Shown here: positions 1 to 64,000 of the stretch, piece by piece
Numbering within the stretch: the stretch's first letter is position 1
How the letters are laid out: each line of letters begins with the position of its first letter
NCBI GenBank assembly: GCA_003598085.1
Contig: QZKU01000004.1
Location: 1-64,000 of the forward strand
DNA length: 64,000 nucleotides
Source: Candidatus Abyssobacteria bacterium SURF_5
GTDB lineage: Bacteria > Abyssobacteria > SURF-5
Direction: 5' to 3'
Program-made: the position numbers and the translations under genes
The notes under the pieces: model-generated
Told to the model about the DNA's origin: nothing
What the model saw: only the letters and a program-made list of their open reading frames with translations
Database searches by the model: none

Positions 1-6
1 AAGGGC

Positions 7-264
7 TTACCATTTTTTTGACAGTACTTCCTTCAACGCGTCTATATCAACCGCCTGCTGCGCTACAATCCGCTTGAGGCGCGCGTTCTCCTTCTCCAAG
101 ACCTTTAAACGCTTGGCGTCGGGTATATCCATGTCGCCATACATCTTGCGCCACCGGTACAATGACCATTCCGAGACCCCGTGCTTCCGGCTGGTCTCGC
201 TTATCGATGTCGCTTCCGCCTCCTTCAACATCCGAATTATCTGCTCCTCTGTGTACCGCTTCAT
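7..264 (-). CDS. IS3-family transposase OrfA (helix-turn-helix subunit)
   Basis: This 85-residue protein is the DNA-binding OrfA of an IS3-type insertion sequence. It opens MKRYTEEQIIRMLKEAE, the usual HTH_Tnp_1 start, continues with a helix-turn-helix (SISETSRKHGVSEWSLYRWR, residues about 20-39) and ends in a leucine-zipper-like coiled coil (RLKVLEKENARLKRIVAQQ) that normally mediates OrfA/OrfAB assembly. A strong ribosome binding site (GGAGGAGG) lies 8 bases before the ATG, and a TATAAT box sits at 292-297 on the minus strand. OrfB, the DDE integrase subunit made in IS3 elements by programmed -1 frameshifting, should lie to the left and is outside the window. The element has landed just downstream of the stop codon of the giant secreted protein. 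Its outer inverted repeat probably lies near 290-345 but cannot be confirmed without the other end. Confidence 0.9.
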   Translation of the reverse strand: MKRYTEEQIIRMLKEAEATSISETSRKHGVSEWSLYRWRKMYGDMDIPDAKRLKVLEKENARLKRIVAQQAVDIDALKEVLSKKW

Positions 265-383
265 GTGCAGGTCCTCCTCCCGTTTCGCTTAATTATACAC
301 CCCTTCGGACCTCACACTTCACGTGGTACTTATTTTGGGGGGCAGGTTAGCATCTCCCATAACATGACGCTCCGAGAGCATCT

Positions 384-3300
384 CTAATCCTGATAAATTA
401 GTTCTAATTGTGGCCGGTTTTCTGGAATTGAGCTATCACCGGAATAACAGCCGACCCAATCGCTATTATTATCGTTATCATCCTTGAAGAAATACACTCT
501 CAATTGAGTCAACCCCGCCTCATTAATTGCAGCAAGACCAGCACTGTCGAGGTTCCCGGTTGAAATGCGGCTCCCCGGCAATGGCTTACTCATTGTAGCC
601 ACTTGCATCGCCGTAGCCGACGCCTGGAAGTCTGCGTTCTCCAAAGCGGGATTGTCGCTAAACGATCCAGCAATGATATCCACATACAATGGTCCATGCG
701 TGGTCAAAGGATTTGTGCCTTTCAATCCCCCTCCGGTCAGTTTAAGCGTGGCTGAAAGAATGGTTGCGCCGTCAGGGATAATTGAAGTGTCAAACGAAAC
801 TATGGCTTTGTACTGGCGCTCACCCTGGAGTGTGTCATACTCATCGCCCACGCGGAGGGCGGTCGAAATTGCAACGGTCGAATTGTTACTTCCGCCGATT
901 TCGGAGGTTTCCTCTGATTCAAGCACCGTTCCATCATGGGCGCCGATGGAGGTAAAAGTCATCGTTTGTGGCAATCCGGTTACTTTTAGTGTAACTGGTA
1001 TTATCTTCACGTCGGTGGGATTCGCGTCATCGCTTATTGTAATGGCGCCGGAGTATTCCCCAGCAGACAACAAATCGCTGTCGTAGTACACCGTGACCGT
1101 ATCTATTTCACCAATGGAATGGCCATCTGGAGGTAGACACTCATACCAGTCTGCTTCATCAGCTATCCAATAAGATAGCATCCCACCCCCTGAATTCCAG
1201 AGCAGAAAGCTTTGATCTGGCGCACTTTCTCCCTCGAGGCAAGAATTCTCCAAGTAATCCACGCTCGCTGCTATGACAGGATCTCCTATTCCATAGTATT
1301 CGTCTGATCCCATGTCACAGCCATCGCCGTGGGGTCTGTCCTCTCCGTCAATATCGGATTGGATCGCCACGTCAATACCGGCATTAATGCATGGAGAGGT
1401 TGCTCGCAGATGATAGTCTCCTCCGCCTACAAAAAGCGGATCAGCGTCAATATTGCTCAACATATCCCAGATAATATCGCACCCGGATTCGACATAGACG
1501 CCGGTTTCGCCGCCTTTCATATTGCTAAAGCTTACAGCCAGAGAAGACGGATAAGAGACGGCGGTGAGCGCAATCTCTGCTCCGTAGAGCGCCGAGTTGT
1601 TCCATAAGATACTGTTTGTTATCGTTGGAGACGAACCACCATCGCAAGACATTCCTCCGCCATACTGCTCGGCAACGTTGTCGCTGACGGTGCAGTTCAC
1701 TATGTATGGTGAAGACATATCGGAAAAGATTCCGCCGCCAGATGTCGCGGCATTTCCGATTATGGCGCAGTTCATAATGGTTGGATCAGAAACCACACAG
1801 AAAATCCCACTGCCTATATCGGCCCAATTCCCTTTGAGAATGCAATTGGAAACAGTTGGAGAGGAACCTTCGCAATATATTCCTCCGCCTGCGCCTGAAA
1901 CCGACCCGTTCATGATGGTAAATCCTTCCACGACAGAGTCCGAAATCTCACCACTGTGGAAGATGAATCCCCTGCCATCCAGGGCGCAATCGATAATGCT
2001 GTTAGACGGGCCATTCTCCGAACGCAGCGTCACCGCCTTACCCTTGAAATCCAGGTTCTTGTTTCCCATGCCGCTGTACGTCCCGTCACGAACAATTACT
2101 GTATCGCCATCCATACATGCATCCAGCGCATCCTGAATCGTGCTGTAATTATCGGGCACATAGTACGTCTGATAGATTCTCACGAAGGCTGCAGTCACAG
2201 TCTTGTTTCCATCCATTGTGAGGTATTCGGGATTGTTACTTGACCCCGCGATGCTATCTCCTTCCCAGTGGTCGAATCCCCACAAGGAGTTTGCATATGC
2301 GTGAAGCGTGGCTGTTTGGCCACTGTCATACAGACCGCCGCCGGTGATCGAACCGCTTTCCGCCGGGGATGCGAACATACTTAAGGAGTACGAGATAATC
2401 GTTGGATTCGTGCCGCCTTGGTATTCCTCAAGGTTAGTGAAACCATCCTGATCATAGTCGACGGTCGAATCATCAACGAACGGATCGAGGGAATCAGGAT
2501 ATGATACTTCCCATCCATCCGGCATGCCGTCGCTGTCCGTGTCGGCATCGAGAGGATCAGTGCCGTAGAAAAAGAGTTCATCGCTGTCGTTGAGACCATC
2601 ACCATCGGAATCGGGGTTTGTCGGCTCGGTACCATAGACATAGGCCTCCTCATAGTCATCCACCCCATCGTTATCGGTGTCGGCATTGTCGGGAGATGTT
2701 TCGAGCGCCAACTCGACCTGATTCGTGAGACCGTCCGCATCCGGATCATCATTGAGGCCTCTTTGGTCAAGAGGGATCAGCGCGAACTGGTCTATCCATT
2801 CCTCGAAGCTCGTCTTTGTGGTGAAAATCCATTCGGGCCCGGCCACCGAATCTCCGCCGTCGTTTTTGGCTATAATCTTCCAATGGTATGTTTTGCCATA
2901 ATCAAGTATTGCAAGCGCAGAGTAGCTGACGGCCAGGTTCTCGTGATAAAGAGGCGGGTCTGCATTCACGCCGAAATATACATCATACTTGGAGGCGTGG
3001 AGGCTATCGGCCCAGTTAAGAGCTGTATTTCGCGATATGCGGACAGCCCCGTCCTGCGGCAGCGGATTTGTCGGAATCTGCGGCAGCAGCCCCGCAATGG
3101 TGTTCGATACAGTATTCGTGTCCATCGGAGGATTAGTATCAAATACGATGCTTGCGTTGTTTGTTATCAGCGTGCCGGCCGCCAACGTAGCCTTAGGGCG
3201 GACGCTGAACCGCACGTGTCCTTGACCCCGCCCTGTTCCATCTTCCGGCGGCAAGAACCCGGCAAGGGCATCTTCCGGCAGTTCACCGGTTTCGGGGTCG

Positions 3301-6300
3301 AGCGTGCGCAACACGACGCTTAGATGACCTGTCGAATTGTTAAGTTCAGCGCTCACATCAACCCACCACGGGTCAACTGTTTCGCGCGAATAGAAGCGGT
3401 CCGCGAATTCCGCCACCGGCACAATGTGACTGCCGAATGCTATTTCCTCGACCTTGAGCGTCGACCAATCAAGATCCGGGTCAAGATAATCATCAACAAA
3501 GACTTCTTGTGCTGGCGCAGAGGCGATCGCCAAGTTTTCGAAATAGACGACATATGTCAACGTGTCAGTGATAGAGACGTAGCCCTCTAATCCCTCACCC
3601 GTTGGGCCAACCTTTTCATTGGGGTCCCAAGGAAGAATAACCATAGAAGGTATGTAGTCTAGACCTGTCATCGGCAGGCAGTCTCTTGGTGGTGTGGCGG
3701 GAAAAGGACGACCATATAAATCGGTTCCCAGGCCGGCCCCCACTCCCAGCCCCACTCCGATGTTCACTCCAAACCATTCCTTGTTCCAAAAGACTGATAC
3801 AGACAGAAGTCTTAAATTGATGTCAACATGTCTGGAAAATCCATACCACGATGCCCCTTTTTTGTGACTTACGGCAAACGTATGCCCAATTGACCCACCT
3901 GCGCACAAAGCAAGCTCATAAACCCCCAGGTACTGGTAAAAACCTGCGTTTTCTGGGTTATTGGTGTCAAAGTGAACTACCCCAACCCCGTAATCTCTCC
4001 CAATGTCACGAAACCCTACTCCGGTACTGGCGTAGTCACCATATAAGAAAAGACCGAGTGGGTCCGTCCATCGGGTCGGCTGATTAGACACATACCTGTA
4101 CAAGTTAGTGTCGCCAATTTGCTTGAGTGGGTCCTCTGTTATAAACCTGCCTATGTCGGGATTGTAATACCTTGAACGCATTAAAGTAAGACCAACTTCT
4201 TCTTCCATAATACCGAATCGCCCAATGAATCGAAGTTTGTTTGGAATGGTTTCACTTTTTTGGCGCACTTTGCCAAATGGCGAGTAGTCATATGTATTGA
4301 CAACACCGCCAATCGCATTTGTCAACTGCCGCGTGTTGCCGATGGCGTCGAACGAATAGTATGCGGGATCACCACCGGAATCAATCCGAGCAATGAGGCC
4401 TAGGCCGTGCACATACCGGGCCTGCAATTCACCAGTGCCATCGTATTCAGCAGCAATGTCAACCAGCCCAATCGGATCCTGCACGTAGCGAGTGATAACA
4501 CCGTCATGAGTTACAGCGGTCCGATTTCCAAGGGCATCATACGTATATTCCCATGTGCCATCGGGCGGAGCAACGACTCGGATGAGACGACTCTCCATAT
4601 CATACTCATATGTGGTCGATCCCAAGGCATCGGCCTTCGATGTCATGTTGCCGTCGGCATCGTACGTATATGTCGCATCACCGACCTGTGTGTACTGGTT
4701 CATATTATTCGTTGTGTATTCTGTGGTCATTCCGCTCTCAGTCGTAACGATGCGATTACCGGCGGCGTCATATTCATATTCTTCGGTATCGCCATTTGGA
4801 TACGTGACGCCCACAAGTTGGCCTATCGCGTCATACTCGTATTCGGTCGTTCCCTCCAGCGTTGTCATCGAGGTGCGGTTTCCGTTCTCGTCGTATGTGT
4901 AGTTGAATCTGGACTGAGCAGCATCTTCAGGCGAGTAATTCACCATGCTGAGTAGTTGGCCTGCTAGGTCGTAGTCGAACGTCGTATATGTGCCATTGCC
5001 CTTGGTTTCGCCGATGAGTCGTCCGGCATCGTCGTAGATGTACTGTATGAGCAAGTTGTCACTGCCGTCGGTCAGTCTCTCCAGTCTCCCCACTGCATCA
5101 TAGAAATACTTCAGCATGTAGCCGTCATCACCAACGCGGTGTGTGCGCTGGCCGGCATTGTTATACGAGAAGCTGAACCAATGTCCGGAAGGGTATTCAA
5201 TACGTGTGAGGAAATCTCGGTCGTCATAATCGAGTGAGATTGTGCCCGACGGGTCGGTGACTTCCTCAAGACGGCCGATGGTGTCGTAGACATACGTGAT
5301 CCACCTGCCATCGGAGTAGTCTTTTCTCAGAATCTGCCCAGCCGAGTTGTACTGATAGGTGATCGTATTGCCACGGCGATTGGTGTAAGTTATCACGTTT
5401 CCGAGAGCGTCGTAAACAAACGACTCAGCGCTCGTGTCCGCATAAGCGATGGTTTGGAGATTGCCTTCATCGTCGTAGAGGAACGAAGTCTTGTTTCCAA
5501 GCGCATCCTGCAACAAGGCGAGTGCGCTGAAACGCGTGTCATATGCCAAATTTACCACGTGCCCCAAGGGATTCCGCATCGCCACGACATTGCCCAAGTG
5601 GTCATAGGTGAGGTTATAATCACCCCATGCGGGGTGGGTGACTTGGGACAGGTTGAAGTCTTTGCCGTACTCAGTCTTGACGGTGCGTCCAAGCGAATCC
5701 GTGGTCCTGCCCGGCTGTCCGTACTCATCCGGCGAAATCGTCACCGAGCCGCCCTCGAGGTCATGTATGGTAACTCTTCCGAAGTCGTCATAGGTATACG
5801 TAATCTGCTCGGCGTTGCCGTCGAGGTGTTCTTCGGTGAGGCGGCCTAAGCCATCATATTGGTAATACTGGTGACTGCCGTTGGGGTATGTGATTGACAC
5901 GAGCGCGTTATCGTCCGGAACGCCTGTGGAGCCATTGTATGTGTAGCTTGTTACCCGATTGCCCGGAGCGGTCACGCTCAGCAGATGCTCGCCTAAGGCA
6001 TCATATTCATACGTCGTCACTCTGCCTGCGTGGTCGGTGATAATCGAAATGTGACCTTGCGGGTTGTACCCAATCTGGAAACTCTTGCCGGAGGAATGCG
6101 CCAATCCGGTCAGTTGGCCCATTTCATTATAGGATGCCGAGATGCGGTTCCCGTTGAGGTCTTGAATATATTCCAGCCTCAAATCGATTCGGAAGTGATA
6201 GACGGTCTGATCTTTTTCGGTAAGCGTGAACGTGGAACCGTCTGACGTGAGCCTTCCGTAATCGCCCACGAGGGCGCTGTAAGTGCCGTCGGCGTTTCTA

Positions 6301-9300
6301 TGGAAGAACCGTGTGAAGCCATTCGCCTCATGGAGCGACATATCTCCGTCGGCCAGTTGCTCGAGATAAATGTCGTAGGTATGAGTCCAGCCCAGGCCAA
6401 ACGCTCCTTGATAAAGCCGCTTATCCATTCCGTTCGGGAATAGCCGGCCTAAGGCAAGCGGAAGCCCCGGCGAGGGGCAATATGCATCGAGCTGCCCCGC
6501 GAGATAAGCGCGCGGATTCATGCTGAGTGCTTTTTCAATCTCAAAACGGAAAAGGTCGCGCACGCTGTACACGTACCGGTCAAGAGTACTCAAATACCCC
6601 GCATCTGCGGCAAGAGCCTGTTGATAGTCCCTCCATGTCGAACCGATTTGGGCCGTGAGAATAGGCCATAGGCGATTCCACACCTCCGGGTCGACATCGG
6701 GAGGTCGCACCTCTGCTTCGACCTCTTCCCAATTGATAGGGCTGTCGGCCTGATCCATCACACTCAGATTGAAATGCAGATAGGAATGGCCAGGCATTCC
6801 TGGCGGCACTTCAAAGACCACAGGGATTCCCCATGATGTCCCGGGAGAGAGCACGCCGCCGTAACCATCGAGATTGATCCCGAGGACTTGAGCCGGCCCT
6901 GTTTCGAGTGGGTCATTTGATGAGAGCCTCATCCTTGCATTCTCCACGCTTTCGACCACAAAGATTGGCGGGACCATGTCTGCATCGCCAACGTTGGCAT
7001 ATTTAACGTAGAGGGTGTATGTGCGCCCCGGGCGAACTGATCCCGGCACTTGAAGTGATGCCTCGAGAACGGGGCCAATACCTGCCGTCACAGTGAATGC
7101 GGCCGCCAACGTCTCGGTTTCACCCGTTGGCCATGTTATCCGAAGGTCATAATCGCAGAGTGGCGCATCCGGCAGGTGGAATGATACCAGAAGTTCGGTC
7201 GGACTCACGAGTGTTGCTGAACTCGCCTCTATGGAGGTGGATTCGCACACGAGTTCTGCCTGCATGCCCGTAGGGACAAAACCAAGGCCAGAGACAATGA
7301 AACTCACCTCGCCTGTGTCTCCGCCAGTACCTATACTGATATGCGAAACGTGTTTCTCTTTTGCGATCGCTGAGATGGTTGCTGAAGTGGTGGTGCTCAA
7401 TCGGTTATATGCAGAGACATAGATCCGCCTTGTATTTGGCGATGCCGGAACCAATAGCTCGTATACGGGTCCAGCGTTGGGTGCACCTAATCGGCCGTCA
7501 AAACTGAAATGTGTGGGCATGTCCGTATAGTCGAAATAAAAGTAGAAGGAAGCATTTTCCTCCCACTCACCGCTCAATTGCAGAAGGACCGATGTGCCCG
7601 CGGGCACGTCAACATAGAAGTCGGCCCAATGCCCTGGCTGAGCTGTGATGTCGACAGGAGTGCCGAGGATCAATGGTACGGCTTCTCGAGTTTGGTCCCG
7701 ACACAGTTGAACCATCGTCAGCTCCCTTCCGGCGGTGACGTAGGCATGCGAACCAGCAATAGCGATGTCCATTGCCGCGCCGCTTGGAGTAGCTAGCGAA
7801 CCGACGTCGAGAGGTGCGTATGGATTTGATATGTCCACTATCCTAAGGCCAACCCAATCATCCGTTATATACGCATACATCCCGGAAACGGCAATCCCAG
7901 TTGACTGACCCGGCTCAATGAGCGAAGCGACTACCGAAGGAGTTGTCGGGTCGAATACATCGATTATTTGGAAGTAAGACATACCTGCCAAAGAAGTACC
8001 ATCGGCGATATAGGCATATGCGCCAGAAACTGCAATGTCATGTGCGCCGCCCGGCGTATCCACCGAACCGACGATATAAGGAGCAGAAGGATTAGATATG
8101 TCCACTACTTGCAGAGTAGGATTCCCTACTGCAACATATGCGTAGGTCCATGAGACCGCGACCGCTTGGGCATAGTTCGCAGTGGCTACCGAGCCGGCCA
8201 TAATAGGAACCGCGGGGTTGGATATGTTCACCACTTGAAGGCCGGAATTGCCGTCTGCGACATATGCGTGCGTCCATGAAATAGCAATATCGTCGGCATA
8301 GCCTGGCGTGTCTACCGAACCAACGATGAAGGGAGCCAATGGATTGGATATATCGATTATCTGAAGGCCAAAATCTCCATCCGCGACATAAGCGTAATCA
8401 CCCGACAGAGCAACATCGTTGGCATAGCCAGGTGTATCTACCGTGGCCACTAAGAAGGGAGCAGATGGATCGGATATATCCACTACCTTAAGGCCCTGAC
8501 GAAAAGCCGTGACATATGCATAGTTTCCCGCTACCGCAAGCCCGTTGGCCATGTCGGGCTGGCTGACAATGGATATCGAGGAATTTATGAAAGGGCTGTA
8601 AGGGCTTGACACATCCACTATCTTCAGGCCCCATGCATCGTCAGTGACATAGGCATACGTTCCCGAAATGGCAACGCCTCTAGCAACACTGATATACGCT
8701 GAGCCGACTAAAGAGGAAGCGGATGGGTCAGACACATCCACAATTTGAAGACCGAAACTATTATCCCCGACATAGGCATACGTTCCGGAAACAGCCACTC
8801 CATGAGCTTCACCCGGCGTATCGACCGATTTGATTATGTATGGAACGGACGGGTCGGATATATCTACAATCTGCAAACCTGAAGCTCCATCGGCCACATA
8901 TGCAAACGATCCTGAGACGGCGACTCCTATAGCGTTGTCTGGAGTATCAACAGCCCCAACTATGGCAGGGGCCAACGGATTAGATATTTCCACTATCTGC
9001 AGCCCGGAATAACTGTCCGCAATGTAGGCGTAGAATCCTGAAACGGCAACTCCGTTCGCACCCGATGGCGTGTCGATTGAACGGATAATGGAGGTGTTAT
9101 AAGGGTCGGATATATCTATTACTTGGAGACCAAAATATCCATCCGCCACATACGCATAGGTCCCCGAGACAGCAACACCCACCGCAGTGCCAGGCGTATC
9201 GACAGTGTCCGTTATAAAAGGGGCATACGGATTGGATACATCGATAACTTGCAGACCCAACGATCCATCCGCCATGTAAGCATAAGAGCCGGAAACGGCG

Positions 9301-9593
9301 ACTCCGCCAGCGGAACCCGGCGTATGGACAGAACCGACTATGAACGGAGATGATGGGTTGGATATATCCAATATCCAAAGGCCTGATTCGTTCGCCCAAC
9401 CCGTAGGGTCCGTGACATAGGCGTATGTGCCTGAAACGACAACCGCGGAAGTCTCAAACGATGGCGAATCGAATGAGCCCACAATCGGCGGGAAATGAAT
9501 CTCACATTCTTCGGTGGCGAATGACGACGACGAGAGCACGAAGCATGTCATCAATGACAGAATTACCACACTAATGATTGCTCGCTTGCTCAT
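384..9593 (-). CDS. Giant secreted LVIVD-Rhs-TSP3-beta-helix multidomain protein (3069 aa)
   Basis: The protein starts with a Sec signal peptide (about residues 1-27, ending SSSFA) after a good AAGGAGG site. Residues about 31-631 hold 13 LVIVD-type beta-propeller repeats of about 42 residues, each with a core like LQIVDISNPSAP and a YAYVADG strand. Beta-sandwich and CARDB-like stretches follow. About 1040-1845 is an Rhs shell region: many YD repeats (YEYDALGN) closed by the Rhs core RSRYYNPDIGRFITEDP and a DPLGL end. After a 140-residue unclassified stretch come a DUF11/DUF7619-like domain (about 1985-2200), thrombospondin type 3-like DxDxDG calcium repeats (about 2290-2390), an InlB-type repeat (about 2400-2470), a right-handed beta-helix (about 2477-2730) and a C-terminal DNRLRE-like beta domain (about 2880-3069). 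It is probably exported or surface-attached, perhaps for adhesion or contact functions. No catalytic toxin domain is recognised. In most Rhs proteins the core lies near the C-terminus; here it is central. Confidence 0.85.
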   Translation of the reverse strand: MSKRAIISVVILSLMTCFVLSSSSFATEECEIHFPPIVGSFDSPSFETSAVVVSGTYAYVTDPTGWANESGLWILDISNPSSPFIVGSVHTPGSAGGVAVSGSYAYMADGSLGLQVIDVSNPYAPFITDTVDTPGTAVGVAVSGTYAYVADGYFGLQVIDISDPYNTSIIRSIDTPSGANGVAVSGFYAYIADSYSGLQIVEISNPLAPAIVGAVDTPDNAIGVAVSGSFAYVADGASGLQIVDISDPSVPYIIKSVDTPGEAHGVAVSGTYAYVGDNSFGLQIVDVSDPSASSLVGSAYISVARGVAISGTYAYVTDDAWGLKIVDVSSPYSPFINSSISIVSQPDMANGLAVAGNYAYVTAFRQGLKVVDISDPSAPFLVATVDTPGYANDVALSGDYAYVADGDFGLQIIDISNPLAPFIVGSVDTPGYADDIAISWTHAYVADGNSGLQVVNISNPAVPIMAGSVATANYAQAVAVSWTYAYVAVGNPTLQVVDISNPSAPYIVGSVDTPGGAHDIAVSGAYAYIADGTSLAGMSYFQIIDVFDPTTPSVVASLIEPGQSTGIAVSGMYAYITDDWVGLRIVDISNPYAPLDVGSLATPSGAAMDIAIAGSHAYVTAGRELTMVQLCRDQTREAVPLILGTPVDITAQPGHWADFYVDVPAGTSVLLQLSGEWEENASFYFYFDYTDMPTHFSFDGRLGAPNAGPVYELLVPASPNTRRIYVSAYNRLSTTTSATISAIAKEKHVSHISIGTGGDTGEVSFIVSGLGFVPTGMQAELVCESTSIEASSATLVSPTELLVSFHLPDAPLCDYDLRITWPTGETETLAAAFTVTAGIGPVLEASLQVPGSVRPGRTYTLYVKYANVGDADMVPPIFVVESVENARMRLSSNDPLETGPAQVLGINLDGYGGVLSPGTSWGIPVVFEVPPGMPGHSYLHFNLSVMDQADSPINWEEVEAEVRPPDVDPEVWNRLWPILTAQIGSTWRDYQQALAADAGYLSTLDRYVYSVRDLFRFEIEKALSMNPRAYLAGQLDAYCPSPGLPLALGRLFPNGMDKRLYQGAFGLGWTHTYDIYLEQLADGDMSLHEANGFTRFFHRNADGTYSALVGDYGRLTSDGSTFTLTEKDQTVYHFRIDLRLEYIQDLNGNRISASYNEMGQLTGLAHSSGKSFQIGYNPQGHISIITDHAGRVTTYEYDALGEHLLSVTAPGNRVTSYTYNGSTGVPDDNALVSITYPNGSHQYYQYDGLGRLTEEHLDGNAEQITYTYDDFGRVTIHDLEGGSVTISPDEYGQPGRTTDSLGRTVKTEYGKDFNLSQVTHPAWGDYNLTYDHLGNVVAMRNPLGHVVNLAYDTRFSALALLQDALGNKTSFLYDDEGNLQTIAYADTSAESFVYDALGNVITYTNRRGNTITYQYNSAGQILRKDYSDGRWITYVYDTIGRLEEVTDPSGTISLDYDDRDFLTRIEYPSGHWFSFSYNNAGQRTHRVGDDGYMLKYFYDAVGRLERLTDGSDNLLIQYIYDDAGRLIGETKGNGTYTTFDYDLAGQLLSMVNYSPEDAAQSRFNYTYDENGNRTSMTTLEGTTEYEYDAIGQLVGVTYPNGDTEEYEYDAAGNRIVTTESGMTTEYTTNNMNQYTQVGDATYTYDADGNMTSKADALGSTTYEYDMESRLIRVVAPPDGTWEYTYDALGNRTAVTHDGVITRYVQDPIGLVDIAAEYDGTGELQARYVHGLGLIARIDSGGDPAYYSFDAIGNTRQLTNAIGGVVNTYDYSPFGKVRQKSETIPNKLRFIGRFGIMEEEVGLTLMRSRYYNPDIGRFITEDPLKQIGDTNLYRYVSNQPTRWTDPLGLFLYGDYASTGVGFRDIGRDYGVGVVHFDTNNPENAGFYQYLGVYELALCAGGSIGHTFAVSHKKGASWYGFSRHVDINLRLLSVSVFWNKEWFGVNIGVGLGVGAGLGTDLYGRPFPATPPRDCLPMTGLDYIPSMVILPWDPNEKVGPTGEGLEGYVSITDTLTYVVYFENLAIASAPAQEVFVDDYLDPDLDWSTLKVEEIAFGSHIVPVAEFADRFYSRETVDPWWVDVSAELNNSTGHLSVVLRTLDPETGELPEDALAGFLPPEDGTGRGQGHVRFSVRPKATLAAGTLITNNASIVFDTNPPMDTNTVSNTIAGLLPQIPTNPLPQDGAVRISRNTALNWADSLHASKYDVYFGVNADPPLYHENLAVSYSALAILDYGKTYHWKIIAKNDGGDSVAGPEWIFTTKTSFEEWIDQFALIPLDQRGLNDDPDADGLTNQVELALETSPDNADTDNDGVDDYEEAYVYGTEPTNPDSDGDGLNDSDELFFYGTDPLDADTDSDGMPDGWEVSYPDSLDPFVDDSTVDYDQDGFTNLEEYQGGTNPTIISYSLSMFASPAESGSITGGGLYDSGQTATLHAYANSLWGFDHWEGDSIAGSSNNPEYLTMDGNKTVTAAFVRIYQTYYVPDNYSTIQDALDACMDGDTVIVRDGTYSGMGNKNLDFKGKAVTLRSENGPSNSIIDCALDGRGFIFHSGEISDSVVEGFTIMNGSVSGAGGGIYCEGSSPTVSNCILKGNWADIGSGIFCVVSDPTIMNCAIIGNAATSGGGIFSDMSSPYIVNCTVSDNVAEQYGGGMSCDGGSSPTITNSILWNNSALYGAEIALTAVSYPSSLAVSFSNMKGGETGVYVESGCDIIWDMLSNIDADPLFVGGGDYHLRATSPCINAGIDVAIQSDIDGEDRPHGDGCDMGSDEYYGIGDPVIAASVDYLENSCLEGESAPDQSFLLWNSGGGMLSYWIADEADWYECLPPDGHSIGEIDTVTVYYDSDLLSAGEYSGAITISDDANPTDVKIIPVTLKVTGLPQTMTFTSIGAHDGTVLESEETSEIGGSNNSTVAISTALRVGDEYDTLQGERQYKAIVSFDTSIIPDGATILSATLKLTGGGLKGTNPLTTHGPLYVDIIAGSFSDNPALENADFQASATAMQVATMSKPLPGSRISTGNLDSAGLAAINEAGLTQLRVYFFKDDNDNNSDWVGCYSGDSSIPENRPQLELIYQD

Positions 9594-10258
9594 GACTCTG
9601 CCTCCTTATTATTACTCGTAGAAAAAACTCCGTTCTTCCTTTGTGTGTTCGCACTTTTACAATAAAATGAAGGTGGGTTCTTCGTCAATTGAGACAACAA
9701 ACGGTGTAACGTGGCTAAGATTAAGGATAATACAGACAGAGGATTTGCTCTTCCTGCTTGGGGCATGCCACCGAAGTCCCGCTGTGAATTGAAGAAGGAA
9801 ACTTCTTCTATTGTGCCGCAAGGCAACTTATCACATAGGTTATACCTTTGTCAACCAGAAAGTTGCACAAACTTATGATCGTATTAAGGTCACTCAAAGC
9901 ACCATCGAGTCAAATACCTGGAACAAAAGGTTCTGTCTGATCCCCAAAGAGACTCGTGAAATCGCACTCATCCTGATCGAGCGGGCATCCGTCCAACACG
10001 TCTTCGAACAGTGCATGTTCTAAATTTTCGCCTCGCTGATTTCTTGACTCTCAAACTTGAAGGGTTACCTCCTAGTGAAAAATAGAGCTTACCTGATCAA
10101 TCCGATCTATTTTGTGGATTTTCGAAGACAACTCCCTCTGCCATCTGCTATACTTTTATCTCCGAAGGCGCCCGAAAGAGGCCTATATTGATGCCGATTT
10201 TCAAGGATAACAGCGGCACGAGCACCAGCAGCAGGAATAGAAGGCAAGAGAGGGGATC
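9594..10258. other. Divergent intergenic region without a confident gene
   Basis: This 665-base gap separates the divergent giant secreted protein and the activase gene. It should contain both promoters, but I see only a ribosome binding site for the leftward gene (AAGGAGG before 9593), a weak TATACT box at 10149-10154 and the site GAGAGGGG before the GTG at 10259. An open frame of 70 codons at 9811-10023 has no recognisable motif and no ribosome binding site, so it is not called. Confidence 0.5.
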
Positions 10259-13200
10259 GTGAACGAAAAACAAACCGGGCAAGGTATCGAAAGACAATAT
10301 TTCGATGGAATGGAAATCGGCGCAGTTTCCATCAAGTGGGTACGCAGAGCGCCTGATGGACGCACTGTCACGGAATACGCGCGTCACGGGGGGAATCCTG
10401 AGAAAGTTGTGCGGGAAATCTTTCGCCGCAGCGCTGAAGAAAGCGATTGCATTGTTGTGACCGGCCAGACGGCTCGAGCCCTGCTTGATCTCCCCTATCG
10501 CCCGGAGACCGAATGCATCGAAAAAGCCCTCTCGTTTCTGGAACTCAAGCCTGATATTCTCCTTTCGCTTGGCGGCGAAACCTTCAGTGTTTATCCCATG
10601 AGAGACGGAATGATCAGGAACGTCATTTCTACTTCAAAATGCGCGGCCGGCACAGGCGAGTTTATCGTCCAGCAGTTCGAGCGCATGGGGTTGTCGCTTG
10701 AGGAGGGACTTCGGGCGAGTTCAGGCGGCGAAATCGTTCAATTGGCCACGCGCTGCTCCGTTCACTGTAAATCCGATGCCACTCACAAGCTCAACAAGGG
10801 GGAATGCGCTCCGAAGGACATAGCGAAGTCGCTCATTCGTGATCTGGCAAAACGGGTTCATAAGATGGTCGAGTCAGCGCAGTGGCCGACGGGCTCCCTC
10901 ATGATTTGTGGAGGAATGGCGCTGAATGAGCCTTTCGTCGAAATCCTGCGCGAGATGTTCCCGAAATCACAGGTAACGGTGCTTCCGGAAAGTCCGTACC
11001 TGGAGGCTTTCGGGGCTTCTCTTTTTGCCTCGGAACTTGCCGGTAACATTGCTCTCCCTCCGTCCAATAAATGGTTTTCGCAAGCGAAGGTTAAGTTGGA
11101 GACGCTGCCACCGCTGAGGGAGGCGGAGCCGCTGTTGGATTATCGGGTGCGTTCCGGCTTTGGGCAGCGGATCGTGAAAGACGCCCCGTACATCCTTGGT
11201 GTCGATGCCGGCTCAACCACCACGAAAGCTGTACTATTCAATGTTGATGACGGCTCAGTCGGCGCGAGCTGTTATCTCAGGACCCTGGGCAATCCGGTCC
11301 GGGCGACAAAGAATTGTCTCCGGGAACTCATCGAGCAAACGGGCGGCACACCCATAAAAGTGATTTTGGCGGCAGTGACCGGCTCCGGCAGGGAAATGGT
11401 ATCGGTCTTTCTCGACAACTGCAAAAGCTTTAATGAAATACTTGCGCACGCCAGAGCGGCCGCCGAGGAAGTGCCGGATGTGGATACGGTATTCGAGATA
11501 GGCGGGCAGGATTCGAAATTCATTTCGTTCTTGCACGGCGTACCGATAGATTACGCCATGAACGAAGGCTGTTCGGCCGGGACCGGAAGCTTTATTGAGG
11601 AATCAGCCTCCGTGGATATGGGCGTTCCAGTAACCGAAATTAGCGACATCGCGCAAAGCAGCACGAACCCCACAGCCTTTGGCGAGCGCTGCGCTGCATT
11701 CATCAATACGGACCTGCGCACTGCGCTCCAGCAGGGCGCCGCCCGGGAAGACGTCATCGCGGGATTAGCGTACTCAGTGGCCGATAATTACGTATCGCGT
11801 ATAGTCGGCCCACGCCATATCGGGGATACCCTCTTGTTTCTCGGCGGAGTCGCCCTGAACAAAGCCGTGGCGCTGGCCATTGCCGCGCGCACGCGGCGGC
11901 GCGTCGTTGTGCCTGCTCATCCCGAGCTTATGGGCTGTGTGGGGGCGGCGCTCATGACGAGGGATCTTTTGCGGGACGGCTTTCTGCGTGAGGGCAGCCT
12001 CGACCTTGAATCACTTTCGCAAGGCGAGATAGATGTCAAAGGCGCTTTCCGGTGCAAATCCTGCGACAACGAATGTGAGATCCGCAAGATATCGATCCGC
12101 GGAGGAATGTATCCCTTCGGCGGGCTGTGCTCCAAATATGAACAACTGCGTCATACGGGCCGACCGGCGGAGGAAGGACGCGACCTGATAGCTATTCGGA
12201 ACAAGATGATGTTTGAGGAATTCGGCCATCGCCGTGTCGAAAAAGCGCGCGGCGCTATCGGCATCCCGATGGCGCTGACGACGTTTCAATTGTTTCCGTT
12301 CTACGCGAAGCTGATCAATGAGCTTGGATACAACGTCGTGCTGTCCGAGCCTTCAAAGGCCGGAAACGCCAGAGTCGCGTCACCCATTTGCTACCCGTGT
12401 GAAATCGTTCATGGAGCCACATATGACTTGTTGAGGCGGGACGTGGATTTCATTTTCCTGCCGCACGTGATCGAACTGGAGATTCCCGATGGCTCTCTCC
12501 ACAGCTACACATGCCCATCTACGGCTCTGATCCCGGACATCATTCGGGCTGCTTTTAACGACGCGGCGGAAAAGATTCTCTCGCCTCATATCGCGCTTTC
12601 CGAACACCTGATCGAGACCACCCTGAGCCAAATAGCGAGGATGGCGGCCGCGTTGGGCCTGGATGAGGACGCAGGAAGAGACGCCGCGGCAAAAGCTCTC
12701 CAGCACTACGCAAAGTTCAAGGAGCGGTACCGCGAACAGGTCGAGAACGAACTGGAAATACTAAGCGGCGAGCCTATGGTGATCATTGCAGGGAGGCCAT
12801 ACATCACCTGCTCTCCTCAGGTCAATCTCGCGCTGCCTCGCAAGATCGCCAGCAGGGGCTATCATGTTGTCTCGGCAGATATGCTGCCGCTATTGAAAAA
12901 CGCGCTTCCGGAGAGGGACGTCTGGCATTTTACGCAGCAGATCAGTAATGCCGTCGCCCACGCAAACAAGGCGGAGAACGTATCCATTTGTCTTGTATCC
13001 TGCTTCTCGTGCGGTCCCGACGCCAGCATGTACCACTACTATCGGCAGGAATTGGCAGGATCGACTTTCTGCTACCTCGAACTTGACTCGCATACCGCGC
13101 ATGCGGGCTTTGAAACGCGGGTGGGCGCGTTTCTCGATATTGTGGAGGAACGCCGCCGCAAGCGGGCAAAGGGATTCAAGACGCCCGAAGCCGGCCGATC

Positions 13201-14593
13201 GAGCACTTCCGCCAGGCAACCGGTGAGACAGGCACGGCTTTCGAGCGAAATGGATTGCATCATAGACAGCGATGGGCAGAGAGTGGAATACGATGATCCG
13301 CGCGTGACGCATATCATAACGGTGGACGTAAACCCGATCGCACGGCGCCTGCTCCGGCACGTGTATCAACTGAACGGCCGCAAAGTAAGGGTGGCCGATG
13401 AGACAGATTCCGGGATAATGCAGTACGCGCGACGGCTGTGTTCCGGCAGAGAATGTGTCCCGATGACGGCCATGGCCGGCGCCACGTTGAAGGACATCCA
13501 GCATTACCGGTCCGACAGCGAGATCAGCATCTACCTGACGCTTAATCAGCAGGGCCCTTGCCAGAACGGCGCGTGGCCCCTGATATGGGAGACGTTCGGC
13601 AGGAGACTCAATATAAGCAACGTCATCTTTGGCATCTGGTCGGGAGAAGCAAACAACTTCCTGGGACTCTCGCCCATGCATGAGATGGGCGTAAGCGGCA
13701 GCTTCCTGTTGGGGGACCTCCTGGAGGAGGTGCGGAACGCGCTGGCGTGTCTCGCAACGGATAAAAAATCCGCCATCGAGATATTCGAAGCCGAACTCGA
13801 CGGCTTCATAGAAAACTTTACCTTAGATCAGGATCAGCTTGAAAAGGCGCTCGAGAAACTGGCCGAACGATTGGCGGAAATCCCGCTGAAAGCTCCCATC
13901 GAGGAAACACCCAGAGTGCTCATCATCGGCGGACTCAATTTGCTGTTTATCAATGACCCTGTGACCGAATACCTTCTTGAGCAAGGCGTTCTCGCGAAGG
14001 TCGTTCCCTTTTCCGAAGGACTGAGCTGGCTTACGTCGGAAGAAATTGTGAGATACGGCTTCGAGAGGGGCGTGATTAATCCGAGACAGCAGTTTGAAGA
14101 GTTGCCTCAGACTTCCGATGCCGAACATGCTTTGAAGGCGCAACAGTCGAGTTTCCGCCTGAACCTTATTGATCTCATCGAGACACGGCTGAGGAACATC
14201 ATCGAGAAATCAGGCCTTGCCTTTGCGACGCATACGTCGTACGTGGACATAATCGAAGCCGGCTCGAGCCACGCCACGCACATCGGCTTTACGGAGACGA
14301 CCGGCACTACGGGCCGGTACCTCTGTTCGGTGAAGCAGGATGATTATGACGGAATCATCAACCTCGGCTCGTTCAATTGCGCGCCGGCGATGAATGCGCA
14401 GGCGGTCATACGGCCGCTGGCGAATAAGAACAACGTCGCCTACGCCGCAATCGACTGTGAGAGTCCGTCGCTATCGGTAAACCAGCGCAGGCTCCTGGAG
14501 ACCGTGGCCGTGCGTGCAAGAAGAATTCGGGCTGAGAAGACGGCCCGCCGAAATATGTCCCGGCCCGCTCCCTCCGGCATCGGCCGCTCATAA
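10259..14593 (+). CDS. Acyl-CoA dehydratase activase-type protein (BadF/BadG/HgdC + DUF2229 + HgdB-like), 1444 aa
   Basis: This is the large multidomain form of the 2-hydroxyacyl-CoA dehydratase / benzoyl-CoA reductase activator family. It carries two ASKHA ATPase domains: residues about 10-265 (motif STSKCAAGTGEF) and about 310-575 (GVDAGSTTTKAV, EIGGQDSKFI, NEGCSAGTGSF, FLGGVALNKAV). The CAAGTGEF and CSAGTGSF cysteines are those that bridge a 4Fe-4S cluster in family dimers. A Cys cluster at about 599-630 (CKSCDNEC) precedes a DUF2229 domain, followed by an HgdB-like C-terminal part (about 1000-1430, with SGRECVPMTAM and NQQGPCQNG). The known role of the family is ATP-driven one-electron activation of a radical dehydratase or reductase. 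Start is GTG after GAGAGGGG. No HgdA/HgdB-type partner subunits lie nearby, so the target is unknown. It is followed by a crotonase and an enolase-superfamily gene on the same strand. Confidence 0.85.
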   Translation: MNEKQTGQGIERQYFDGMEIGAVSIKWVRRAPDGRTVTEYARHGGNPEKVVREIFRRSAEESDCIVVTGQTARALLDLPYRPETECIEKALSFLELKPDILLSLGGETFSVYPMRDGMIRNVISTSKCAAGTGEFIVQQFERMGLSLEEGLRASSGGEIVQLATRCSVHCKSDATHKLNKGECAPKDIAKSLIRDLAKRVHKMVESAQWPTGSLMICGGMALNEPFVEILREMFPKSQVTVLPESPYLEAFGASLFASELAGNIALPPSNKWFSQAKVKLETLPPLREAEPLLDYRVRSGFGQRIVKDAPYILGVDAGSTTTKAVLFNVDDGSVGASCYLRTLGNPVRATKNCLRELIEQTGGTPIKVILAAVTGSGREMVSVFLDNCKSFNEILAHARAAAEEVPDVDTVFEIGGQDSKFISFLHGVPIDYAMNEGCSAGTGSFIEESASVDMGVPVTEISDIAQSSTNPTAFGERCAAFINTDLRTALQQGAAREDVIAGLAYSVADNYVSRIVGPRHIGDTLLFLGGVALNKAVALAIAARTRRRVVVPAHPELMGCVGAALMTRDLLRDGFLREGSLDLESLSQGEIDVKGAFRCKSCDNECEIRKISIRGGMYPFGGLCSKYEQLRHTGRPAEEGRDLIAIRNKMMFEEFGHRRVEKARGAIGIPMALTTFQLFPFYAKLINELGYNVVLSEPSKAGNARVASPICYPCEIVHGATYDLLRRDVDFIFLPHVIELEIPDGSLHSYTCPSTALIPDIIRAAFNDAAEKILSPHIALSEHLIETTLSQIARMAAALGLDEDAGRDAAAKALQHYAKFKERYREQVENELEILSGEPMVIIAGRPYITCSPQVNLALPRKIASRGYHVVSADMLPLLKNALPERDVWHFTQQISNAVAHANKAENVSICLVSCFSCGPDASMYHYYRQELAGSTFCYLELDSHTAHAGFETRVGAFLDIVEERRRKRAKGFKTPEAGRSSTSARQPVRQARLSSEMDCIIDSDGQRVEYDDPRVTHIITVDVNPIARRLLRHVYQLNGRKVRVADETDSGIMQYARRLCSGRECVPMTAMAGATLKDIQHYRSDSEISIYLTLNQQGPCQNGAWPLIWETFGRRLNISNVIFGIWSGEANNFLGLSPMHEMGVSGSFLLGDLLEEVRNALACLATDKKSAIEIFEAELDGFIENFTLDQDQLEKALEKLAERLAEIPLKAPIEETPRVLIIGGLNLLFINDPVTEYLLEQGVLAKVVPFSEGLSWLTSEEIVRYGFERGVINPRQQFEELPQTSDAEHALKAQQSSFRLNLIDLIETRLRNIIEKSGLAFATHTSYVDIIEAGSSHATHIGFTETTGTTGRYLCSVKQDDYDGIINLGSFNCAPAMNAQAVIRPLANKNNVAYAAIDCESPSLSVNQRRLLETVAVRARRIRAEKTARRNMSRPAPSGIGRS

Positions 14594-14616
14594 AAGCCGG
14601 ACCGGCTTTCCCTTTG
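14593..14616 (+). terminator. Possible intrinsic terminator after the activase gene
   Basis: An inverted repeat AAAGCCGGACCGGCTTT starts at the last base of the activase stop codon and is followed by a T-rich CCCTTTGTTTG. The effective stem is about 6 bp with a 5-base loop, so termination may be inefficient. Confidence 0.4.
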
Positions 14617-14707
14617 TTTGATTTCGCTCTCTCCAATCTAATACAATACGCGTGCACACCGCGCATTCCATGGATAATTTATGTCCTCTCACATACGGAG
14701 GCACAGC

Positions 14708-15511
14708 ATGAGCAAGGTCCTTACTGAAAGAGACGACAAAGTCTTCATCATTACGATCAATCGGCCCGAGGTGCGCAATTGCGTGGACGGCGAGACCGCA
14801 TCGCTCCTCGAACATGCGTGGAAAACCTTCCGGGATGACGAAGAACTGTACGTCGCCATCTTGACCGGCGCCGGCGACAAAGCCTTCTGTGCGGGCGCAG
14901 ACCTGAGAAATCTGCAAACGCTCGGGCCGGGACCGAATGCGAGCCGCCACGAGCGCCGCCGGTTCATAACCAGTGGCCCCGGCTATATGGGCTATACGCG
15001 TCAAGTGGACATCTACAAGCCGATCATCGCAGCCGTCAACGGGTTCGCGCTTGCCGGCGGACTCGAGCTTTCCTGCCTGGCCGACATCCGCATTGTCGAG
15101 GAACATGCCGAGATGGGCGTCGCCTGCCGCCGCTGGAATGTGCCGCTTCTCGATGGCGGCACGCAAAGGCTGCCGCGCATTATCGGCATGGGCTGGGCGA
15201 TGGAGATGATCATTACCGGCCGCTTCGTCTCGGCGCAGGACGCATACCGCATTGGGCTCGCCAACGAGATCGTTCCAAAAGGAAAATCACTTCAGCGCGC
15301 AAGGGAGTTGGCTCACCAGTTGTGCAAATTGCCGCAGGGCGCGATGAGGACCGATAAACAGGCCGCGCTGATGGGGTATGGCCGCCCGCTGGAGGAGGGC
15401 CTGCGCATCGAGGCGGAAGTCGGGCAGACCGTTCTCGAGGGCTTTGACATTGTCGAAGGCGCAAGCGCATTCATCGAAAAAAGAAAGCCGTCGTTCAAAC
15501 AGGATACGTAA
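14708..15511 (+). CDS. Enoyl-CoA hydratase/isomerase (crotonase) family protein
   Basis: This is a 267-residue crotonase. The ATG at 14708 is chosen because GGAGG lies 6 bases upstream; an in-frame ATG at 14681 lacks such a site. CoA-binding and oxyanion-hole segments are clear: AFCAGADLRNL and NGFALAGGLELSCLADI. The first catalytic glutamate of classical hydratases (Glu144 in rat mitochondrial hydratase) is present in GGLE. The position of the second (Glu164, usually GQPE) falls in EMGVACRRWNVP and is not glutamate. A DGGTQRLPRIIG segment follows. Many crotonases with one glutamate are isomerases, hydrolases or hydratases with other substrates, so the exact reaction is open. The gene follows the activase after a possible terminator and precedes an enolase-superfamily gene by 119 bases. 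Confidence 0.85.
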   Translation: MSKVLTERDDKVFIITINRPEVRNCVDGETASLLEHAWKTFRDDEELYVAILTGAGDKAFCAGADLRNLQTLGPGPNASRHERRRFITSGPGYMGYTRQVDIYKPIIAAVNGFALAGGLELSCLADIRIVEEHAEMGVACRRWNVPLLDGGTQRLPRIIGMGWAMEMIITGRFVSAQDAYRIGLANEIVPKGKSLQRARELAHQLCKLPQGAMRTDKQAALMGYGRPLEEGLRIEAEVGQTVLEGFDIVEGASAFIEKRKPSFKQDT

Positions 15512-15630
15512 TAATACCCATTTCGCCGAATGCACATTTTCGGGCACGGCATGCCGCGTCCGAAAACAGCCGAAAAATCTGCGGCTCATGTCTCACCGGC
15601 TCCGTCCGGACAGCCAAACACGAGGAAAAT

Positions 15631-16881
15631 ATGAAGATCGACCATATCGAAACCATCCACCTCTATTTCGAGTATTCCGAAGGCAAAAGCTTCTCAACGC
15701 CGGCCGGGCCGGTCAAAGGCCGCATGACAACGCTGGTGCGGGTCTACGCCGATAACGGGCTAACCGGGATCGGCTCGGCCTACGCGCATCCGGCCATGGT
15801 TGAAGCCGCCATTCAGCATTTGGCGCCTCTGCTGGAGGGACGCGCCGTGACCGATACCGAATATGATCCTCTCAGCCAGTTTATGCGGGGCGATACGCAG
15901 ATCGAGCGCCTGTGGAGAGGCATGTACGTCTGGACGCGCTGGTCGGGACGGAAAGGCGCCGCCATGGCGGCTCTCGGCGGAATCGATCAGGCGCTGTGGG
16001 ACCTGACAGGGCAGGCGGAAGACAAACCGGTTTGGAAATTGCTCGGGGGCAAAACCTCGAAATGTCCCGCCTATGCGAGTGGAATGCTGTACGGTTTCAC
16101 GCCGGCGGAAACGGCCGAGCTCGCAGCCAAGTACGTCTCGAGAGGATTCCGCCGCGTCAAGATGCGCATCGGTTATAGCTGGGAGCACGACGTTGCCGCC
16201 GTACGCGCCGTGCGCGCCGCAATCGGCGACAAGATAGATCTGATGTGTGACGGTACCTGGCGCTTTGATCTTGAAGGTGCGCGGCGCATGGCGAAAGAAC
16301 TCGTCGCCAACCGCGTGTTCTGGTTTGAAGAACCTTTTGAGGCAGACGATCTGGACAATTACGTTGCCCTGCGCGGCACAATCGGGCTCCCGCTTGCATC
16401 CGGCGAGAACGAGTTCGGTTTCGAGGGCTTCCGCGAGCTCATTCGCATCGGAGCGGTTGATATCGTGCAGCCCGACGCCTCGCGTTGCGGCGGCATCAGC
16501 GAAGTCGTCAAAGTCGCCAGACTGGCGCGGACTGCCAATCTTCGGTTTGCTCCTCATTCGTGGTGCGATCCGGTCGCCGTCATCTCAAATGCCCATGTCG
16601 TTGCGGCCCATGATAACGGAATAACAGTTGAGATTGACCAAACCGGCAACCGCTTCATCGAGGAATTGTTGGGCCATCCGCTGACCGTCAAGGACGGCCT
16701 GCTCGATCTTGGCGATCGGCCCGGACTTGGGACCGAACTTGATCCCGCCGCGCTCGAGCGGTTCAGAGTGGCGAGCCCGGCAGATATCCCGCAGGGCAAT
16801 CACTGCGACATCATTCTGGGACCGCCGACCGTGCTCGCGCCAATCCCGCCATATGTCGGAGACAGATCCCAATCTGCCTGA
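15631..16881 (+). CDS. Mandelate racemase / muconate lactonizing enzyme-type enolase superfamily protein
   Basis: This 416-residue enzyme has the N-terminal capping domain (LVRVYADNGLTGIGSAY) and the (beta/alpha)7-beta barrel of the enolase superfamily. The metal ligands line up as Asp207 (MCDGTW), Glu233 (WFEEPF) and Glu259 (SGENEF). Lys177-x-Arg179 (VKMRIG) occupies the KxK position. An Asp282 (QPDASR) and His309 (APHSW) pair resembles the His-Asp dyad of the mandelate racemase group. The family abstracts a proton alpha to a carboxylate; most relatives are sugar-acid dehydratases or racemases. The KxR rather than KxK arrangement makes the exact reaction uncertain. Ribosome binding site: GAGGAAA just before ATG. 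The neighbouring crotonase gives no firm pathway link, although an IlvD-kinase-aldolase set occurs 27 kb away. Confidence 0.85.
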   Translation: MKIDHIETIHLYFEYSEGKSFSTPAGPVKGRMTTLVRVYADNGLTGIGSAYAHPAMVEAAIQHLAPLLEGRAVTDTEYDPLSQFMRGDTQIERLWRGMYVWTRWSGRKGAAMAALGGIDQALWDLTGQAEDKPVWKLLGGKTSKCPAYASGMLYGFTPAETAELAAKYVSRGFRRVKMRIGYSWEHDVAAVRAVRAAIGDKIDLMCDGTWRFDLEGARRMAKELVANRVFWFEEPFEADDLDNYVALRGTIGLPLASGENEFGFEGFRELIRIGAVDIVQPDASRCGGISEVVKVARLARTANLRFAPHSWCDPVAVISNAHVVAAHDNGITVEIDQTGNRFIEELLGHPLTVKDGLLDLGDRPGLGTELDPAALERFRVASPADIPQGNHCDIILGPPTVLAPIPPYVGDRSQSA

Positions 16882-17027
16882 TTGAAGCAGTCTCGCAAAA
16901 CTCCGCCGGCCAAAGGTGTCACTTGCTGTCCAAGATAATTCCAACATGTGGCATTTTGGTTCAAAAACCGACATTTTTTAAGGCCAATTGAAGTGACTAA
17001 TTTGAGGCTGTCTTCAAAAACTTTTTT

Positions 17028-17131
17028 CACCGCGGAGACGCGAAGAGCGCAGAGAAAGACATGCACAACAAGACACCCCTTAAATCCTCCTTTTATTCTG
17101 CCTTTGCGGCCTCTGCGCCTTTGCGGTTCAA
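17028..17131. repeat. Imperfect inverted repeat of GCGGAGACGC / CTCTGCGCCTTTGCGG type
   Basis: The left arm (about 17028-17056) reads CACCGCGGAGACGCGAAGAG and onward; the right arm (about 17101-17131) is its degenerate complement ending CTCTGCGCCTTTGCGGTTCA. The intervening 40 bases are A/T-rich. The arms consist of short CGCnnAG-like units. It lies in the 438-base gap 16882-17319, which otherwise shows no gene. Similar degenerate palindromes occur at 46003 and 53589. Confidence 0.6.
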
Positions 17132-17319
17132 TAAGCTTTTCAGTATCAGCCGACCGTTTTTCGAAATGGAAAAGCTCTCTTGGGCAAGAGTGGCGCCGCT
17201 TCTTAAATACAGAATCAACCCCATGGAAGGGCGTTTCCGGCAGGGTCATTTTAGAATAAGACCCCGGTTAACGGGAGTGTCCGGAAACACATGCGATTGT
17301 CTGTAGAAGGAGATCTGCC

Positions 17320-17601
17320 ATGAGACTATTAGGATTAAAGGAAAGAGCGCTGACTACTTCCAAACCCGAAAAGCATAAGGAGGGAATGGTCGCCAGGCTG
17401 ATCGAGCAGCAAACGGCGAAGCTGCCCTCGGACGTGTTTCTTTGGGCGGCACTTGGCTCGATAGGGGCGGCATTCGTCCTCGAAGTAACAGGCCGCGAGG
17501 AGAAGGGACATTTCGTCGGCCAATGGGTCGCTCCTTTCCTGCTTCTCGGCCTTTACAACAAGCTCGTAAAAGTATCAGGGTCAGATCGGATCCGCCGCTA
17601 G
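17320..17601 (+). CDS. Small conserved membrane protein (93 aa)
   Basis: A perfect AGAAGGAGAT ribosome binding site precedes the ATG. The protein has a charged N-terminus (about residues 1-37), a first hydrophobic segment (about 41-60, FLWAALGSIGAAFVLEV), a short charged loop (TGREEKGHF) and a second hydrophobic segment (about 68-82, WVAPFLLLGLYNKLV), ending in a basic tail. This suggests a two-helix inner-membrane protein. I do not recognise a named family with a known function. The gene stands alone between two long intergenic stretches. Confidence 0.65.
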   Translation: MRLLGLKERALTTSKPEKHKEGMVARLIEQQTAKLPSDVFLWAALGSIGAAFVLEVTGREEKGHFVGQWVAPFLLLGLYNKLVKVSGSDRIRR

Positions 17602-17984
17602 CACGTTCCTCCTGAAATCCTTTTTCGTCCGTCGCTTCGCAACCTCGGATGTGGAGGGGGCGCGGCGATTGGTGAAGCGGCGGCGCGATGCATGAGTAGT
17701 TTTTCGGGGGAACCTTCTGTTTCGGCGAATAGATGCGGTCCTGCGCACAGCCGGTAACGGCCGGAAACATCACCCTGTTTCTCTCCTATTGAAACAAGGC
17801 TCCCCTCCTTTTTTGGAAATTTGCTTCATCTTCTTCGATTTCAGACGCTTTAGTTACCCGCCTCCTCCTGCTCTCCTTTTTGTTATAAAACCATTTTGCA
17901 ATTCTTGAAAGTGTGGATATAATATCTCCACCGCGGTAAAACAGCGGGAGCGGTAATGGACTTCTTCACGAGGAGCGGGAAAAA
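17602..17984. other. Intergenic region holding a promoter
   Basis: This 383-base stretch has no credible gene. Its only supported element is the sigma-70-like promoter at 17896-17923 for the downstream secreted protein. Confidence 0.5.
17896..17923 (+). promoter_or_regulatory. Sigma-70-type promoter for the phospholipase C-like gene
   Basis: TTGCAA (17896-17901) and TATAAT (17918-17923) are separated by 16 bases. The start codon lies about 60 bases downstream with AGGAGCGGG as ribosome binding site. Confidence 0.6.
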
Positions 17985-19742
17985 ATGAAAACCTATAGCC
18001 GATTCAATGGAGTCGAAAGAATATGCCTCCGGTTTACCTTGATCGCGTCGCTCTTAGCTCTCATTCTGACCGCGCCCGCATGGGTCCAGGCCGATATGGC
18101 GAGCCCCCTGCATAAGTCGGAGCCGAACATGCAGGTACACCAGTATCTGACGGGGGAAGCAGCTTTCCTATGGCCGGGGACGAATGGGATGGAGCCGGTA
18201 ATCCAGGCGGAATGGGATGCTTTCTTTGCAGGCGACCATCACGAACTGTGGGATTATATCGGCGCGCGCACCGAATACTCAGGCGCGACGCCGGCGCCGG
18301 GAACAATCACTTATGGCGGCCGGTATGCCGGCGCCGTCGTGACCGACATACTCTGGTCGGCGCCCGAGCCGTCGCTCGATATGCCATATTCCGAGTACGA
18401 CCAGGCGCGGTTTTACATTATCGATCCGTTCTTCGATCTCGTGAACGACGACGGCAGCGGCAGCAGCGCCGGAAATCTGACGGTCGGGAGCTGGCCTGCG
18501 GTCGGCGACGATCTGATCGAGGGTACGCACGAAGAAGACCTGTTTTTTGTGCACGAGACGTTCGTGATCCTGTACGACCTTTACGGCCATTCGGCATTCG
18601 ATCCGGGACGAGACTATCTGCAGGACGAATTCTACAACGGCCTCGATTATGACGCCGCCGAAGTGTTTTATCATCACCTCTGGCGGCGGAAGGCGCATAA
18701 TGACGGCGATCTGCTGATGACCGGCGTGAGCTGGGCCAACTCGCAAAGCTCATGGGATGAGGTTATCGTGATGCCCGACATCTTCGACGCGCACCCGAGC
18801 CCGATTCAGGTCGCCGAGGGCTGCTGGCAGCTTGCGCTCGATTATTACCTCGGCCAGGGAGGGCGCCCGCAGGACAAAGGCCTCTCGCTTTATTTTCTCG
18901 GCCGCGTGGCACACCTGCTGGCGGATTTGACTGTCCCCGCACACGCTCATTGCGATCCGCACAGCCCGGTGTGGCCCGATTCGTACGAGAATTTCATGGG
19001 CGCCGTCGGAGTGTATTCTCAATACACGCATAACGAAGTGCCCGTGTTCGATGCGGACGGCGCTGTGATCGGCGCCCGACCGTGGGGCTACACCGATCAG
19101 ACGTGGCCGTACAATGAGTTTTCCTACGTGCGTTATGACATTCCGGGAACCAAATGGGACCCGTTCGAGCCGAATGATGATACCGCCCGCGCCAAGTGGG
19201 AAAGCCAATCGCCTCTATTCCACCTGTTCTGGGCGACGGCCGAACTCGCCGACAATTACGACAGCAACGACGCCAACGGTGAGCTGGACGGGGGAGCAAG
19301 GCGGGCAGGCGGCTTCAGTGAATTCGAGCTGCGGCAGATCGCCGACGAACTCATGCCGCAGGCGATGATTTCCCTCGACGAACTGTACCGGCTGTTCTTC
19401 TACACGATCGAGCAGTCCGTGCCGGCAGTTCACCTGCTCTTCCCGGCGGACGGCTCGATTCTGACATCGCCGCCGACGTTCATGTGGACAAGCACCGGCC
19501 TCGGGGCTGCCCCGGTTTACGCTGTGGACAGCAGCTTCTCGCAATCGTTCACGAGCTACCGGTCGACGTATGAAGATCTTGGACTGCTCATCACTGATAC
19601 CAGTTGGACCATGCCGCTGGGCGTGTGGAACAGGATTCCTTCCGGCGGCCAAATCTATTGGCGCGTGCGGGGCGCAGACCTTTCGCAGCCCCCGGTAGAA
19701 GCGATCGTTTCGGACGAAATCTGGTCATTTACGAAGCAGTAA
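17985..19742 (+). CDS. Secreted zinc-dependent phospholipase C / P1 nuclease-like protein with C-terminal beta domain
   Basis: A signal peptide (about residues 1-36, ending PAWVQA) directs this 585-residue protein out of the cytoplasm. Residues about 37-470 resemble the all-helical, metal-rich fold of zinc phospholipase C and S1/P1 nuclease: an early VHQYLTGEAAF histidine, acidic/His segments (EEDLFFVHETF, DLYGHSAFDPG) and the hallmark-like FLGRVAHLLADLTVPAHAHC, whose spacing recalls HxxxDxxxPxH of bacterial phospholipases C. Residues about 480-585 form a fibronectin type III-like domain (LLFPADGSILTSPPTFMWTS to QIYWRVRGADLS), probably for binding or anchoring. Substrate (phospholipid or nucleic acid) cannot be decided. 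It has its own promoter and stands as a single gene. The family call rests on motif spacing, not on overall similarity I can verify. Confidence 0.65.
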   Translation: MKTYSRFNGVERICLRFTLIASLLALILTAPAWVQADMASPLHKSEPNMQVHQYLTGEAAFLWPGTNGMEPVIQAEWDAFFAGDHHELWDYIGARTEYSGATPAPGTITYGGRYAGAVVTDILWSAPEPSLDMPYSEYDQARFYIIDPFFDLVNDDGSGSSAGNLTVGSWPAVGDDLIEGTHEEDLFFVHETFVILYDLYGHSAFDPGRDYLQDEFYNGLDYDAAEVFYHHLWRRKAHNDGDLLMTGVSWANSQSSWDEVIVMPDIFDAHPSPIQVAEGCWQLALDYYLGQGGRPQDKGLSLYFLGRVAHLLADLTVPAHAHCDPHSPVWPDSYENFMGAVGVYSQYTHNEVPVFDADGAVIGARPWGYTDQTWPYNEFSYVRYDIPGTKWDPFEPNDDTARAKWESQSPLFHLFWATAELADNYDSNDANGELDGGARRAGGFSEFELRQIADELMPQAMISLDELYRLFFYTIEQSVPAVHLLFPADGSILTSPPTFMWTSTGLGAAPVYAVDSSFSQSFTSYRSTYEDLGLLITDTSWTMPLGVWNRIPSGGQIYWRVRGADLSQPPVEAIVSDEIWSFTKQ

Positions 19743-19926
19743 GAGAACCCTGATTTCCCGCATGATGGCTACGTGATGGGTTTCTTGTCCCCCAAGTCCG
19801 TTTCCAAATCCGGCCATGGCGGGAGTTCTTTTGATCCGGAGAAAGCATCGAAACCTCCTCTCTTAGGCTGTCCCGAAACGAGGTTGGCGCCGATGACAAA
19901 GCAGTATCGACAAGTCAGAGTAACCC

Positions 19927-19955
19927 GTCATTCCTGCGAAAGCAGGAATCCAGGA
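19927..19955. repeat. REP-like palindrome with ATTCCTGC/GCAGGAAT arms
   Basis: The core is ATTCCTGC-GAAA-GCAGGAAT (19930-19949), flanked by GTC on the left and CCAGGA on the right. This matches the widespread GTCATTCCxGCGAAAGCxGGAATCC type of dispersed bacterial repeat. Only one copy was noticed in this window. Confidence 0.7.
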
Positions 19956-20016
19956 TCCGGCAGAAGAGAAATTTGAATTACGGGATAGCCTCCTCTCTCC
20001 GTTTCTCTTTTCTTTC

Positions 20017-20045
20017 TTGAAAATAGAGTCTGCTGCGGATATGAT
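20017..20045 (+). promoter_or_regulatory. Sigma-70-type promoter for the URO-D/amphi-Trp/OYE group
   Basis: TTGAAA (20017-20022) and TATGAT (20040-20045) are 17 bases apart and lie 45 bases before the ATG at 20090. Confidence 0.65.
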
Positions 20046-20089
20046 AAGGTCCGACAGGGAAACGGATTTTCGTGTAATGGAGACACCCC

Positions 20090-21259
20090 ATGAATTCATT
20101 CGCCTCGAAACAACGAGTGATTGATACCTTGAATCATCGCCAACCCGACCGCATTCCGTTCGATCTTGGCAGCTCCATCGAGACCGGCATCACCATACAA
20201 GCCTACGACCGGTTCATCGAGTTTATGAATTTGACCGAAGAGCCTGACGACACGCTGTTCAACGCCTTCATGCAGACCGGCAATTTCAAGCAGGTCCCCG
20301 AAAACATCCTTCGGCATCTGAAAGTGGATACGCGTGGCACGCTCATCCAAATGCCTTCCGAGCCCGAGCCGAGAATCGAATTCGAAGGCGACACCATGCT
20401 CCTCTATGACGAATGGGGCGTGAAATGGGCAAAGCCGGAAAGCAGCTTTTATACCGACCCGGTAGGCCACCCGCTTGGCGGAGAGCTCACCCGCAAACGT
20501 CTAAAAGAGTTTCCCTGGCCAGACCCCCTGCAGGAATCTCGATTTCATGGCCTGAAGGAAGAGGCGCAACGAATGCGCGATACCGGCTGTGCCGTAATGT
20601 TCAGTCTCTACGGGCTCGGCTTGTGGGAAGTCGCCTGGATGCTGCACGGCCTCGAGGCGACCCTGGTGGATTTCATGCTTCAGCCGGCACTGATGGAACA
20701 GCTTCTGGATAGGATTAAAGAATTCCAGATGCGGCTATGGGAAAGGACTCTGGAGGTCGTCGGCGAAAATGTGGACATCTGTCTGCATAGCGAAGATCTC
20801 GGCACGCAGAACAATCCCATCATGTCGCCTGAGCTGTATCGCAAATTCTTGAAGCCGCGCCAGGCGGAACTATTTGCGCACATCAAGAAGGTAGCGAAAA
20901 ACGACGTCAAGGTTCTGCTGCATTCCTGCGGCAGCATCCGGAAACTGATTCCGGACTTGATCGAAACGGGCATCGACGCGCTCAACCCCATCCAGGTGAG
21001 CGCGACCGGAATGGATACCAAAGAGCTAAAGAGGGAATACGGGAAGGACCTCTGCTTCTGGGGCGGCGGAGTCGATACCCAGGAGATTCTGCCGCATCGC
21101 TCGCCGGCAGAGGTGCGGGATGAGGTTAAGCGAAGGATCGAAGACCTCGCTCCAGATGGCGGATTCGTTTTTGCGGCAGTCCACAATATACAACCCGACG
21201 TCCCGCCGGAAAACCTTCAGGCGATGTGGGAAGCCTTTCAGGAATGCGCGGATTATTAG
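20090..21259 (+). CDS. Uroporphyrinogen decarboxylase (URO-D) family protein, possibly a corrinoid methyltransferase type
   Basis: This 389-residue protein has the URO-D/MtaA/CmuA barrel: RVIDTLNHRQPDRIPFDLG near the N-terminus, the central VDICLHSEDLGTQNNPIMSP, and LLHSCGSIRKLIPDLIETG with His278 and Cys280. In MtaA-like methyltransferases a His-x-Cys at this place binds zinc for thiol activation; in HemE it is absent. Haem synthesis is therefore less likely than a methyl-transfer or decarboxylation role. It is preceded by GGAGACACC as ribosome binding site and a sigma-70 promoter. The amphi-Trp gene follows after 31 bases and the enoate reductase after another 49, all on the same strand, which suggests one transcript. 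No corrinoid protein is visible nearby. Confidence 0.8.
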   Translation: MNSFASKQRVIDTLNHRQPDRIPFDLGSSIETGITIQAYDRFIEFMNLTEEPDDTLFNAFMQTGNFKQVPENILRHLKVDTRGTLIQMPSEPEPRIEFEGDTMLLYDEWGVKWAKPESSFYTDPVGHPLGGELTRKRLKEFPWPDPLQESRFHGLKEEAQRMRDTGCAVMFSLYGLGLWEVAWMLHGLEATLVDFMLQPALMEQLLDRIKEFQMRLWERTLEVVGENVDICLHSEDLGTQNNPIMSPELYRKFLKPRQAELFAHIKKVAKNDVKVLLHSCGSIRKLIPDLIETGIDALNPIQVSATGMDTKELKREYGKDLCFWGGGVDTQEILPHRSPAEVRDEVKRRIEDLAPDGGFVFAAVHNIQPDVPPENLQAMWEAFQECADY

Positions 21260-21290
21260 TCTGTAACCAGGATGAAGGAGAGAAGCTATC

Positions 21291-21524
21291 GTGGCCAAGT
21301 TGAAGAAATTCATGCGCGACATCGAAAAAGAATATCCCGCAAAACAGTTCGTTACGAAGCTGCGCCGGCTTGCCGATTGCATCGAACAGGGGAAACTGTT
21401 CCGGATACAGGTGGCGGGCGAGCGCGTGACCGTGCCGCCCAACGCAGTCATCAATATCGAACATGAGCGCGAAGGAAATAATGAAGAAATAGAGTTTCAA
21501 TTGAAATGGAAACTGACAAGATAA
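21291..21524 (+). CDS. Amphi-Trp domain-containing small protein
   Basis: This 77-residue protein starts at GTG after GAAGGAGAG. It has the typical amphi-Trp end: VPPNAVINIEHEREGNNEEI followed by EFQLKWKLTR, with alternating charged residues and a conserved tryptophan near the C-terminus. The function of the family is not established. Genes for it often sit beside metabolic enzymes; here it lies between a URO-D-like gene and an enoate reductase in an apparent operon. Confidence 0.8.
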   Translation: MAKLKKFMRDIEKEYPAKQFVTKLRRLADCIEQGKLFRIQVAGERVTVPPNAVINIEHEREGNNEEIEFQLKWKLTR

Positions 21525-21573
21525 CAATTGGAAACTACAATGCGTTCCCATACCGTTTCCACTGGAGGCTGCC

Positions 21574-23577
21574 ATGAAAGACCCGTTGCTTAATCCAATA
21601 AGAATAGGAAGGTTGGAGATCAACAACCGCATTTATATGCCCGCGATGCATCTGGGGATGGCGGAAGATTTTCAGGTGACGGACCGGCTCGTTGATTTTT
21701 ATGCCGAGCGAGCCCGCGGCGGCGCGGGTGCTATTTGCGTCGGCTACGCCACTATTGATGATTTGTCCGGCAACACCCAGAATATCGGCGCGCACAGCGA
21801 CGAATTCATTCCGGGCCTTGCGCGCCTGTCGGATGCCATAAAGAAAAACGGTGCGCGTTCGGCGCTTCAATTGAATCATGCCGGCCGCTACAACATGTCC
21901 TTTTTCCTCGGCGGAAAACAGCCGATTGCGCCTTCTCCGATCGCTTCCCGCATGACGCGCGAGACGCCGCGCGAAATGACGCTCGAGGATATCCGGCGGA
22001 CAATAACGGCGTTCGCCGAGGCGGCGGCCCGCGCGAAGAAGGCGGGTTTCGATATCGTCGAGGTTCTCAGCGGGACCGGCTACCTGATCAGCGAATTCCT
22101 GTCACCGCTAACGAATCAGCGCAAGGATGAGTATGGCGGCTCGCTCGCGAACCGGATGCGGTTCGGGCTGGAAGTCATCTGCGCCATCCGCGAAAAGCTG
22201 GGCAAGGATTTTCCGCTCATCGTGCGCATGAACGGGAACGACTTCATGCCGGGCGGACAAGGCCGCGGCGAGCTTCAGGAATACGCGCAGGCGCTGGTGC
22301 AGCACGGCGTGGACGCGCTGTGCATCAATGTTGGATGGCATGAGGCGAGGGTCCCGCAGATCGTATCGTTTGTTCCGCGGGGCGTCTTCGCGTATCAGGC
22401 GCGGGGAATAAAGGAAAAGGTGAATGTGCCGGTGATCGCAAGCCACCGGATCAATGATCCCGCGGTCGCTCGCAAGCTGATAGCCGACGGCATGTGCGAC
22501 ATGGTCGCCATGGGCAGAAGCCTGATCGCCGACCCGTATCTGCCCGAGAAGGTGAGGACGGGACGCGAGGATGAAATCGTTCACTGCATCGCGTGCGCGC
22601 AGGGTTGCTTCGATCATCTGTTCGAACTAAAGTCGGTCGAGTGCCTCTGCAATCCGAAGGCCGGCCATGAGGCGGAATTGAGCGCGCGAAAAACAGAAAA
22701 ACCGAAGAAGGTCATGGTAATCGGCGGCGGTCCTGCAGGCATGAGCGCGGCCCTCGCGGCGCAAGAGCAGGGACATTCCGTCACGATTTACGAACAGAGC
22801 GGCAGGCTCGGCGGCCAGCTTTTCCTCGCATCTGCGCCTCCTGGTAGAGACGAGTTCATGGAGCTCGCGCGAGACCTGGAGAAACAGGTAAAAGTCAATG
22901 GGGTGCGCGTCATGCTCAATCAAAAGGTTGATGCCGCTCTCATCACAAAAGAAGCGCCTGACACCGTTATCCTGGCCACCGGCGCCGTTCCGATCGTTCC
23001 GCCGATAACCGGAATCGACCGCCCGAACGTCGTGCAGGCGTGGGACGTGCTGCAGAATAAAGTCCTCACCGGCAGCAAGGTCGTGGTGATAGGAGGCGGA
23101 GCAGTCGGAGTTGAAACCGCGATGTTTCTCGCGGAAAAGGGAACGCTTTCCGGCGAGGAATTGAAATTCCTTTTCATCAATAAAGCCGAGAGCCCCGAAG
23201 CTCTTTATGAATTGGCCAGCCGTGGAACGAAAGAGGTTGTTCTCATAGAAATGATCGACAAGATCGGCAAAGATATCGGCCGTTCCACTCGCTGGGGAAT
23301 GCTGCAGGACATGGCCCGCTTCGGGATCAGGAGCGATGTGCAGACGCGAGCGCTCGAGATAACCGATTCCGGCATAAAGATCGAGCGGAATGGCGCGACG
23401 GAAGAGATCCCGGCCGATACCATCGTCCTTGCTGTCGGCGCGCAGTCTCACAACCCGCTTCAGGCAATCCTCGAACAGAAGAAGATTCAGTACACCGTGG
23501 TCGGTGATGCCAGTCACGTGGGAACGGCTTTCGAAGCGGTTCATGCAGGATTCCGGGCCGGAAGAGAGATACAGTAG
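21574..23577 (+). CDS. FMN/4Fe-4S/FAD enoate reductase (2,4-dienoyl-CoA reductase / NADH:flavin oxidoreductase type)
   Basis: This 667-residue enzyme has the full three-part layout. An OYE-type FMN barrel spans about 1-330 (NNRIYMPAMHLGMAE, LQLNHAGRY, GGSLANRMRFGLE, MGRSLIADP). A 4Fe-4S motif is formed by Cys338, Cys341, Cys345 and Cys357 (CIACAQGC, then 11 residues, then CLCNP). Dinucleotide-binding domains follow (VMVIGGGPAGMSAAL at about 381; VVVIGGGAVGVETAM at about 504). Known relatives reduce C=C bonds of enoyl or dienoyl compounds with NAD(P)H in anaerobes. The substrate here is not identified. Ribosome binding site: GGAGG before ATG at 21574. It is the last gene of an apparent three-gene transcript. 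Confidence 0.9.
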   Translation: MKDPLLNPIRIGRLEINNRIYMPAMHLGMAEDFQVTDRLVDFYAERARGGAGAICVGYATIDDLSGNTQNIGAHSDEFIPGLARLSDAIKKNGARSALQLNHAGRYNMSFFLGGKQPIAPSPIASRMTRETPREMTLEDIRRTITAFAEAAARAKKAGFDIVEVLSGTGYLISEFLSPLTNQRKDEYGGSLANRMRFGLEVICAIREKLGKDFPLIVRMNGNDFMPGGQGRGELQEYAQALVQHGVDALCINVGWHEARVPQIVSFVPRGVFAYQARGIKEKVNVPVIASHRINDPAVARKLIADGMCDMVAMGRSLIADPYLPEKVRTGREDEIVHCIACAQGCFDHLFELKSVECLCNPKAGHEAELSARKTEKPKKVMVIGGGPAGMSAALAAQEQGHSVTIYEQSGRLGGQLFLASAPPGRDEFMELARDLEKQVKVNGVRVMLNQKVDAALITKEAPDTVILATGAVPIVPPITGIDRPNVVQAWDVLQNKVLTGSKVVVIGGGAVGVETAMFLAEKGTLSGEELKFLFINKAESPEALYELASRGTKEVVLIEMIDKIGKDIGRSTRWGMLQDMARFGIRSDVQTRALEITDSGIKIERNGATEEIPADTIVLAVGAQSHNPLQAILEQKKIQYTVVGDASHVGTAFEAVHAGFRAGREIQ

Positions 23578-23706
23578 CCGCGATTTGTTGAGCCGGTCGG
23601 TTGGAAGCAGCCAAGAAGGAGGGTGCTCACGAGTCGATCTTTCAGTTCCACCCCGCTGACTGAATTGCCGGACGATCCTTTAACAACGGAAGCTGAATGA
23701 ACGGAA

Positions 23707-24540
23707 TTATCCGCGGTCGCCCAATGACGCAATCAGTCCCGAATCATACAGGTTCATCGGTGCGATTCCCTCTTTCCGGGTCCCGATAACCCGGACGAAT
23801 CCGATGTACCTGCCGGCGTCCGCCTCGAGCGCTTCCGCAACCGACGGAAATTTATTCTTTTTCGATTTCTCCAGGAGAATCTCAAAATCCCGCCAGTGCT
23901 TCCATCCATCAGGCATGGTGTCGGCAAGGACAACGTCAACGCGATTTGCGCGATCCCATAGCGCCCGCCACCAGTCGGCGGTCTTGAATGTAATGCATTC
24001 ATCTTCCCAGAAAGCGTGCCCGTTGGATTGTTTTTGAGTCAGGTGCGCAGGTATTTCGTTGTCAATGGACTGCGTGAGGCCGGCTTCAGCGACGGCGATT
24101 TTTCCGCCCGGCCGCACGAAGCAGCTCAGGTAGCTCAGGTAAAGCTCGTCGGTCCCGTAGTACTGATAGGAATCAACGCTTATGACCGCATCGAAGAACT
24201 CGACCGGGAACGGAAGCGCATGCGCTTCGATCCTGAGCGGGAAGACGCGGTCCGCGACCCCTGCCTCCTGCACTCGCCGCCAATTCTCATTTTGGTTTAC
24301 CCACAGATCAACCGCCCATACCTGAACGCCGAATTCGCGCGCCAGAAAGATGCTGCTGAGCGCGCTGCCGCAGCCCAAATCAAGTACACGCATCTCCGGC
24401 TTCAAATCCAGAGAAGCCGTTAGCCACTCCGTCAGCCAGAGCACGTTCGGTCCCATCTGGTTGTCCAATACCCAATTCGGATCATACTTGTTTGAAAGAG
24501 GGAAGGCTGGATTAAATAAAGGATTCTGTTTTTCTTCCAT
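23707..24540 (-). CDS. Class I SAM-dependent methyltransferase
   Basis: This 277-residue protein contains the Rossmann methyltransferase motifs: motif I VLDLGCGSALSS at about 52-64, a motif II region VWAVDLWV, and the AVISVDSYQYYG / FVRPGGKIAVAEAG post-motifs, as in the UbiE/Methyltransf_11 group. The N-terminus (NPLFNPAFPLSNKYDPNWVL) is typical of an unassigned subfamily found in anaerobes. The acceptor is unknown. A short inverted repeat CCGTA-TTCAG-TACGG at 24561-24575 lies just upstream and might be an operator. The gene converges with the enoate reductase. Confidence 0.8.
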   Translation of the reverse strand: MEEKQNPLFNPAFPLSNKYDPNWVLDNQMGPNVLWLTEWLTASLDLKPEMRVLDLGCGSALSSIFLAREFGVQVWAVDLWVNQNENWRRVQEAGVADRVFPLRIEAHALPFPVEFFDAVISVDSYQYYGTDELYLSYLSCFVRPGGKIAVAEAGLTQSIDNEIPAHLTQKQSNGHAFWEDECITFKTADWWRALWDRANRVDVVLADTMPDGWKHWRDFEILLEKSKKNKFPSVAEALEADAGRYIGFVRVIGTRKEGIAPMNLYDSGLIASLGDRG

Positions 24541-24762
24541 GTCATTTCATTCGGGGATAGCCGTATTCAGTACGGTAGTTCGAAATATTGTACTATTTTC
24601 TTGAGGAAAAATGAAGAGGAAATCCTGCGGCTCTCTATGAATTGTTAAGCAGATGCAGAGAAGTGATGAATGGTGTCCGTGGGCATTTATGACGCCTACA
24701 ACAAACTCGCAGCAGAAAAGTTGAACCCGAAATACTATGTGAGTTGCCACCGGCCGTGAGGG

Positions 24763-25344
24763 CTAATAGGCGGCAGGCGACTGCACAACTTTCTCCTTAC
24801 CCAGAAGCTCTCTCACGGCCCGGTCAAGTTCCTGTTCGCCGCGAAGGTTCACGTAGCGGATCAAGCCTTTCTGATCGACCAGAAACGTGGCGGGGAGCGA
24901 ATAAACGTTGTAGAGGCGGGAGATTTCATTTTCCCAGCCTTTCCCGTCAAAAATTTGCGGCCACTCTATCCCAACCATCCTCACCAGTGTTTCCAATTCC
25001 GTGCGATCGGTATTCAGGCTGATGCCAATGACGGTGAAGCCGTCGTTTTTATATCTGTCATAGACGCGTTTTATATGCGGCAACTCCATGAGACAAGGGC
25101 TGCACCAGGTAGCCCAGAAATCGAGGAGTACGACTTTCCCCCGATAATCTGACAACGATACTTTCTGGCCCGAGAGATCAACGGCCGTGAAGGTCAGAGC
25201 TTTTACGCCTTTGACCGGCAGCCTTCCTTGTTCCGGACCGGAAAACAGAACCAGCAACAAGATAATGCCTCCGACCGCTACGGCGAGCAGAAGGGGAGGC
25301 GGGATCTTTCTTAACAAGTCTAATGCATCTTTTTTCCGGTCCAA
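24763..25344 (-). CDS. Membrane-anchored TlpA-like thiol-disulfide oxidoreductase
   Basis: The 193-residue protein has a basic cytoplasmic start, one membrane anchor (about residues 17-35, LLLAVAVGGIILLLVLF) and a periplasmic thioredoxin-like (AhpC-TSA/Redoxin) domain. The active site is Trp80-Cys81-Ser-Pro-Cys84 in DFWATWCSPC, with the cis-proline loop at YSLPATFLVD. Such proteins reduce apocytochrome c cysteines or other periplasmic disulfides. That would be consistent with the eight-heme cytochrome encoded 5 kb away, though no direct link is seen. The ankyrin gene lies 29 bases upstream on the same strand, so the two may be cotranscribed. Confidence 0.85.
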   Translation of the reverse strand: MDRKKDALDLLRKIPPPLLLAVAVGGIILLLVLFSGPEQGRLPVKGVKALTFTAVDLSGQKVSLSDYRGKVVLLDFWATWCSPCLMELPHIKRVYDRYKNDGFTVIGISLNTDRTELETLVRMVGIEWPQIFDGKGWENEISRLYNVYSLPATFLVDQKGLIRYVNLRGEQELDRAVRELLGKEKVVQSPAAY

Positions 25345-25373
25345 AAGTTTTCTCCTTTACTGCCGCATGGCGA

Positions 25374-25889
25374 TTATTCTTCGGCGCCGGCTTCTTTCAA
25401 GATGCGGCAAACGTTGAGGTGCCCTCTTTCGTGCGCGTATCTGAGGGCCGTCCATTGCCGGTTGCTCTTGAGATTCAACTCGGCCTTTTCTCTTATGAGC
25501 AGCCTTACGGTGAGATAGTGTCCACTTGCCGCTGCAATCATGAGGGCCGTATACCCGTCACTTGTTGTGCCATTGATATCGGCGCCGTTCTGCAGGAGCA
25601 AACGAATAAATTCATCATGCCCTTTGGCGGCGGCTATCATCATGGGCGTCAAGTCGGTGTCGGTATCCCTTGCGTTCGGGTCGGCCCCATTCTCCAGGAG
25701 CGCTTTCCCGACTTCCACATTTCCCGATGTCGCCGCGACTAAAATGGCCTTTACTCCGACTCCTACGGCCGGAGCGTCGGCATCCGCCCCATTTTTCAAC
25801 AAAAATTTAACCGCTCGAGCCGATCCCTTTAGAGATGCCATCATCACGGCCATGCCCAAATGTTTCTTCTTAAGGACAACTGTCTTCAT
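25374..25889 (-). CDS. Ankyrin repeat protein (171 aa)
   Basis: No signal peptide is visible. The protein is about five ankyrin repeats with the usual TALMIAAASGHYLTVRLLI and LLENGADPNARD pattern: repeats begin near residues 9, 45, 79, 112 and 145. The role is presumably protein binding; a partner cannot be named. A strong AAAAGGAGG site precedes the start. The TlpA-like gene follows after 29 bases. Confidence 0.85.
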   Translation of the reverse strand: MKTVVLKKKHLGMAVMMASLKGSARAVKFLLKNGADADAPAVGVGVKAILVAATSGNVEVGKALLENGADPNARDTDTDLTPMMIAAAKGHDEFIRLLLQNGADINGTTSDGYTALMIAAASGHYLTVRLLIREKAELNLKSNRQWTALRYAHERGHLNVCRILKEAGAEE

Positions 25890-26131
25890 ACGAATCGTCC
25901 TCCTTTTCTTGCGGGGCGCTTGCAGTACTCTCGGAGGAAACTACGCGTTCGGCAATATCTTCCTTTCTTCTCCAAATAATTCGGCTAATAACCTCGCCCC
26001 TGATAATAAAAGACCCTTCTTCCGCAGACGTCCACTTCAATTATGGCGAAACCGTTGCAGAATTGACATCGAGTACGCTGGAGACAATGGACAGAAGGTT
26101 TCACGCGATGAAGGTTTTGCTTGGCTTGTGG

Positions 26132-26557
26132 CTATGATGAGGGGGATTTTTTCTGTACCGCTTCAAAACGGACCGCGACGGAATTGATGCAATATCGTTT
26201 CCGCGTAGGTTCGGGACCATCGTCAAACACATGCCCCAAGTGGGCATCACATCGGCTGCACTTTACTTGGACCCGCTTCTTAAGAGAAGTCAGCTCTCGT
26301 CGCGTTTGGATATTCTCCTCCGAAATCGGAGCCCAAAAGCTGGGCCATCCAGTGCCGGAGTCGTATTTCTGTTCCGAACTAAATAATTCGTTGCCGCAGC
26401 AAACGCAGTGGTAAATCCCTTCCTCGAAGCAATCGATATACATTCCGCGGAAAGGTTCTTCAGTTCCCTTCTTTCGTGTTACCCTGAATTCTTCAGGGCT
26501 CAACTGTTGTCTCCACTCGTCTTCCGTTTTTATTATCTTGCCGGTAAATACAGGCAT
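26132..26557 (-). CDS. msrB: Peptide-methionine (R)-S-oxide reductase MsrB
   Basis: MsrB reduces the R epimer of methionine sulfoxide in proteins. The ATG at 26557 gives 141 residues; an in-frame GTG at 26578 would add seven residues. The catalytic cysteine is Cys123 in RYCINSVAVRF. Zinc is held by two CxxC pairs (Cys51/Cys54 in CVCCGNEL and Cys100/Cys103 in CSRCDAHLGHVF). Other hallmarks are YDSGTGWPSFW and DDGPEPTRKRYC. The length is standard for a stand-alone enzyme and there is no export signal, so it is cytoplasmic. The preceding beta-helix gene ends 82 bases upstream on the same strand. Confidence 0.95.
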   Translation of the reverse strand: MPVFTGKIIKTEDEWRQQLSPEEFRVTRKKGTEEPFRGMYIDCFEEGIYHCVCCGNELFSSEQKYDSGTGWPSFWAPISEENIQTRRELTSLKKRVQVKCSRCDAHLGHVFDDGPEPTRKRYCINSVAVRFEAVQKKSPSS

Positions 26558-26639
26558 TTTCTCGACTTTCTGCCACACCGGCCGGTTATTATCAGGCCTT
26601 CTATTGTTACGAACTCTACTATAATTTTAACATAATTCT

Positions 26640-29600
26640 CTAATTGATCTTTACTGGTTTGTCGAGAAAAGGCTCGAACGTTACTTTTCCCAAGGCCGGA
26701 TCATCATCTGCGTCAACGATCATGCGGGAAATGGCGCCCCCATCTGAGCTACCCCAATAGCAGTTGCTTGTTGTAAACGGAGATGAATCGGCAGAGTTCC
26801 CGTTGTAGAACTGGCTGCCGGAGTTGCCATACACGTTGTTGTTTTCGAAAACAAGATATCCGAGAACGTATACACCGCCGTTATCCTTTGCGGACCGCCC
26901 TCGATTGGCGGTCACGGTGTTCCTGGTGAAGACTTCATTTTCTATGGATGTCCCCCAGAAATTGATGAATACGCCGCCGCCGAATTGCGACAGCGCGATG
27001 TTTGAGCCGATGTAGTTGCGCGTGATGCTGCTGTTGTGTTCCGTGAAAATGCCGCCACCTTCCCGGGCCTGATTCCGCGTCACCTCATTTTCATCGACGA
27101 GCCCGAAGGTGGAATAAATGCCGCCGCCTGCCGCTTTCGCGGTGTTTCCATCTATTCGATTGCCGATCGCCGAGGACCGGGACAGATAGACGCCGCCACC
27201 GTTGCCTGTGGCCGTATTGGCGGTGATGTCGTTGTCTTCCACATGGATCGTCGAAGTGTTCATGTATCCGTAGGCATAAATGCCGCCGCCGTCGCCGTCC
27301 GCAGTATTGTGGTGAATTTTATTCGAGAGGACATAGATGATATCGTTCGTATAGGCGTAAATGCCGCCGCCATTGGTGGGGGCCTCATTATGATGGATAT
27401 CATTTCCCGCGATAACCGGGCCGCCTTGTCGAATCGTTATCCCGCTGCCGCCGTTTCCTGCTATCTCGCAATTTTTTATGAGCGGCGAGGAAGATTCGAT
27501 CAACAAACCTTTGCCTCCGTCGATACTGCAGAATTCCAGAATGGTTCCGTCGATGTAGGTTCTCTGATCATCGAGAATCGCATCCGCACATTGTTCGGCA
27601 AAGATGATGCTTCCCCATCTCCCCGAAGATTCACGCGTAAACAGAATAGGAGCGTCCGCCGTTCCCCGAGCCTGAAGCTCTCCCCGCACTTTCAGATTTT
27701 TGCCAGGAGCAAAATGAACAGCCACTCCCGGTTCAATAACAAGTCTCCCTTCCGACATAATGATCGTGTTGCCGGCGACGAAATACGGGCTCTTCGCTTT
27801 TTGGAGATGCATCTCGCTGTCTATCGGGCCGGACAAGGTGAAGGCGGTTTCGGGCGCAGTTGTAAAGCCCGTGGGCCTGCTCCAATCCGACCAACTGCCG
27901 GTGGGCGAACGGGAGGCGATTCTCCATGCATACTCCCTGACTGCCTGAAGTTTATCACTTCCCATCGTCAGCTCATCCATTTCCGGTCCAGAGGTCATGG
28001 TATCGAGCACTGGATTAAAGGCGCTGTCGCCGGCGGCAAAGACCTGCCACCGGTAGGAGACTACAGCTTCGCCTGCTTCGGGAGGGGCGGCTTTCAGGAT
28101 TATCTTATCCCGCAGCACCCCCTGATCGCCGTCAGCCGGATGAAGGTTTACGGGCGCGAGGAGCGATTCTTCCGACGGAGAAAAATACAGCCTCACCTCT
28201 TCGGAAAGCCCCGTCTCCGCCTCGCCCTCGTCTCGAGTCGAAAATCCGGAGACACACAAGAAATATTCCTTTTCCGGTTCCAGATCGGTGATGAGAAACG
28301 ACTTTTCAGAACCTGTCTGTAAAACCGTATCATATGGATACCCGCTCTCCGAGCTGATATAGATCCTGTGGCCGGTGAAGTTTGCGCCGGGCGATTCTTC
28401 CCACGTCAATTCGATTCCGCCGTCTCGCGAGGCCGCGCGTACGTGGAAAGGCGGCAGCATGGGCGGCTGTGGGCGCTGTTCGAGCATGAACGGCTTGTAA
28501 ATGGCCAATCCATTGGATTCGTTGTCGATCCAATCATAGGTCACCCGAAGGATCGAGTCTTCGGAAGAAGTGCCCCAATAATTTTCGGTAGCGACGACAT
28601 CGGGCGCATCGGACACATTGGCTATATAAAGAGCGTAGCCTTCGTTGCCCAGGATATTATTGCCGCGGATAAGCGGATTGCCTGAAACATAAATGCCGCC
28701 GCAACCTTCATCTCCATCGGCGCTGTTTGCGGCGATACAGTTATCCTCAATGGGGCCGGAGCCGAAATAATGCAAACCCCCTCCTTCGATGCGGGCGGCC
28801 TTATTGCGAATAATGCTGTTCGATTTGATGCTGGCATTCTCGGAGAAAATGCCGGCGCCGCGCTCCGCTGAATTTCCCTGCACAAGGTTGTCGGCCACTT
28901 CGGATTCGACCGCATAAATTCCGCCGCCACGCAATATGGCTTTATTATTGATAACGGTGTTCCCGTTCAAAATCGCTTTGTAGGCGTAGATTCCGCCCCC
29001 GAAGCGTGAACTGCTGTTGCCGAAGATCACATTGTTCATGATGTGCGCAGTTCCGCCGTCCGCGGCGTAAGCATAAATCCCGCCGCCGCCGTCACGACCG
29101 CCGTCGGAGATGTTGTTGTAGATGATATTGTCGGCGATTCGGACATTCCTGTCGGAGTAACTAATGATGCCTCCTCCGTTGCCGGAAGCCGGGTCATGTT
29201 CGGTGGAATTCCCATAGATGCGGTTGCCCATGATAGTCGGTGCGCCGAATTCCACCCGAATCCCGCTGGAGACGTTATTACGGATTTCGCACTGGGTAAT
29301 AAAGGGGGCGCCGAACCTGATGAAGAGGCCTCCCCCTTTTTCGACAATACAATTGCTCAGGATGCAGCCGGCTGAATAGGCGCCGGACTCGGAGAAGGCG
29401 GCATCAGTGCTGAAGTCGGTAAATGAGACGTTTCCCCAGGGCGTTTCGGTATGTGCGGTAAACAGAATAGGTTTCGCCGGCGTCCCTACAGCCCGGAGGC
29501 TTCCGTTTATCTCGAGAGATTTCTCGGGGTAAAATTCAACAATGACGCCGGGTTCGATTTCCAGCGTTGCGCCTTCAATCAACTTGATGTCGTTCGTTAT

Positions 29601-29744
29601 TTGGTATGGGCTCTTCCTGGCAAACCAGATAGTGTCCTTCTCGATATTGCGGCTGACGCTGGTCGCCGCCCAAGCCGGCGCCGACAGAAGGACCACGAAA
29701 AGAATTGCGCAAAACCGGCACTTCCACAGTTTCTGCTTTCTCAT
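26640..29744 (-). CDS. Secreted right-handed beta-helix protein with internal duplication (1034 aa)
   Basis: A signal peptide (about 1-26, ending SAPAWA) starts the protein. Two long parallel beta-helix units occupy about 30-430 and about 650-1030. Both begin with the same pattern: KSPYxIxxxIxLxEGxxLxIEPGVxVxFxPxKxLxIxGxLxAxGTxxxPILFT. Both then run through repeated GGGIYAY / NNVI.GN coils typical of PbH1 repeats and Right-handed parallel beta-helix proteins. Between them are two fibronectin type III-like domains (about 435-640, including GIELTWEESPGANFTGHRIY). The family includes polysaccharide lyases and adhesins; no catalytic residues could be assigned. The gene starts 40 bases after the octaheme cytochrome stop, so it may be cotranscribed with the Mo-enzyme operon. 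Confidence 0.8.
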   Translation of the reverse strand: MRKQKLWKCRFCAILFVVLLSAPAWAATSVSRNIEKDTIWFARKSPYQITNDIKLIEGATLEIEPGVIVEFYPEKSLEINGSLRAVGTPAKPILFTAHTETPWGNVSFTDFSTDAAFSESGAYSAGCILSNCIVEKGGGLFIRFGAPFITQCEIRNNVSSGIRVEFGAPTIMGNRIYGNSTEHDPASGNGGGIISYSDRNVRIADNIIYNNISDGGRDGGGGIYAYAADGGTAHIMNNVIFGNSSSRFGGGIYAYKAILNGNTVINNKAILRGGGIYAVESEVADNLVQGNSAERGAGIFSENASIKSNSIIRNKAARIEGGGLHYFGSGPIEDNCIAANSADGDEGCGGIYVSGNPLIRGNNILGNEGYALYIANVSDAPDVVATENYWGTSSEDSILRVTYDWIDNESNGLAIYKPFMLEQRPQPPMLPPFHVRAASRDGGIELTWEESPGANFTGHRIYISSESGYPYDTVLQTGSEKSFLITDLEPEKEYFLCVSGFSTRDEGEAETGLSEEVRLYFSPSEESLLAPVNLHPADGDQGVLRDKIILKAAPPEAGEAVVSYRWQVFAAGDSAFNPVLDTMTSGPEMDELTMGSDKLQAVREYAWRIASRSPTGSWSDWSRPTGFTTAPETAFTLSGPIDSEMHLQKAKSPYFVAGNTIIMSEGRLVIEPGVAVHFAPGKNLKVRGELQARGTADAPILFTRESSGRWGSIIFAEQCADAILDDQRTYIDGTILEFCSIDGGKGLLIESSSPLIKNCEIAGNGGSGITIRQGGPVIAGNDIHHNEAPTNGGGIYAYTNDIIYVLSNKIHHNTADGDGGGIYAYGYMNTSTIHVEDNDITANTATGNGGGVYLSRSSAIGNRIDGNTAKAAGGGIYSTFGLVDENEVTRNQAREGGGIFTEHNSSITRNYIGSNIALSQFGGGVFINFWGTSIENEVFTRNTVTANRGRSAKDNGGVYVLGYLVFENNNVYGNSGSQFYNGNSADSSPFTTSNCYWGSSDGGAISRMIVDADDDPALGKVTFEPFLDKPVKIN

Positions 29745-29783
29745 TTTTTGCCCCCAACTGATTTCTTCCCCTACCTCTTTTCT

Positions 29784-31994
29784 CTAATAGTCCATCTGGG
29801 TCCAGTCGATCTCTTCTTTCTGCTCCTCCTCGGCCTCCGGCGGTTTCTCCGGTATTTTGTCCATAATCATCAGGTATTTGGAGACGAGGTCGATCCACAT
29901 TTCGGCGTCAGAGACCCTCTGGGCGCCTTCCGGGGTGTAGTAAACGTATGGCATTTTCGTGCCCGCACCCGCATATTTGTCCGGGTTGCGAAGGAAGTTC
30001 TTGATCCACTCGAAGCGCAGCCTCGTCTTCGAGAGCATGAGGTTAATCGAGAGGTCCTCAAGCTTGACGTCCTCCGGCAGACCTCCTTCAAGAGAGATCG
30101 GGTGGCACTGCATACACTTGTCGGCCACCACCCGATACTCGCCCATATCCCGATCGAGTTGTGGCATTTCCTCTTTCTGCGGAATCAGCACGTACGGCAC
30201 GCGAGCGTCCTCAGCAGAAGAAGACTTCACCGAAAAATAATCAATCATATCTTGCACTTGTTCATACGAAAAGGAAAAAGTCGGCATCCTCATCTTCAGC
30301 CACGGCCGCATGGGAACGGGTTTCGTCAGGTATTGAAAAGCCCATTGGGGCTGAACCTTCTCTCCTTCGCCGACGAGCCGGGGCGGCACGTACGTCTTGA
30401 GTCCGATGAACTGATCGATGCGCGGTTTGACGTTCTCCTCAAACATATGACAGCCGCGGCAATGGTTTTCGGTGACTTCCCATTCCCCCGCCTGTCCGCG
30501 CCGCTGGGCCTCTGCGGCCGCCAGCATATATTTCTGCGGAAGCTGAAAAACCGTGTTGGAGAAATAGAAAATGGTGAGTGATTCAATTTCGCCTTCTTCA
30601 AAGTTAAACTTCGGCATTTTCAACGGCATATCGACCGTCTCGTAAATCTTCGGTTCCTTTATCTTATTGAGAATCCAGTCCCATTTGGTCGTAGGAACCT
30701 GTGAATTTCCGAACGGGAGTTCGTCGAGCGTTTTCTTCGCGACCTCGGCCACCTCGACGCCGGGAAGCGGAGATCTGTCGAAGTCCTTCATCTTGTGACA
30801 GCCGTAGCAACCCTGAAGTTGAACCAGTTTGCCTCCGTTTTCCACTGACGCCCCGTCTGTTTTCAGCGGCTCCGAGCGCACAAGCTCGGCATTATCCTTC
30901 AGAGTCATAAGATATGCGGTGAGGTTGAGCCGGTCGCTATCGGTGATGTCGAGCTTGGGCATACGCGTGTCGGGGTTGTACGCCTTGGGATCCTTCAAAT
31001 ACTCGAACACCCAGTTCCCATTCAATTTGATTCCGGCGTCCGACAGATTCGGAATGCGTCTCGTCAGCGAATCCTCCTCCCGCTTTTCGGAATGGCAGGC
31101 TTTACATCCGAGGTCGGTAAACAGGGTCTCACCCTCTTTGGCGGACGCAGGTGACAGATCAACCTTCGGATATTCCTTATCGGATTTCAAAGAGAGCGCA
31201 TAGGCCGCAATGTCGCGAATTTCGTCATCCGAAAGCGTAAAGGTCGGCATGAGAGTGCGCGGCCGCATTTTTTCGGGAGTTTTCAACCAACTCAGCATCC
31301 ATCGTTCGTCCGCCAGCTTCTCCTTAAATCCGTCGAGAATTGGCGCGAATTTGGGAAGATCTTCGAATCCGCGCGCACTGTGGCAGTCGTAGCAACCATA
31401 TTTTTGAAAGGCGAGTCTGCCGAGTTCAAACTGCTCGGCCCCTTCCAGTCCGTATGAAGTCTCATGGCAGCCGATGCAAGGCGCCTGAAGATATTGATGC
31501 GGGATGAGCGGATTGTACCAGGTCTCTTCATATCCATGGGCAGCGAATGCGGTTGTCCCCACGCCCTGCCCATGATGACAGACAGTACAGCCAAATTTAT
31601 CCGCCTTATGCAGGTCAAGCATTTTCCCCGGATGAGCTTTAAACGGCTCGGGCGCATCGGCGAACAGGGGATTATCGATGCCGAGATGGCAGCTCGTGCA
31701 GAGATCGCGCACATTCGCATCCGGCAGGAACACCTGGCGAAGATGCGGCCGCATGGACCGGGCCTCGCGCAACTGCTTCTCCCATTTCTCTGTCTCAGCC
31801 GAGTCCCCGGCCTGAGCGGACGCGGCTATTTGCTCAAGCAGCTTCTGCTCCGACAGCTTCTGAAATTCTCGCTGATATGCCGCCCATTCGCGCGAGTTCT
31901 CGTGCTGGAAAACGCGCACCGTCAAAACGGCAAAAACCAGAATGGCCGCTGAGAAGACCAGGCGGCTCGAAAATTTCGCCCTGATGATATTCAT
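29784..31994 (-). CDS. Membrane-anchored octaheme c-type cytochrome (736 aa)
   Basis: One N-terminal anchor (about residues 11-28) leads into a periplasmic protein with eight CxxCH heme sites. They start at residues 99 (CTSCH), 136 (CTVCH), 173 (CIGCH), 201 (CYDCH), 297 (CKACH), 396 (CYGCH), 512 (CRGCH) and 627 (CMQCH). The first four are close together; the last four each sit in a mono-heme cytochrome c-like domain with distal methionine candidates such as RTLMPTF and RMPTFSF. It lies 7 bases after the cytochrome b C-terminal subunit, so it is most likely the cytochrome c partner of the Rieske/cytochrome b module. It could also carry electrons from the Mo-enzyme gamma subunit. Maturation would need a Ccm or Ccs system, not seen here. 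Confidence 0.85.
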   Translation of the reverse strand: MNIIRAKFSSRLVFSAAILVFAVLTVRVFQHENSREWAAYQREFQKLSEQKLLEQIAASAQAGDSAETEKWEKQLREARSMRPHLRQVFLPDANVRDLCTSCHLGIDNPLFADAPEPFKAHPGKMLDLHKADKFGCTVCHHGQGVGTTAFAAHGYEETWYNPLIPHQYLQAPCIGCHETSYGLEGAEQFELGRLAFQKYGCYDCHSARGFEDLPKFAPILDGFKEKLADERWMLSWLKTPEKMRPRTLMPTFTLSDDEIRDIAAYALSLKSDKEYPKVDLSPASAKEGETLFTDLGCKACHSEKREEDSLTRRIPNLSDAGIKLNGNWVFEYLKDPKAYNPDTRMPKLDITDSDRLNLTAYLMTLKDNAELVRSEPLKTDGASVENGGKLVQLQGCYGCHKMKDFDRSPLPGVEVAEVAKKTLDELPFGNSQVPTTKWDWILNKIKEPKIYETVDMPLKMPKFNFEEGEIESLTIFYFSNTVFQLPQKYMLAAAEAQRRGQAGEWEVTENHCRGCHMFEENVKPRIDQFIGLKTYVPPRLVGEGEKVQPQWAFQYLTKPVPMRPWLKMRMPTFSFSYEQVQDMIDYFSVKSSSAEDARVPYVLIPQKEEMPQLDRDMGEYRVVADKCMQCHPISLEGGLPEDVKLEDLSINLMLSKTRLRFEWIKNFLRNPDKYAGAGTKMPYVYYTPEGAQRVSDAEMWIDLVSKYLMIMDKIPEKPPEAEEEQKEEIDWTQMDY

Positions 31995-32001
31995 TTCTTC
32001 T

Positions 32002-32724
32002 TCAGATATTGAACCATGGCGTGGTCACAATGTACCTGATATTGAAGGCGAGGCGCAAAAGTATCTTGATCGGTACGCCGTACATCAAGAGCACAAGCGT
32101 GAAAGCGATGAGGTATCTCACCGCTCCCATGCGGCGGAAGATGCCCTTCATAAGGACTGCCGGCAGCGCCAGCCCAATTGTTATATACGTTGCAAGAAAG
32201 GCGATGCCGGCCCACTGAGGCATATTGACCAGCGTCTCTTCCGCGCTTTTTGCGACCGACCAATCCTCCCACAGCCAATAAAACTGCCAGTTGGGTCCGC
32301 GCAGGAACTGGCCGATCAGGATCAGGACGAACCACATCCCAAACCCGAACACATAGGTGATTATGGCCGCTCGGCGTTCGGAAAATGAGTACTTGCCGAT
32401 TGCCGTCGTGCTGACGTCAATATAAGGAATGAGGACGAGCCCGAGGATAATGAGAGTGGGAATGACAACTCCGGCGATCCACGGATCGAAGTATACGAGT
32501 AATTCCTGCAACCCGACAAAGTACCAGGGAGCTTTCGCCGGATTTTCAGTCTTGTTCGGGTCCGCAATGCTGAGGAGAGGAGCGTTCTGCAGCATCGACC
32601 ATACGAGCAGAATGACTGAAGCGATGATGGCGGCGATAAATTCCTTCATCACCAGATGAGGAATCACGAACTCAAACTCATCTTGCGCCACTTCAGCAGA
32701 ACCGGCTTTGACAGAGAGGTCCAT
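32002..32724 (-). CDS. Cytochrome b C-terminal subunit (subunit IV-like)
   Basis: This 240-residue membrane protein corresponds to the C-terminal half of cytochrome b (subunit IV of b6f). It starts at the ATG at 32724, preceded by GAGGATT and 11 bases after the stop of the N-terminal subunit. The Qo-site region reads NKTENPAKAPWYFVGLQELL; the b6f PEWY is here PWYF. Hydrophobic segments lie near residues 28-46, 85-107, 122-142, 170-195 and 205-225, more than the three of plant subunit IV. The same frame stays open far upstream, but that part overlaps the other subunit and does not look like protein. The split into two genes is of the b6f type. Confidence 0.85.
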   Translation of the reverse strand: MDLSVKAGSAEVAQDEFEFVIPHLVMKEFIAAIIASVILLVWSMLQNAPLLSIADPNKTENPAKAPWYFVGLQELLVYFDPWIAGVVIPTLIILGLVLIPYIDVSTTAIGKYSFSERRAAIITYVFGFGMWFVLILIGQFLRGPNWQFYWLWEDWSVAKSAEETLVNMPQWAGIAFLATYITIGLALPAVLMKGIFRRMGAVRYLIAFTLVLLMYGVPIKILLRLAFNIRYIVTTPWFNI

Positions 32725-32735
32725 AGAATCCTCAT

Positions 32736-33503
32736 CTAGAGCGGGTGTGAAATCCCTCCGTCTTTCCTCACCCGCCAGAAGTGAACGAACATCAATACCA
32801 CTGCCGCCAGCGGCAGCAGGATGCAATGCAGCACGTAGAACCGCAGAAGAGCGTTTTCTCCTACCATCGTGTCTCCGAGCAGCAAGTACTTCACGTCGTT
32901 CTCGGGTCCGATACCGAGCAATTGGTGGAAGGGTCCTTCGGAGCCCAGCAGAGGAGTAGCCCCGGCCATTCTCGTGCCGACGGTGATCGCCCAGAACGAG
33001 AGTTGGTCCCACGGGAGGAGATAACCGGTAAAACTGAGCAGAAGCGTCAACACCAGGAGGAAAACGCCGACCACCCAGTTGAATTCCCGCGGCGGACGAT
33101 ACGAGCCGGTGAGGAAGACCCTCAGCATATGCATCATCACCAGGATGACCATGGCGTGGGCCGCCCACCGGTGCAGATTGCGCATGACGAGGCCGAACTT
33201 CACCACGTGTTCGAGCAAGCGCATGTCGAGATACGCATATTCGACCGTCGGGCGATAATAGAACATGAGAAGCACGCCGGTGATCGTCTCCACCAAAAAC
33301 ATGAAGAACGTCAGGCCCCCGAGGCAAAAGGTGTGCCTGATTTTCAGGCCTATCCTTCTCACTTTCGGCGGATGCACATGAAGGAAAAAGTTGGAGACGA
33401 CCGTCAGCACCCGGTTGCGGGGAGTATCAGAAAATCGGTGCCTGAAGACCGAGCGCCATATTTGGCTCTCGGTGATCTTTTTGGATATGCTTCCCATATG
33501 CAT
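32736..33503 (-). CDS. Cytochrome b N-terminal subunit (b6-like, bis-heme)
   Basis: This 255-residue protein is a diheme cytochrome b with four transmembrane helices. The heme-ligand pairs are present: the His of NLHRW and the His 14 residues later in VMMHMLRVF (helix II), and the His of FYVLHCILL with the His of [14 protein letters not shown] (helix IV). [12 protein letters not shown] is the conserved Qo-side segment. Together with the following subunit, the octaheme cytochrome and the Rieske protein at the start of the operon it should form a quinol:cytochrome c oxidoreductase-like complex. No ribosome binding site is visible before the ATG at 33503: a palindromic element ends three bases upstream. 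An alternative start is the Met at 33497. Confidence 0.9.
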
Positions 33504-33506
33504 TAC

Positions 33507-33596
33507 GGGGCCAGACCTTGACGCATGACATAAGCGGATTCGCCGAGAAAATTCAGTCTAAAGGAAGGCTTATGTCATCTGCCAAAGCCTGACCCC
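33507..33596. repeat. Palindromic element with 28-bp inverted repeats between torD-like and cytochrome b genes
   Basis: Two 28-base arms (33507-33534, beginning GGGGCCAGACCTTGACGC, and 33569-33596, ending CAAAGCCTGACCCC) are inverted copies matching at 22 of 28 positions. Most differences are transitions, so RNA would still pair through G-U. The GGGGTCAGGC...ATGACATAAG style resembles termini linked with IS200/IS605-like or REP-associated transposases. It is a likely non-autonomous element and may attenuate transcription inside the operon. Confidence 0.65.
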
Positions 33597-33602
33597 CTCA
33601 CT

Positions 33603-34316
33603 TCAATTCCGGTCTGGATGCAACCGCTGGAGATGCTGCAAATCTCCGGCGCATACGTTAGCGGCCAAGCCGATAACGCCGCAATAAAAGGAGACCGCCG
33701 CCTCGCACAGGTTCGGCACCTTGCGCGACGCCAAAACCTTCTCGGCTTTCCGATGAAGCTCCGGCAACCATCTGGCCGGGTGGCGCTTGAGGAAATCGAT
33801 TTCGGCGAACACGTAAGGCGTGATGTCCTCGTTTCTCTGCAACGCTATGACTTCTTTAAATGTCAGGTAATGCATGAACTCGAGTTGGGTTGTCACATGG
33901 TCCGGGAGTTCGCGTTCCGGCGCTTCAGCGACGCTGAGACCGAAGTTGTTGTAGAAGCGTACCAGTTCCTCCATATTGCCCATTCTGTTGCCGGCATATT
34001 TCCCTTCATAGAGAGGGCAGGGAGGTCCTCCCGGGCCTGCGTCAAAAACGCGAACGAATTCGGCTTCGAAATCCTCCTGTGACACGTTTTTCAGCAGTTG
34101 GCCGGAAAGCGCCCCTTCCTCCACAGCCACTTCGTACGGGAGATCATGCAGAAGCGCAAGTACATACTTCAGATACTCGCCGTCCTTCACCATCTTCAGA
34201 AATTCCGTTTCGGGGTACCGAAACGATTCGGCGAGGAATCGGTACATCTGGCTTCTGCGCGCGCGTTCCGTCTGCTCGACGCCCTTGATGTTATCGAGTT
34301 CGACGATAGGCTTCAT
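33603..34316 (-). CDS. TorD/DmsD/NarJ-like chaperone of the Mo-enzyme
   Basis: This 237-residue all-helical protein belongs to the TorD family of dedicated chaperones that hold the apo-catalytic subunit, assist Mo-cofactor insertion and guard the Tat signal. Visible features are RRSQMYRFLAESFRYPE at the N-terminus, the EFVRVFDAGPGGPPCPLYEG segment with its Pro-rich loop, and FMHYLTFKEVIAL in the C-terminal half. It is cytoplasmic, with no signal. It follows the beta subunit by 22 bases, as in ebdD/ddhD/narJ-type operons, which strongly supports an assembly role for the alpha subunit encoded upstream. Confidence 0.88.
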   Translation of the reverse strand: MKPIVELDNIKGVEQTERARRSQMYRFLAESFRYPETEFLKMVKDGEYLKYVLALLHDLPYEVAVEEGALSGQLLKNVSQEDFEAEFVRVFDAGPGGPPCPLYEGKYAGNRMGNMEELVRFYNNFGLSVAEAPERELPDHVTTQLEFMHYLTFKEVIALQRNEDITPYVFAEIDFLKRHPARWLPELHRKAEKVLASRKVPNLCEAAVSFYCGVIGLAANVCAGDLQHLQRLHPDRN

Positions 34317-34338
34317 GCTACCCTTTCAGCAAAAATGC

Positions 34339-35472
34339 TTATGTGTACATCGAATTCATCGGGTCCTTGTTGAACGGCCCGAACATCTTTTCCCACCGCT
34401 TCGCGATCAGGATTTCCATCAGTTCCGATTTCTCTCCATCCCGCGTTCTCTGCATTTCCTGCTGAAGCAGCTTCAGCGACTGCTCGACTTCCGGGCCGAA
34501 CAGGTCCACCAGATATCGCAGCGGGATGCGCGGCTTTGAGGTATCGATTTTGCCCGTATCGTCGAGCCGGGGCGGAGCAAGCGGCGGCACATAATACACG
34601 TTCGGTTCGGTCCCGAACTTCGGGAACAGCGGCAGGGCCACTTTCCACTTCTTCACGAGCTGGTATATCGGTCCCTGTTCATTATCGAGATAATCGACAA
34701 AACGAACGCGTCCGGTGCATTGGCGCACGCACGCATTGGCCACGCCCTTCTCGATGCGCGGGTAGCAGAAGATGCATTTTTGACTGGTCAACTTCTCAAA
34801 GTTGAAGTAAATCTTCTTATACGGGCACGCCTCCAGGCAGAAGCGGTATCCCTTGCAGCGATCCTGGTCGATAAGCACGATCCCGTCCTCTTCGCGCTTA
34901 TAAATTGCGTGGCGGGGGCAGGCGTCGATGCACGGCGGATATGTGCAGTGGTTGCAGATTCTGGGAAGATAGAAGAAGAAGCTGTTGGGATAGTTGATGC
35001 CGACAGCGCCCTGATCTTCGTCCCAGTTCATTGACCATTCTGGAGTAGTGCCATCGCTGTTCTTGGCGGACAGCGTCACTTGCCCCCATTTGGTATTCAG
35101 GATCTCGTCGTGATTGAAGGTCCACAGGTCTCCGAATTCCTTTCGAGTAGGCAGTTTGCCGCGGATAGGCTCGCGCACGCGCCCCTCGAAAAGCACTTTG
35201 TAGCCGCCGCCGCTCTTCTCGAAATCCTTCGGTGTTCCTTTGCCGGGCATGGTATTGACGGTGTTCCACCACATGTACTCCCGGCCTTCTTTTTTCGTCC
35301 ACGTGTTCTTGCACGCCATGCTGCAGAGCTGACAGCCGATGCACTTGTTGAGGTCCATCACCATGGCGAGCTGGCGCTTGGTGCGGCGCAATTCATCCTT
35401 GATCGCCAGAAATTCCTTCGAAAGTTCCTCTTGTCGCTGCTTATCTTCCTGTGTCGGTTCCAGTACTGCCAT
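34339..35472 (-). CDS. Iron-sulfur beta subunit of a DMSO reductase type II enzyme (EbdB/DdhB/NarH-like)
   Basis: This 377-residue electron-transfer subunit carries four cysteine groups. They are CIGCQLCSMACKNTW; CNHCTYPPCIDACPR; CKGYRFCLEACPYKK; and CIFCYPRIEKGVANACVRQC. In the third group the middle cysteine is replaced by Tyr (C-x2-Y-x2-C), the signature of a 3Fe-4S cluster as in NarH (Trp there) and ethylbenzene dehydrogenase. The predicted set is therefore three 4Fe-4S and one 3Fe-4S. The KNTWTKKEGREYMWWN segment is typical of the NarH/EbdB/SerB branch. It lacks a signal peptide, so it would cross the membrane together with the Tat-bearing alpha subunit. Confidence 0.92.
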   Translation of the reverse strand: MAVLEPTQEDKQRQEELSKEFLAIKDELRRTKRQLAMVMDLNKCIGCQLCSMACKNTWTKKEGREYMWWNTVNTMPGKGTPKDFEKSGGGYKVLFEGRVREPIRGKLPTRKEFGDLWTFNHDEILNTKWGQVTLSAKNSDGTTPEWSMNWDEDQGAVGINYPNSFFFYLPRICNHCTYPPCIDACPRHAIYKREEDGIVLIDQDRCKGYRFCLEACPYKKIYFNFEKLTSQKCIFCYPRIEKGVANACVRQCTGRVRFVDYLDNEQGPIYQLVKKWKVALPLFPKFGTEPNVYYVPPLAPPRLDDTGKIDTSKPRIPLRYLVDLFGPEVEQSLKLLQQEMQRTRDGEKSELMEILIAKRWEKMFGPFNKDPMNSMYT

Positions 35473-35514
35473 GTTTATTCTCCTCTATCTGAAGGATTGA
35501 AGCCAAATCATCCA

Positions 35515-36195
35515 TTATGCAAGCTGAATATCCCGCCATTCCTTTGAGAAGGCTTTTACGCCGCCTCGCTCGCCGGCCGCTCCTTCCCAGGCGGCGACAC
35601 CAATCTGTTTTTTCATTCCGGCGGCCAGTTTGATTGAGTCCTCGGGAACCGTGAAAGCACGGCTCATGACGACCGTCCATTCGCCGTTCTTCCAGCCGGA
35701 ATTCGCCATAATGGAACTTTTTTCGGTGTACAGACTGGTGGAAAGACCTTGAGCAATCTGATTCTTCGGCTTATTATCGAAGTCGGCGCGCCAGTACCAG
35801 GAATTGGTGGGAGCGTCTTTGGTTCCCATTTCTTTGATCGGCGTCTCAATGTCGTCGCGCATTGGGAAGAGGAGCGAAACTCCGTCGGGAAACGTATCCA
35901 GATCGCCGATTTGGAGGTTCTGGTTTTCGCTTTTCCAGTTCAAACGGAAGAATATCTCTTTCCCGTTATGGAGGGTTTTAAGCCTTACTTGCGGTATTTT
36001 CCCGATGTCCTTTTCATCGCGCGTCGCCTTGATATAAGGAGACGGCTGGTTTGCGAGCGGAGTGGCCGCCGTTTCCAAAACATATTCGTTCGCGCTTTTC
36101 CATACAGGCGAATCCAGCTTGAGCAATTCATCTTTGGTGGCCGTCACCTTCGCCGCCACGATCTTATCAGCAGTTGTCGTCGCATTTTCAGCCAT
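35515..36195 (-). CDS. Heme b-binding gamma subunit (ethylbenzene dehydrogenase EB_dh domain)
   Basis: The 226-residue protein resembles the gamma subunits of ethylbenzene dehydrogenase, DMS dehydrogenase, selenate and chlorate reductases. These bind one heme b through a Met and a Lys in a beta-sandwich. The matching landmarks are the strand region GKEIFFRLNWKSEN, a Met in SLLFPMRDD (candidate axial ligand) and a lysine in GGVKAFSKEWRDIQL near the C-terminus (candidate second ligand). The N-terminus (MAENATTTADKIVAAKVTA) is not a clear signal peptide, so export would depend on the alpha Tat signal. It lies between alpha and beta genes, an order different from ebdABCD. Confidence 0.82.
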   Translation of the reverse strand: MAENATTTADKIVAAKVTATKDELLKLDSPVWKSANEYVLETAATPLANQPSPYIKATRDEKDIGKIPQVRLKTLHNGKEIFFRLNWKSENQNLQIGDLDTFPDGVSLLFPMRDDIETPIKEMGTKDAPTNSWYWRADFDNKPKNQIAQGLSTSLYTEKSSIMANSGWKNGEWTVVMSRAFTVPEDSIKLAAGMKKQIGVAAWEGAAGERGGVKAFSKEWRDIQLA

Positions 36196-36226
36196 AATGT
36201 GTGTCCCCCTTCGTTACATGCCGCTC

Positions 36227-39136
36227 CTATGCCTTTTGAACCTCAACCGTCACCGCCCGGTCAACAGGTTGAGTACACCAATTCCACCGGTAGTAGTTGA
36301 GGTGACCGTATCCAGCCGCCAAGTCCAGCCATTTTATCATACCGGGTATGGCCGCGTCATAACTCTTCCACTTCTCGAACTGGTACGGCTCCCAGGCATG
36401 GTAAATGATCACCTGCCCCGGCTGCAAATCGTTTTGCGAGCGAGCAGCCGAAGTGACCTTGACATGGACCTTGAAATCATCGAAATCATTGAAAACGCGA
36501 ACCAGGTCGCCGTCCTCAATCCCCCGTTTTTTGGCGTCCTCGGTGTTCATGAACATGAATGGTCGCCCCTGATGGGTGCGAGCGAGCACATCGTCGGTAA
36601 TCCAGATCGAGTGAACGCTCCACCGCTGGTGGCCGCTGGTCATGCGCAGCGGGTAGTTGCCGCCCATATTCGGGTTGTCCTTGTGGACCGGGAGCTGTTC
36701 TCCTGCCTCGATGAACCAGTCGTGATCGATATAGAAGGTGATCCTCCGGTTGTAGGTCGGATACGGTATCTTTTTTGGCCCGGTATGATATGTAAGCGGC
36801 ACGATCGGCTCGTCCGGCTTAATATCGGTCATGAGGTGCATCGCGATGACGTCGAGCTTCGAGACGCTCGTGAAGCGAACGATGCCGTCCTTGCGGAGGG
36901 ACTGAAGGTTTGTGCCTTCGGGCAGAGTACCGAGCGTCGCGCTCAGTTGAAGCGCATCATCGAGCGTTTCGTCGGCGGAATTTCTCTGCAGCGTCTGCCG
37001 TTCCACAAGCTTTGTCATGTCGAGCGTGGTGCCGGTTCGGGTCTTAAACTCTTTGATTCCCCGTTTTCCACAGATTTCCTGCACCTTGACGGCCAGGAGG
37101 CGGCCGACCTCCCATTCCTCTTTCCCCTCGCCGAATGGTTTCACCGCCCGTTCCGTCAGCGTGAGCCAGGGGACGTGGGGGGTCGGGAATCGCGTGTCGG
37201 TTTTCTCATAGAATCCGGCGCCGGGCAAGATCATATCGCTCATGAGAGCGGTCGTGCTCCAGCGTGTCTCGACGGCAAATATAAACTTGTACTGTTTCCA
37301 CAAACTTGGGTAGATATTGGTCAGCCAGCCGCGGTTTTTCCGCGCCGGGCTGGTCCCCTGATAGCAGTAAACAAGCGGTTTCTGATCTTTTGCCGGTCTG
37401 ATTAACCCGTCCCACCAGCCTTTCGCGACCGCCTCGTTGAAGTACTCGGCGAAGCTGCGTTTCATCGTGGGGCAGTGCCAGTCCTTCCGGTCCCAAGTAT
37501 CCTTATAGCCGGAATGGTAGTAGTAAAGGAAAACCGGCGGGACCATTCCGAGGCGCTCTCGGTCCGCCGTTCGCTCCATTTCGCGCTGGATCATCTCGTC
37601 AGTCAACGACGGATCCTTCGCCTTCAGCATGAATTTATCCACCCGCGACTCGCCGAACTGCCACAGAGAACTAAGCCCTCTCCGTTCGCGGATCATGAGA
37701 GCGGTCGCGCCGTCAAAGAGCGATTCGCTCCAGCCGCGGATGCCGCTCCCCTTGTTGCCGATGCTGCCCGTCAGCGCCAGCAGCAGGCACATGGCGCGCT
37801 CCATCAGATCGCCATGATAATACTTGGAAGAATTCCAGCCCACCAGCACCTGCACGTGGCCGCGTGCTCTCCACGCTTTTTCCGCGAGGCCGCGGATGGT
37901 ATCGGCATTGACGCCGGTCATTTTCGAGACCTGCTCCGGCTTGTAATCTCTCTCCAATTCTTCTTTGAGGAGATCGAAGACCGGCCGCACTTCCACCTTC
38001 TGCCCGTTATTGAGAGTGACGGTATACCGGCCTTCAAGAGCGGGATCGCATGGGAGCGCAAGCGTCTCGCGCGGCGCCTTCACCGGCGCATTCGTCTTGG
38101 TATCCCAGAAATACATCTGGTCTTCCCAACCGCTGCCGGTCATGTCGGTTTCGCGGAGAAACTTTTTGGTGTCCGACCTGACAAGCATTCCGAGGTCCGT
38201 TTGCTCCTTGATGAATGCCTTGTCGTATTTACCCTGAGAAATAAGCTGCTGCGCAAGAGCCAGTCCCAGAGCCGCATCGGCGCCAAACTCGATAGGAATC
38301 CATTCGTCGGCATGTACGGCCGATGGCGAATAGTCGGGAGCTATGGTGATCACTTCCGAGCCGTTGTAGCGGGCCTCGGAAATGAAGTGGTACGAGGGAA
38401 TGCGCGTGTACACCGGGTTCATATGCCAGATCAGCAGCAGTTTCCCGAAAAACCAGCCGTCAACAGAGTCGCAGAACTGGAATTTGCCGAACGTTTCGTA
38501 CACGCCTTTATTGAAGTCGCCGATAGTCGAGTTCAGGTCGAGTTCCGTTGCCCCGAGACCGCTGAAAAAGCGGAACATCGTGATCAGATGAATCCAGCCT
38601 CCGTTGCCAGGACCCGGCTCGTACACGATGGATTCGGTTCCATTGGCCTGAATGGCGTCAACCAACTGGGTGGCCACCTCGTTGATCGCCTCATCCCATG
38701 ATATCCGCTTCCACTTTCCCTCGCCCCGTTCGCCAACTCGCTTCATGGGGTACTTGACGCGGTCGGGATTGTACATCATATTGCTGTAAGAACAGCCTTT
38801 CTGGCAGCCGCGCGGGTTCCAATCAGGACCGGTCGCATCAACAACGGGATATTTTCCCGCTTGTTCTTCGCGCCACACGATCCCGTCTTTGGTGTATACG
38901 CGCCACAGGCAATTGCCGGGATAACAATCCACCAGGTGTGTTCCGTAAGTCACCTTGTCCCATTTCCACTCATCACGATGCAGCTTTTCCCAGCCGCTGT
39001 ACTTCCATTCTTGAAACACCTTCTCCGTCGCGTGCGCGGTTCCTCCCAGGAAGCCGAGTGAATCGAGCGAGAGCGCCAGCGCGGTCGTGCCGGTTATCTG
39101 CAGAAAACGGCGCCTCGTGAACCTGAAGTCCGACAT
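36227..39136 (-). CDS. Molybdopterin catalytic alpha subunit, ethylbenzene dehydrogenase / DMS dehydrogenase-like (969 aa)
   Basis: The start at 39136 has a strong AAGGAGG site and places a twin-arginine signal (TRRRFLQITG, residues 7-16) at the N-terminus. A longer frame from 39190 would bury it. The FS0 cluster ligands are His67, Cys71, Cys76 and Cys111 (H-x3-C-x4-C-x34-C). Asp207 in STIGDFNKG is the expected Mo ligand of type II DMSO reductases. Other family segments are NPRGCQKGCSYS, YEPGPGNGGWIHL and the MGD-binding C-terminus (PLRMTSGHQRWSVHS). Relatives hydroxylate hydrocarbons or steroid side chains with water, or oxidise/reduce S, Se and Cl compounds. The neighbouring alcohol dehydrogenase makes a hydroxylase plausible. 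Substrate unknown; periplasmic. Confidence 0.9.
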   Translation of the reverse strand: MSDFRFTRRRFLQITGTTALALSLDSLGFLGGTAHATEKVFQEWKYSGWEKLHRDEWKWDKVTYGTHLVDCYPGNCLWRVYTKDGIVWREEQAGKYPVVDATGPDWNPRGCQKGCSYSNMMYNPDRVKYPMKRVGERGEGKWKRISWDEAINEVATQLVDAIQANGTESIVYEPGPGNGGWIHLITMFRFFSGLGATELDLNSTIGDFNKGVYETFGKFQFCDSVDGWFFGKLLLIWHMNPVYTRIPSYHFISEARYNGSEVITIAPDYSPSAVHADEWIPIEFGADAALGLALAQQLISQGKYDKAFIKEQTDLGMLVRSDTKKFLRETDMTGSGWEDQMYFWDTKTNAPVKAPRETLALPCDPALEGRYTVTLNNGQKVEVRPVFDLLKEELERDYKPEQVSKMTGVNADTIRGLAEKAWRARGHVQVLVGWNSSKYYHGDLMERAMCLLLALTGSIGNKGSGIRGWSESLFDGATALMIRERRGLSSLWQFGESRVDKFMLKAKDPSLTDEMIQREMERTADRERLGMVPPVFLYYYHSGYKDTWDRKDWHCPTMKRSFAEYFNEAVAKGWWDGLIRPAKDQKPLVYCYQGTSPARKNRGWLTNIYPSLWKQYKFIFAVETRWSTTALMSDMILPGAGFYEKTDTRFPTPHVPWLTLTERAVKPFGEGKEEWEVGRLLAVKVQEICGKRGIKEFKTRTGTTLDMTKLVERQTLQRNSADETLDDALQLSATLGTLPEGTNLQSLRKDGIVRFTSVSKLDVIAMHLMTDIKPDEPIVPLTYHTGPKKIPYPTYNRRITFYIDHDWFIEAGEQLPVHKDNPNMGGNYPLRMTSGHQRWSVHSIWITDDVLARTHQGRPFMFMNTEDAKKRGIEDGDLVRVFNDFDDFKVHVKVTSAARSQNDLQPGQVIIYHAWEPYQFEKWKSYDAAIPGMIKWLDLAAGYGHLNYYRWNWCTQPVDRAVTVEVQKA

Positions 39137-39186
39137 AAGAACCTCCTTACCCAATGCTTCGGCCGCATCCCCGGGCGACCAACCGA

Positions 39187-40263
39187 TCAAGGCGTCAAGG
39201 CAATCTTGATCACATCATCCGAACGTTTCTGGAACATCTCGTAACCCTTGACTCCCTCCTCCAATGACATCCTGTGTGTAATCAGGGGGGTCGCGTCCAG
39301 CAGGCCTGCTTCTATTAGCCTGAGGAGCCGGTCCATGTGAACCACATTGACAAGCCCCATGCTGACCCCGATGTTCTTGATCGAGAGCTGCGGCATCATG
39401 AGTTCCTGCGGATCCTCGAAAATGCCGATGATCGACACGTTGCCGCCGGGTCTGACAGCCTGGAAACAGGCGTCAAAGGTCGATTTTATCCCCACGGCTT
39501 CGATTACAACATCGGCGCCGCATCGGCTTTTCACCTGCTCCAGGATATCACGCGGGGCGCCTCCCGTTAGTTCCTGTATCTCATGAATAACATCCTTTTT
39601 GCCCGGGTCGATTGTATGCGTGGCTCCAAGGGCTCTGGCCACTTTGAGACGGCCGGGAATGGGGTCGACCGCGATCAATTTTGCGGGGCTGAATAAAGTC
39701 GCGCATGCAATCGCGCAGAGGCCTACCGGCCCGGCTCCGAAGACAACGACGCTGTCGCCCGGACAGATTTTCCCGTTAATGACGCCGAAATATCCGGTCG
39801 AAAGGATGTCTCCCACCAGCAACACTTGCTCGTCCGACAGCGAAGGTGGAATCTTGTGCATCCCAAGTTGGGCGTAAGGCACGCGAATATACTCGGCTTG
39901 CGCTCCGTCGAAGTTTCCAAGGAAAGGACCACAGCCAAAAACGCCTCCTTTTTTGCATTTGGCCGCCAGCCCTTTTTGGCACATCTCGCACTTGCCGCAC
40001 TGCACTGTGCACGCGACCGCCACGCGGTCACCGGGGGCAAATCCGTCAATGCCCTCGCCGCATTCTTCCACCACACCCACAAATTCGTGGCCGAGGATAG
40101 TGCCCGGCATCATCGGAGCGGCGCCGTGAATCATGTGAATGTCGCTCCCGCATATGCTGGACAGAGTTACTTTTACAATGGCGTCATCGGGATGCTCGAT
40201 TGAGGGTTTTTCGACATCTGCGACGGCGACTTGATTGATTTCTTCAAAGATGATCGCCTTCAT
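39187..40263 (-). CDS. Zinc-dependent medium-chain alcohol dehydrogenase
   Basis: This 358-residue MDR enzyme shows catalytic zinc ligands Cys38 (SSICGSD) and His59-Glu60 (ILGHEFVG), and structural zinc ligands Cys89, Cys92, Cys95 and Cys103 (CGKCEMCQKGLAAKC). The NAD(P)-binding loop is VVVFGAGPVGLCAI. It would oxidise a secondary or primary alcohol in the cytoplasm. Its place directly before the Mo-hydroxylase gene suggests that the hydroxylation product is its substrate, as 1-phenylethanol is in ethylbenzene degradation (there an SDR enzyme does the step). It overlaps the ferredoxin stop by four bases (ATGA), which points to translational coupling. The alpha subunit starts 50 bases downstream of its stop. 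Confidence 0.92.
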   Translation of the reverse strand: MKAIIFEEINQVAVADVEKPSIEHPDDAIVKVTLSSICGSDIHMIHGAAPMMPGTILGHEFVGVVEECGEGIDGFAPGDRVAVACTVQCGKCEMCQKGLAAKCKKGGVFGCGPFLGNFDGAQAEYIRVPYAQLGMHKIPPSLSDEQVLLVGDILSTGYFGVINGKICPGDSVVVFGAGPVGLCAIACATLFSPAKLIAVDPIPGRLKVARALGATHTIDPGKKDVIHEIQELTGGAPRDILEQVKSRCGADVVIEAVGIKSTFDACFQAVRPGGNVSIIGIFEDPQELMMPQLSIKNIGVSMGLVNVVHMDRLLRLIEAGLLDATPLITHRMSLEEGVKGYEMFQKRSDDVIKIALTP

Positions 40264-40553
40264 GGCTCTCCGTCACTCAAAGGAACCATAGTGATGGCAT
40301 TCCATGGACATCCTTCAATATAGGCGCCGAGAGGTCCGCGCGTGACACAGTTGCGGCATCCGATGCATTTTTCCGGGTTGACCCGCATCCTTTTGAAGAG
40401 GAAGCTGCTGTCATCATCCACAAGTTCGAGAGCTCCGTCGGTCGGACAGAACATGGCGCAAACGGGAGAGCCCGCACATCCCGTGCACAAATCACCGATA
40501 CAAGCAACCTGACGTCTCCGCGCCACGACCGGTCGTCCTCCGGCAACAATCAT
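40260..40553 (-). CDS. Two-cluster 4Fe-4S ferredoxin-like protein
   Basis: The 97-residue protein has two cysteine groups. The first is CTGCAGSPVCAMFC (with a preceding CIGDLC). The second is CIGCRNCVTRGPLGAYIEGC, an expanded ferredoxin motif with a long insertion before the last cysteine and a following PWNAI. This is like the HycB/PhsB-type electron-transfer domains, but very short. No signal peptide is seen, so it is probably cytoplasmic. It overlaps both neighbours by four bases: its ATG with the Rieske stop, and its stop with the dehydrogenase ATG. That tight coupling suggests it works with the alcohol dehydrogenase or the Rieske protein, perhaps as an electron carrier. Confidence 0.8.
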   Translation of the reverse strand: MIVAGGRPVVARRRQVACIGDLCTGCAGSPVCAMFCPTDGALELVDDDSSFLFKRMRVNPEKCIGCRNCVTRGPLGAYIEGCPWNAITMVPLSDGEP

Positions 40554-41116
40554 ACCTTAATGAATACTTCCTGCTTTTCAAATTCTTCAATTGTGAAAAT
40601 CTGACTCGTGTCGACAACGAGATTGCCGCGGGTATTCTGAGAAATTTTCAGCCGGTCGAGCGGACGAGGAGCGGGTCCGGCGAAATTGACGCCGTTTGAA
40701 TAAAACTGGCTTCCATGGCAGGGACATTTGTAGATGCCGAGACCGGGAAACCAGTTGACCGTACATCCCAGATGCGTGCAGCGCGCAAAGAGCGCATAGA
40801 TGCGTGAGGCCTCGCGAATAACAAAAAACCGTTGCTCCGTCTTCCACCGCGGTTCCACGAAAACGACGCCGTACGCGTCGGGATCGGCGCCTGACGAAAA
40901 ATTATCTATAGTGCCGATTTCAAATATGCTCGGGGGATGGAATACTACGGTGGGAGAAAAGAAACGAACGGTCTGGATGGCGCCCGCACCGGAAAGAGCA
41001 AAAAGCGAGCCCCAACCGATAACCGAAAGGCTCTTGTGCAAGAGTTCGCGCCTGCTGAGCCCTTCTGACATCGCTCTCACTTTATCACCAGCAGTTGAGC
41101 CGGCTTCCATAACCAC
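40550..41116 (-). CDS. Rieske 2Fe-2S protein of a bc-type complex
   Basis: The 188-residue protein holds both Rieske boxes: CTHLGC (Cys113, His115, Cys118) and CPCHGS (Cys131, Cys133, His134). A twin-arginine-like SRRELL (residues 21-26) and a hydrophobic helix (about 30-50, SVIGWGSLFALSGAGA) form an uncleaved Tat anchor as in other Rieske subunits. A GAGPAPRPLDRLKI segment follows the second box, as usual. GTG at 41116 is four bases from AAGGAG; ATG at 41110 or 41071 are alternatives. The cytochrome b genes are 7 kb downstream in the same operon, separated by the hydroxylase genes, which is unusual. It follows the MerR-like regulator by 35 bases. Confidence 0.9.
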   Translation of the reverse strand: MVMEAGSTAGDKVRAMSEGLSRRELLHKSLSVIGWGSLFALSGAGAIQTVRFFSPTVVFHPPSIFEIGTIDNFSSGADPDAYGVVFVEPRWKTEQRFFVIREASRIYALFARCTHLGCTVNWFPGLGIYKCPCHGSQFYSNGVNFAGPAPRPLDRLKISQNTRGNLVVDTSQIFTIEEFEKQEVFIKV

Positions 41117-41151
41117 TCATCTCCTTGACGGCCAAAGCGCGAGTCTAAGCT

Positions 41152-41898
41152 CTATAGCTGTCGTTGAGGGTCGAGCTCGCGGCCGATTTTTAAAATCATC
41201 CGTTTGCGAAGCAAGCCGATTAGGGTGTTGAGCAGATTGATGCCGTTCTCCGCCATATTCACCATCTCATCGGGAGACATCCTGCCGGTTACCGTTTTCG
41301 AAAAGAACCGCACTTCCTGCCGCGCGAGAACCTCGATCAGGTCGACATATATCTTGATGAACTCGGAATTGAATCCCGCTTCCTCCGTGTAACCGGCATC
41401 GCGTAGCTTCCTCAGAATCTCGATAATCCTTACCGAATCCTCGTCAAAGCGGCCATCCAATTTGCGCCAGATGATGCCCACCCGCTCCATCTCCAGCACC
41501 TCTTCCTTCGAGACACCCGTCAGCTCACACAGAGCTTTCAGGTCGGGTGGATCAAACTTTGGCAGGGTGGAGATATTCTTGAAAAGCCTTCCCTCGAGTT
41601 CCAGAATCGTCTTGATTTCCTGAGTGTCCATCGAGCTTTCGCCTTGCTCGAGAATTTGCTTGATGATGCTCAGGGGGAAGTAACGCTTCTCTTGCAGCTC
41701 ACGAATCAATCGGATACGCTGCACATAGCTCTGGTCGTAGTAGGCCATGTTGCGATGCGTCTTGAGCGGCCTCGGAAGGAGGCCTTCGTTGATATAATAC
41801 CGAATGGTGCCGGGCGGTACGCCGGTAAGTCTGGAGAGCTCGTGCATCTTGAGGAGCTTCTGCTTGTGGGCTGGCTTATTTTTTGTGATCGGGGTCAT
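41152..41898 (-). CDS. MerR-family transcriptional regulator
   Basis: The 248-residue protein has the MerR winged helix: MHELSRLTGVPPGTIRYYIN (residues 18-37), then NEGLLPRPLKTHRNMAYYD and VQRIRLIRELQEKRYFPL. The C-terminal 160 residues are longer than the metal sensors and lack their cysteines. They may bind an organic ligand. It is the first gene of the Rieske/Mo-hydroxylase operon, so it probably controls that operon and itself. A TTGACA-17-TAATTT promoter (41949-41977) and a palindrome TTTAC-AAA-GTAAA (41911-41923) lie directly upstream. No clear ribosome binding site precedes the ATG at 41898. Confidence 0.88.
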   Translation of the reverse strand: MTPITKNKPAHKQKLLKMHELSRLTGVPPGTIRYYINEGLLPRPLKTHRNMAYYDQSYVQRIRLIRELQEKRYFPLSIIKQILEQGESSMDTQEIKTILELEGRLFKNISTLPKFDPPDLKALCELTGVSKEEVLEMERVGIIWRKLDGRFDEDSVRIIEILRKLRDAGYTEEAGFNSEFIKIYVDLIEVLARQEVRFFSKTVTGRMSPDEMVNMAENGINLLNTLIGLLRKRMILKIGRELDPQRQL

Positions 41899-41910
41899 GC
41901 TGCACGATCA

Positions 41911-41923
41911 TTTACAAAGTAAA
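41911..41923. promoter_or_regulatory. Palindromic operator candidate TTTAC-AAA-GTAAA
   Basis: A perfect 5-bp inverted repeat with a 3-base centre lies between the promoter of the MerR-like gene and its start codon, about 20-30 bases after the expected transcription start. An autoregulatory site is a natural reading; MerR proteins usually bind between -35 and -10, so this is tentative. Confidence 0.4.
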
Positions 41924-41948
41924 CAGTATTACTGCGTACGTTGCCCAT

Positions 41949-41977
41949 AAATTACCACATGGCAGTGGCTTTGTCAA
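41949..41977 (-). promoter_or_regulatory. Sigma-70-type promoter of the MerR-Rieske-Mo-hydroxylase operon
   Basis: On the minus strand TTGACA (41977-41972) and TAATTT (41954-41949) are separated by 17 bases. The ATG of the regulator is about 50 bases downstream. A normal 17-base spacer argues against classical MerR spacer activation at this promoter. Confidence 0.65.
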
Positions 41978-42200
41978 GCACAAAATTTCGACTTCCGCCT
42001 CGAAAAAGGGCGCAACTTTCGGAAAATCAAGGACTTACTGATTAACATTTTTTTTATGAATCTAATTCACAATCGCCTTCCGGCGACCCCCAAATTGTGG
42101 GTCTGGTGCGGGAAGAGGAACTGCGTGAGAAGCACCTCGCGCACTGGGCCACCCATGATATCTTTGGCTCTCAAGCTGTATCGATCTCCGGCGCGCCTTT

Positions 42201-42228
42201 TTGGTAATTGCGAGTGTCAAGTTATAAT
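42201..42228 (+). promoter_or_regulatory. Possible promoter for the EamA transporter
   Basis: TTGGTA (42201-42206) and TATAAT (42223-42228) are 16 bases apart. A second TATAAT in the same GTTATAATCTC context occurs at 42296-42301, without a good -35 box. Confidence 0.35.
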
Positions 42229-42335
42229 CTCCCAGATGGCTTAACACTCCCCTGCTCGGCAAAAATATTCGACCGCTTCAGTCCCCGCAGTATGTTATAA
42301 TCTCTCTGTTTTGAAGGAGGTTGTTCGTTCAAGGA

Positions 42336-43307
42336 ATGCATACGCGATATCTTGAAATTGAGAGGCGGCAACGCCGGCTGCACGTGGCCGCGCTCGGGCA
42401 AATGTTGGTTGTGACGCTGCTGTGGTCTTCGTCATTCCCCATCCACAAGATTCTCCTGAATCAAGGAATGCCTCCTCTGACGCTGGCAGGATATCGGTAC
42501 TTTGCGGCAGCACTCGTCCTGGCGGCCGCTCTCTGGCTGAACAGCGGCAATGGATGGCTTCGGCAGAAAGAGAATGAAGTGGCTGGCGCAGAATCCTCCC
42601 TTTCTCTTTTGGCTGTCCTTGCTGCCGTCGGGCTCTTCATGTATGGAGCCCAGGGCATCCACATGATTGCGCTTTCGATTTTGACTGCGTCCGATTCCGG
42701 TCTGGTGAGCATGACGTGGGCGCCGATTGCGGTCGTCCTTTTTACTCTTGCGCTGGAAAGACGGCTCCCGCGTCCGGTCCAGCTCAGCGGGTTGGCTCTT
42801 GTTCTCCTCGGGCTGTATTCATACTTCCCGCTGCGCTTGCAGAGCGTGCGCCTTCTCGGAATCGGACTCAATGTCATCTCTTCTTCAACATGGGCGCTCG
42901 CCGTCATTCTTACGCATCGCACCCTGAGCCATACTCGTGTCTCTTCACTCAGGCTGACGGCTGTATCCATGCTCGCGGGAAGCTCGCTTCTTCTGATCGC
43001 GGCGCTGGCTCATGACGGCGCCTACATCCCGACCATATGGCAAGCGATGTGGCTCGCGTATCTGGCAACGGTAAATACCGCGTTCGGTTTTGCGCTTTAC
43101 AACCACACCATGAGGGTGCTCGGCCCATTCGAGTTAATTGTTTTCCAGGATTCGATGATCATCCAGATCGGCATCTTTTCGGCGGTTTTCCTCGGGGAAA
43201 TGATAACGCCGGCGATGGCGCTCGGCATGTTCTTTGTAACGATTGGAATCGCGGTCGTACAGATTTTTGCGCCGGGCGCCCGAGCGGCGGCACGCCTTGA
43301 CGAGTGA
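42336..43307 (+). CDS. EamA/DMT-superfamily transporter
   Basis: The 323-residue protein has about ten transmembrane helices in two EamA repeats. The first begins LGQMLVVTLLWSSSFPIHKILL with the family's typical WSxxF...K, and the second begins near NVISSSTWALAVILTHR. An AAGGAGG site at 42314-42320 lies 15 bases before this ATG, a long spacing; a TTG at 42321 is in frame but too close. Members export or import amino acids, sugars or other small metabolites. The next gene, an IlvD-type dehydratase, starts 95 bases downstream and may be cotranscribed. Confidence 0.85.
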   Translation: MHTRYLEIERRQRRLHVAALGQMLVVTLLWSSSFPIHKILLNQGMPPLTLAGYRYFAAALVLAAALWLNSGNGWLRQKENEVAGAESSLSLLAVLAAVGLFMYGAQGIHMIALSILTASDSGLVSMTWAPIAVVLFTLALERRLPRPVQLSGLALVLLGLYSYFPLRLQSVRLLGIGLNVISSSTWALAVILTHRTLSHTRVSSLRLTAVSMLAGSSLLLIAALAHDGAYIPTIWQAMWLAYLATVNTAFGFALYNHTMRVLGPFELIVFQDSMIIQIGIFSAVFLGEMITPAMALGMFFVTIGIAVVQIFAPGARAAARLDE

Positions 43308-43402
43308 AATTTTCATGCAAATCCATCTCAGAGGTATTGGTTCTTCCACAGAAGAAAACAGGCATATTCGTTTCGGAGCAATTTGCGATGAAGGAGGTTG
43401 CG

Positions 43403-45085
43403 ATGGAAGATAAGAAGACCAGCAGTCATATTTATACCGGTTCCGACCCGCTCAGTCGATTCCGAAGGGCGCTGCTCTACACGGTAGGCTTCACCAAGGA
43501 GCAGATGGACAAGCCGCTCATCGCCGTAGCCAACACATGGAATGAGATTCACCCAGGGCACATGCATCTGAGGCGGCTTGCGGAAAAGGTGAAGGAGGGC
43601 GTCCTGATGGCGGGCGGCATGCCGATGGAGTTCAACACCATCAGTCTGTGCGATGGGCTTGCCAACGGCCATGCCGGCATGCGCTACGTTTTGCCCAGCC
43701 GCGAGATAATTGCTGATTCGATCGAGCTCAACATTCACGCGCACGCCTTTGACGCGATGGTGCTGATCGGCTCGTGCGACAAAATCATTCCCGGCCTGTT
43801 GATGGCCGCGGCCCGGATTGATATTCCCGCCATCCTCGTTGCCGGCGGGCCGATGTTCCCCGGTCACTGGCCGCGCTTTGACCTGAATTTCTCGGTTTCC
43901 GCGATGCCGGAGGTGGCCGGACGCTGGGGGCGCGGCGAGTTTTCGGAAGAACAGCTTGAGGAAATGACCCGGTGCATCTATCCGTGCGCGGGTGCGTGCT
44001 GGGGAATGGGCACGGCCAACACAATGGCATGCCTGACAGAAGCGGTTGGATTGTCACTTCCGGGCGACGGGACCGCCCACGCCACTACTGCGAAGAAGGA
44101 CCGCCTGGCGGTTGAGGCGGGCGTCCGCGTCATGGAGCTGTTGAAGGCAGGATTGACACCATCAAAGATTCTCACCGAAGCCGCGTTTGAGAACATGCTG
44201 CGAGTGAACATGGCGATTGGCGGCTCGCTCAATACGGTTCTGCATATCCCGGCAATTGCGCATGAGGCAGGCATTCATATTGACATGGACATGTTCGACG
44301 AGATGTCGCGCCGGACGCCGCACCTGTGCAACATTGAACCGTCCGGCCCGTATTTTCTATCCGATTTGGAGCGAGCGGGTGGAATCCCGGGCGTGATGAA
44401 GCGGCTCGAGGCGAGCCTGCAAAAAGGCGCCGTCACGGTGACCGGCAAAACAGTCGGCGAAAATCTGCAGCATGCGGAAGTCTTTGATGACGAAGTTATT
44501 CGTCCGCTTGACAGGCCGGTTCATCATTATGGCGGCATAGCGGTTCTCAAGGGAACTCTTGCGCCGCGCGGCGCAGTAATCAAACAGGTGGCCGTCTCTG
44601 AATCACTGTGGAAATTTGAGGGACCCGCTCACGTTTTTGATTCCGAGGAGGATGCTACCCAGGCGCTGCTTTCGGGCGGAATCAGCGCGGGAGATGTCAT
44701 CATTATCCGCTACGAGGGCCCTCGCGGCGGCCCCGGCATGCGCGAGATGGCGCATTTCCGCGTGATGCTCGAGCTCAGCGGGCTGGGCGAGAAGGTGTAC
44801 CTGATCACCGACGGCAGATATTCCGGCTACAGCAACGGCCCGTCCATCGGATATCTTTCGCCCGAGGCCGCCGATGGCGGGCCGATCGCGCTTGTGCGGA
44901 CGGGCGACCGTATTTCAATTGACGTTGAGGCGCGCCGCCTCGATGTGCTTGTGAGCGAAGAAGAGATGGCTGAGCGGACAAAACAGTGGAAATCTCCCGC
45001 GCAGCGTGTGAGGAAGGGATATCTGGCCCGGTATGCCGCCTCGGCGCGCTCGGCCGCCGAAGGCGCAATTATTCCTAATCCATGA
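43403..45085 (+). CDS. IlvD/Edd-family dehydratase (dihydroxy-acid or sugar-acid dehydratase)
   Basis: The ATG at 43403 is chosen for AAGGAGG five bases upstream, giving 560 residues. The cluster region shows IGSCDK (Cys125) and GACWGMGTANTM (Cys199), the two conserved cysteines. At the first site it has HPGHMHL, with Gly where 2Fe-2S dehydratases have Cys; E. coli IlvD also has PGH there. SLCDGLANGH (Cys83) is an extra nearby cysteine, as in Edd-like forms. The family dehydrates 2,3-dihydroxy acids to 2-keto acids: valine/isoleucine precursors, 6-phosphogluconate or aldonic acids. Next to a PfkB kinase and a class II aldolase, a sugar-acid role is more likely than amino-acid synthesis, but this is inference. 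Confidence 0.88.
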   Translation: MEDKKTSSHIYTGSDPLSRFRRALLYTVGFTKEQMDKPLIAVANTWNEIHPGHMHLRRLAEKVKEGVLMAGGMPMEFNTISLCDGLANGHAGMRYVLPSREIIADSIELNIHAHAFDAMVLIGSCDKIIPGLLMAAARIDIPAILVAGGPMFPGHWPRFDLNFSVSAMPEVAGRWGRGEFSEEQLEEMTRCIYPCAGACWGMGTANTMACLTEAVGLSLPGDGTAHATTAKKDRLAVEAGVRVMELLKAGLTPSKILTEAAFENMLRVNMAIGGSLNTVLHIPAIAHEAGIHIDMDMFDEMSRRTPHLCNIEPSGPYFLSDLERAGGIPGVMKRLEASLQKGAVTVTGKTVGENLQHAEVFDDEVIRPLDRPVHHYGGIAVLKGTLAPRGAVIKQVAVSESLWKFEGPAHVFDSEEDATQALLSGGISAGDVIIIRYEGPRGGPGMREMAHFRVMLELSGLGEKVYLITDGRYSGYSNGPSIGYLSPEAADGGPIALVRTGDRISIDVEARRLDVLVSEEEMAERTKQWKSPAQRVRKGYLARYAASARSAAEGAIIPNP

Positions 45086-45102
45086 GTCATGGGGGTTAAT
45101 GC

Positions 45103-46002
45103 ATGCCAGTTGATGTTGTCGGAGTAGGGATCGCCTGTTCGGACGTAAATATCACCGTAACATCGATTCCAAAGATCGATGAGAACGTGCTCGTGCTGGA
45201 TTACCGCAAGCATCTTGGCGGCACCGTCTCGACAGCGCTCGCGGCGCTGCAGCGGCTTGGAATGAGAACGAAATACATGGGAATGCTCGGAGATGACGAA
45301 TACGGGCGCTTCACCTTGGAGGGAATGAAAGCCGAAGGCATCGACATGACCTCGGTGCGCCTGATCGAGGACGAACGCTCACCGTTCAGTTTTGTGATGG
45401 TTGACAGCCTTACCGGCCGGCGCTCGATCGCATTCTATCCGGGCTGCGCGTTCACCGTTCCCGCCGACGTCATCGACAGCGCGGCGATTCAATCGGCACG
45501 GTTGCTGCACGTTGATATTGCGAACCCGGCGGTTTTCGCTGCCTGCGAGATCGCAAAGAAAGCCGGCGTACCGGTGTCGCTCGACGCAAATGCGCTTTAC
45601 CCGGGCCTCGAAGAATTGCTCCATATGACGAACATCTTCATCACCGCGCGCGAAATTACCTGCGGCCTGAGCGCAACTGAAGACCCGGTCGAGGCAGGCA
45701 GGTATCTGTTGAATGAATACAAACTTGATCTCGCGGTGGTGACACTCGGGGCGGAGGGAAGCGTCGCGGTTACGCACTCTGAAGTAGCACATGCAAAAGG
45801 CTTCCCGGTCGAGGTGGTCGATACGACCGGCGCCGGAGACGTTTTTCACGGCGCGTATCTGTATGGTCACATCAGCGGCTGGCCGATCAAGCGAACGCTT
45901 CAATTCGCCAACGCCGCCGGCGCAATCATGTGCGCCACCCAAACCGGCTGGACCGGTATTCCGACGCGGGAAGAAGTGGAGAAATTTTTGAAAATTCATT
46001 AA
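45103..46002 (+). CDS. PfkB-family carbohydrate kinase
   Basis: The 299-residue ribokinase-fold enzyme starts with VVGVGIACSDVNITV, has the GGTVSTALAALQRLG signature (PfkB motif 1) and ends with DTTGAGDVFHGAYLYG, where Asp246 is the catalytic base and GAGD forms the anion hole. Substrates of the family include ribose, fructose, 2-keto-3-deoxygluconate and adenosine. It follows the IlvD-like gene by 17 bases and precedes a class II aldolase. A dehydratase, kinase and aldolase series fits phosphorylation of a keto-deoxy sugar acid before cleavage, though the exact substrate is not shown by sequence alone. Confidence 0.9.
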   Translation: MPVDVVGVGIACSDVNITVTSIPKIDENVLVLDYRKHLGGTVSTALAALQRLGMRTKYMGMLGDDEYGRFTLEGMKAEGIDMTSVRLIEDERSPFSFVMVDSLTGRRSIAFYPGCAFTVPADVIDSAAIQSARLLHVDIANPAVFAACEIAKKAGVPVSLDANALYPGLEELLHMTNIFITAREITCGLSATEDPVEAGRYLLNEYKLDLAVVTLGAEGSVAVTHSEVAHAKGFPVEVVDTTGAGDVFHGAYLYGHISGWPIKRTLQFANAAGAIMCATQTGWTGIPTREEVEKFLKIH

Positions 46003-46060
46003 CCATCAAGACGCCAAGAAGAATCGTCTCGCGCAAAGCCGCGACGGCGCAAAGCCCGCG
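46003..46060. repeat. Dispersed repeat remnant (ACCATCAAGACGCCAAGAAG type)
   Basis: Directly after the kinase stop is AACCATCAAGACGCCAAGAA followed by CGCAAAGCCGCGACGGCGCA. The first part matches the arm of the palindrome at 53589-53682 (AACCACCAAGTCACTAAGAC) in degenerate form, and the second part has the CGCAAAG units of this kind of repeat. Confidence 0.55.
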
Positions 46061-46164
46061 ATCAACACGGAGGAAAGAGAAAATATTTCCTGTCAATTGC
46101 TGATCATCATGCAGGATAGGCTTCATTCCAAAATCTAAAATCCAAAATTGCCAAGAGGTGAACG

Positions 46165-47004
46165 ATGGCGCTGAGTTCGATGATTCCGCTTCTGAAGGCG
46201 GCTCAGAAGGAAGGATACGCAGTAGGCCAGTTTAACTTCCATAACATGGATGGTCTCATGGGTATTCTGCAGGCCGCCGGCAACAAGCATTCTCCGCTCA
46301 TTCTCGGTCCGCTCTTTCTTCCGCCGCGGGCGATCATGGCGATGTTGCGGGAACTGGCAAATGAGGCGGCCGTCCCGGTGGCGGTCACACTCGATCATGG
46401 CCGCAGCCTCGATCAATGCCAGCAGTGCATCGATGCCGGCTATACGGATGTGATGTTGGATTCGTCGGCGCTCCCATTTGAGGAAAACGTGCGGGGGACG
46501 CGGGCGGTTGTCGAGGCGGCTCATAAGGCTGGCGTGGGTGTTGAAGGCGAAATAGGACACGTCGGCATGGGCGAGGATTATGGCGATATTTCGGGCGTCA
46601 AGGCAACGCTCACCAAGCCTGAGGAAGCCGCGCGTTATGTCGAGGAGACAGGTGTTGATGCGGTAGCCGTCGCGATCGGTTCCGCGCACGGCCACTACAA
46701 GGGCGAGCCGCACCTCTATTTCGAGCGGCTCTCGGAGATCCGGATGGCGTTAGAAACGCCGCTCGTCCTGCACGGCGGCTCGGGCATCAGCGACTCCGAT
46801 TTTCGAGAATCCATCCGGCGCGGCATCAGCAAAGTGAACATCTACACGCATCTTGCCGATGCGGCGCTCGCGGCGACCCGGGCCCAGCTTGCTGATCCCG
46901 ACCTCAAACATTTTTTCCAGCTCCAGTATGCAACGCAGGATGCCATCCGCTCCGTTGTCGAGCATTACATGGATGTCTTCGGGTCGACCGGAAGGGCATC
47001 ATAG
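46165..47004 (+). CDS. Class II (zinc) ketose-bisphosphate aldolase, KbaY/GatY-like
   Basis: This 279-residue aldolase matches the tagatose-/fructose-bisphosphate aldolase class II family. Asp77-His78 (TLDHG), His175 (GSAHGHYKG) and His203 (LHGGSG) fall at the same spacing (97 and 28) as the zinc ligands of KbaY. GQFNFHNMD and GEIGHVG also fit. The enzyme cleaves or joins a ketose bisphosphate with dihydroxyacetone phosphate. It completes a dehydratase-kinase-aldolase set on the same strand but starts 162 bases after the kinase, across a repeat. Ribosome binding site: AAGAGGTG. Which sugar is used is open. Confidence 0.9.
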   Translation: MALSSMIPLLKAAQKEGYAVGQFNFHNMDGLMGILQAAGNKHSPLILGPLFLPPRAIMAMLRELANEAAVPVAVTLDHGRSLDQCQQCIDAGYTDVMLDSSALPFEENVRGTRAVVEAAHKAGVGVEGEIGHVGMGEDYGDISGVKATLTKPEEAARYVEETGVDAVAVAIGSAHGHYKGEPHLYFERLSEIRMALETPLVLHGGSGISDSDFRESIRRGISKVNIYTHLADAALAATRAQLADPDLKHFFQLQYATQDAIRSVVEHYMDVFGSTGRAS

Positions 47005-47024
47005 CACGGCAACGGAGAAGTCAT

Positions 47025-47231
47025 ATGTATCTCGAAAACTGGATCCGATTGATCGCCGGCTGCTTCATTTTGATCAGCTTGGCGCTCGGCCTGCTGGTGA
47101 GCCGCTACTGGTTCATCTTTACCGCATTTGTCGCGGCGAACCTGGCGCAATCCGCGTTGACCGGCTTTTGTCCGATGGAACTGTTACTCAAAAGACTCGG
47201 TATCAAAGCAAAAGGCCGGCTTGACTCTTAG
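47025..47231 (+). CDS. DUF2892-type small inner membrane protein
   Basis: The 68-residue protein has two transmembrane helices (about 9-27 and 29-46) and the family's typical GFCPMELLLKRLG segment after the second helix. DUF2892 domains occur alone or fused to rhodanese (YgaP). The cysteine in the FCPM motif is conserved. Function is not known. It follows the aldolase by 20 bases with GGAGAAG as ribosome binding site. Confidence 0.85.
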   Translation: MYLENWIRLIAGCFILISLALGLLVSRYWFIFTAFVAANLAQSALTGFCPMELLLKRLGIKAKGRLDS

Positions 47232-47242
47232 GTGAGCCGGCC
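47214..47242 (+). terminator. Hairpin at the end of the aldolase/DUF2892 transcript
   Basis: GGCCGGCT (47214-47221) and AGCCGGCC (47235-47242) form an 8-bp stem around the stop codon. There is no T-run, so it may stabilise the 3' end more than terminate. Confidence 0.35.
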
Positions 47243-47279
47243 CCGCCCTTGCCAGTGATAAATGATTCCTCCGCATCCA

Positions 47280-47954
47280 TCACGGAGCGATGCTGAATTC
47301 GACTTCATGATCTGAGAAGTACAGGACTCCGTTTCCGCCCCTTGTAAATTCCACGTCAACCCCGTAAGAGCGCCCCGGTTCAAGAATACTGCTGGGGACT
47401 ATGTAATAGGTGGAACCGGGCGGCAAATAACCACTCTCAAAGTCACAGCCGCCATTATCCGATTCGACACTGACGTAGATGGCGTCGACCCCGGGCGGAG
47501 GACTGTTCCAGGTGACGACCAACGATGGCTCAGGCAATACCTGGCCGTCCGTGGGGCTCGTGATGGTGGGAACCGCAGGCATCAGGCTGTAATCGACTAC
47601 AAAAGGATGATTAACGGTTAGTGCGCCCAACTTGATCGTGAGCTGATATGACCCGTTCGGGATGAGCTTGGTGAAGGCTGTCCATTCCTCGCCGCGGTCA
47701 AACTCAATTTCGTCGAATCCCGCGGTATTCTGCAAAATGGTCACCGGCGCCCCCAGCTTCGGATGCGTGAGCAAGAGGCTGGTGATGCCTTCTCCCTCTA
47801 CACTTATGTTGATCCCGCCGTCATAAACCACCGAAACGCCCGACCGTTCCTTGTAAATCTCAACCCCCTCGCCGTAGAGCTGTGCAAAAACATTTGTTGC
47901 CGAAGACAATACCAACAGCATCATTCCCACTGCAACTGATAACCGCGTGCCCAT
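47280..47954 (-). CDS. Secreted protein with fibronectin/Ig-like C-terminal domain (224 aa)
   Basis: The ATG at 47954 follows AAGGAGG by 7 bases; an in-frame start 39 bases upstream would spoil the signal peptide. That signal spans about 1-24 (MLLVLSSATNVFA). The mature part begins with a beta-rich stretch (VSVVYDGGINISVEGEGI) and ends in an FN3-like domain (PAVPTITSPTDGQVLPEPSL, then SYGVDVEFTRGG). No enzyme motif is seen. It is a single gene with its own promoter and a leader of about 130 bases. I do not recognise the family. Confidence 0.7.
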   Translation of the reverse strand: MGTRLSVAVGMMLLVLSSATNVFAQLYGEGVEIYKERSGVSVVYDGGINISVEGEGITSLLLTHPKLGAPVTILQNTAGFDEIEFDRGEEWTAFTKLIPNGSYQLTIKLGALTVNHPFVVDYSLMPAVPTITSPTDGQVLPEPSLVVTWNSPPPGVDAIYVSVESDNGGCDFESGYLPPGSTYYIVPSSILEPGRSYGVDVEFTRGGNGVLYFSDHEVEFSIAP

Positions 47955-48092
47955 TCTCAATCCTCCTTCAGTTTGTGCCGAACTCCTTGTCAAACCGCCA
48001 TTCGGGATGCCTCCAGAACAATGGCAGTCATCGCCATTTTTCTGGAATTGACCACGTTCTTTTGAAAATCATTCAATTGCCTTGCGCGATGG

Positions 48093-48121
48093 ACTATATC
48101 ATCAGCAAGTTAATTTGTCAA
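48093..48121 (-). promoter_or_regulatory. Sigma-70-type promoter for the secreted protein at 47280-47954
   Basis: On the minus strand TTGACA (48121-48116) and TATAGT (48098-48093) are 17 bases apart, close to consensus. The start codon is about 140 bases away. Confidence 0.75.
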
Positions 48122-48156
48122 TTTGCAAGAAGAACTCGAAGACTGTATGAAATGAA

Positions 48157-48177
48157 GGCGCCGGAAGAGCCGGCGCC
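48157..48177 (-). terminator. Hairpin, possible terminator of the OYE-like gene
   Basis: GGCGCCGG-AAGAG-CCGGCGCC forms a perfect 8-bp stem. Read leftward it is followed by TTCATTTCAT, a weak T-rich tail. It lies 210 bases after the stop of the gene at 48386. Confidence 0.4.
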
Positions 48178-48385
48178 CTGCGGGTGGAGTTGAAGGAGTC
48201 AGACCGTGTGGAGGTCGGTCTGTCGTGATCCGTCTTTCGCGCGTGAAACTCAAAAGAAATTAACACTCGCGAGATCAGTTTATCACACAAAACGTTCTTC
48301 GACAATATACTGAAAGAGGGAAATTCACAGATATCTTTAACAAAAGAGGCGGCGGAAACGGGGAAAGGGGATTGTTCTGAAGAAG

Positions 48386-49510
48386 TTATCCTCTTTCCGC
48401 TGTCGCTGAAGCCGGCTTCTTCTTAAAACACTGCAAACCTCTTGAGGCGGTGAGGGCAAGGCAGCGGTTGCAGGAGACGCACTGAGCGGGGGCGCGGTCG
48501 CCCTCGAGCCAGCGCTTGACCAGGTGGGGCTCGCAAATCAGCGGCCGGCAAAGCGAGACCATAGCTGCTTTACCTTCGGCCACAATCGATTCAGCCGTTT
48601 CGACAGACCTGATTCCACCGACGGTGATGACGGGAACAGAAAGAGCGCCGGCGAACTGTTGCGCATACTGGAGAAAGTATGCTTCCGGCCGTTTCCGCGG
48701 TATCCCCTTTTGGATCGATTTTCCTTCTTCGAGAGTGGTATCCCAGATGCCGCCGCTGATCTCGATTGCATCCATTCCCATTTCGGACAATCTGCGCGCC
48801 ACCCACATCGATTCATCGAGTTCGAGACCATCCTCGACAAAGTCCCTGCAATTAAGCTTGATAAGAACAGGATAGCCGGCGCCGACCGAGCGCCGTATCT
48901 CCTCGTAAGTCTCAAAGAGGATTCGTGCCCTCGCCGGTAAATCGCCACCGTACCCGTCGGTTCGCCTGTTTGAATTCCGGGCGAGAAACTGGTTGAGAAG
49001 GTATCCATGCGCGCAATGAATTTGGACCGCGTCAAAACCGGCCTTCTTCGCGCGAGCGGCCGCCGCGCCAAAATCGAGCACAAGCCTCTGTATTTCCGGT
49101 TGGGTCAGCTCGCGAGGAGTCGCGCCGAACTTTTTCGTCGGCACTGCCGAGGGACCCACCGGCGGGCCTTCGATCAACTCGGGAAAAGCTTGGCGCCCGC
49201 AATGCACGATTTGAGCGCAAACCAGCCCTCCGCTTTCATGGACCGCCTGTGTCAGCCGCGCAAAGCCTGCGATGTGTTCATCCGACCAGATGCCGAGCAT
49301 TCCGGGACCGCCTATGCCATTGGGTTGGACGGCGGCATAGCCGACGACAATAAGGCCCAGGCTCCCCGCGCCGAGTTCTCCGTACAGCCGCGCCAGTTCA
49401 TCCGTCGCCATTCCCTTAGCCGTGGCCAATCCTTCGTAAGTGGCTGAACGAATGAACCGGTTCGGCAACCGCAACTGGTTGATGTCGATCGGTTGAAGCA
49501 CGTTGTACAT
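48386..49510 (-). CDS. Old yellow enzyme-type NADH:flavin oxidoreductase, short form
   Basis: This 374-residue protein has the OYE barrel: LRLPNRFIRSATYEGLA, AQIVHCGRQAF, HCAHGYLLNQFLARNSN and MVSLCRPLICEP. At the C-terminus are the cysteines CVSCNRCL and GLQCFKK, resembling the 4Fe-4S site of the long enoate reductases. The C-terminal FAD/NAD domains of those enzymes are absent. It may need a separate reductase for electrons, possibly the electron-transfer flavoprotein encoded just upstream, though a strong terminator lies between. The tyrosine/histidine pair of typical OYE substrate binding could not be fixed. Confidence 0.87.
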   Translation of the reverse strand: MYNVLQPIDINQLRLPNRFIRSATYEGLATAKGMATDELARLYGELGAGSLGLIVVGYAAVQPNGIGGPGMLGIWSDEHIAGFARLTQAVHESGGLVCAQIVHCGRQAFPELIEGPPVGPSAVPTKKFGATPRELTQPEIQRLVLDFGAAAARAKKAGFDAVQIHCAHGYLLNQFLARNSNRRTDGYGGDLPARARILFETYEEIRRSVGAGYPVLIKLNCRDFVEDGLELDESMWVARRLSEMGMDAIEISGGIWDTTLEEGKSIQKGIPRKRPEAYFLQYAQQFAGALSVPVITVGGIRSVETAESIVAEGKAAMVSLCRPLICEPHLVKRWLEGDRAPAQCVSCNRCLALTASRGLQCFKKKPASATAERG

Positions 49511-49530
49511 TGACTTTCTCCTTGGACAGA

Positions 49531-49565
49531 AAACGGGGCCGGATCAGAGATGATCCGGCCCCGAA
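49531..49565 (-). terminator. Rho-independent terminator of the etf operon
   Basis: Read leftward, a perfect 13-bp stem (CGGGGCCGGATCA with its complement, 49536-49565) with a 4-base loop is followed by TTTTC. It lies 16 bases after the etfA stop, between etfA and the OYE-like gene. Confidence 0.85.
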
Positions 49566-49580
49566 ACGGCTCTTGGTGTC

Positions 49581-50567
49581 TTACTGCGCGAGCATGCTCT
49601 TGAATTCCCGGGTCATGATCGGGACGACCTTGAACAGGTCGCCGACGATGCCGTAGTTGGCCACCTTGAAAATCGGGGCCTCGGGGTCCTTATTGACGGC
49701 GACGATGACCTTCGAGGTCTTCATGCCGGCAAGGTGCTGGATCGATCCCGAGATACCGCAGGCGATGTACAGCGACGGGTTCACTACTTTTCCCGTCTGG
49801 CCGACCTGGTCATGATGGTCACGCCAGCCGGCATCGACTGCCGCGCGTGAGGCGCCGACCGCCGCCCCAAGAACATTCGCCAGTTCTTCGATGATTTTGA
49901 ACTCGTCCGGGCCTTTCATGCCGCGCCCGCCGGCCACGATCACATTGGCCTCGGTCAGTTCTATTTTTCCGCCCGCGCTCTTAACGACATCGCGCACGAT
50001 TGTCCGGATATCCGAGTCCGAGAGCGCAACCGGCGCCTTCGCCACTTCCGGGCTGGCGCCCGCATCCAGTTCACCGGGCGGGAGCACGTTCGGCCGGATT
50101 GTAGCCATCTGCGGGTTGTCCCTGCAAAAGACTTTGATAACGGCTTTGGCCGAATAGACCGGGCGCGTGAATACCAGCTTTTTCTGGTCGTTGACTTCGA
50201 CGCCGGTGCAGTCGGAAGCCAAACCGACACCCAGCTTCGCCGCGACGGTAGGCGCGAGATCTTTCCCGACCGCCGAATTCCCAAAAAGCAGGACCGACGG
50301 CTGATGCTGTTTGACAAGGTCTACGACCACTTTGGCATACGCATCGGGTGTATATGCCTTCAGCTTCGCGTCGTCGGCGAGGTACACCGTTTTCGCGCCC
50401 ATTCCGGCAAGGTCTTTGGCAAGAGACTCGACACCGGAGCCAAGCAGCACAGCGGCCACGTTCTCGCCCAATTTCGCGCTGATCCCCTTGCCGGCATTAA
50501 GCATTTCATTGACGACTTTTATGATTTTGCCGTCGCGCAATTCAGCAAAAACCCATATTCCGCTCAT
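49581..50567 (-). CDS. etfA: Electron transfer flavoprotein alpha subunit
   Basis: EtfA binds FAD and pairs with EtfB to carry electrons from acyl-CoA dehydrogenases or similar flavoenzymes. The 328-residue protein has the N-terminal Rossmann-like half ([20 protein letters not shown]) and the highly conserved C-terminal FAD domain: [10 protein letters not shown]-like [55 protein letters not shown] and [22 protein letters not shown] (in two adjoining parts). No extra ferredoxin domain is present, so there is no sign of a bifurcating fused form. It follows etfB by 45 bases and ends at a strong terminator. Confidence 0.96.
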
Positions 50568-50612
50568 CTTTTCTTCTCCTTACGATCAGTATAAAAACCC
50601 GGCGGTTCATGT

Positions 50613-51398
50613 TCAGATTACTTTTGCCTCATTCCTGAGAAGCTTCACGACTTCTTTCGCCGCATCCTCGGGCTCTCCCGGGACAATGCGGCCGGCCGGC
50701 CTGTCCGGAGGCATCGACATGCTCACTACCTCAAGTTTCGCCCCCGCTTTTCCGACTTCGCCCGCGGAGGCATCGATATCGGCCGGTTTCTGCGCCGCAA
50801 GCGGTTTCTTCTTCGCCTGCATGATTCCCTTGAGCGAGGCGTAGCGCGGTTCGTTCAGCCCTTTTTGGCAGGTGATAACCGCCGGCAGAGGGACCTCGAC
50901 GACTTCCGATCCGCCTTCGATCTCGCGATGTGCAACCGCTTTGCCGTCCTGCAGCTCGAGCTTGGTCACCACCGCAACGTGCGGAACACCCAACAGCTCG
51001 GCCACCCGGACGCCCACCTGATGATTATCATAATCTATGCCCTGCTTGCCGCACAGAAGCAGGTCGCATTCCATCTTTTTGACCGCCTTGGCCAGAGCGA
51101 CCGCGGTCGCGTGCGCATCGCCGCCGAGAAAAGCGGGATCGTTCAGGTGGACCGCCTTGTCGGCGCCCATTGCCAGTCCGGTCCGCAGCGCTTCGGCCGC
51201 CTTGTCCCATCCGAGTGAAATAAGAGTCACTTCGCCGCCTTTTGCCTCTTTGATCCGTAGGGCTTCTTCAATGGCGAACTCGTCGTATGGATTGATAACG
51301 TACGTAACACCATCCGTGCTGATAGCCGTTTCACCAGGTTTCACTTGGACTTTTGTTTCCGTGTCCGGAACCTGTTTCACCAAGACAACGATTTTCAT
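50613..51398 (-). CDS. etfB: Electron transfer flavoprotein beta subunit
   Basis: The ATG at 51398 is chosen because AAAGGAGG ends just before the in-frame ATG at 51404. The 261-residue protein starts MKIVVLVKQVPDTETKVQV and shows NPYDEFAIEEALRIKE, DLLLCGKQGIDYDNHQVG and the C-terminal lysine-rich region with RPAGRIVPGEPEDAAKEVV. EtfB binds AMP, or an additional FAD in bifurcating types; sequence alone does not decide. It sits between an enoyl-CoA hydratase and etfA, so the operon serves beta-oxidation-like metabolism. No acyl-CoA dehydrogenase is in the window. Confidence 0.96.
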   Translation of the reverse strand: MKIVVLVKQVPDTETKVQVKPGETAISTDGVTYVINPYDEFAIEEALRIKEAKGGEVTLISLGWDKAAEALRTGLAMGADKAVHLNDPAFLGGDAHATAVALAKAVKKMECDLLLCGKQGIDYDNHQVGVRVAELLGVPHVAVVTKLELQDGKAVAHREIEGGSEVVEVPLPAVITCQKGLNEPRYASLKGIMQAKKKPLAAQKPADIDASAGEVGKAGAKLEVVSMSMPPDRPAGRIVPGEPEDAAKEVVKLLRNEAKVI

Positions 51399-51442
51399 GA
51401 GCATCCTCCTTTATGCTTTACTGCACGCGGAAAGCCTGGTTT

Positions 51443-52225
51443 TCACCTATCCAGAAAATTTGCCTTGCGCTTCTCCAGGAAAGCGCGGAGACCTTCCTTC
51501 TTATCAGCGGTCTCGCAGATTTCACCAAAAATATTTGCCTCGAGCGCCAGCCCGTCCGCCAGAGGCACGTCCAGCCCGCCGCCAATCGCCCGAAGAGCCG
51601 CCCCAATTGCGGGCATGCTTTTCGAGGCGATTTTTTCCGCCAGTTTCCGCACACTCTCCTCGAGTTCCGCGGCCGGCGCCACTGCATTCACGAGTCCCAA
51701 CCGCAACGCTTCCTCGGCCGATATCATGTCGCCGGTAAGAATCAACTCGGTTGCTCTGCTCGGACCAATGATTCGCGCGAGCCGCTGCGTGCCGCCAAAC
51801 CCTGGAATGATTCCCAGATTGATTTCCGGCTGTCCGAACTTGGCGACATCGGCCGCAATGCGAATATGACACGCCATCGCCAGCTCACAGCCGCCGCCAA
51901 GCGCCATCCCGTTCACCGCGCAGATCACCGGCTTCGCAAGCTGTTCGATCTTGTCCAATACCCGCTGCCCGTTAACGGCGAGCGCCTCGCCCTCGGCGGC
52001 ATTTTGAATCTTATCCAATTGATTGATATCGGCGCCGGCTATAAAAAAACGACCCTGCCCGGTGATGATCACAACTTTTACCGACGGATCGTTCGCGATC
52101 GAGTCGATTGCATTACTGATATCGGAAAGGACGGGACCACTAAGCGCGTTCGCGGGCGGGTGATCAACAGTGAGCTTCGCTATCTTGTTCTCGACGTTCA
52201 GGTGGACAAATTTCAATTCGTTCAC
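51443..52225 (-). CDS. Enoyl-CoA hydratase
   Basis: This 260-residue crotonase has both catalytic glutamates of true hydratases: Glu in GGGCELAMACHIRIA and Glu in KFGQPEINLG, followed by IIPGFGGTQRLARIIG. The oxyanion loop is FFIAGADINQLDKI. It should hydrate trans-2-enoyl-CoA to 3-hydroxyacyl-CoA in the cytoplasm. It opens the ech-etfB-etfA operon (38 bases to etfB). The likely promoter lies 440 bases upstream at 52641-52669. Confidence 0.93.
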   Translation of the reverse strand: MNELKFVHLNVENKIAKLTVDHPPANALSGPVLSDISNAIDSIANDPSVKVVIITGQGRFFIAGADINQLDKIQNAAEGEALAVNGQRVLDKIEQLAKPVICAVNGMALGGGCELAMACHIRIAADVAKFGQPEINLGIIPGFGGTQRLARIIGPSRATELILTGDMISAEEALRLGLVNAVAPAAELEESVRKLAEKIASKSMPAIGAALRAIGGGLDVPLADGLALEANIFGEICETADKKEGLRAFLEKRKANFLDR

Positions 52226-52322
52226 GACGCCTCCGCTCTTCTTTGAGTTCTCCAGTCGGTTCTAATAGAACCTTGGCCTCTGCCGATGCCGGCGTGTCCG
52301 CGACATGACTCGAAAAACACCT

Positions 52323-52616
52323 TCAGTTCCTCCGCCCAACCACCATCGAATCGATCGCGGAGCATTTCCTTAAGATGTTGATCTCCTCAACCGGATCGCA
52401 CACCGACAGAGCGAATTCATCAACGCGCTGCTCGGTTAACTTGTTCCATATCCGCGGCCGCAAAGGCGAAACTTCAACGTATTCGTGGCGGGCCTTGCGG
52501 TCGTTCACAAAGGGGTGCCCTCGCGCGCCTCTTTCAAGCTCGGGAAAAAGACGCAAACAGTGCGCCACGTGAACCTCTGCCCTCGAAAGCAGATGACGCC
52601 CTTGCCACCGAAGCAA
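52323..52616 (-). CDS. Hypothetical small protein in the ech-etf leader (weak)
   Basis: An open frame of 97 codons starts at TTG, about 18 bases after the expected transcription start of the consensus promoter, and ends 97 bases before the hydratase. It is basic (many Arg/His) and has no recognisable domain and no good ribosome binding site. It could be chance in a high-GC leader. I include it because nothing else accounts for the transcribed 400 bases. Confidence 0.2.
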   Translation of the reverse strand: MLRWQGRHLLSRAEVHVAHCLRLFPELERGARGHPFVNDRKARHEYVEVSPLRPRIWNKLTEQRVDEFALSVCDPVEEINILRKCSAIDSMVVGRRN

Positions 52617-52640
52617 CAGGGTGAGCCGGCGGCAAGGCTG

Positions 52641-52669
52641 ATTATATAAACTCCGTTAGTCGTTGTCAA
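52641..52669 (-). promoter_or_regulatory. Perfect consensus sigma-70 promoter upstream of the ech-etf operon
   Basis: On the minus strand TTGACA (52669-52664), 17 bases, TATAAT (52646-52641). Both boxes match the consensus exactly. It starts 23 bases after the acpS stop codon. Confidence 0.8.
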
Positions 52670-52691
52670 GTGATTTTGTCTGTCCGGCCAG

Positions 52692-53069
52692 TCAAGAAAT
52701 AATCGCGTGGGCTATGGCTTGTTCCCTTGAATGGGAAAGGGAAAGAAGAATCTTTTTGCCTCCCAGAGCATCGTATATCTTCGCGGCTCCGCCATACAGC
52801 CTGACCTTGGGAGGACCTGCCGCAGCGGGTGCAACTTCAATGTCGCGCATTCTGACGCCTCTACTCAAGCCGGTTCCCAACGCCTTGGCCACCGCTTCTT
52901 TGGCGGCGAACCTGGCGGCAAAATGCATGGCCGGCCGCGCCTTCTTCATGCAGAAGTCGATCTCCTCTTGCGTGTACACCCTTTCGAGAAACTTCTCCTT
53001 CTGCCGCGCGATTGCCCGCTCGATCCGTTCTATTTCAATGATATCTATGCCGTTGCCAAGCACTGTCAT
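52692..53069 (-). CDS. acpS: Holo-[acyl-carrier-protein] synthase
   Basis: AcpS transfers 4'-phosphopantetheine from CoA to apo-ACP. The 125-residue protein is of standard length and shows GNGIDIIEIERIERAI (metal-binding Asp), FAARFAAKEAVAKALGTG (catalytic Glu-Lys region) and ILLSLSHSREQAIAHAI. Upstream by 42 bases on the same strand lies the PNPOx-fold gene, so both may share a transcript. Downstream, the strong promoter of the ech-etf operon begins. Confidence 0.95.
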   Translation of the reverse strand: MTVLGNGIDIIEIERIERAIARQKEKFLERVYTQEEIDFCMKKARPAMHFAARFAAKEAVAKALGTGLSRGVRMRDIEVAPAAAGPPKVRLYGGAAKIYDALGGKKILLSLSHSREQAIAHAIIS

Positions 53070-53111
53070 ATCAATAACTTGTATCGCAACAGAGGCGCCA
53101 TTCCTGAAAGC

Positions 53112-53519
53112 CTAGCAAATCCTTTTCCCCGGCAGGGGCGGACAGGCCGTGAACACGGAGTCAACGCGGATAGTCCCGATGCCGCGCGGCCCGGAATACG
53201 CATTATACTTCAAGAGCGGGTGCGAGGCGAACATCTCGAACATCGGGCCGGAGGTCTGGAACTCCTCGAAGGTGCCTTTCACCTGATAGGCCACCCCGTC
53301 CTTGGTGAGAACGGACACGGCGACCTTCCTGTTAGCAAGAAGGTTGTGCTTTGTTTTGTTCATCATGATATCGACGAACACCAGCATCTCATCTCCGAAC
53401 GGCATGACCGAGAGGATGGGCACGACGTTCGGCATCCCGTCCCCATCCACGGTAGCCATGAATTTCGCCGCTTCGGTGTCCGCGAATTTCTCGATTACGG
53501 GCGCAGGCATCTTTGCCAT
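53112..53519 (-). CDS. Pyridoxamine 5'-phosphate oxidase-fold (flavin-binding split-barrel) protein
   Basis: The ATG at 53519 follows GGGAGA by 8 bases and gives 135 residues. The protein has the split-barrel flavin fold: KFMATVDGDGMPNVVPIL, LVFVDIMMNKTKHNLLANRK and VAVSVLTKDGVAYQVKG. This small type is often annotated as a general stress or FMN-binding protein rather than as PdxH. Substrate is unknown. The repeat at 53589-53682 and the glycyl-radical enzyme lie upstream. Confidence 0.8.
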   Translation of the reverse strand: MAKMPAPVIEKFADTEAAKFMATVDGDGMPNVVPILSVMPFGDEMLVFVDIMMNKTKHNLLANRKVAVSVLTKDGVAYQVKGTFEEFQTSGPMFEMFASHPLLKYNAYSGPRGIGTIRVDSVFTACPPLPGKRIC

Positions 53520-53588
53520 CTCGATTTCTCCCAATTAGACAAGAAATATCATATTCACCGGGAAGTTCAGAATATCAACTAAAGAACT

Positions 53589-53682
53589 AACCACCAAGTC
53601 ACTAAGACACCAAGAAGAATTCATTCACACAAAGCGTCGATTACCTTTTTTCTTGCCTTTGTGTCTTGGTGCCTTGGTGGTT
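53589..53682. repeat. Palindromic dispersed repeat (AACCACCAAG...CTTGGTGGTT)
   Basis: The left arm AACCACCAAGTCACTAAGAC (from 53589) and the right arm ending GTCTTGGTGCCTTGGTGGTT (to 53682) are degenerate inverted copies built of ACCAAGnCA-like units. The centre is A/T-rich with TTTTTTCTTG. It begins 15 bases after the glycyl-radical enzyme stop and could serve as its terminator. Confidence 0.75.
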
Positions 53683-53696
53683 GATTTTGTCTTAAA

Positions 53697-56072
53697 TCAT
53701 ATGTTCCCGTGCGATGTTCGTGCGATAATTTCGTCCTGCATCCCTCGCCCGAGCGTGACAAAGTATGCGTTATAACCGGTGACGCGCACCAGCAGATTAC
53801 TGTATTTCTGCGGGTCGGCCTGCGCCGCCAAAAGAGTTTCCTTGTCAATCACGTTGATTTGGATCGAAGTACCGCCAAGGTCCTCGTAAGCGCGCAACAG
53901 CGCAGCGAGGCGGTCGAGCTGAGCTTCGCCAGCGAGTACTGAAGGATTTAATGTGATTGTGTATGAGGCGCCGCGCGGGTTGACGTCGAAGCCGTAGCGG
54001 GTGACGGATTTGATGGCGGCCGTTGGCCCGAGCATATCGCGTCCCTGTACCGGCGCCACGGCGTTGGAGAGGTGCTCGCCCTTATGACGGCCATCGGGCG
54101 TTGCGGCGGTGTGCTCGGCAAACGAAATGAAATAATTCCAGGAAAGATAACCGGCTGTATAGCGCCTGCCGGTGGCTGGCGACGCGTGTTTGGCGGTTTC
54201 CTCCGACCAGAACCGTGAAAGCTCGCGCCCAATGGCATCTACATAGTCATCATCGTTCCCGAATTTGGGCGCGCGGTTGATCAGCATCTGCCGGACTGAT
54301 TCGTAGCCCGCGAAATCAGCCTTCAGCGCGGCGACCAGATCGGCCATCGGGAGAAGCCTCTCATCAAATGCCAGTTTCTTGACTGCGGCGACGGAATCCG
54401 CCAGCGTCGAGATGCTGCACCCCTCGATGGTGATGAAGTTGTATTTGGCGCCGCCGGCGCGAACGTCTTTCCCGTTCTCCATGCAGCCGCCGATATGGGA
54501 AGAGAGATATGGGACCGGCAGGAACCTCGCCCGCTGGGCGTCCCACGCGTTATACACTTGAATCGTCTGCAGGAGGATATCCTTCAGTTGCCTCTTCACG
54601 GCTTCGAGGAACTGCTCGTATGTGTCAAAAGAGACAGGATCGCCGGTTGCGCGTCCGATCTGATCGCCGGTGATCATGCATTTGCCATCATTCAGCGCCA
54701 ACTCGACCGCCTTTGCGAGGTTGACGTTGACGTCAACCGTGCCGGAGAGATCGTTGCCGTGGGAAGTATTCTCGATGCAGCCGACAATGCCGTAATCGAG
54801 GGCCTCCTCTCGAGATATGCCCTCTTTTTCGAGCGCAAGGATACTCGTCTTGTCGAAGTTCAGGAGAAACGGCGCGCCCTGGGCGCTCGCGATCATTTCG
54901 CAAACGCGGCGCATCAGTCGTGGGGGCGTCCCCTTGTGCAGGCGGATCGAGCGTTTGGGCTCGAGCATATTCATCTCATCGATGACATCGAGCACGAGAT
55001 AAGTTAATTCGTTGGTGACATCTTCACCATTTTTTCCGCAGCCGCCGAGTGTGATAAGTTGGCCGAACCCGGAATTAATGCCGTGGCGGCCCCCCAGGTA
55101 AAAGCGGTCATAGGCGTAATTATGCTTGATCCAGAAGCACTCGAGGATCTCCTTCGCCTGCTCGCGCGAGAGTTTGCCCGTTTCGACGTCGCGTTGATAA
55201 TAGGGATAAAGGTATTGATCGAATCTGCCATATGAGAGGCCGGCGCCGGGATAGCTTTCAGCGATCATGTCGATCATATGAGTGAACCAGACCGACTGGA
55301 GGGCCTCGTAAAATCCCTCCGCGGGATAATAAGGCACGCGCTCGCAAATGCGAGAGATCTCGAGCAATTCCAATTTCCGTTCATATGCGCGCTCGCGCTC
55401 GGCCTGCTCGCGCGCAAGCTGAGCGTATCGCACGGAGAATTCGCGAACCGCATCGCAACATATGATCACCGCCCGATAAAACGCCCGACGCGAGTCGTCG
55501 CTTTCTTTAGACAGCCTTTGCCGGGCCTCCTCCTGGATTCCGGCAAAACCAATGTTCAGCACCTTCGGGAAATCCTGAATAATGTGCGAGGGTACCGGGC
55601 CGCAATTGCTGACGCCGTGACGGATCAGCCACTCCGTTTTTTGCGATTCGCGCCGGTCAATCTCAAGATATTCCTCGGTTTCCCGCTCGTTCAGACAATT
55701 GGAGAGAGCGGTATTGAAGCGGCCTCCCACGATCAACTCGCCTTCAAGGATGTCGACAGGAATCTGCCGCAACGCCTGCGCAAAGAACAGTGCCCGGCGC
55801 ACGATGAGCGGCTCATCCCAGAAGTTAATTGGAAGGTTTACCGGCTGGGCCAGAGCGAGCAGGCTATTTTCCAAAGCCTTCATAAAGGGGACAACTTCCG
55901 GCACCACATAGTCCTCATGCCGGCGATACACGATATCATGCGGTGCGCCCGTAGTGTACGGGAGGACTTCATTCCGGAATGACCGGTTTTCCCAATCGAA
56001 ATACTCGTCCCGCAGCCTCTTGATCCGGCCGCTCAATGCCGCCGAGGGTCCCCATATTTTCAGGTCAGTCAT
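53697..56072 (-). CDS. Glycyl-radical enzyme of the pyruvate formate-lyase superfamily, substrate unknown (791 aa)
   Basis: The C-terminal glycyl-radical loop is RVTGYNAYFVTL with Gly766 as the radical site, followed by QDEIIART. The thiyl cysteine is Cys432 in IVGCIENTSHGND, with Glu434 two residues on. This is the GCxE pattern of dehydratase/decarboxylase-type members (glycerol or diol dehydratase, choline lyase, arylacetate decarboxylases). It differs from the CC pair of pyruvate formate-lyase, so simple pyruvate cleavage is unlikely. Most GCxE enzymes read GCVEP; Asn replaces Pro here. A Gly/Asn-rich GNDLSGTVDVNVNLAKAVEL segment follows. Ribosome binding site GGAGG. No radical-SAM activase, needed to form the glycyl radical, is adjacent. 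Cytoplasmic, oxygen-sensitive. Confidence 0.9.
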   Translation of the reverse strand: MTDLKIWGPSAALSGRIKRLRDEYFDWENRSFRNEVLPYTTGAPHDIVYRRHEDYVVPEVVPFMKALENSLLALAQPVNLPINFWDEPLIVRRALFFAQALRQIPVDILEGELIVGGRFNTALSNCLNERETEEYLEIDRRESQKTEWLIRHGVSNCGPVPSHIIQDFPKVLNIGFAGIQEEARQRLSKESDDSRRAFYRAVIICCDAVREFSVRYAQLAREQAERERAYERKLELLEISRICERVPYYPAEGFYEALQSVWFTHMIDMIAESYPGAGLSYGRFDQYLYPYYQRDVETGKLSREQAKEILECFWIKHNYAYDRFYLGGRHGINSGFGQLITLGGCGKNGEDVTNELTYLVLDVIDEMNMLEPKRSIRLHKGTPPRLMRRVCEMIASAQGAPFLLNFDKTSILALEKEGISREEALDYGIVGCIENTSHGNDLSGTVDVNVNLAKAVELALNDGKCMITGDQIGRATGDPVSFDTYEQFLEAVKRQLKDILLQTIQVYNAWDAQRARFLPVPYLSSHIGGCMENGKDVRAGGAKYNFITIEGCSISTLADSVAAVKKLAFDERLLPMADLVAALKADFAGYESVRQMLINRAPKFGNDDDYVDAIGRELSRFWSEETAKHASPATGRRYTAGYLSWNYFISFAEHTAATPDGRHKGEHLSNAVAPVQGRDMLGPTAAIKSVTRYGFDVNPRGASYTITLNPSVLAGEAQLDRLAALLRAYEDLGGTSIQINVIDKETLLAAQADPQKYSNLLVRVTGYNAYFVTLGRGMQDEIIARTSHGNI

Positions 56073-56194
56073 GGATTCGGTCCTCCGATCGGATACGATT
56101 TAAAAGCAGGCTGATGTCTGGAAGCCGGAAGCAGCCTCCTTGCTGGAAATTATACCAAAACCGTGCAGGTGATTTCATCCGCTGGGCAATACTC

Positions 56195-57577
56195 TCAGAT
56201 ACCCAACATCAGTTTGGCGAGGCCGAAGTAGATGAGCATGCCGGTTATATCGACGGAAGTCGCAAGAGCGGGGCTGGCCACAACAGCGGGATCGATCTTT
56301 GCCTTTGAGGCGAGAATCGGCAGCAATGCTCCGATTAGAGTGGCCGATATGACCTGCAGACCCAGTGCAAGCGCCACGACGGTGCTGATTTCGATGAGTG
56401 AGAAGCCGCCCGTGGTCGGACCGGGGGCAGGCGAGAAAAGGAAGACCCGGATGAGGGCAACCAATATGAGAGCCATGCTGAGCATCAGGCTCACGCGCAG
56501 CTCTTTCCAGACGACCTCGAAAATGTTGCCGGGACGTATCTGCCGCAGGGCGAGCGCTCGAACGACCACGGTCGCCGCCTGCGAGCCGGTATTGCCGCCG
56601 GTGCCGATCAGCATGGGCAGATAAAAGGCAAGGATGAAGACAGAGGTGAGCGTGTCCTCGAACATTTCCAGAACGGCGCCCGAAATAAGCCCGAGCAGGG
56701 CGAGCGTAACCGCCCAGAAGGCGCGCCGCCTGAAATGCGCAGTTGCGGGCACGGCCAGATAATTCTCGTCCTGCACCTCGCCCGTCAACCCCATGAATTT
56801 CTCGATGTCTTCGGTCTGCTCTTCGCGGATGATGTCCATGGCATCGTCATGAGTGACGATGCCTACGAGCGCGCCGCCGCCATTGATGATCGGGATTGCG
56901 AGCAGGTCGTACTTCTCAATTTTCCGCGCGACCTCTTCCTGATCCTCATCGAGGCGGGCCGAAATGACGTCGGAATGCATCACCTCGCCTACCCGTTTGA
57001 AGGAGCGAGCAAGAATAAGGTCTTTCAGCGATACGAAGCCGATAAGCCTTCTCTGATCGTCGACGACGTAAGCATAGTAAATGGTTTCCTTGTCGGGCGC
57101 CTCGAGCCGAAGCTTGCGGATGGCCTCCTCGACCGTCAGATCGGGTGAGAGGGTCGCATAATCGGAAGTCATCACCGCTCCTGCAGTGCCTTCCGGGTAC
57201 GACGCAAGTTTTCTTATGTCCTCGCGTTCGACCTGCGCAATAGCCGGCATGATGATCTGCGTTTCGGCTTCCGGCATCCGTTTAATCAGGTCCACCCGCT
57301 CGTCGTGCGACATGTTGGAAATGAGTTCCACGAGCTCGGGACGCTGCAGCGAGGACGCCAACGCTAGCTGAATCTCGCTGTCAAGATAACTGAAGATTTC
57401 CGCCCGCGCACGCCGGTCCGCATACGACAGGATTTGATGGATTTCCTCGGTGGTAAGGCCGCTGAGGAATTCGGCGATAAAGGCAGGATGCGTTGCTCCG
57501 CAAAATTCGCGAAGGCTCTCAGCGTTCCCCTCGGCAAGCAGCTCGCGCAACTCGGGGACGAGCAAAACGTTTTTCAT
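56195..57577 (-). CDS. mgtE: Magnesium transporter MgtE
   Basis: The 460-residue protein has the MgtE layout: an N-terminal MgtE_N superhelical domain (about 5-130), a CBS pair (about 135-255, AGAVMTSDYATLSPDLTVEE and VGEVMHSDVISARLDEDQEE), a plug helix and five transmembrane helices (about 285-460). GTGGNTGSQAATVVVRALAL is the conserved pore segment and IDPAVVASPALATSVDITG the C-terminal signature. The channel conducts Mg2+ and is gated by Mg2+ bound to the N and CBS domains. A consensus-like promoter, a hairpin, a small open frame and a hairpin hiding the ribosome binding site precede it. The glycyl-radical enzyme follows on the same strand 122 bases later. Confidence 0.96.
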   Translation of the reverse strand: MKNVLLVPELRELLAEGNAESLREFCGATHPAFIAEFLSGLTTEEIHQILSYADRRARAEIFSYLDSEIQLALASSLQRPELVELISNMSHDERVDLIKRMPEAETQIIMPAIAQVEREDIRKLASYPEGTAGAVMTSDYATLSPDLTVEEAIRKLRLEAPDKETIYYAYVVDDQRRLIGFVSLKDLILARSFKRVGEVMHSDVISARLDEDQEEVARKIEKYDLLAIPIINGGGALVGIVTHDDAMDIIREEQTEDIEKFMGLTGEVQDENYLAVPATAHFRRRAFWAVTLALLGLISGAVLEMFEDTLTSVFILAFYLPMLIGTGGNTGSQAATVVVRALALRQIRPGNIFEVVWKELRVSLMLSMALILVALIRVFLFSPAPGPTTGGFSLIEISTVVALALGLQVISATLIGALLPILASKAKIDPAVVASPALATSVDITGMLIYFGLAKLMLGI

Positions 57578-57581
57578 TATC

Positions 57582-57620
57582 CACCTCCGACAGGACCACC
57601 GCCTTGGCGGCCCGGAGGTG
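57582..57620 (-). promoter_or_regulatory. Hairpin sequestering the mgtE ribosome binding site
   Basis: The mgtE Shine-Dalgarno GGAGGTG (57588-57582 on the minus strand) lies in CGGAGGTG, which is perfectly complementary to CACCTCCG at 57620-57613. An inner CCGCC/GGCGG pair closes the loop. If this folds, translation start would be blocked. Confidence 0.6.
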
Positions 57621-57630
57621 AGGAGGGCGC

Positions 57631-57807
57631 TCAGTCCACTATGGACGCGAGCAGAACACCGGGGTGAGCAGCCACGGCGGGAACCGGTCCGAAATGTGGC
57701 AAATCTGTACTCGGCAAGTATGCTCTCGGAAAAAGCTTACTACTGCCAGATTCCTCCATCTCGTACTCCATTACAGATAAAAACTTGATAAATACTGATC
57801 CCTTCAT
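57631..57807 (-). CDS. Possible leader peptide upstream of mgtE (58 aa)
   Basis: An open frame from ATG 57807 ends 53 bases before the mgtE start and ten bases before the hairpin that covers its ribosome binding site. It contains an acidic cluster (MEYEMEESG) and eight prolines in the second half (LFPRAYLPSTDLPHFGPVPA). Acidic and proline-rich leader peptides control Mg2+ transporter genes in enterobacteria (MgtL-type), so a similar role is conceivable. No ribosome binding site is visible before the ATG; an in-frame GTG lies at 57825. Translation is unproven. Confidence 0.3.
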   Translation of the reverse strand: MKGSVFIKFLSVMEYEMEESGSSKLFPRAYLPSTDLPHFGPVPAVAAHPGVLLASIVD

Positions 57808-57810
57808 GAT

Positions 57811-57835
57811 AAAAGCGTTGCCCACAGGGCAACGC
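57811..57835 (-). terminator. Hairpin with short T-run in the mgtE leader (possible attenuator)
   Basis: GCGTTGCCC-TGT-GGGCAACGC is a perfect 9-bp stem with a 3-base loop, followed on the minus strand by TTTTATC. It starts about 30 bases after the expected transcription start, well before mgtE. Confidence 0.6.
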
Positions 57836-57872
57836 GCATCAACAGAGGCTTTTCAACCCCTGATCCGTGTTC

Positions 57873-57901
57873 ATTATAGTGAAATTCCAGCCGCCGGTCA
57901 A
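57873..57901 (-). promoter_or_regulatory. Sigma-70-type promoter of mgtE
   Basis: On the minus strand TTGACC (57901-57896), 17 bases, TATAAT (57878-57873). The mgtE start is about 290 bases downstream, leaving a long leader. Confidence 0.8.
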
Positions 57902-58021
57902 GCGGAAAATCGAGAAATCTCGCTCTCCGCTCTCTCCGATAATGTATAATTGATGTGACGCGGTGAGGGCCGCAAGCATCTCGTGTAAAACGGACTTTTC
58001 TTACCGTCAACCGGATACTCG

Positions 58022-59920
58022 ATGAAAACCTGCACGATTCGTTTTATCCTGCTTTTTCTGTTTTTCGCGGGCGTCTCTTGCTCCGAAAAATCAGAAATGA
58101 AAACTGCGGCAGCAGGGAAGGATTCCTGGCCGCACGTTGTTCCGTACCTCGATAGCACACCTTCAGCAAAAGACGGACAAGGCACTGCTTCTGTTGCTCC
58201 CGCCGGTCCATTCCTTGCGGGCGCAATGACTGATTTTGAAATAGCTTTCACGGTCGGAGAAGCCGGCATAGCGCCCGGCGGGTTTGTTATACTTCAGGTG
58301 TCTCCATGGTGGGGATGGACGACGCCTCAAACGCTCGATCCCGATGGTCCAGGCTACACAACTGTCCGTACTTCATTTTCCGACGCCTCCACAAAAGCAT
58401 TTACACTCCAGCTCGGCAGAATCGTTGTCTCATCCGCGTCACGCGGCTTCAGGCACGGAGAAACCATCACGTTCAACCTGAAAGATGTGCGGGTGGATAA
58501 ATTTGCCGAGGCCGAGGAATTGTTCCAAATATTCACCGATGCCGACGGTGACGGCCACTCCCGGTGCATTGACAAACCTCCATCCGTCAGAGTAGAGGCG
58601 CGAGAAGCGGTTCGCCTCGAGGTAACGGCGCCGTCGCAGGTGAGACCGGGCGAAACAATCAAGGTGGGTGCGGCGCCACTCGATGTTCTCGGCAACTGGA
58701 GTACAATGCCGCCCGGCAGGTGGCGGCTGTCGGTTATCCGAAACGGACATACTGTGGATGATATCGCGGGGGAAGCATCTGGCGAAGAGAAAAGAATCAC
58801 CATTCCTTACGTCTTCGCTGAAGAGGGGCTGTTTTTCTTTGTGGTTGAAACTGCCTCGAGGTTGCAGGGCAAGAGCAACGTCGTCTTTTGCCGGCAGGGC
58901 GAACCTGCTCTGAATCTCTACTTCGGCGACATCCACGGCCATTCGCGCATGTCGGATGGGACCGGCACGCCGGGGGATTACTACCGATACGCGCGCCAGG
59001 TTTCGGGCCTCGATATCGCCGCACTGACAGATCATGCCGACTACGGAACTATTCCCATAGACGGGGCGGCTTGGGAGCGAATTAAAGATGCGGCAAACAC
59101 GGCGTACGAGCCGGGCGAATTTGTCACGTTCCTCGGCTTCGAGTGGACCAACTGGAAGTACGGCCACCGCAATGTCTATTACCGCGACGGCGATGGCCCG
59201 GTCTTCCGCTCAATCGATCCGGAGAGCGACTCCCCGCAGGAATTATGGGAATTGCTGCGGCCGTACGAGGCAATGACGGCCGCTCATCATGTTGGCGGCG
59301 GACCAATATCGACCGACTGGAGCATCCCGCCCGGCCCAAAAGAATACTTCGTCGAGATCAGCTCTATCCATGGGACATCTGAATTTCTCGGAGGCGATTC
59401 CGCAGTGTATCATCCGGTCAGGGGCGCGTTCGTACGTGATGCGCTGGCGAGAGGATACCGGCTCGGGATAGTCGGCGGAGGAGACACCCACGACGGCCAT
59501 CCCGGCCAAAGAAGCGCCGGCGCGCCGGTTACAGGACTTATGGGCGTCTACGCGAAAGAGCTAACACGTGAGGCGGTTTGGGAGGCATTTCGCAGGCGAC
59601 AGGTTTATGCAACCAGCGGCCCGAAGATCATCCTTTCCTTCCGAGCCGGCGATTCGCCCATGGGTTCGGAAATCACATGGAGCAGAAATCAGGGGCCGCT
59701 ACCCCTCGCCTTTCGCGCCATCTGTTGTGAGAAGATTGAATCGGTTGAAATCATCCGAAACGGACAGGCTGTGTTCCGGACGGCGGGTGAAGGTTTGACC
59801 GCTCAATACTTGCTAACAGATCCAGACCCACCTTCCGGCACTTCCTCGTACTACCTTCGAGTGAAGCAAGCAGATGGCAACCTCGCATGGTCAAGCCCTG
59901 TGTGGGTGACCAAAAACTAA
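58022..59920 (+). CDS. Secreted DUF3604/PHP-like metal-dependent hydrolase (632 aa)
   Basis: The N-terminus is a signal peptide with a possible lipobox ending in Cys (FLFFAGVSC, Cys at about 20), so this may be a lipoprotein. After a beta-rich region (about 60-295) comes the PHP-like domain: LYFGDIHGHSRMSDGTG, ALTDHADYG, AAHHVGG and VGGGDTHDGHPGQ supply the metal-binding His/Asp set. A final beta domain includes AICCEKIESVEIIRNGQAVF, as usual in DUF3604 proteins. The PHP fold hydrolyses phosphoesters or related bonds; DUF3604 substrates are not known. A TATAAT box is at 57945-57950 but without a good -35. The gene is divergent from mgtE and convergent with the next gene, 12 bases apart. Confidence 0.85.
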   Translation: MKTCTIRFILLFLFFAGVSCSEKSEMKTAAAGKDSWPHVVPYLDSTPSAKDGQGTASVAPAGPFLAGAMTDFEIAFTVGEAGIAPGGFVILQVSPWWGWTTPQTLDPDGPGYTTVRTSFSDASTKAFTLQLGRIVVSSASRGFRHGETITFNLKDVRVDKFAEAEELFQIFTDADGDGHSRCIDKPPSVRVEAREAVRLEVTAPSQVRPGETIKVGAAPLDVLGNWSTMPPGRWRLSVIRNGHTVDDIAGEASGEEKRITIPYVFAEEGLFFFVVETASRLQGKSNVVFCRQGEPALNLYFGDIHGHSRMSDGTGTPGDYYRYARQVSGLDIAALTDHADYGTIPIDGAAWERIKDAANTAYEPGEFVTFLGFEWTNWKYGHRNVYYRDGDGPVFRSIDPESDSPQELWELLRPYEAMTAAHHVGGGPISTDWSIPPGPKEYFVEISSIHGTSEFLGGDSAVYHPVRGAFVRDALARGYRLGIVGGGDTHDGHPGQRSAGAPVTGLMGVYAKELTREAVWEAFRRRQVYATSGPKIILSFRAGDSPMGSEITWSRNQGPLPLAFRAICCEKIESVEIIRNGQAVFRTAGEGLTAQYLLTDPDPPSGTSSYYLRVKQADGNLAWSSPVWVTKN

Positions 59921-59932
59921 GCAGAAGAGTGC

Positions 59933-60442
59933 TTACATCTCTTCTTCGGGCTCAGCCGCCTCAGGTTCGGCTTCGACTGAAGGTGCTTTCTCCTTGACCG
60001 TCCGCAGGCGATCTTTACCGAACATCTTCCAGAATTCAACAGCCTGTTCGCCACTCAGCGAATCCGCAAGAGCGGTCCACAGCTCCGCCTCCTTGGCAAC
60101 AACGGCTTCATGAGTTTTATGCACTCGTTGTATCTCGTTTTTGACTCGCGCAGGATCCGGACTACCCTGCAGCGCTGCCGTAAGATCTTGATAGGCTTTC
60201 TTATACCTGCTCACAAGCTCGTCGATTTGTTGGCGATACTGCTCGTTCACCTTCTTCATCCGTGCACGCTGTTCATCCGTCAACTGCAGTCTCTGATCGA
60301 TCGCGGTCATCTCTTTTTGACTGGGCGGGCGAAACACAACGGCCGGATCTCGCCCCTTCGTTTTGGCTGCCTGAGCCAGTGCATCTGCTCCAATGCCGAC
60401 AATTAAACCGAGAACTACCAGCGAAACCAGTGCCTTTCTCAT
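59933..60442 (-). CDS. Periplasmic Spy/CpxP-like (LTxxQ) helical protein, copy 1
   Basis: The 169-residue protein has a signal peptide (about 1-23, ending ADALA). The helical mature part carries LQLTDEQRARMKKVNEQYRQ, the LTxxQ pattern of Spy/CpxP periplasmic chaperones and metal-resistance proteins, a VHKTHEAVVAKEAELWTAL helix and an acidic tail (EAEPEAAEPEEEM). It is paralogous to the protein encoded at 60815-61303: both share RPPxQxEMxxxxxxLQLTDEQR and ELWxALxxxLxxEQ..FWxxFG. The gene has its own promoter (60485-60513). The role is inferred only from the weak family match. Confidence 0.65.
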   Translation of the reverse strand: MRKALVSLVVLGLIVGIGADALAQAAKTKGRDPAVVFRPPSQKEMTAIDQRLQLTDEQRARMKKVNEQYRQQIDELVSRYKKAYQDLTAALQGSPDPARVKNEIQRVHKTHEAVVAKEAELWTALADSLSGEQAVEFWKMFGKDRLRTVKEKAPSVEAEPEAAEPEEEM

Positions 60443-60484
60443 GTCGCTCCTCTCCTTTTCTGAACCGGTGCACGAATTGGTTGA

Positions 60485-60513
60485 ATTGTATCACTTTCGA
60501 CGTAGTTGCGCAA
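60485..60513 (-). promoter_or_regulatory. Sigma-70-type promoter of LTxxQ copy 1
   Basis: On the minus strand TTGCGC (60513-60508), 17 bases, TACAAT (60490-60485), 43 bases before the start codon. Confidence 0.6.
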
Positions 60514-60673
60514 AAAAATATTCAACAGAAGACGACTTATTTGTTTCGAGGTGTGAAATCATTATGGATGGGATATCAAACTAATATGGGGTGGATTTGG
60601 GTTGTGCCGGTTTCCCCGATGACATCCTCAAAGAGTGCGATTGCGGGTAAATTCCGTTATGAATAAGCGGCGA

Positions 60674-60748
60674 GATGGCGAATCTCGTGGGCAAGATCGT
60701 TCGCATATGAATTCGCAAACGACGCCATGATCTCGCAGATTCGCCATC
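60674..60748. repeat. Nested inverted repeat between the two LTxxQ genes
   Basis: Outer arms GATGGCGAATCT (60674-60685) and AGATTCGCCATC (60737-60748) are exact complements. Inside, TCGTTCGC and GCAAACGA pair with one wobble. The structure could be a terminator of copy 2 or a mobile REP-like unit. Confidence 0.55.
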
Positions 60749-60814
60749 CCTTCGCCACAACCGCGGGTATGATTTGCTCTTCGTTGATCCCGGTGATCGC
60801 TCTGCTGACACCCT

Positions 60815-61303
60815 TTATCTCAAGAAGCCCTCGGGCGCCGGCGCCGGAGTCGTTGCGGGACCGGTTACTCTGCTTTGGCCGAATACCTGCCAGAATTTCT
60901 CGGTTTGTTCCTGCGTCAGATTGTTCGAAAGCGCATTCCATAACTGCATCTCCCTCGAAATGATCGAGGAGTGCAGCCGGTGCAACTCTTCGAGGGCATT
61001 TTCGACCTGGGCAGGATCGCTCGTTCCCTGAAGAGTTGCCGCAAGATTCTGTCGTGCAGTCTGATAGCTGCTTGTAAGCCTTTGCAGTTCCTGCGTGTAT
61101 TGGACGTACGTGTTCTGCAACTGAACGCGCTGTTCATCCGTAAGCTGTAACTGCTGGACAAGCGCATCGATTTCATTTTGAGTGGGAGGCCGCAGTAATA
61201 CCATCAAATCGGAACCCGCCTGTCCCACTTGTTGCGCGTTTGCCCCGATCCCGAAGGCGAACATTATTGCCACAACTAAGACGAAAGCAATCAACTTCTT
61301 CAT
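60815..61303 (-). CDS. Periplasmic Spy/CpxP-like (LTxxQ) helical protein, copy 2
   Basis: The ATG at 61303 follows AGGAGG by 9 bases and starts a clean signal peptide (MKKLIAFVLVVAIMFAFGIG, cleavage after GANA). The 162-residue protein carries LQLTDEQRVQLQNTYVQYTQ and LTSSYQTARQNLAATLQG, then ELHRLHSSIISREMQLWNAL and QEQTEKFWQVFGQSRV. It is a paralogue of the protein at 59933-60442, about 500 bases downstream on the same strand. The tail is Pro/Ala-rich instead of acidic. Envelope stress or metal roles are known for distant relatives only. Confidence 0.65.
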   Translation of the reverse strand: MKKLIAFVLVVAIMFAFGIGANAQQVGQAGSDLMVLLRPPTQNEIDALVQQLQLTDEQRVQLQNTYVQYTQELQRLTSSYQTARQNLAATLQGTSDPAQVENALEELHRLHSSIISREMQLWNALSNNLTQEQTEKFWQVFGQSRVTGPATTPAPAPEGFLR

Positions 61304-61342
61304 GTTTATCATCCTCCTGTAAAACACAACATCTTTTACTAA

Positions 61343-61371
61343 AATGTAACAGAACGCACAAGACTTGGCAA
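61343..61371 (-). promoter_or_regulatory. Possible promoter of LTxxQ copy 2
   Basis: On the minus strand TTGCCA (61371-61366), 17 bases, TACATT (61348-61343), 40 bases before the start codon. Confidence 0.5.
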
Positions 61372-61467
61372 GCCCGAAGCCTCTACAAGAGGAGGACGCT
61401 TAATGGCGGGTTTAAGAAGACATGACTCACCTGGGGTGATAAATTTCGGCAAGCCCTTACGCGGCTC

Positions 61468-64000
61468 TCACCACTGGACGCAGTCTAAGTCCTGCAGCCC
61501 TTCATTATATGATTCAAGCGTTTGCGCAGCCTGGATCATCTCTTTGCCGATTGCGCTTGACGGTTTCACACCACAAGGCAACGTCCTGGTAAATTGTGCC
61601 AGAAGGTTGTCCGCGACTTGAACCGTATCCTCTATCGGGCCCGGTTCGGAGTCATTTTCGAGGTTGAGCTTTGTTGCGATCAACTGATGCGCCAGAATCA
61701 TGCTTGCGTCACCGCGGACCGGCGTCTGCAACAGCTTGTGCAGAGTCTCCTTTTGATAAAGATAATTACCGAGCCGGAGCGACTGAATCGGCCAGGCGCC
61801 GGGGTGATTCTTCCAGAAACCGAAGCCTTTCGGGCATTGATATTCAGGCACAATCGCGGTGACGACGCACGTATCCGGCTCGCTGTCAGAAATTCCATCG
61901 GAGACAACCAACTGAACAACGTACTGTCCCTCCGTCTCGGCCAGCAGAATAGGCGTCGGAGATGTTGGGTCGACCAGAATGGGTCCGGTGTCCGATTCCG
62001 TCATCATCAGTAGCGACTCTGCAGGATAGGATGCCGGGTTCTTGAGGACGCACCAGGAATAGAAGAGCGGGTCTCCATCCGGGTCATAACTGGATGCGCC
62101 ATCCAGTTCGAGCGCACTGCCAACCGTGGTTTCCTGATCGCCTCCGGCATCGGCAACAGGCGGCAAGTTTTGTGTCGATATGACGACCAGATCAGGCTGG
62201 CTGGTGCACAACCCATCGCTCACGCACAGTTCGACATGGTATTCTCCCACTTTATCCACTGTGAATGATGCGCTCCCGTCCCCTTGAATATCAAGGACTG
62301 CAGCGCTCCCCTCAGGCTTTTTGAAAAGTGACCAGGAATAGCTGAGGGTATCTCCGTCCGGATCACTGCTCGCGCTGCCATCCAAAAACGCAGTTCCCCC
62401 CACGACCACACTGGTATCGGGGCCGGCGTCGGCGGCCGGGCAGGAGTTGATGGTACTGATGACCACGCTGTCAATGGCGCTTTCACAATGACCATCGGAA
62501 ACGATCAGGTCAACAATATAGTCACCGAATGCATCAATGAAGATCTCCGGATTAAGAGCGGCCGGATCGGAGAGCTCGGCGGAGCTGAACTGGGGTTTGC
62601 TTGATATATTCCAGGTATATGTGAGAGCGTCTCCGTCAATATCCGTGCTGCCGCTGCCGTCAAGACAGATGATCTGGCCGACGGACGCCGCTTGATCGGT
62701 TCCGGCATTCGCGGCAGGACACGTATTACAGAAATCGTCAAGTACTCCATTGCAGTTGTTATCTATACCGTCGTTACAGATTTCAACGGCGTCAGGGTCT
62801 CCACAACCGGTTTGAATAAGAGGCGCCCATCTGATGATGAGCTGGGCGGTATAGGCGTCCTGATCCGGTTCCTGGGTTCCGGTGCGGTACCAACTCCCGT
62901 TAGCATGATAAAGGACCAACCCGAATTGGCGTCCCGAGGCGGTTTCCGGGTCGTAATCCGGGTTCTTTATGCGCTCCTGAACCAATGCAGTGATATCGGG
63001 GCTGTAGAACCACGTGCCGGTGGTCCAGTTGGAAATGTTATTCCACGGCACTGCTTCCCCCTGGCGCGGGATCTGGTTTAGAAAAGCTCCGTCCGGATAG
63101 TTCGCGGTGCTGAATCCTAATCCCGCTTCCCATTTACCGTCGGGAACAAGTGCTTGAAAGGCGGCATCAAGATATCCCTCGTTAACGTAGTCGGAGCGTA
63201 TTGCAACGAATGCGCTCTCGATTATCGACAGCTTTGGAACGGTGAGAGCCCATCTCCAGTACGAACTGTACCAGCAGCCCGTAGTCGCCGCATATCCGAA
63301 GTAATGCCATCCATTCGAGTCATTGTAGCCGTTCAGATTTCTCGCGCCTACGGCGGAATAAGCGTCTTCCTCGGGAGAATCCTTGATATAAAACGTCTCT
63401 GTCACGGCAGTGGAAGGAGTAACTGGTCCCGGAATCCACTCGACATACAGTTGTGCTGTATAAGAGTCATTATCGGGTTCCTGCGTCGCCGTCCGGTATG
63501 CGGAGCCGGAGACAAAAGAAAGAACTAATCCCAGATAGTTTTTTCGCACGTCCTGAGGATCATAATCGGCGCTGTCGACGCGTGCTTGAACCAGATTACT
63601 GATATCAGGACTGCTATACCACGAACCGGCAATCCAGTCAGGGATATTTTCCCACAAGACCGGAGTCCCCTGCCGCAAGATATCGTTCAGGCTACTACCG
63701 AGAGGATAATTTGCGGTCGAAAAACCATTTCCATTGGTCCACCGATCATCCGGAACCAATCCCTGGAAATCCGCGCTTAACAAGCCGGAATTGGTGTAGT
63801 CCGCCCTCAGTTGCACAAATGCATTTGTAATCGTAGATCCCCGCGGGATATCTATCGCCCATCTCCAGTACGCACTGAAATATACGCTCGAAGAACGTCC
63901 GAAGTATTGCCAGCCGTACCCGTTGTTGTAAACATTTGCATCCTTGGCGCCCCAATTGGCACAGGTGTCTTCTTGAGGGGCATTGGCCACTCGAAAGACC
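61468..64000 (-). CDS. Large secreted PKD-domain protein, C-terminal part (N-terminus beyond right edge)
   Basis: The frame is open to the right edge, so at least 843 residues are seen and the start is missing. A GTG at 63990 is in frame but lies inside a repeat and is not a true start. Two DNRLRE-like units come first (each with an EDxxxxxGAxNxNxYN start and a YWRWAxxxPxxSxI strand). Next is a MopE-like metal-binding motif (EICNDGIDNNCNGVLDDFC), then three PKD domains (SCPAADAGPDTSVVVGG and similar, each with SYSWSL or equivalent). It ends in a domain starting CPKGFGFWKNHPGAWP, found at C-termini of some secreted bacterial proteins, function unknown. Probably exported and surface-exposed. 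Confidence 0.8.
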   Translation of the reverse strand, partial: VFRVANAPQEDTCANWGAKDANVYNNGYGWQYFGRSSSVYFSAYWRWAIDIPRGSTITNAFVQLRADYTNSGLLSADFQGLVPDDRWTNGNGFSTANYPLGSSLNDILRQGTPVLWENIPDWIAGSWYSSPDISNLVQARVDSADYDPQDVRKNYLGLVLSFVSGSAYRTATQEPDNDSYTAQLYVEWIPGPVTPSTAVTETFYIKDSPEEDAYSAVGARNLNGYNDSNGWHYFGYAATTGCWYSSYWRWALTVPKLSIIESAFVAIRSDYVNEGYLDAAFQALVPDGKWEAGLGFSTANYPDGAFLNQIPRQGEAVPWNNISNWTTGTWFYSPDITALVQERIKNPDYDPETASGRQFGLVLYHANGSWYRTGTQEPDQDAYTAQLIIRWAPLIQTGCGDPDAVEICNDGIDNNCNGVLDDFCNTCPAANAGTDQAASVGQIICLDGSGSTDIDGDALTYTWNISSKPQFSSAELSDPAALNPEIFIDAFGDYIVDLIVSDGHCESAIDSVVISTINSCPAADAGPDTSVVVGGTAFLDGSASSDPDGDTLSYSWSLFKKPEGSAAVLDIQGDGSASFTVDKVGEYHVELCVSDGLCTSQPDLVVISTQNLPPVADAGGDQETTVGSALELDGASSYDPDGDPLFYSWCVLKNPASYPAESLLMMTESDTGPILVDPTSPTPILLAETEGQYVVQLVVSDGISDSEPDTCVVTAIVPEYQCPKGFGFWKNHPGAWPIQSLRLGNYLYQKETLHKLLQTPVRGDASMILAHQLIATKLNLENDSEPGPIEDTVQVADNLLAQFTRTLPCGVKPSSAIGKEMIQAAQTLESYNEGLQDLDCVQW

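Follow-up and report, generated by a model that had tools for sequence, protein, structure and literature searches.

Previously described systems

The closest described relative of the hydroxylase analysed here is AhyABC of Desulfosudis (Desulfococcus) oleivorans Hxd3, a putative alkane C2-methylene hydroxylase which has been tied by proteomics to growth on alkane, as cited in PMC7803848. The gene name ahyA has also been assigned to homologues in Chloroflexota (PMC13170169). A studied relative, ethylbenzene dehydrogenase (EBDH; EbdABC of Aromatoleum aromaticum, PDB 2IVF), is described as soluble and as handing its electrons to cytochrome c. It requires high-potential acceptors or cytochrome c; its heme b lies at +256 mV and the substrate couple at +30 mV (PMC8840923). 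How sulfate reducers such as Hxd3 afford Mo-dependent alkane hydroxylation is an open question in anaerobic hydrocarbon degradation. In the steroid C25 dehydrogenases (S25DH) of Sterolibacterium denitrificans, many alpha subunits share fewer beta–gamma sets, and the passages of PMC6016249 consulted mention no Rieske/b module. Haloarchaeal nitrate reductase (Nar) operons combine Rieske and cytochrome b genes with those for a type II alpha subunit, a beta subunit, an EB_dh-type gamma subunit and TorD, and their NarC is a homologue of bc1 cytochrome b (PMC8301774).

Organization of the ahy locus

In the window (the whole 64,000-nucleotide stretch analysed), eleven tightly packed genes occupy positions 29784–41898, all on the reverse strand. 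A preliminary description had recorded eleven same-strand genes with small gaps, from a MerR-type regulator to an octaheme cytochrome, and profile matches and ORF coordinates bear this out. The MerR-family regulator (41152–41898; MerR_1, PF13411, 81.7 bits) lies 35 bases upstream of the gene for a Rieske [2Fe–2S] protein (40550–41116; PF00355), which has a twin-arginine signal/anchor and the boxes CTHLGC and CPCHGS. These are followed by a small 4Fe–4S ferredoxin without signal sequence (40260–40553; Fer4_7), a medium-chain zinc alcohol dehydrogenase (MDR, ADH; 39187–40263; PF08240, PF00107) and the catalytic Mo alpha subunit (36227–39190). Successive genes from Rieske to alpha overlap by 4 bases, and the remaining intergenic gaps of the cluster are 7–99 bases. 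Downstream are the gamma (35515–36195) and beta (34339–35472) subunits, a TorD/NarJ-like assembly chaperone (33603–34316; PF02613; TIGR03482, 140 bits), the N (32736–33503) and C (32002–32724) halves of a cytochrome b, and a membrane-anchored octaheme c-type cytochrome (29784–31994). The Rieske gene is separated from the cytochrome b genes by 7.0 kb, in agreement with the 7 kb given earlier. The first reading missed a further gene downstream, the significance of the ferredoxin, and orphan alpha subunits elsewhere in the genome.

The molybdenum enzyme

The alpha subunit (PF00384) has a Tat signal, FS0 ligands and a Mo-ligating Asp. The FS0 and Mo ligands H85, C89, C94, C129 and D225 are invariant in an alignment of 11 alphas, and D225 aligns with EbdA D223, the Asp ligand to Mo. 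Against the curated family TIGR03479 the subunit scores 897.8 bits, below the cut-off of 984.75, yet this is by far its best family; Hxd3 AhyA (892.6) is also below the cut-off. In a tree built without C25dh, CmdA, DdhA and SerA sequences, the window alpha, three paralogues, Hxd3 AhyA and Desulfobacterota sequences form one clade (support 1.0), inside the hydroxylases and far from the oxyanion reductases. Hxd3 has only one AhyA-type gene, and it is with this gene that the window alpha groups (62–64 % identity). By its sequence, the subunit is a type II Mo C–H hydroxylase of the AhyA clade. The earlier assignment to an ethylbenzene-dehydrogenase-type hydroxylase, and not to an oxyanion reductase, thus holds as to type, in the tree and in the best relative among solved structures (2ivf_A, EbdA), but AhyABC rather than Ebd is the closest relative. 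On the evidence of the tree, a chlorate, perchlorate or nitrate-type reductase was rejected.

The beta subunit, with four Fe–S clusters, matches 2ivf_B and exceeds the cut-off of TIGR03478 (495.6 against 480.7 bits). The gamma subunit, of the EB_dh family (PF09459), matches 2ivf_C and NxrC; its score for TIGR03477 (134.2 bits) is below the cut-off of 169.85, yet this too is by far the best family, and an invariant Met and Lys fit heme b axial ligands. The alpha–beta–gamma architecture, the FS0 motif, the Mo Asp ligand, Lys450 and the gamma Met/Lys pair are all common to this enzyme and EbdABC. Identity with EBDH itself was rejected: the alpha scores 801 of 2000 bits for the EbdA equivalog NF042978, and EbdA His192, a catalytic residue, aligns with Pro. 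This Pro also counts against the best explanation presented below, as does the uncultured state of the Poribacteria-type organism. The enzyme is a probable, still putative, oxygen-independent alkane hydroxylase.

The window genome encodes four alphas, one cognate beta and one cognate gamma; three of the alphas, additional to the complement of Hxd3, are orphans elsewhere in the genome. The orphans probably share the single beta–gamma–Rieske/b chassis, which they would borrow for other substrates, much as alphas share beta–gamma subunits in S25DH. This suggests one electron chassis common to several catalytic subunits. The beta and gamma subunits of another locus (L004) were rejected as natural partners of the orphans, being just 40 % and 22 % identical to the cognate subunits. 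Because metagenome-assembled genomes (MAGs) are incomplete, statements on orphan alphas here, and on sole cytochromes b below, are weakened; those on Hxd3 are unaffected.

The Rieske/cytochrome b/octaheme module

Both Rieske cluster boxes and all four His ligands of the hemes b are invariant in every aligned homologue, and the nearest solved chains to the Rieske protein are 9rk3 and 9rk4. The N half of the cytochrome b (PF00033, 145.7 bits) has two His pairs with b6-like spacing, and cytochrome b6 chains are its best PDB matches. A Cys is present at the heme-ci-binding position (b6 C35), and FCLGG is conserved. The subunit IV-like C half, the start codon of which is inferred at about 32724, has a weak match to PF00032 (21.3 bits, just over the cut-off). 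Its Qo motif is APWY (AAWY in L144) in place of the PEWY (or PDWY) of bc1/b6f complexes; PEWY occurs in a separate cytochrome b, C78. APWY was rejected as a peculiarity of the hydroxylase system, being common to the whole octaheme-linked group.

No cytochrome c1 or f is encoded in the operon, where the sole c-type cytochrome has eight hemes and takes the place of these proteins. It has exactly eight CxxCH motifs, all invariant in 12 homologues; an AF2 model from a 12-sequence alignment (mean pLDDT 51) was set aside. Some octaheme paralogues occur without Rieske/b. The ferredoxin gene adjoins the Rieske gene in 14/14 hydroxylase-linked modules, as against 0/18 other Rieske/b loci. The heme-ci Cys is kept in hydroxylase-linked and stand-alone modules and lost in Nar/Nxr-linked modules, to whose cytochrome b that of the ahy module is sister.

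Conservation and comparison with other loci

The complete set is syntenic in L020, L029–L034, L090, L117, L126 and L142; the genome holding L117 is taken to be that of Hxd3. In L144 the set is reordered yet complete, and in one genome (L143/L157) the alphas next to the module belong to other hydroxylase clades. Every Ahy-clade operon for which sufficient sequence is available, in two phyla, carries the module, whereas any cytochrome b was found nearby in only 1/63 non-Ahy hydroxylase loci; the Chloroflexota hydroxylase loci examined are without the module. The proposal that a bc-like complex is built into the system is thus borne out by synteny of the set in a dozen further loci from two phyla. 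The ADH gene was found in the window's own family only, with a 72 % homologue in L020, and is absent from the Desulfobacterota loci compared. MerR matches also occur beside the related operons L020, L030, L033, L090, L117, L126 and L142.

The Hxd3 operon has an order like that of the window (Rieske–ferredoxin–alpha–gamma–beta–TorD–cytochrome b N–cytochrome b C–octaheme–beta-helix); the window operon differs in its added ADH and in its MerR gene, which is in line here and divergent in Hxd3. In Hxd3 and in 6/7 MAGs, of sulfate-reducer type, the genome has no bc-type cytochrome b apart from the ahy-linked one. No heme-copper oxidase was found in the window genome or Hxd3. A dsrA gene is present in Hxd3 and was not found in the window genome, which has Nar/Nxr-like systems.

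It had been stated that no described system has this set of genes. This goes too far, since in haloarchaeal Nar operons Rieske and cytochrome b genes accompany those of a type II enzyme, and the published Hxd3 genome has the full set except the ADH. The haloarchaeal operons differ in that the Haloferax alpha pairs with PcrA and that of the window falls among the hydroxylases, no octaheme, ferredoxin or beta-helix gene is annotated, and their cytochrome b is distant from that of the window. Further Rieske/b/octaheme modules, Nar/Nxr-linked or alone, occur in Desulfobacterota and the window genome (L004, L116, L121–L123, L145–L150). Their Rieske protein, cytochrome b (50–63 %) and eight- or nine-heme cytochrome are homologous to those of the window, and they share APWY, but the alpha, where present, is of 1148–1166 aa, and there is no Rieske-adjacent ferredoxin or beta-helix gene. 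The module does exist without a Mo enzyme (L145–L150), which is half of one of the two refuting outcomes named beforehand; the other half, loss of synteny, was not seen, and neither was the second outcome, a grouping of the alpha with oxyanion reductases. No description of a Rieske/b module with ahy genes was found in the literature searched, which lay outside subscription papers and reviews, where one may be mentioned. That literature likewise contains no account of the dedicated ferredoxin, of the beta-helix gene, or of a link between Rieske/b and C–H hydroxylation.

Proposed electron transfer and alternatives

The explanation favoured, with moderate confidence, is that the ahy operon encodes a periplasmic AhyABC-type alkyl C–H hydroxylase together with its own electron-exit complex, running in reverse to menaquinone. 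The Mo enzyme would insert a water-derived OH into a C–H bond (in Hxd3, at C2 of n-alkanes), and two electrons would pass from Mo through FS0–FS4 to the gamma heme b, leaving at high potential. The octaheme cytochrome would accept these electrons for delivery to the Rieske protein. Running backwards, the b6-like cytochrome b would then spend proton-motive force, and the menaquinone so reduced would feed quinol-linked respiration, while the ADH would oxidize the product alcohol in the cytoplasm. Electrons would most likely move opposite to their usual course through a bc complex. The Qo motif APWY, instead of PEWY, counts against this scheme, and the ferredoxin has no place in its simple form.

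A flow in the forward direction, with menaquinol oxidized by Rieske/b and electrons entering, via the octaheme, a Mo enzyme acting as a reductase, has been proposed for haloarchaeal nitrate reductase. The composition of the module matches that precedent, the cytochrome b has its sister group in Nar/Nxr-like modules, and EBDH and NarGHI have similar Mo potentials (PMC8840923). This is nevertheless considered unlikely, given the position of the alpha within the hydroxylase clade, the association of the Hxd3 protein with alkane growth (as cited in PMC7803848), and the absence of both ferredoxin and heme-ci Cys from Nar/Nxr-linked modules. A small probability is also given to the octaheme passing most hydroxylase electrons to some other acceptor, in the periplasm or outside the cell (nitrate reductase, metal oxides or partner cells), with Rieske/b serving another flow that ends in the octaheme. 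The stand-alone modules and the Nar/Nxr-like systems of the window genome would fit such an arrangement. However, in Hxd3 there is no other bc-type role for the cytochrome b and no oxidase in the genome; the Rieske and hydroxylase genes are interleaved; and, as some octaheme paralogues without Rieske/b exist, an octaheme-only option was open to the cell.

The ferredoxin could point to confurcation, in which high-potential Rieske electrons and low-potential ferredoxin electrons, the latter via heme ci/bH/bL, pair at Qo to give menaquinol without proton-motive force. Its strict association with the Rieske gene in hydroxylase-linked modules, and the heme-ci Cys retained there and lost in Nar/Nxr-linked modules, argue for this, but stand-alone modules without ferredoxin also carry the Cys, and the ferredoxin could instead aid assembly of the Mo enzyme or the Rieske centre. 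To our knowledge, no such quinone-level ferredoxin-confurcating complex has been described, and the idea is regarded as improbable. It is likewise doubtful that the locus encodes a quinone-level confurcating machine, with electrons from octaheme/Rieske and from ferredoxin meeting at Qo, that serves several interchangeable catalytic subunits; if true, this would enable a low-potential anaerobe to run a hydroxylase that releases its electrons at a level far higher than that of the respiratory chain. That the hydroxylase and Rieske/b/octaheme genes are unrelated transcription units, neighbours by chance, deserves almost no credence. Both parts do occur separately, but this reading is rejected because synteny is conserved in two phyla, with an interleaved order that has survived rearrangement (L144) and alpha replacement (L143).

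The conserved bc-type complex, octaheme and ferredoxin offer a concrete answer to how sulfate reducers afford the reaction, a dedicated complex lifting electrons into the quinone pool, which is testable in cultured Hxd3. The gene set, present in distant anaerobes including this alkane degrader, suggests a route for high-potential hydroxylation electrons into the respiratory chain. As a gene marker of true Ahy systems, the module is also better than ahyA by itself.

A twelfth conserved gene

The cluster extends to a twelfth conserved gene (26640–29744), directly downstream of the octaheme gene, which encodes a secreted protein with a beta-helix–fn3-like–beta-helix arrangement (PF13229, PF00041). 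When its AF2 model (pLDDT 82) was compared with folds in the PDB, the matches were generic pairs of fn3 domains and the beta-helices of PL6 alginate lyases, which indicated no function. In every Ahy locus long enough to include this position, a homologue directly follows the octaheme gene.

Identity of the hydroxylase

The enzyme had been called ethylbenzene-dehydrogenase-like in the preliminary description. EbdA of ethylbenzene dehydrogenase (EBDH) is indeed the closest solved structure to the alpha subunit, but the latter falls far below the curated EbdA cut-off. The assignment to the hydroxylases is upheld: a 126-alpha tree with ClrA, PcrA and a haloarchaeal Nar alpha at its root unites the alpha of the window with its paralogues and the gene of Desulfosudis oleivorans Hxd3 in one clade (support 1.0) within the hydroxylases. 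The Hxd3 enzyme, Ahy, is a putative alkane C2-methylene hydroxylase, with proteomic support as cited in PMC7803848; the Hxd3 genome used here is a single 3,944,167-bp contig taken to be that strain. In a scan of named genomes, the closest relatives of the alpha were in a MAG labelled Candidatus Poribacteria, whose contigs match genome G001, of the same family as SURF_5, and in eight Desulfobacterota-type MAGs (63–65 %).

Operon layout and cofactor sites

All eleven genes described previously, from the MerR-type regulator to the octaheme cytochrome c, are present on the minus strand at 29784–41898, as claimed. Neighbours in the Rieske/ferredoxin/alcohol dehydrogenase (ADH)/alpha run overlap by 4 bases, and the remaining intergenic gaps are 7–99 bases. 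A twelfth gene, for a secreted beta-helix/fn3-like protein (26640–29744, minus strand), lies directly downstream, 39 bases past the octaheme gene, and is a member of the operon's conserved set. As judged by reading the sequence, alpha and the Rieske protein carry twin-arginine signals, the octaheme cytochrome an N-terminal anchor and the beta-helix protein a Sec-type signal; no signal sequence was seen in beta, gamma, ferredoxin or ADH.

In alignments, the alpha subunit retains the ligands of FS0, the Asp that coordinates Mo (D223 in EbdA) and the Lys450 of EbdA, and has Pro at the position of EbdA His192. The beta subunit matches EbdB and PcrB along its whole length. One Met and one Lys are invariant in gamma, and would suit heme b ligation of an unusual type (PMC8840923). 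The Rieske cluster boxes are complete. In cytochrome b, two pairs of His are spaced as in b6, the heme-ci position holds a Cys, and the Qo motif is APWY. The octaheme cytochrome has eight CxxCH motifs, none of which varies across 12 homologues.

Conservation of the linkage

The order Rieske–ferredoxin–alpha–gamma–beta–TorD–cytochrome b (N and C halves)–octaheme occurs in every Ahy-clade operon with enough sequence: the window, L020, L029–L034, L090, L117 (Hxd3), L126 and L142, the last ending within the cytochrome b C half (L115 ends within alpha at a contig end). The beta-helix gene follows the octaheme gene in all sufficiently long loci of this set. Beyond it, L144, from a genome contig of 3.4 Mb in one piece, holds these genes in a different order, with Rieske and ferredoxin adjoining cytochrome b. 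In L143/L157, gamma–beta–TorD precede several tandem alphas of other hydroxylase clades and then Rieske–ferredoxin–cytochrome b–octaheme. The synteny proposed earlier as a check is therefore borne out. Of the 63 hydroxylase loci outside the Ahy clade, only one had a cytochrome b nearby, and that one of distant similarity (31 %); in 22 of the 63, the sequence extended for 8 kb or more in both directions. It is therefore selection, rather than chance, that keeps the module with these hydroxylases.

The preliminary description knew of no described system with this set. The haloarchaeal nitrate reductase operon, however, already unites Rieske, cytochrome b, a type II Mo-enzyme, an EB_dh gamma and TorD (cf. 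PMC8301774), so the bare gene combination is not new. What is new, as far as the searched literature shows, is the clade-wide linkage of the module to anaerobic C-H hydroxylases, including that of reference strain Hxd3; so are its pairing with a ferredoxin and a beta-helix protein and the arrangement with several alphas.

The Rieske/b/octaheme module is also found alone (L145–L150) and with Nar/Nxr-like enzymes (L116, L121, L123 and, in the SURF_5 genome, L004). L145–L150 have no Mo-enzyme within about 9 kb of the module and retain the heme-ci Cys and APWY. L004 (4234–14822, contig C42), the second Rieske/b operon of SURF_5, encodes a Rieske protein, a fused 518-aa cytochrome b, a nine-CxxCH cytochrome, a 1158-aa Nar/Nxr-like alpha, beta, an EB_dh gamma and TorD.

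A ferredoxin gene adjoins the Rieske gene in 14 of 14 hydroxylase-linked modules, including that of the window, versus none of 18 others, although these loci are related and hence not independent events; L122 has one weak ferredoxin match, 8.8 kb distant. The heme-ci Cys is present in hydroxylase-linked modules and absent from Nar/Nxr-linked ones. In the cytochrome b tree, the Ahy loci are sister to Desulfobacterota Nar/Nxr-linked modules (support 0.96 for the joint clade, but only 0.76 for the Ahy loci as a group). No bc-type cytochrome b other than that of the ahy locus was found in Hxd3, whose genome is one contig, or in six of the seven first Ahy MAGs, which may be incomplete; G174, G383, G427 and G521 have further such genes. 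Octaheme paralogues (36–38 %) without adjacent Rieske/b genes occur in Ahy-bearing genomes (L119:9007–11190 and L124:7952–9922).

Proposed electron route

In EBDH, electrons exit at heme b (+256 mV), the substrate couple lies at +30 mV, and the enzyme works only with cytochrome c or acceptors of high potential (PMC8840923). Hxd3 has dsrA; SURF_5 has no dsrA over the cut-off, and on its contig C7 a NarG-sized alpha adjoins a NarH-like beta. Neither genome has a heme-copper oxidase. The acceptors of both organisms are thus supplied by chains that are low in potential or quinol-linked, and menaquinone lies near −75 mV. Such cells would need a complex passing electrons from a c-type cytochrome to quinone, paid for by the proton-motive force. 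A bc-type complex running in reverse, as known from iron-oxidising acidophiles, would answer that need, and the operon appears to encode such a complex. We infer all steps beyond the gamma heme b. The ferredoxin and heme-ci Cys could be compatible with ferredoxin supplying the low-potential half of the electrons, but this seems rather improbable.

Multiple alphas and other genes

SURF_5 has four AhyA-type alphas, 76–80 % identical: one on C4, two on C41 (L006:7496–10420 and 11922–14876) and one on C113 (L007:5179–8163). Cognate beta and gamma subunits were found only once each, and no beta, gamma or Rieske/b genes lie near the three additional alphas. The alphas probably share one beta–gamma chassis, in a draft genome that could miss a second set. 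In Sterolibacterium, beta–gamma is thought to be common to several alphas (PMC6016249). In its alphas and beta, the sister MAG G001 resembles SURF_5; in-frame stops are reported within the matches for three of its four alphas (C267, C77, C176), where pseudogenes, assembly errors or match-edge stops are alike possible. Type II hydroxylase alphas have 14 matches in the Desulfobacterota genome G521 (L143, L156, L157 and other contigs); one operon there carries several of them in tandem, along with just one beta–gamma–TorD set and a Rieske–ferredoxin–cytochrome b–octaheme module.

Elsewhere in the window, a 791-aa PFL-like glycyl radical enzyme (53697–56072, minus strand) scores under the cut-off of every characterised subfamily, the best being TIGR01774. 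Genes for ETF alpha and beta lie together with one of the Old-Yellow-Enzyme type at 48386–51404 (minus strand), and a 1444-aa BcrA/BadF-type dehydratase activase is encoded at 10259–14593 (plus strand).

Follow-up and report, generated by a model that had tools for sequence, protein, structure and literature searches.

The window, by which we mean the whole stretch of 64,000 nucleotides from Candidatus Abyssobacteria bacterium SURF_5 that was analysed, carries on its reverse strand an mgtE gene preceded by a promoter, a small upstream open reading frame (uORF) and a stem that covers the Shine-Dalgarno (SD) sequence of mgtE (Table 1). The divergent neighbour of mgtE (58022..59920, forward strand) encodes a predicted lipoprotein with a DUF3604 domain. 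Further along, the reverse strand encodes two small exported proteins (59933..60442 and 60815..61327) that resemble the Metal_resist/LTXXQ (CpxP/Spy-like) family and are probably tandem paralogues.

Table 1. Positions of mgtE and of the elements of its leader in the window
Feature	Coordinates	Strand	Remarks
mgtE coding sequence	56195..57577	-	460 aa; ATG at 57577; MgtE_N, two CBS and MgtE transmembrane domains
P1 3' arm, GGAGGUGG	57581..57588	-	holds the mgtE SD (57588..57584)
P2 inner hairpin, GGGCCGCC-AAGGC-GGUGGUCC	57593..57613	-	
P1 5' arm (anti-SD), UCACCUCC	57614..57621	-	9 unpaired nt from the uORF stop
Conserved uORF, MEESGSSKLFPRAYLPSTDLPHFGPVPAVAAHPGVLLASIVD	57631..57759	-	42 codons; N-terminal motif kept in relatives
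Distal uORF RNA segment, CGGACCGGTTCCCGCCGTGG...	57656..57691	-	predicted pairing with 57620..57593 (P1/P2), an SD-free alternative
N-terminal motif M-E-E-S-G-S-S-K	57736..57759	-	acidic run ending in AGU AGU (codons at 57744..57739)
9-bp hairpin and TTTTATC	57809..57835	-	5' UTR, between promoter and uORF
Sigma-70-like promoter TTGACC-17-TATAAT	57873..57901	-	11 of 12 consensus positions matched

An earlier note on this DNA had described the leader as a promoter, a hairpin with a T-run, a small acidic and proline-rich frame and a sequence complementary to the SD region. The promoter was confirmed. The hairpin (GCGTTGCCC-TGT-GGGCAACGC, present in one copy in the genome) is likewise there, perfect over its 9 bp at 57835..57815 and followed by the short T-run, and it could serve as an early terminator or as the end of an sRNA. 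As a conserved part of the leader it did not hold up, since no counterpart between promoter and uORF was seen in the two relatives inspected. A conserved terminator was rejected, hairpin/T-run sequences lying elsewhere in both of these relatives. Terminator-like hairpins in this region numbered 3 against 3.1 expected by chance, and the window sequence folded alone was only moderately unusual (z = -2.2).

The small frame of the earlier note, 58 codons from 57807 to 57631 on the reverse strand, is open, differs in frame from mgtE and contains MEYEMEESG, with six prolines where eight had been counted. Its start was probably placed too far upstream. In-frame starts upstream of 57759 lie at 57771 (giving MEYEMEESG) and at 57807, and GGAG precedes the ATG at 57759 by six nt. 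Judged from sequence, the true start is likely 57759, possibly 57771, and not 57807; we favour 57759 because the start MEESGSS/MDDSGSS/MEDPGST is common to the three aligned Abyssubacteria peptides, the MgtE proteins of the two relatives being 75% and 68% identical to that of the window. The uORF peptide had no match in Pfam.

Comparable uORFs, 14-62 codons long, were observed before mgtE in about 60 loci from at least five phyla (Abyssubacteria, Desulfobacterota, Spirochaetota, Planctomycetota and Pseudomonadota), some of the group names being deduced from which phylum was searched and from relatives that carry a name. The sample comprised the two genomes of the same family (75% and 68% MgtE identity) and more distant members (48-59%), with extra upstream stretches added for distant Pseudomonadota mgtE genes. 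Leaving aside the Treponema-like Spirochaetes, most of the closer mgtE genes have a small ORF whose end lies about 40-90 nt ahead of them, as do some Rhizobiales-type mgtE genes (30-34% identity). Most of these uORFs open with an acidic/Pro/Ser motif (MDDPSSR, MSDSDGSHS, MEESGSS, MPSDSxSR). The starts were MEESGSS (window), MDDSGSS and MEDPGST in Abyssubacteria; MSDSDGSHSC, MNDSDSSS, MDDPGSRT and MDPDGSRP in Desulfobacterota; MSDSDGSSR and MSEPSRP..EDP in Spirochaetes; MDASGNS in Brocadiaceae; MDDPSSR in Pelagibacterium and Rhodospirillales; and MPSDSxSR in the Rhizobiales type. When a strict form of the motif with AGU was counted, it stood before 29 of the 99 mgtE genes of at least 41% identity, before none of 615 other genes from the same loci and the window, and in none of 990 shuffled leaders; the conservation of the small frame, which the earlier note had put forward as a check, is thus borne out. 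Asp, Glu and Pro made up 33% of uORF residues 2-10 and 12% of those past residue 30, an enrichment that is partly built in, as the choice of ORFs drew in part on the same feature, the unselected control being the count of 29 in 99.

For some members the acidic-Pro motif lies deeper in the uORF (DDPGPRR, EEDPGPQR). A second acidic-Pro motif (EEPEDPGPR, DEPDDPGPR, DDPGPRR, EEDPGPQR), resembling the N-terminal motif of other members, occurs about 20 codons into Desulfobacterota-type leaders (L143, uORF codons 20-26; L113, L136, L084 and L187). The Rhizobiales-type uORFs (L228-L230, L234-L237, L243-L245, L247, L250, L266, L270 and L284) have 14-19 codons and the near-invariant nucleotides GCGACAGTNNNAGTCGA, with a small CGAC/GTCG hairpin possible. 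Neither uORF nor stem was seen for most of the Treponema-like Spirochaete mgtE genes (L159-L184 except L161, L170 and L174), which is loss or a different control; these genes encode proteins of 44-52% identity, and some lie directly 3' of another coding gene. One Desulfobacterota locus has a fluoride riboswitch close to mgtE (L135, 1014-1080, reverse strand). Just 5' of the uORF in L001 (about 2670-2800) we observed an inverted repeat, GGGGACATACT...AGTATGTCCCC, with arms about 90 nt apart, which is not in the window and resembles a repeat element.

The start of the uORF is marked by its codons as well as its residues. Among the serine codons at positions 2-10, 82 of 137 (60%) were AGU, against 12 expected from each locus's mgtE (7%; z about 21), and later in the uORF the AGU share of serine was 9%. 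CGA occurred 18 times at codons 2-10 with 2.5 expected (z = 10.6), and CCG, UCG, CGC and CGG were avoided at the uORF start. For these counts the uORFs had been picked by amino-acid pattern, the Rhizobiales members being recognised by eye. The AGU excess held separately in the Abyssubacteria, Desulfobacterota and Pseudomonadota groups; some Spirochaete and Planctomycete members have no AGU, and in the SDSDGSHS group the codon-4 serine stays UCN while the later serines are AGU. The AGU codon usually sits after the acidic/Pro run, which is where a slow A-site codon would be expected if it followed a destabilising nascent chain. An RNA hairpin, CGAC[AGUNNNA]GUCG, was considered as the cause of AGU and rejected: it is found in Rhizobiales and Pelagibacterium, and since it is missing from the window and from Desulfobacterota, selection at the level of codons fits better.

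The complement of the SD region claimed by the earlier note was confirmed as an 8-bp stem, P1 (CACCUCCG/CGGAGGUG), over the SD GGAGG. Across the family P1 begins a median of 8 nt past the uORF stop, despite uORF lengths of 14 to 62 codons. The last 19 nt before mgtE paired with the upstream arm better than with shuffled arms in 40 of 63 loci (p < 0.05 each), with a mean z of -2.3 over the 63. This pairing reaches into the variable spacer before the AUG, where the two sides change in compensation (GGUUCACC/GGUGAACC, GGCUCACC/GGUGAGCC, GUCUGCC/GGCAGAC). In an unguided MAFFT alignment of 30 leaders, chosen as uORF-bearing loci that aligned well, two-sided changes were detected at 12 of the 17 P1 and P2 pairs. 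Misaligned gaps are the probable reason why RNAalifold gave no pairs on the raw MAFFT alignment, and the structure used for counting was therefore read from individual leaders. Among 57 matches to a stem model, aligned by fitting to that model and with a few chance or opposite-strand hits among them, 14 of the 17 pairs showed two-sided changes, and two-sided cells numbered 68, against 23 for shuffled and 24-36 for slid structures. The covariation of the SD hairpin in relatives, another check named in the earlier note, was therefore found in both alignments. The stem model (R1) matched the window at 57575-57630 with 35.5 bits, the window being one of its training sequences. It recovered held-out mgtE starts (L004, L133, L185, L189, L084, L187 and others) down to E = 2e-7, and among 96 mgtE loci where no uORF of this kind had been seen it found only two places up to E = 1. 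When it was run against the whole genome of the window, this leader was the sole match, and the matches in G001, G002 and G005 also lay at mgtE starts, all of these with modest E-values. No match to the M-box or any other Rfam family was obtained at the leaders of the window and of 40 related loci, at gathering and at permissive thresholds, in agreement with the earlier note, which had seen no M-box.

The cost of freeing the SD from this stem was predicted with the RNA of real and of altered uORFs available for pairing. Over the family, the real uORF lowered this cost by 2.6 kcal/mol relative to dinucleotide shuffles (p 1e-7) and by 2.5 kcal/mol relative to codon-shuffled uORFs (p 2.5e-7), and the cost was also lower than with reversed uORFs (p 2e-5). 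The uORF paired better with its own leader than with those of other loci that had a similar GC content (p 2.5e-6); all these p values are optimistic because the loci are related by descent. In each group the mean effect pointed the same way. The competing pairs lie mostly 3' of the motif, involving 28% of distal and 10% of proximal nucleotides; as modelled, they are located where a full ribosome pass would prevent pairing. In L235 and L236, of the Rhizobiales type, the competitor stem of uORF and leader reaches 16-17 bp. For the window alone the competing pairing was weak and not significant: the cost of 12.4 kcal/mol fell to 9.1, where shuffled uORFs gave 10.9 (p 0.12), and a further test gave z -1.25 (p 0.10). 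A free uORF is not enough to open P1 of the window at the predicted equilibrium, and the proposed switch therefore has to rely on kinetic (co-transcriptional) folding. No enrichment was seen for pairing between the uORF and the 5' arm of P1 alone (mean z -0.16), and an anti-anti-SD mechanism acting on that arm only was rejected.

We consider it probable, at about 0.6, that the mgtE 5' leader is a translational attenuator that raises mgtE expression at low Mg2+. The comparison on which this reading is based covers the acidic/Pro/Ser-AGU start of the uORF, the covarying P1 and P2 over the SD, and the competing complementarity of the uORF. With ample Mg2+, ribosomes would read the whole uORF and cover its RNA, P1 would fold and translation of mgtE would be low. 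When Mg2+ is scarce, ribosomes would pause or dissociate at the acidic/AGU start through intrinsic ribosome destabilisation, and the distal uORF RNA, left free, would pair with P1/P2, expose the SD and allow MgtE to be made. We infer the Mg2+ response from the identity of the gene and by analogy, and likewise the drop-off and the sign of control. The proposal of the earlier note, a leader other than an M-box in which ribosome behaviour on the small frame frees the start of mgtE, finds good support in the comparison: the frame is conserved, the SD stem covaries, the two occur together and the competing pairing makes the freeing of the SD cheaper. The Rhizobiales-type MPSDSxSR motifs, which are less acidic than classical destabilising motifs, count against attenuation. 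The SD-masking stem makes Rho-dependent termination in the leader unnecessary, yet is compatible with it. More tentatively, and with the odds somewhat against it, the acidic nascent start and the near-mandatory, wobble-decoded AGU (often AGU-CGA) may form a joint Mg2+ sensor, a class that crosses phyla. In such a sensor AGU would set the pause and low Mg2+ would then let the ribosome fall apart, and the conserved signal would be codon identity, not the peptide alone.

The position of P1, a median of 8 nt past the uORF stop whatever the uORF length, would also suit translational coupling, in which the base of P1 is opened by the ribosome that terminates at the uORF stop, and mgtE is turned on only after the full uORF has been read; abortion at the uORF start would on this view reduce MgtE. 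Given the great stability of P1, some opener is required, and masking 16 nt past the stop lifted the predicted accessibility of the SD from a mean of 0.20 to 0.35. However, only about 10 nt past the stop codon are covered by a ribosome that has this codon in the A site, and masking 10 nt barely freed the SD (0.20 to 0.27), with no effect in the window. Moreover, should the acidic motif abort translation when Mg2+ is low, coupling would shift a Mg2+ importer in the wrong direction, and it leaves the competing pairing between uORF and P1 unexplained, so that we regard it as unlikely. A little less unlikely, though still improbable, is a codon or tRNA sensor, in which slow decoding of AGU (and CGA), through charging or modification of tRNA-Ser(GCU), sets the pause and the acidic residues only help. 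The excess of AGU (z = 20.8) and of CGA over each locus's own mgtE codon use and the UCN serine at codon 4 of the SDSDGSHS group, with AGU later, argue for it, as does the finding that AGU was the sole pausing codon of Caulobacter in minimal medium, the pause being gone in rich medium (PMC4117421); the proline-tRNA-sensing mgtP leader of mgtCBR offers a precedent (PMC8092293). Against it stand the regulated gene, a Mg2+ channel, the acidic/Pro residues that almost every member has ahead of AGU, the lack of AGU in part of the Spirochaete and Planctomycete members, and the observation that AGU was among the less affected serine codons in B. subtilis under serine starvation (PMC3862929).

An RNA that senses Mg2+ directly, whether M-box or new riboswitch, with the uORF incidental, would account for a covarying two-stem RNA that overlaps the SD, and a Thioalkalivibrio 'mgtE motif' has been put forward as a riboswitch candidate with SD and AUG at the stem base (PMC11109978). 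This is nevertheless very unlikely in view of the Rfam searches of the window and the 40 related leaders and of the unpaired positions outside P1, which, unlike those of an aptamer, are hardly conserved, the strongest conservation being that of uORF codons and amino acids. Least likely of all, and hard to credit, is that the uORF encodes a small protein with a function of its own, such as regulating MgtE, and that P1 is no more than a tight SD hairpin. The three Abyssubacteria peptides do share some C-terminal similarity (YFGPxPAxAAH), but beyond codon 10 sequence and length diverge between phyla (14-62 aa), codon choice and not the residue alone is conserved at the start, and Pfam gave no match.

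If translational attenuation is right, the mgtQ/mgtL principle would govern the MgtE channel in phyla parted by billions of years, whether as an ancient device or through repeated invention, and would do so in bacteria where no M-box is seen in the mgtE leader. The AGU signature bears on whether codon choice, beyond peptide chemistry, makes the ribosome Mg2+-sensitive, and it ties the mgtE leaders to AGU pausing in Caulobacter. In the open literature searched, most subscription literature lying outside the search, we found no uORF of this kind before a bacterial mgtE. To our knowledge, leader peptides that destabilise the ribosome in response to Mg2+ have been described in Enterobacterales alone, where mgtL, corL and mgtQ belong to P-type ATPases and CorA; in leaders of that kind bL31/EttA counteract the drop-off of ribosomes at low Mg2+.

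The M-box is the known Mg2+-responsive leader RNA of mgtE-type genes, and it was not detected in the scanned leaders of the mgtE-uORF family. MgtL (of mgtA) and CorL (of corA) from E. coli and Salmonella share with the mgtE uORFs the acidic/Pro start and, on the reading preferred here, the repression of a transporter by uORF translation. Their output is Rho-dependent transcription termination, whereas that of the mgtE leader would be SD masking; the transporter differs as well, and MgtL presumably lacks the AGU codon signature of the mgtE uORFs. The EPDP motif of MgtL causes ribosome drop-off at low Mg2+ (PMC11282234; PMC11552253), and in Mycobacterium an M-box is combined with a uORF (PMC12810186). 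The mgtE motif of Thioalkalivibrio, SRC-65-1, is a riboswitch candidate restricted to one genus in which, as in the present leaders, a covarying stem has the SD and AUG at its base, and for which no uORF is reported (PMC11109978); compared by its text description, it might be a member of the present family. The closest likeness is to Salmonella mgtQ, where ribosome abortion at Asp/Glu codons frees the mgtB ribosome binding site: both have a short ORF with acidic start codons, a Mg2+ transporter gene downstream, a stem-masked SD that a competing stem frees (here predicted) upon abortion or pausing, and a translational output (PMC8092293). However, mgtQ has 8 codons and lies inside an Enterobacterales operon for a P-type ATPase, while the uORFs described here have 14-62 codons and lie in the 5' leader of the channel gene mgtE, in at least five phyla and with an AGU signature. 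The competitor of the mgtE leader involves the P1/P2 region, in contrast to the discrete 1:2/2:3/3:4 set of mgtQ. So read, the mgtE leader is the mgtQ/mgtL principle with a new gene, a new architecture, a new codon signature and a far wider distribution.
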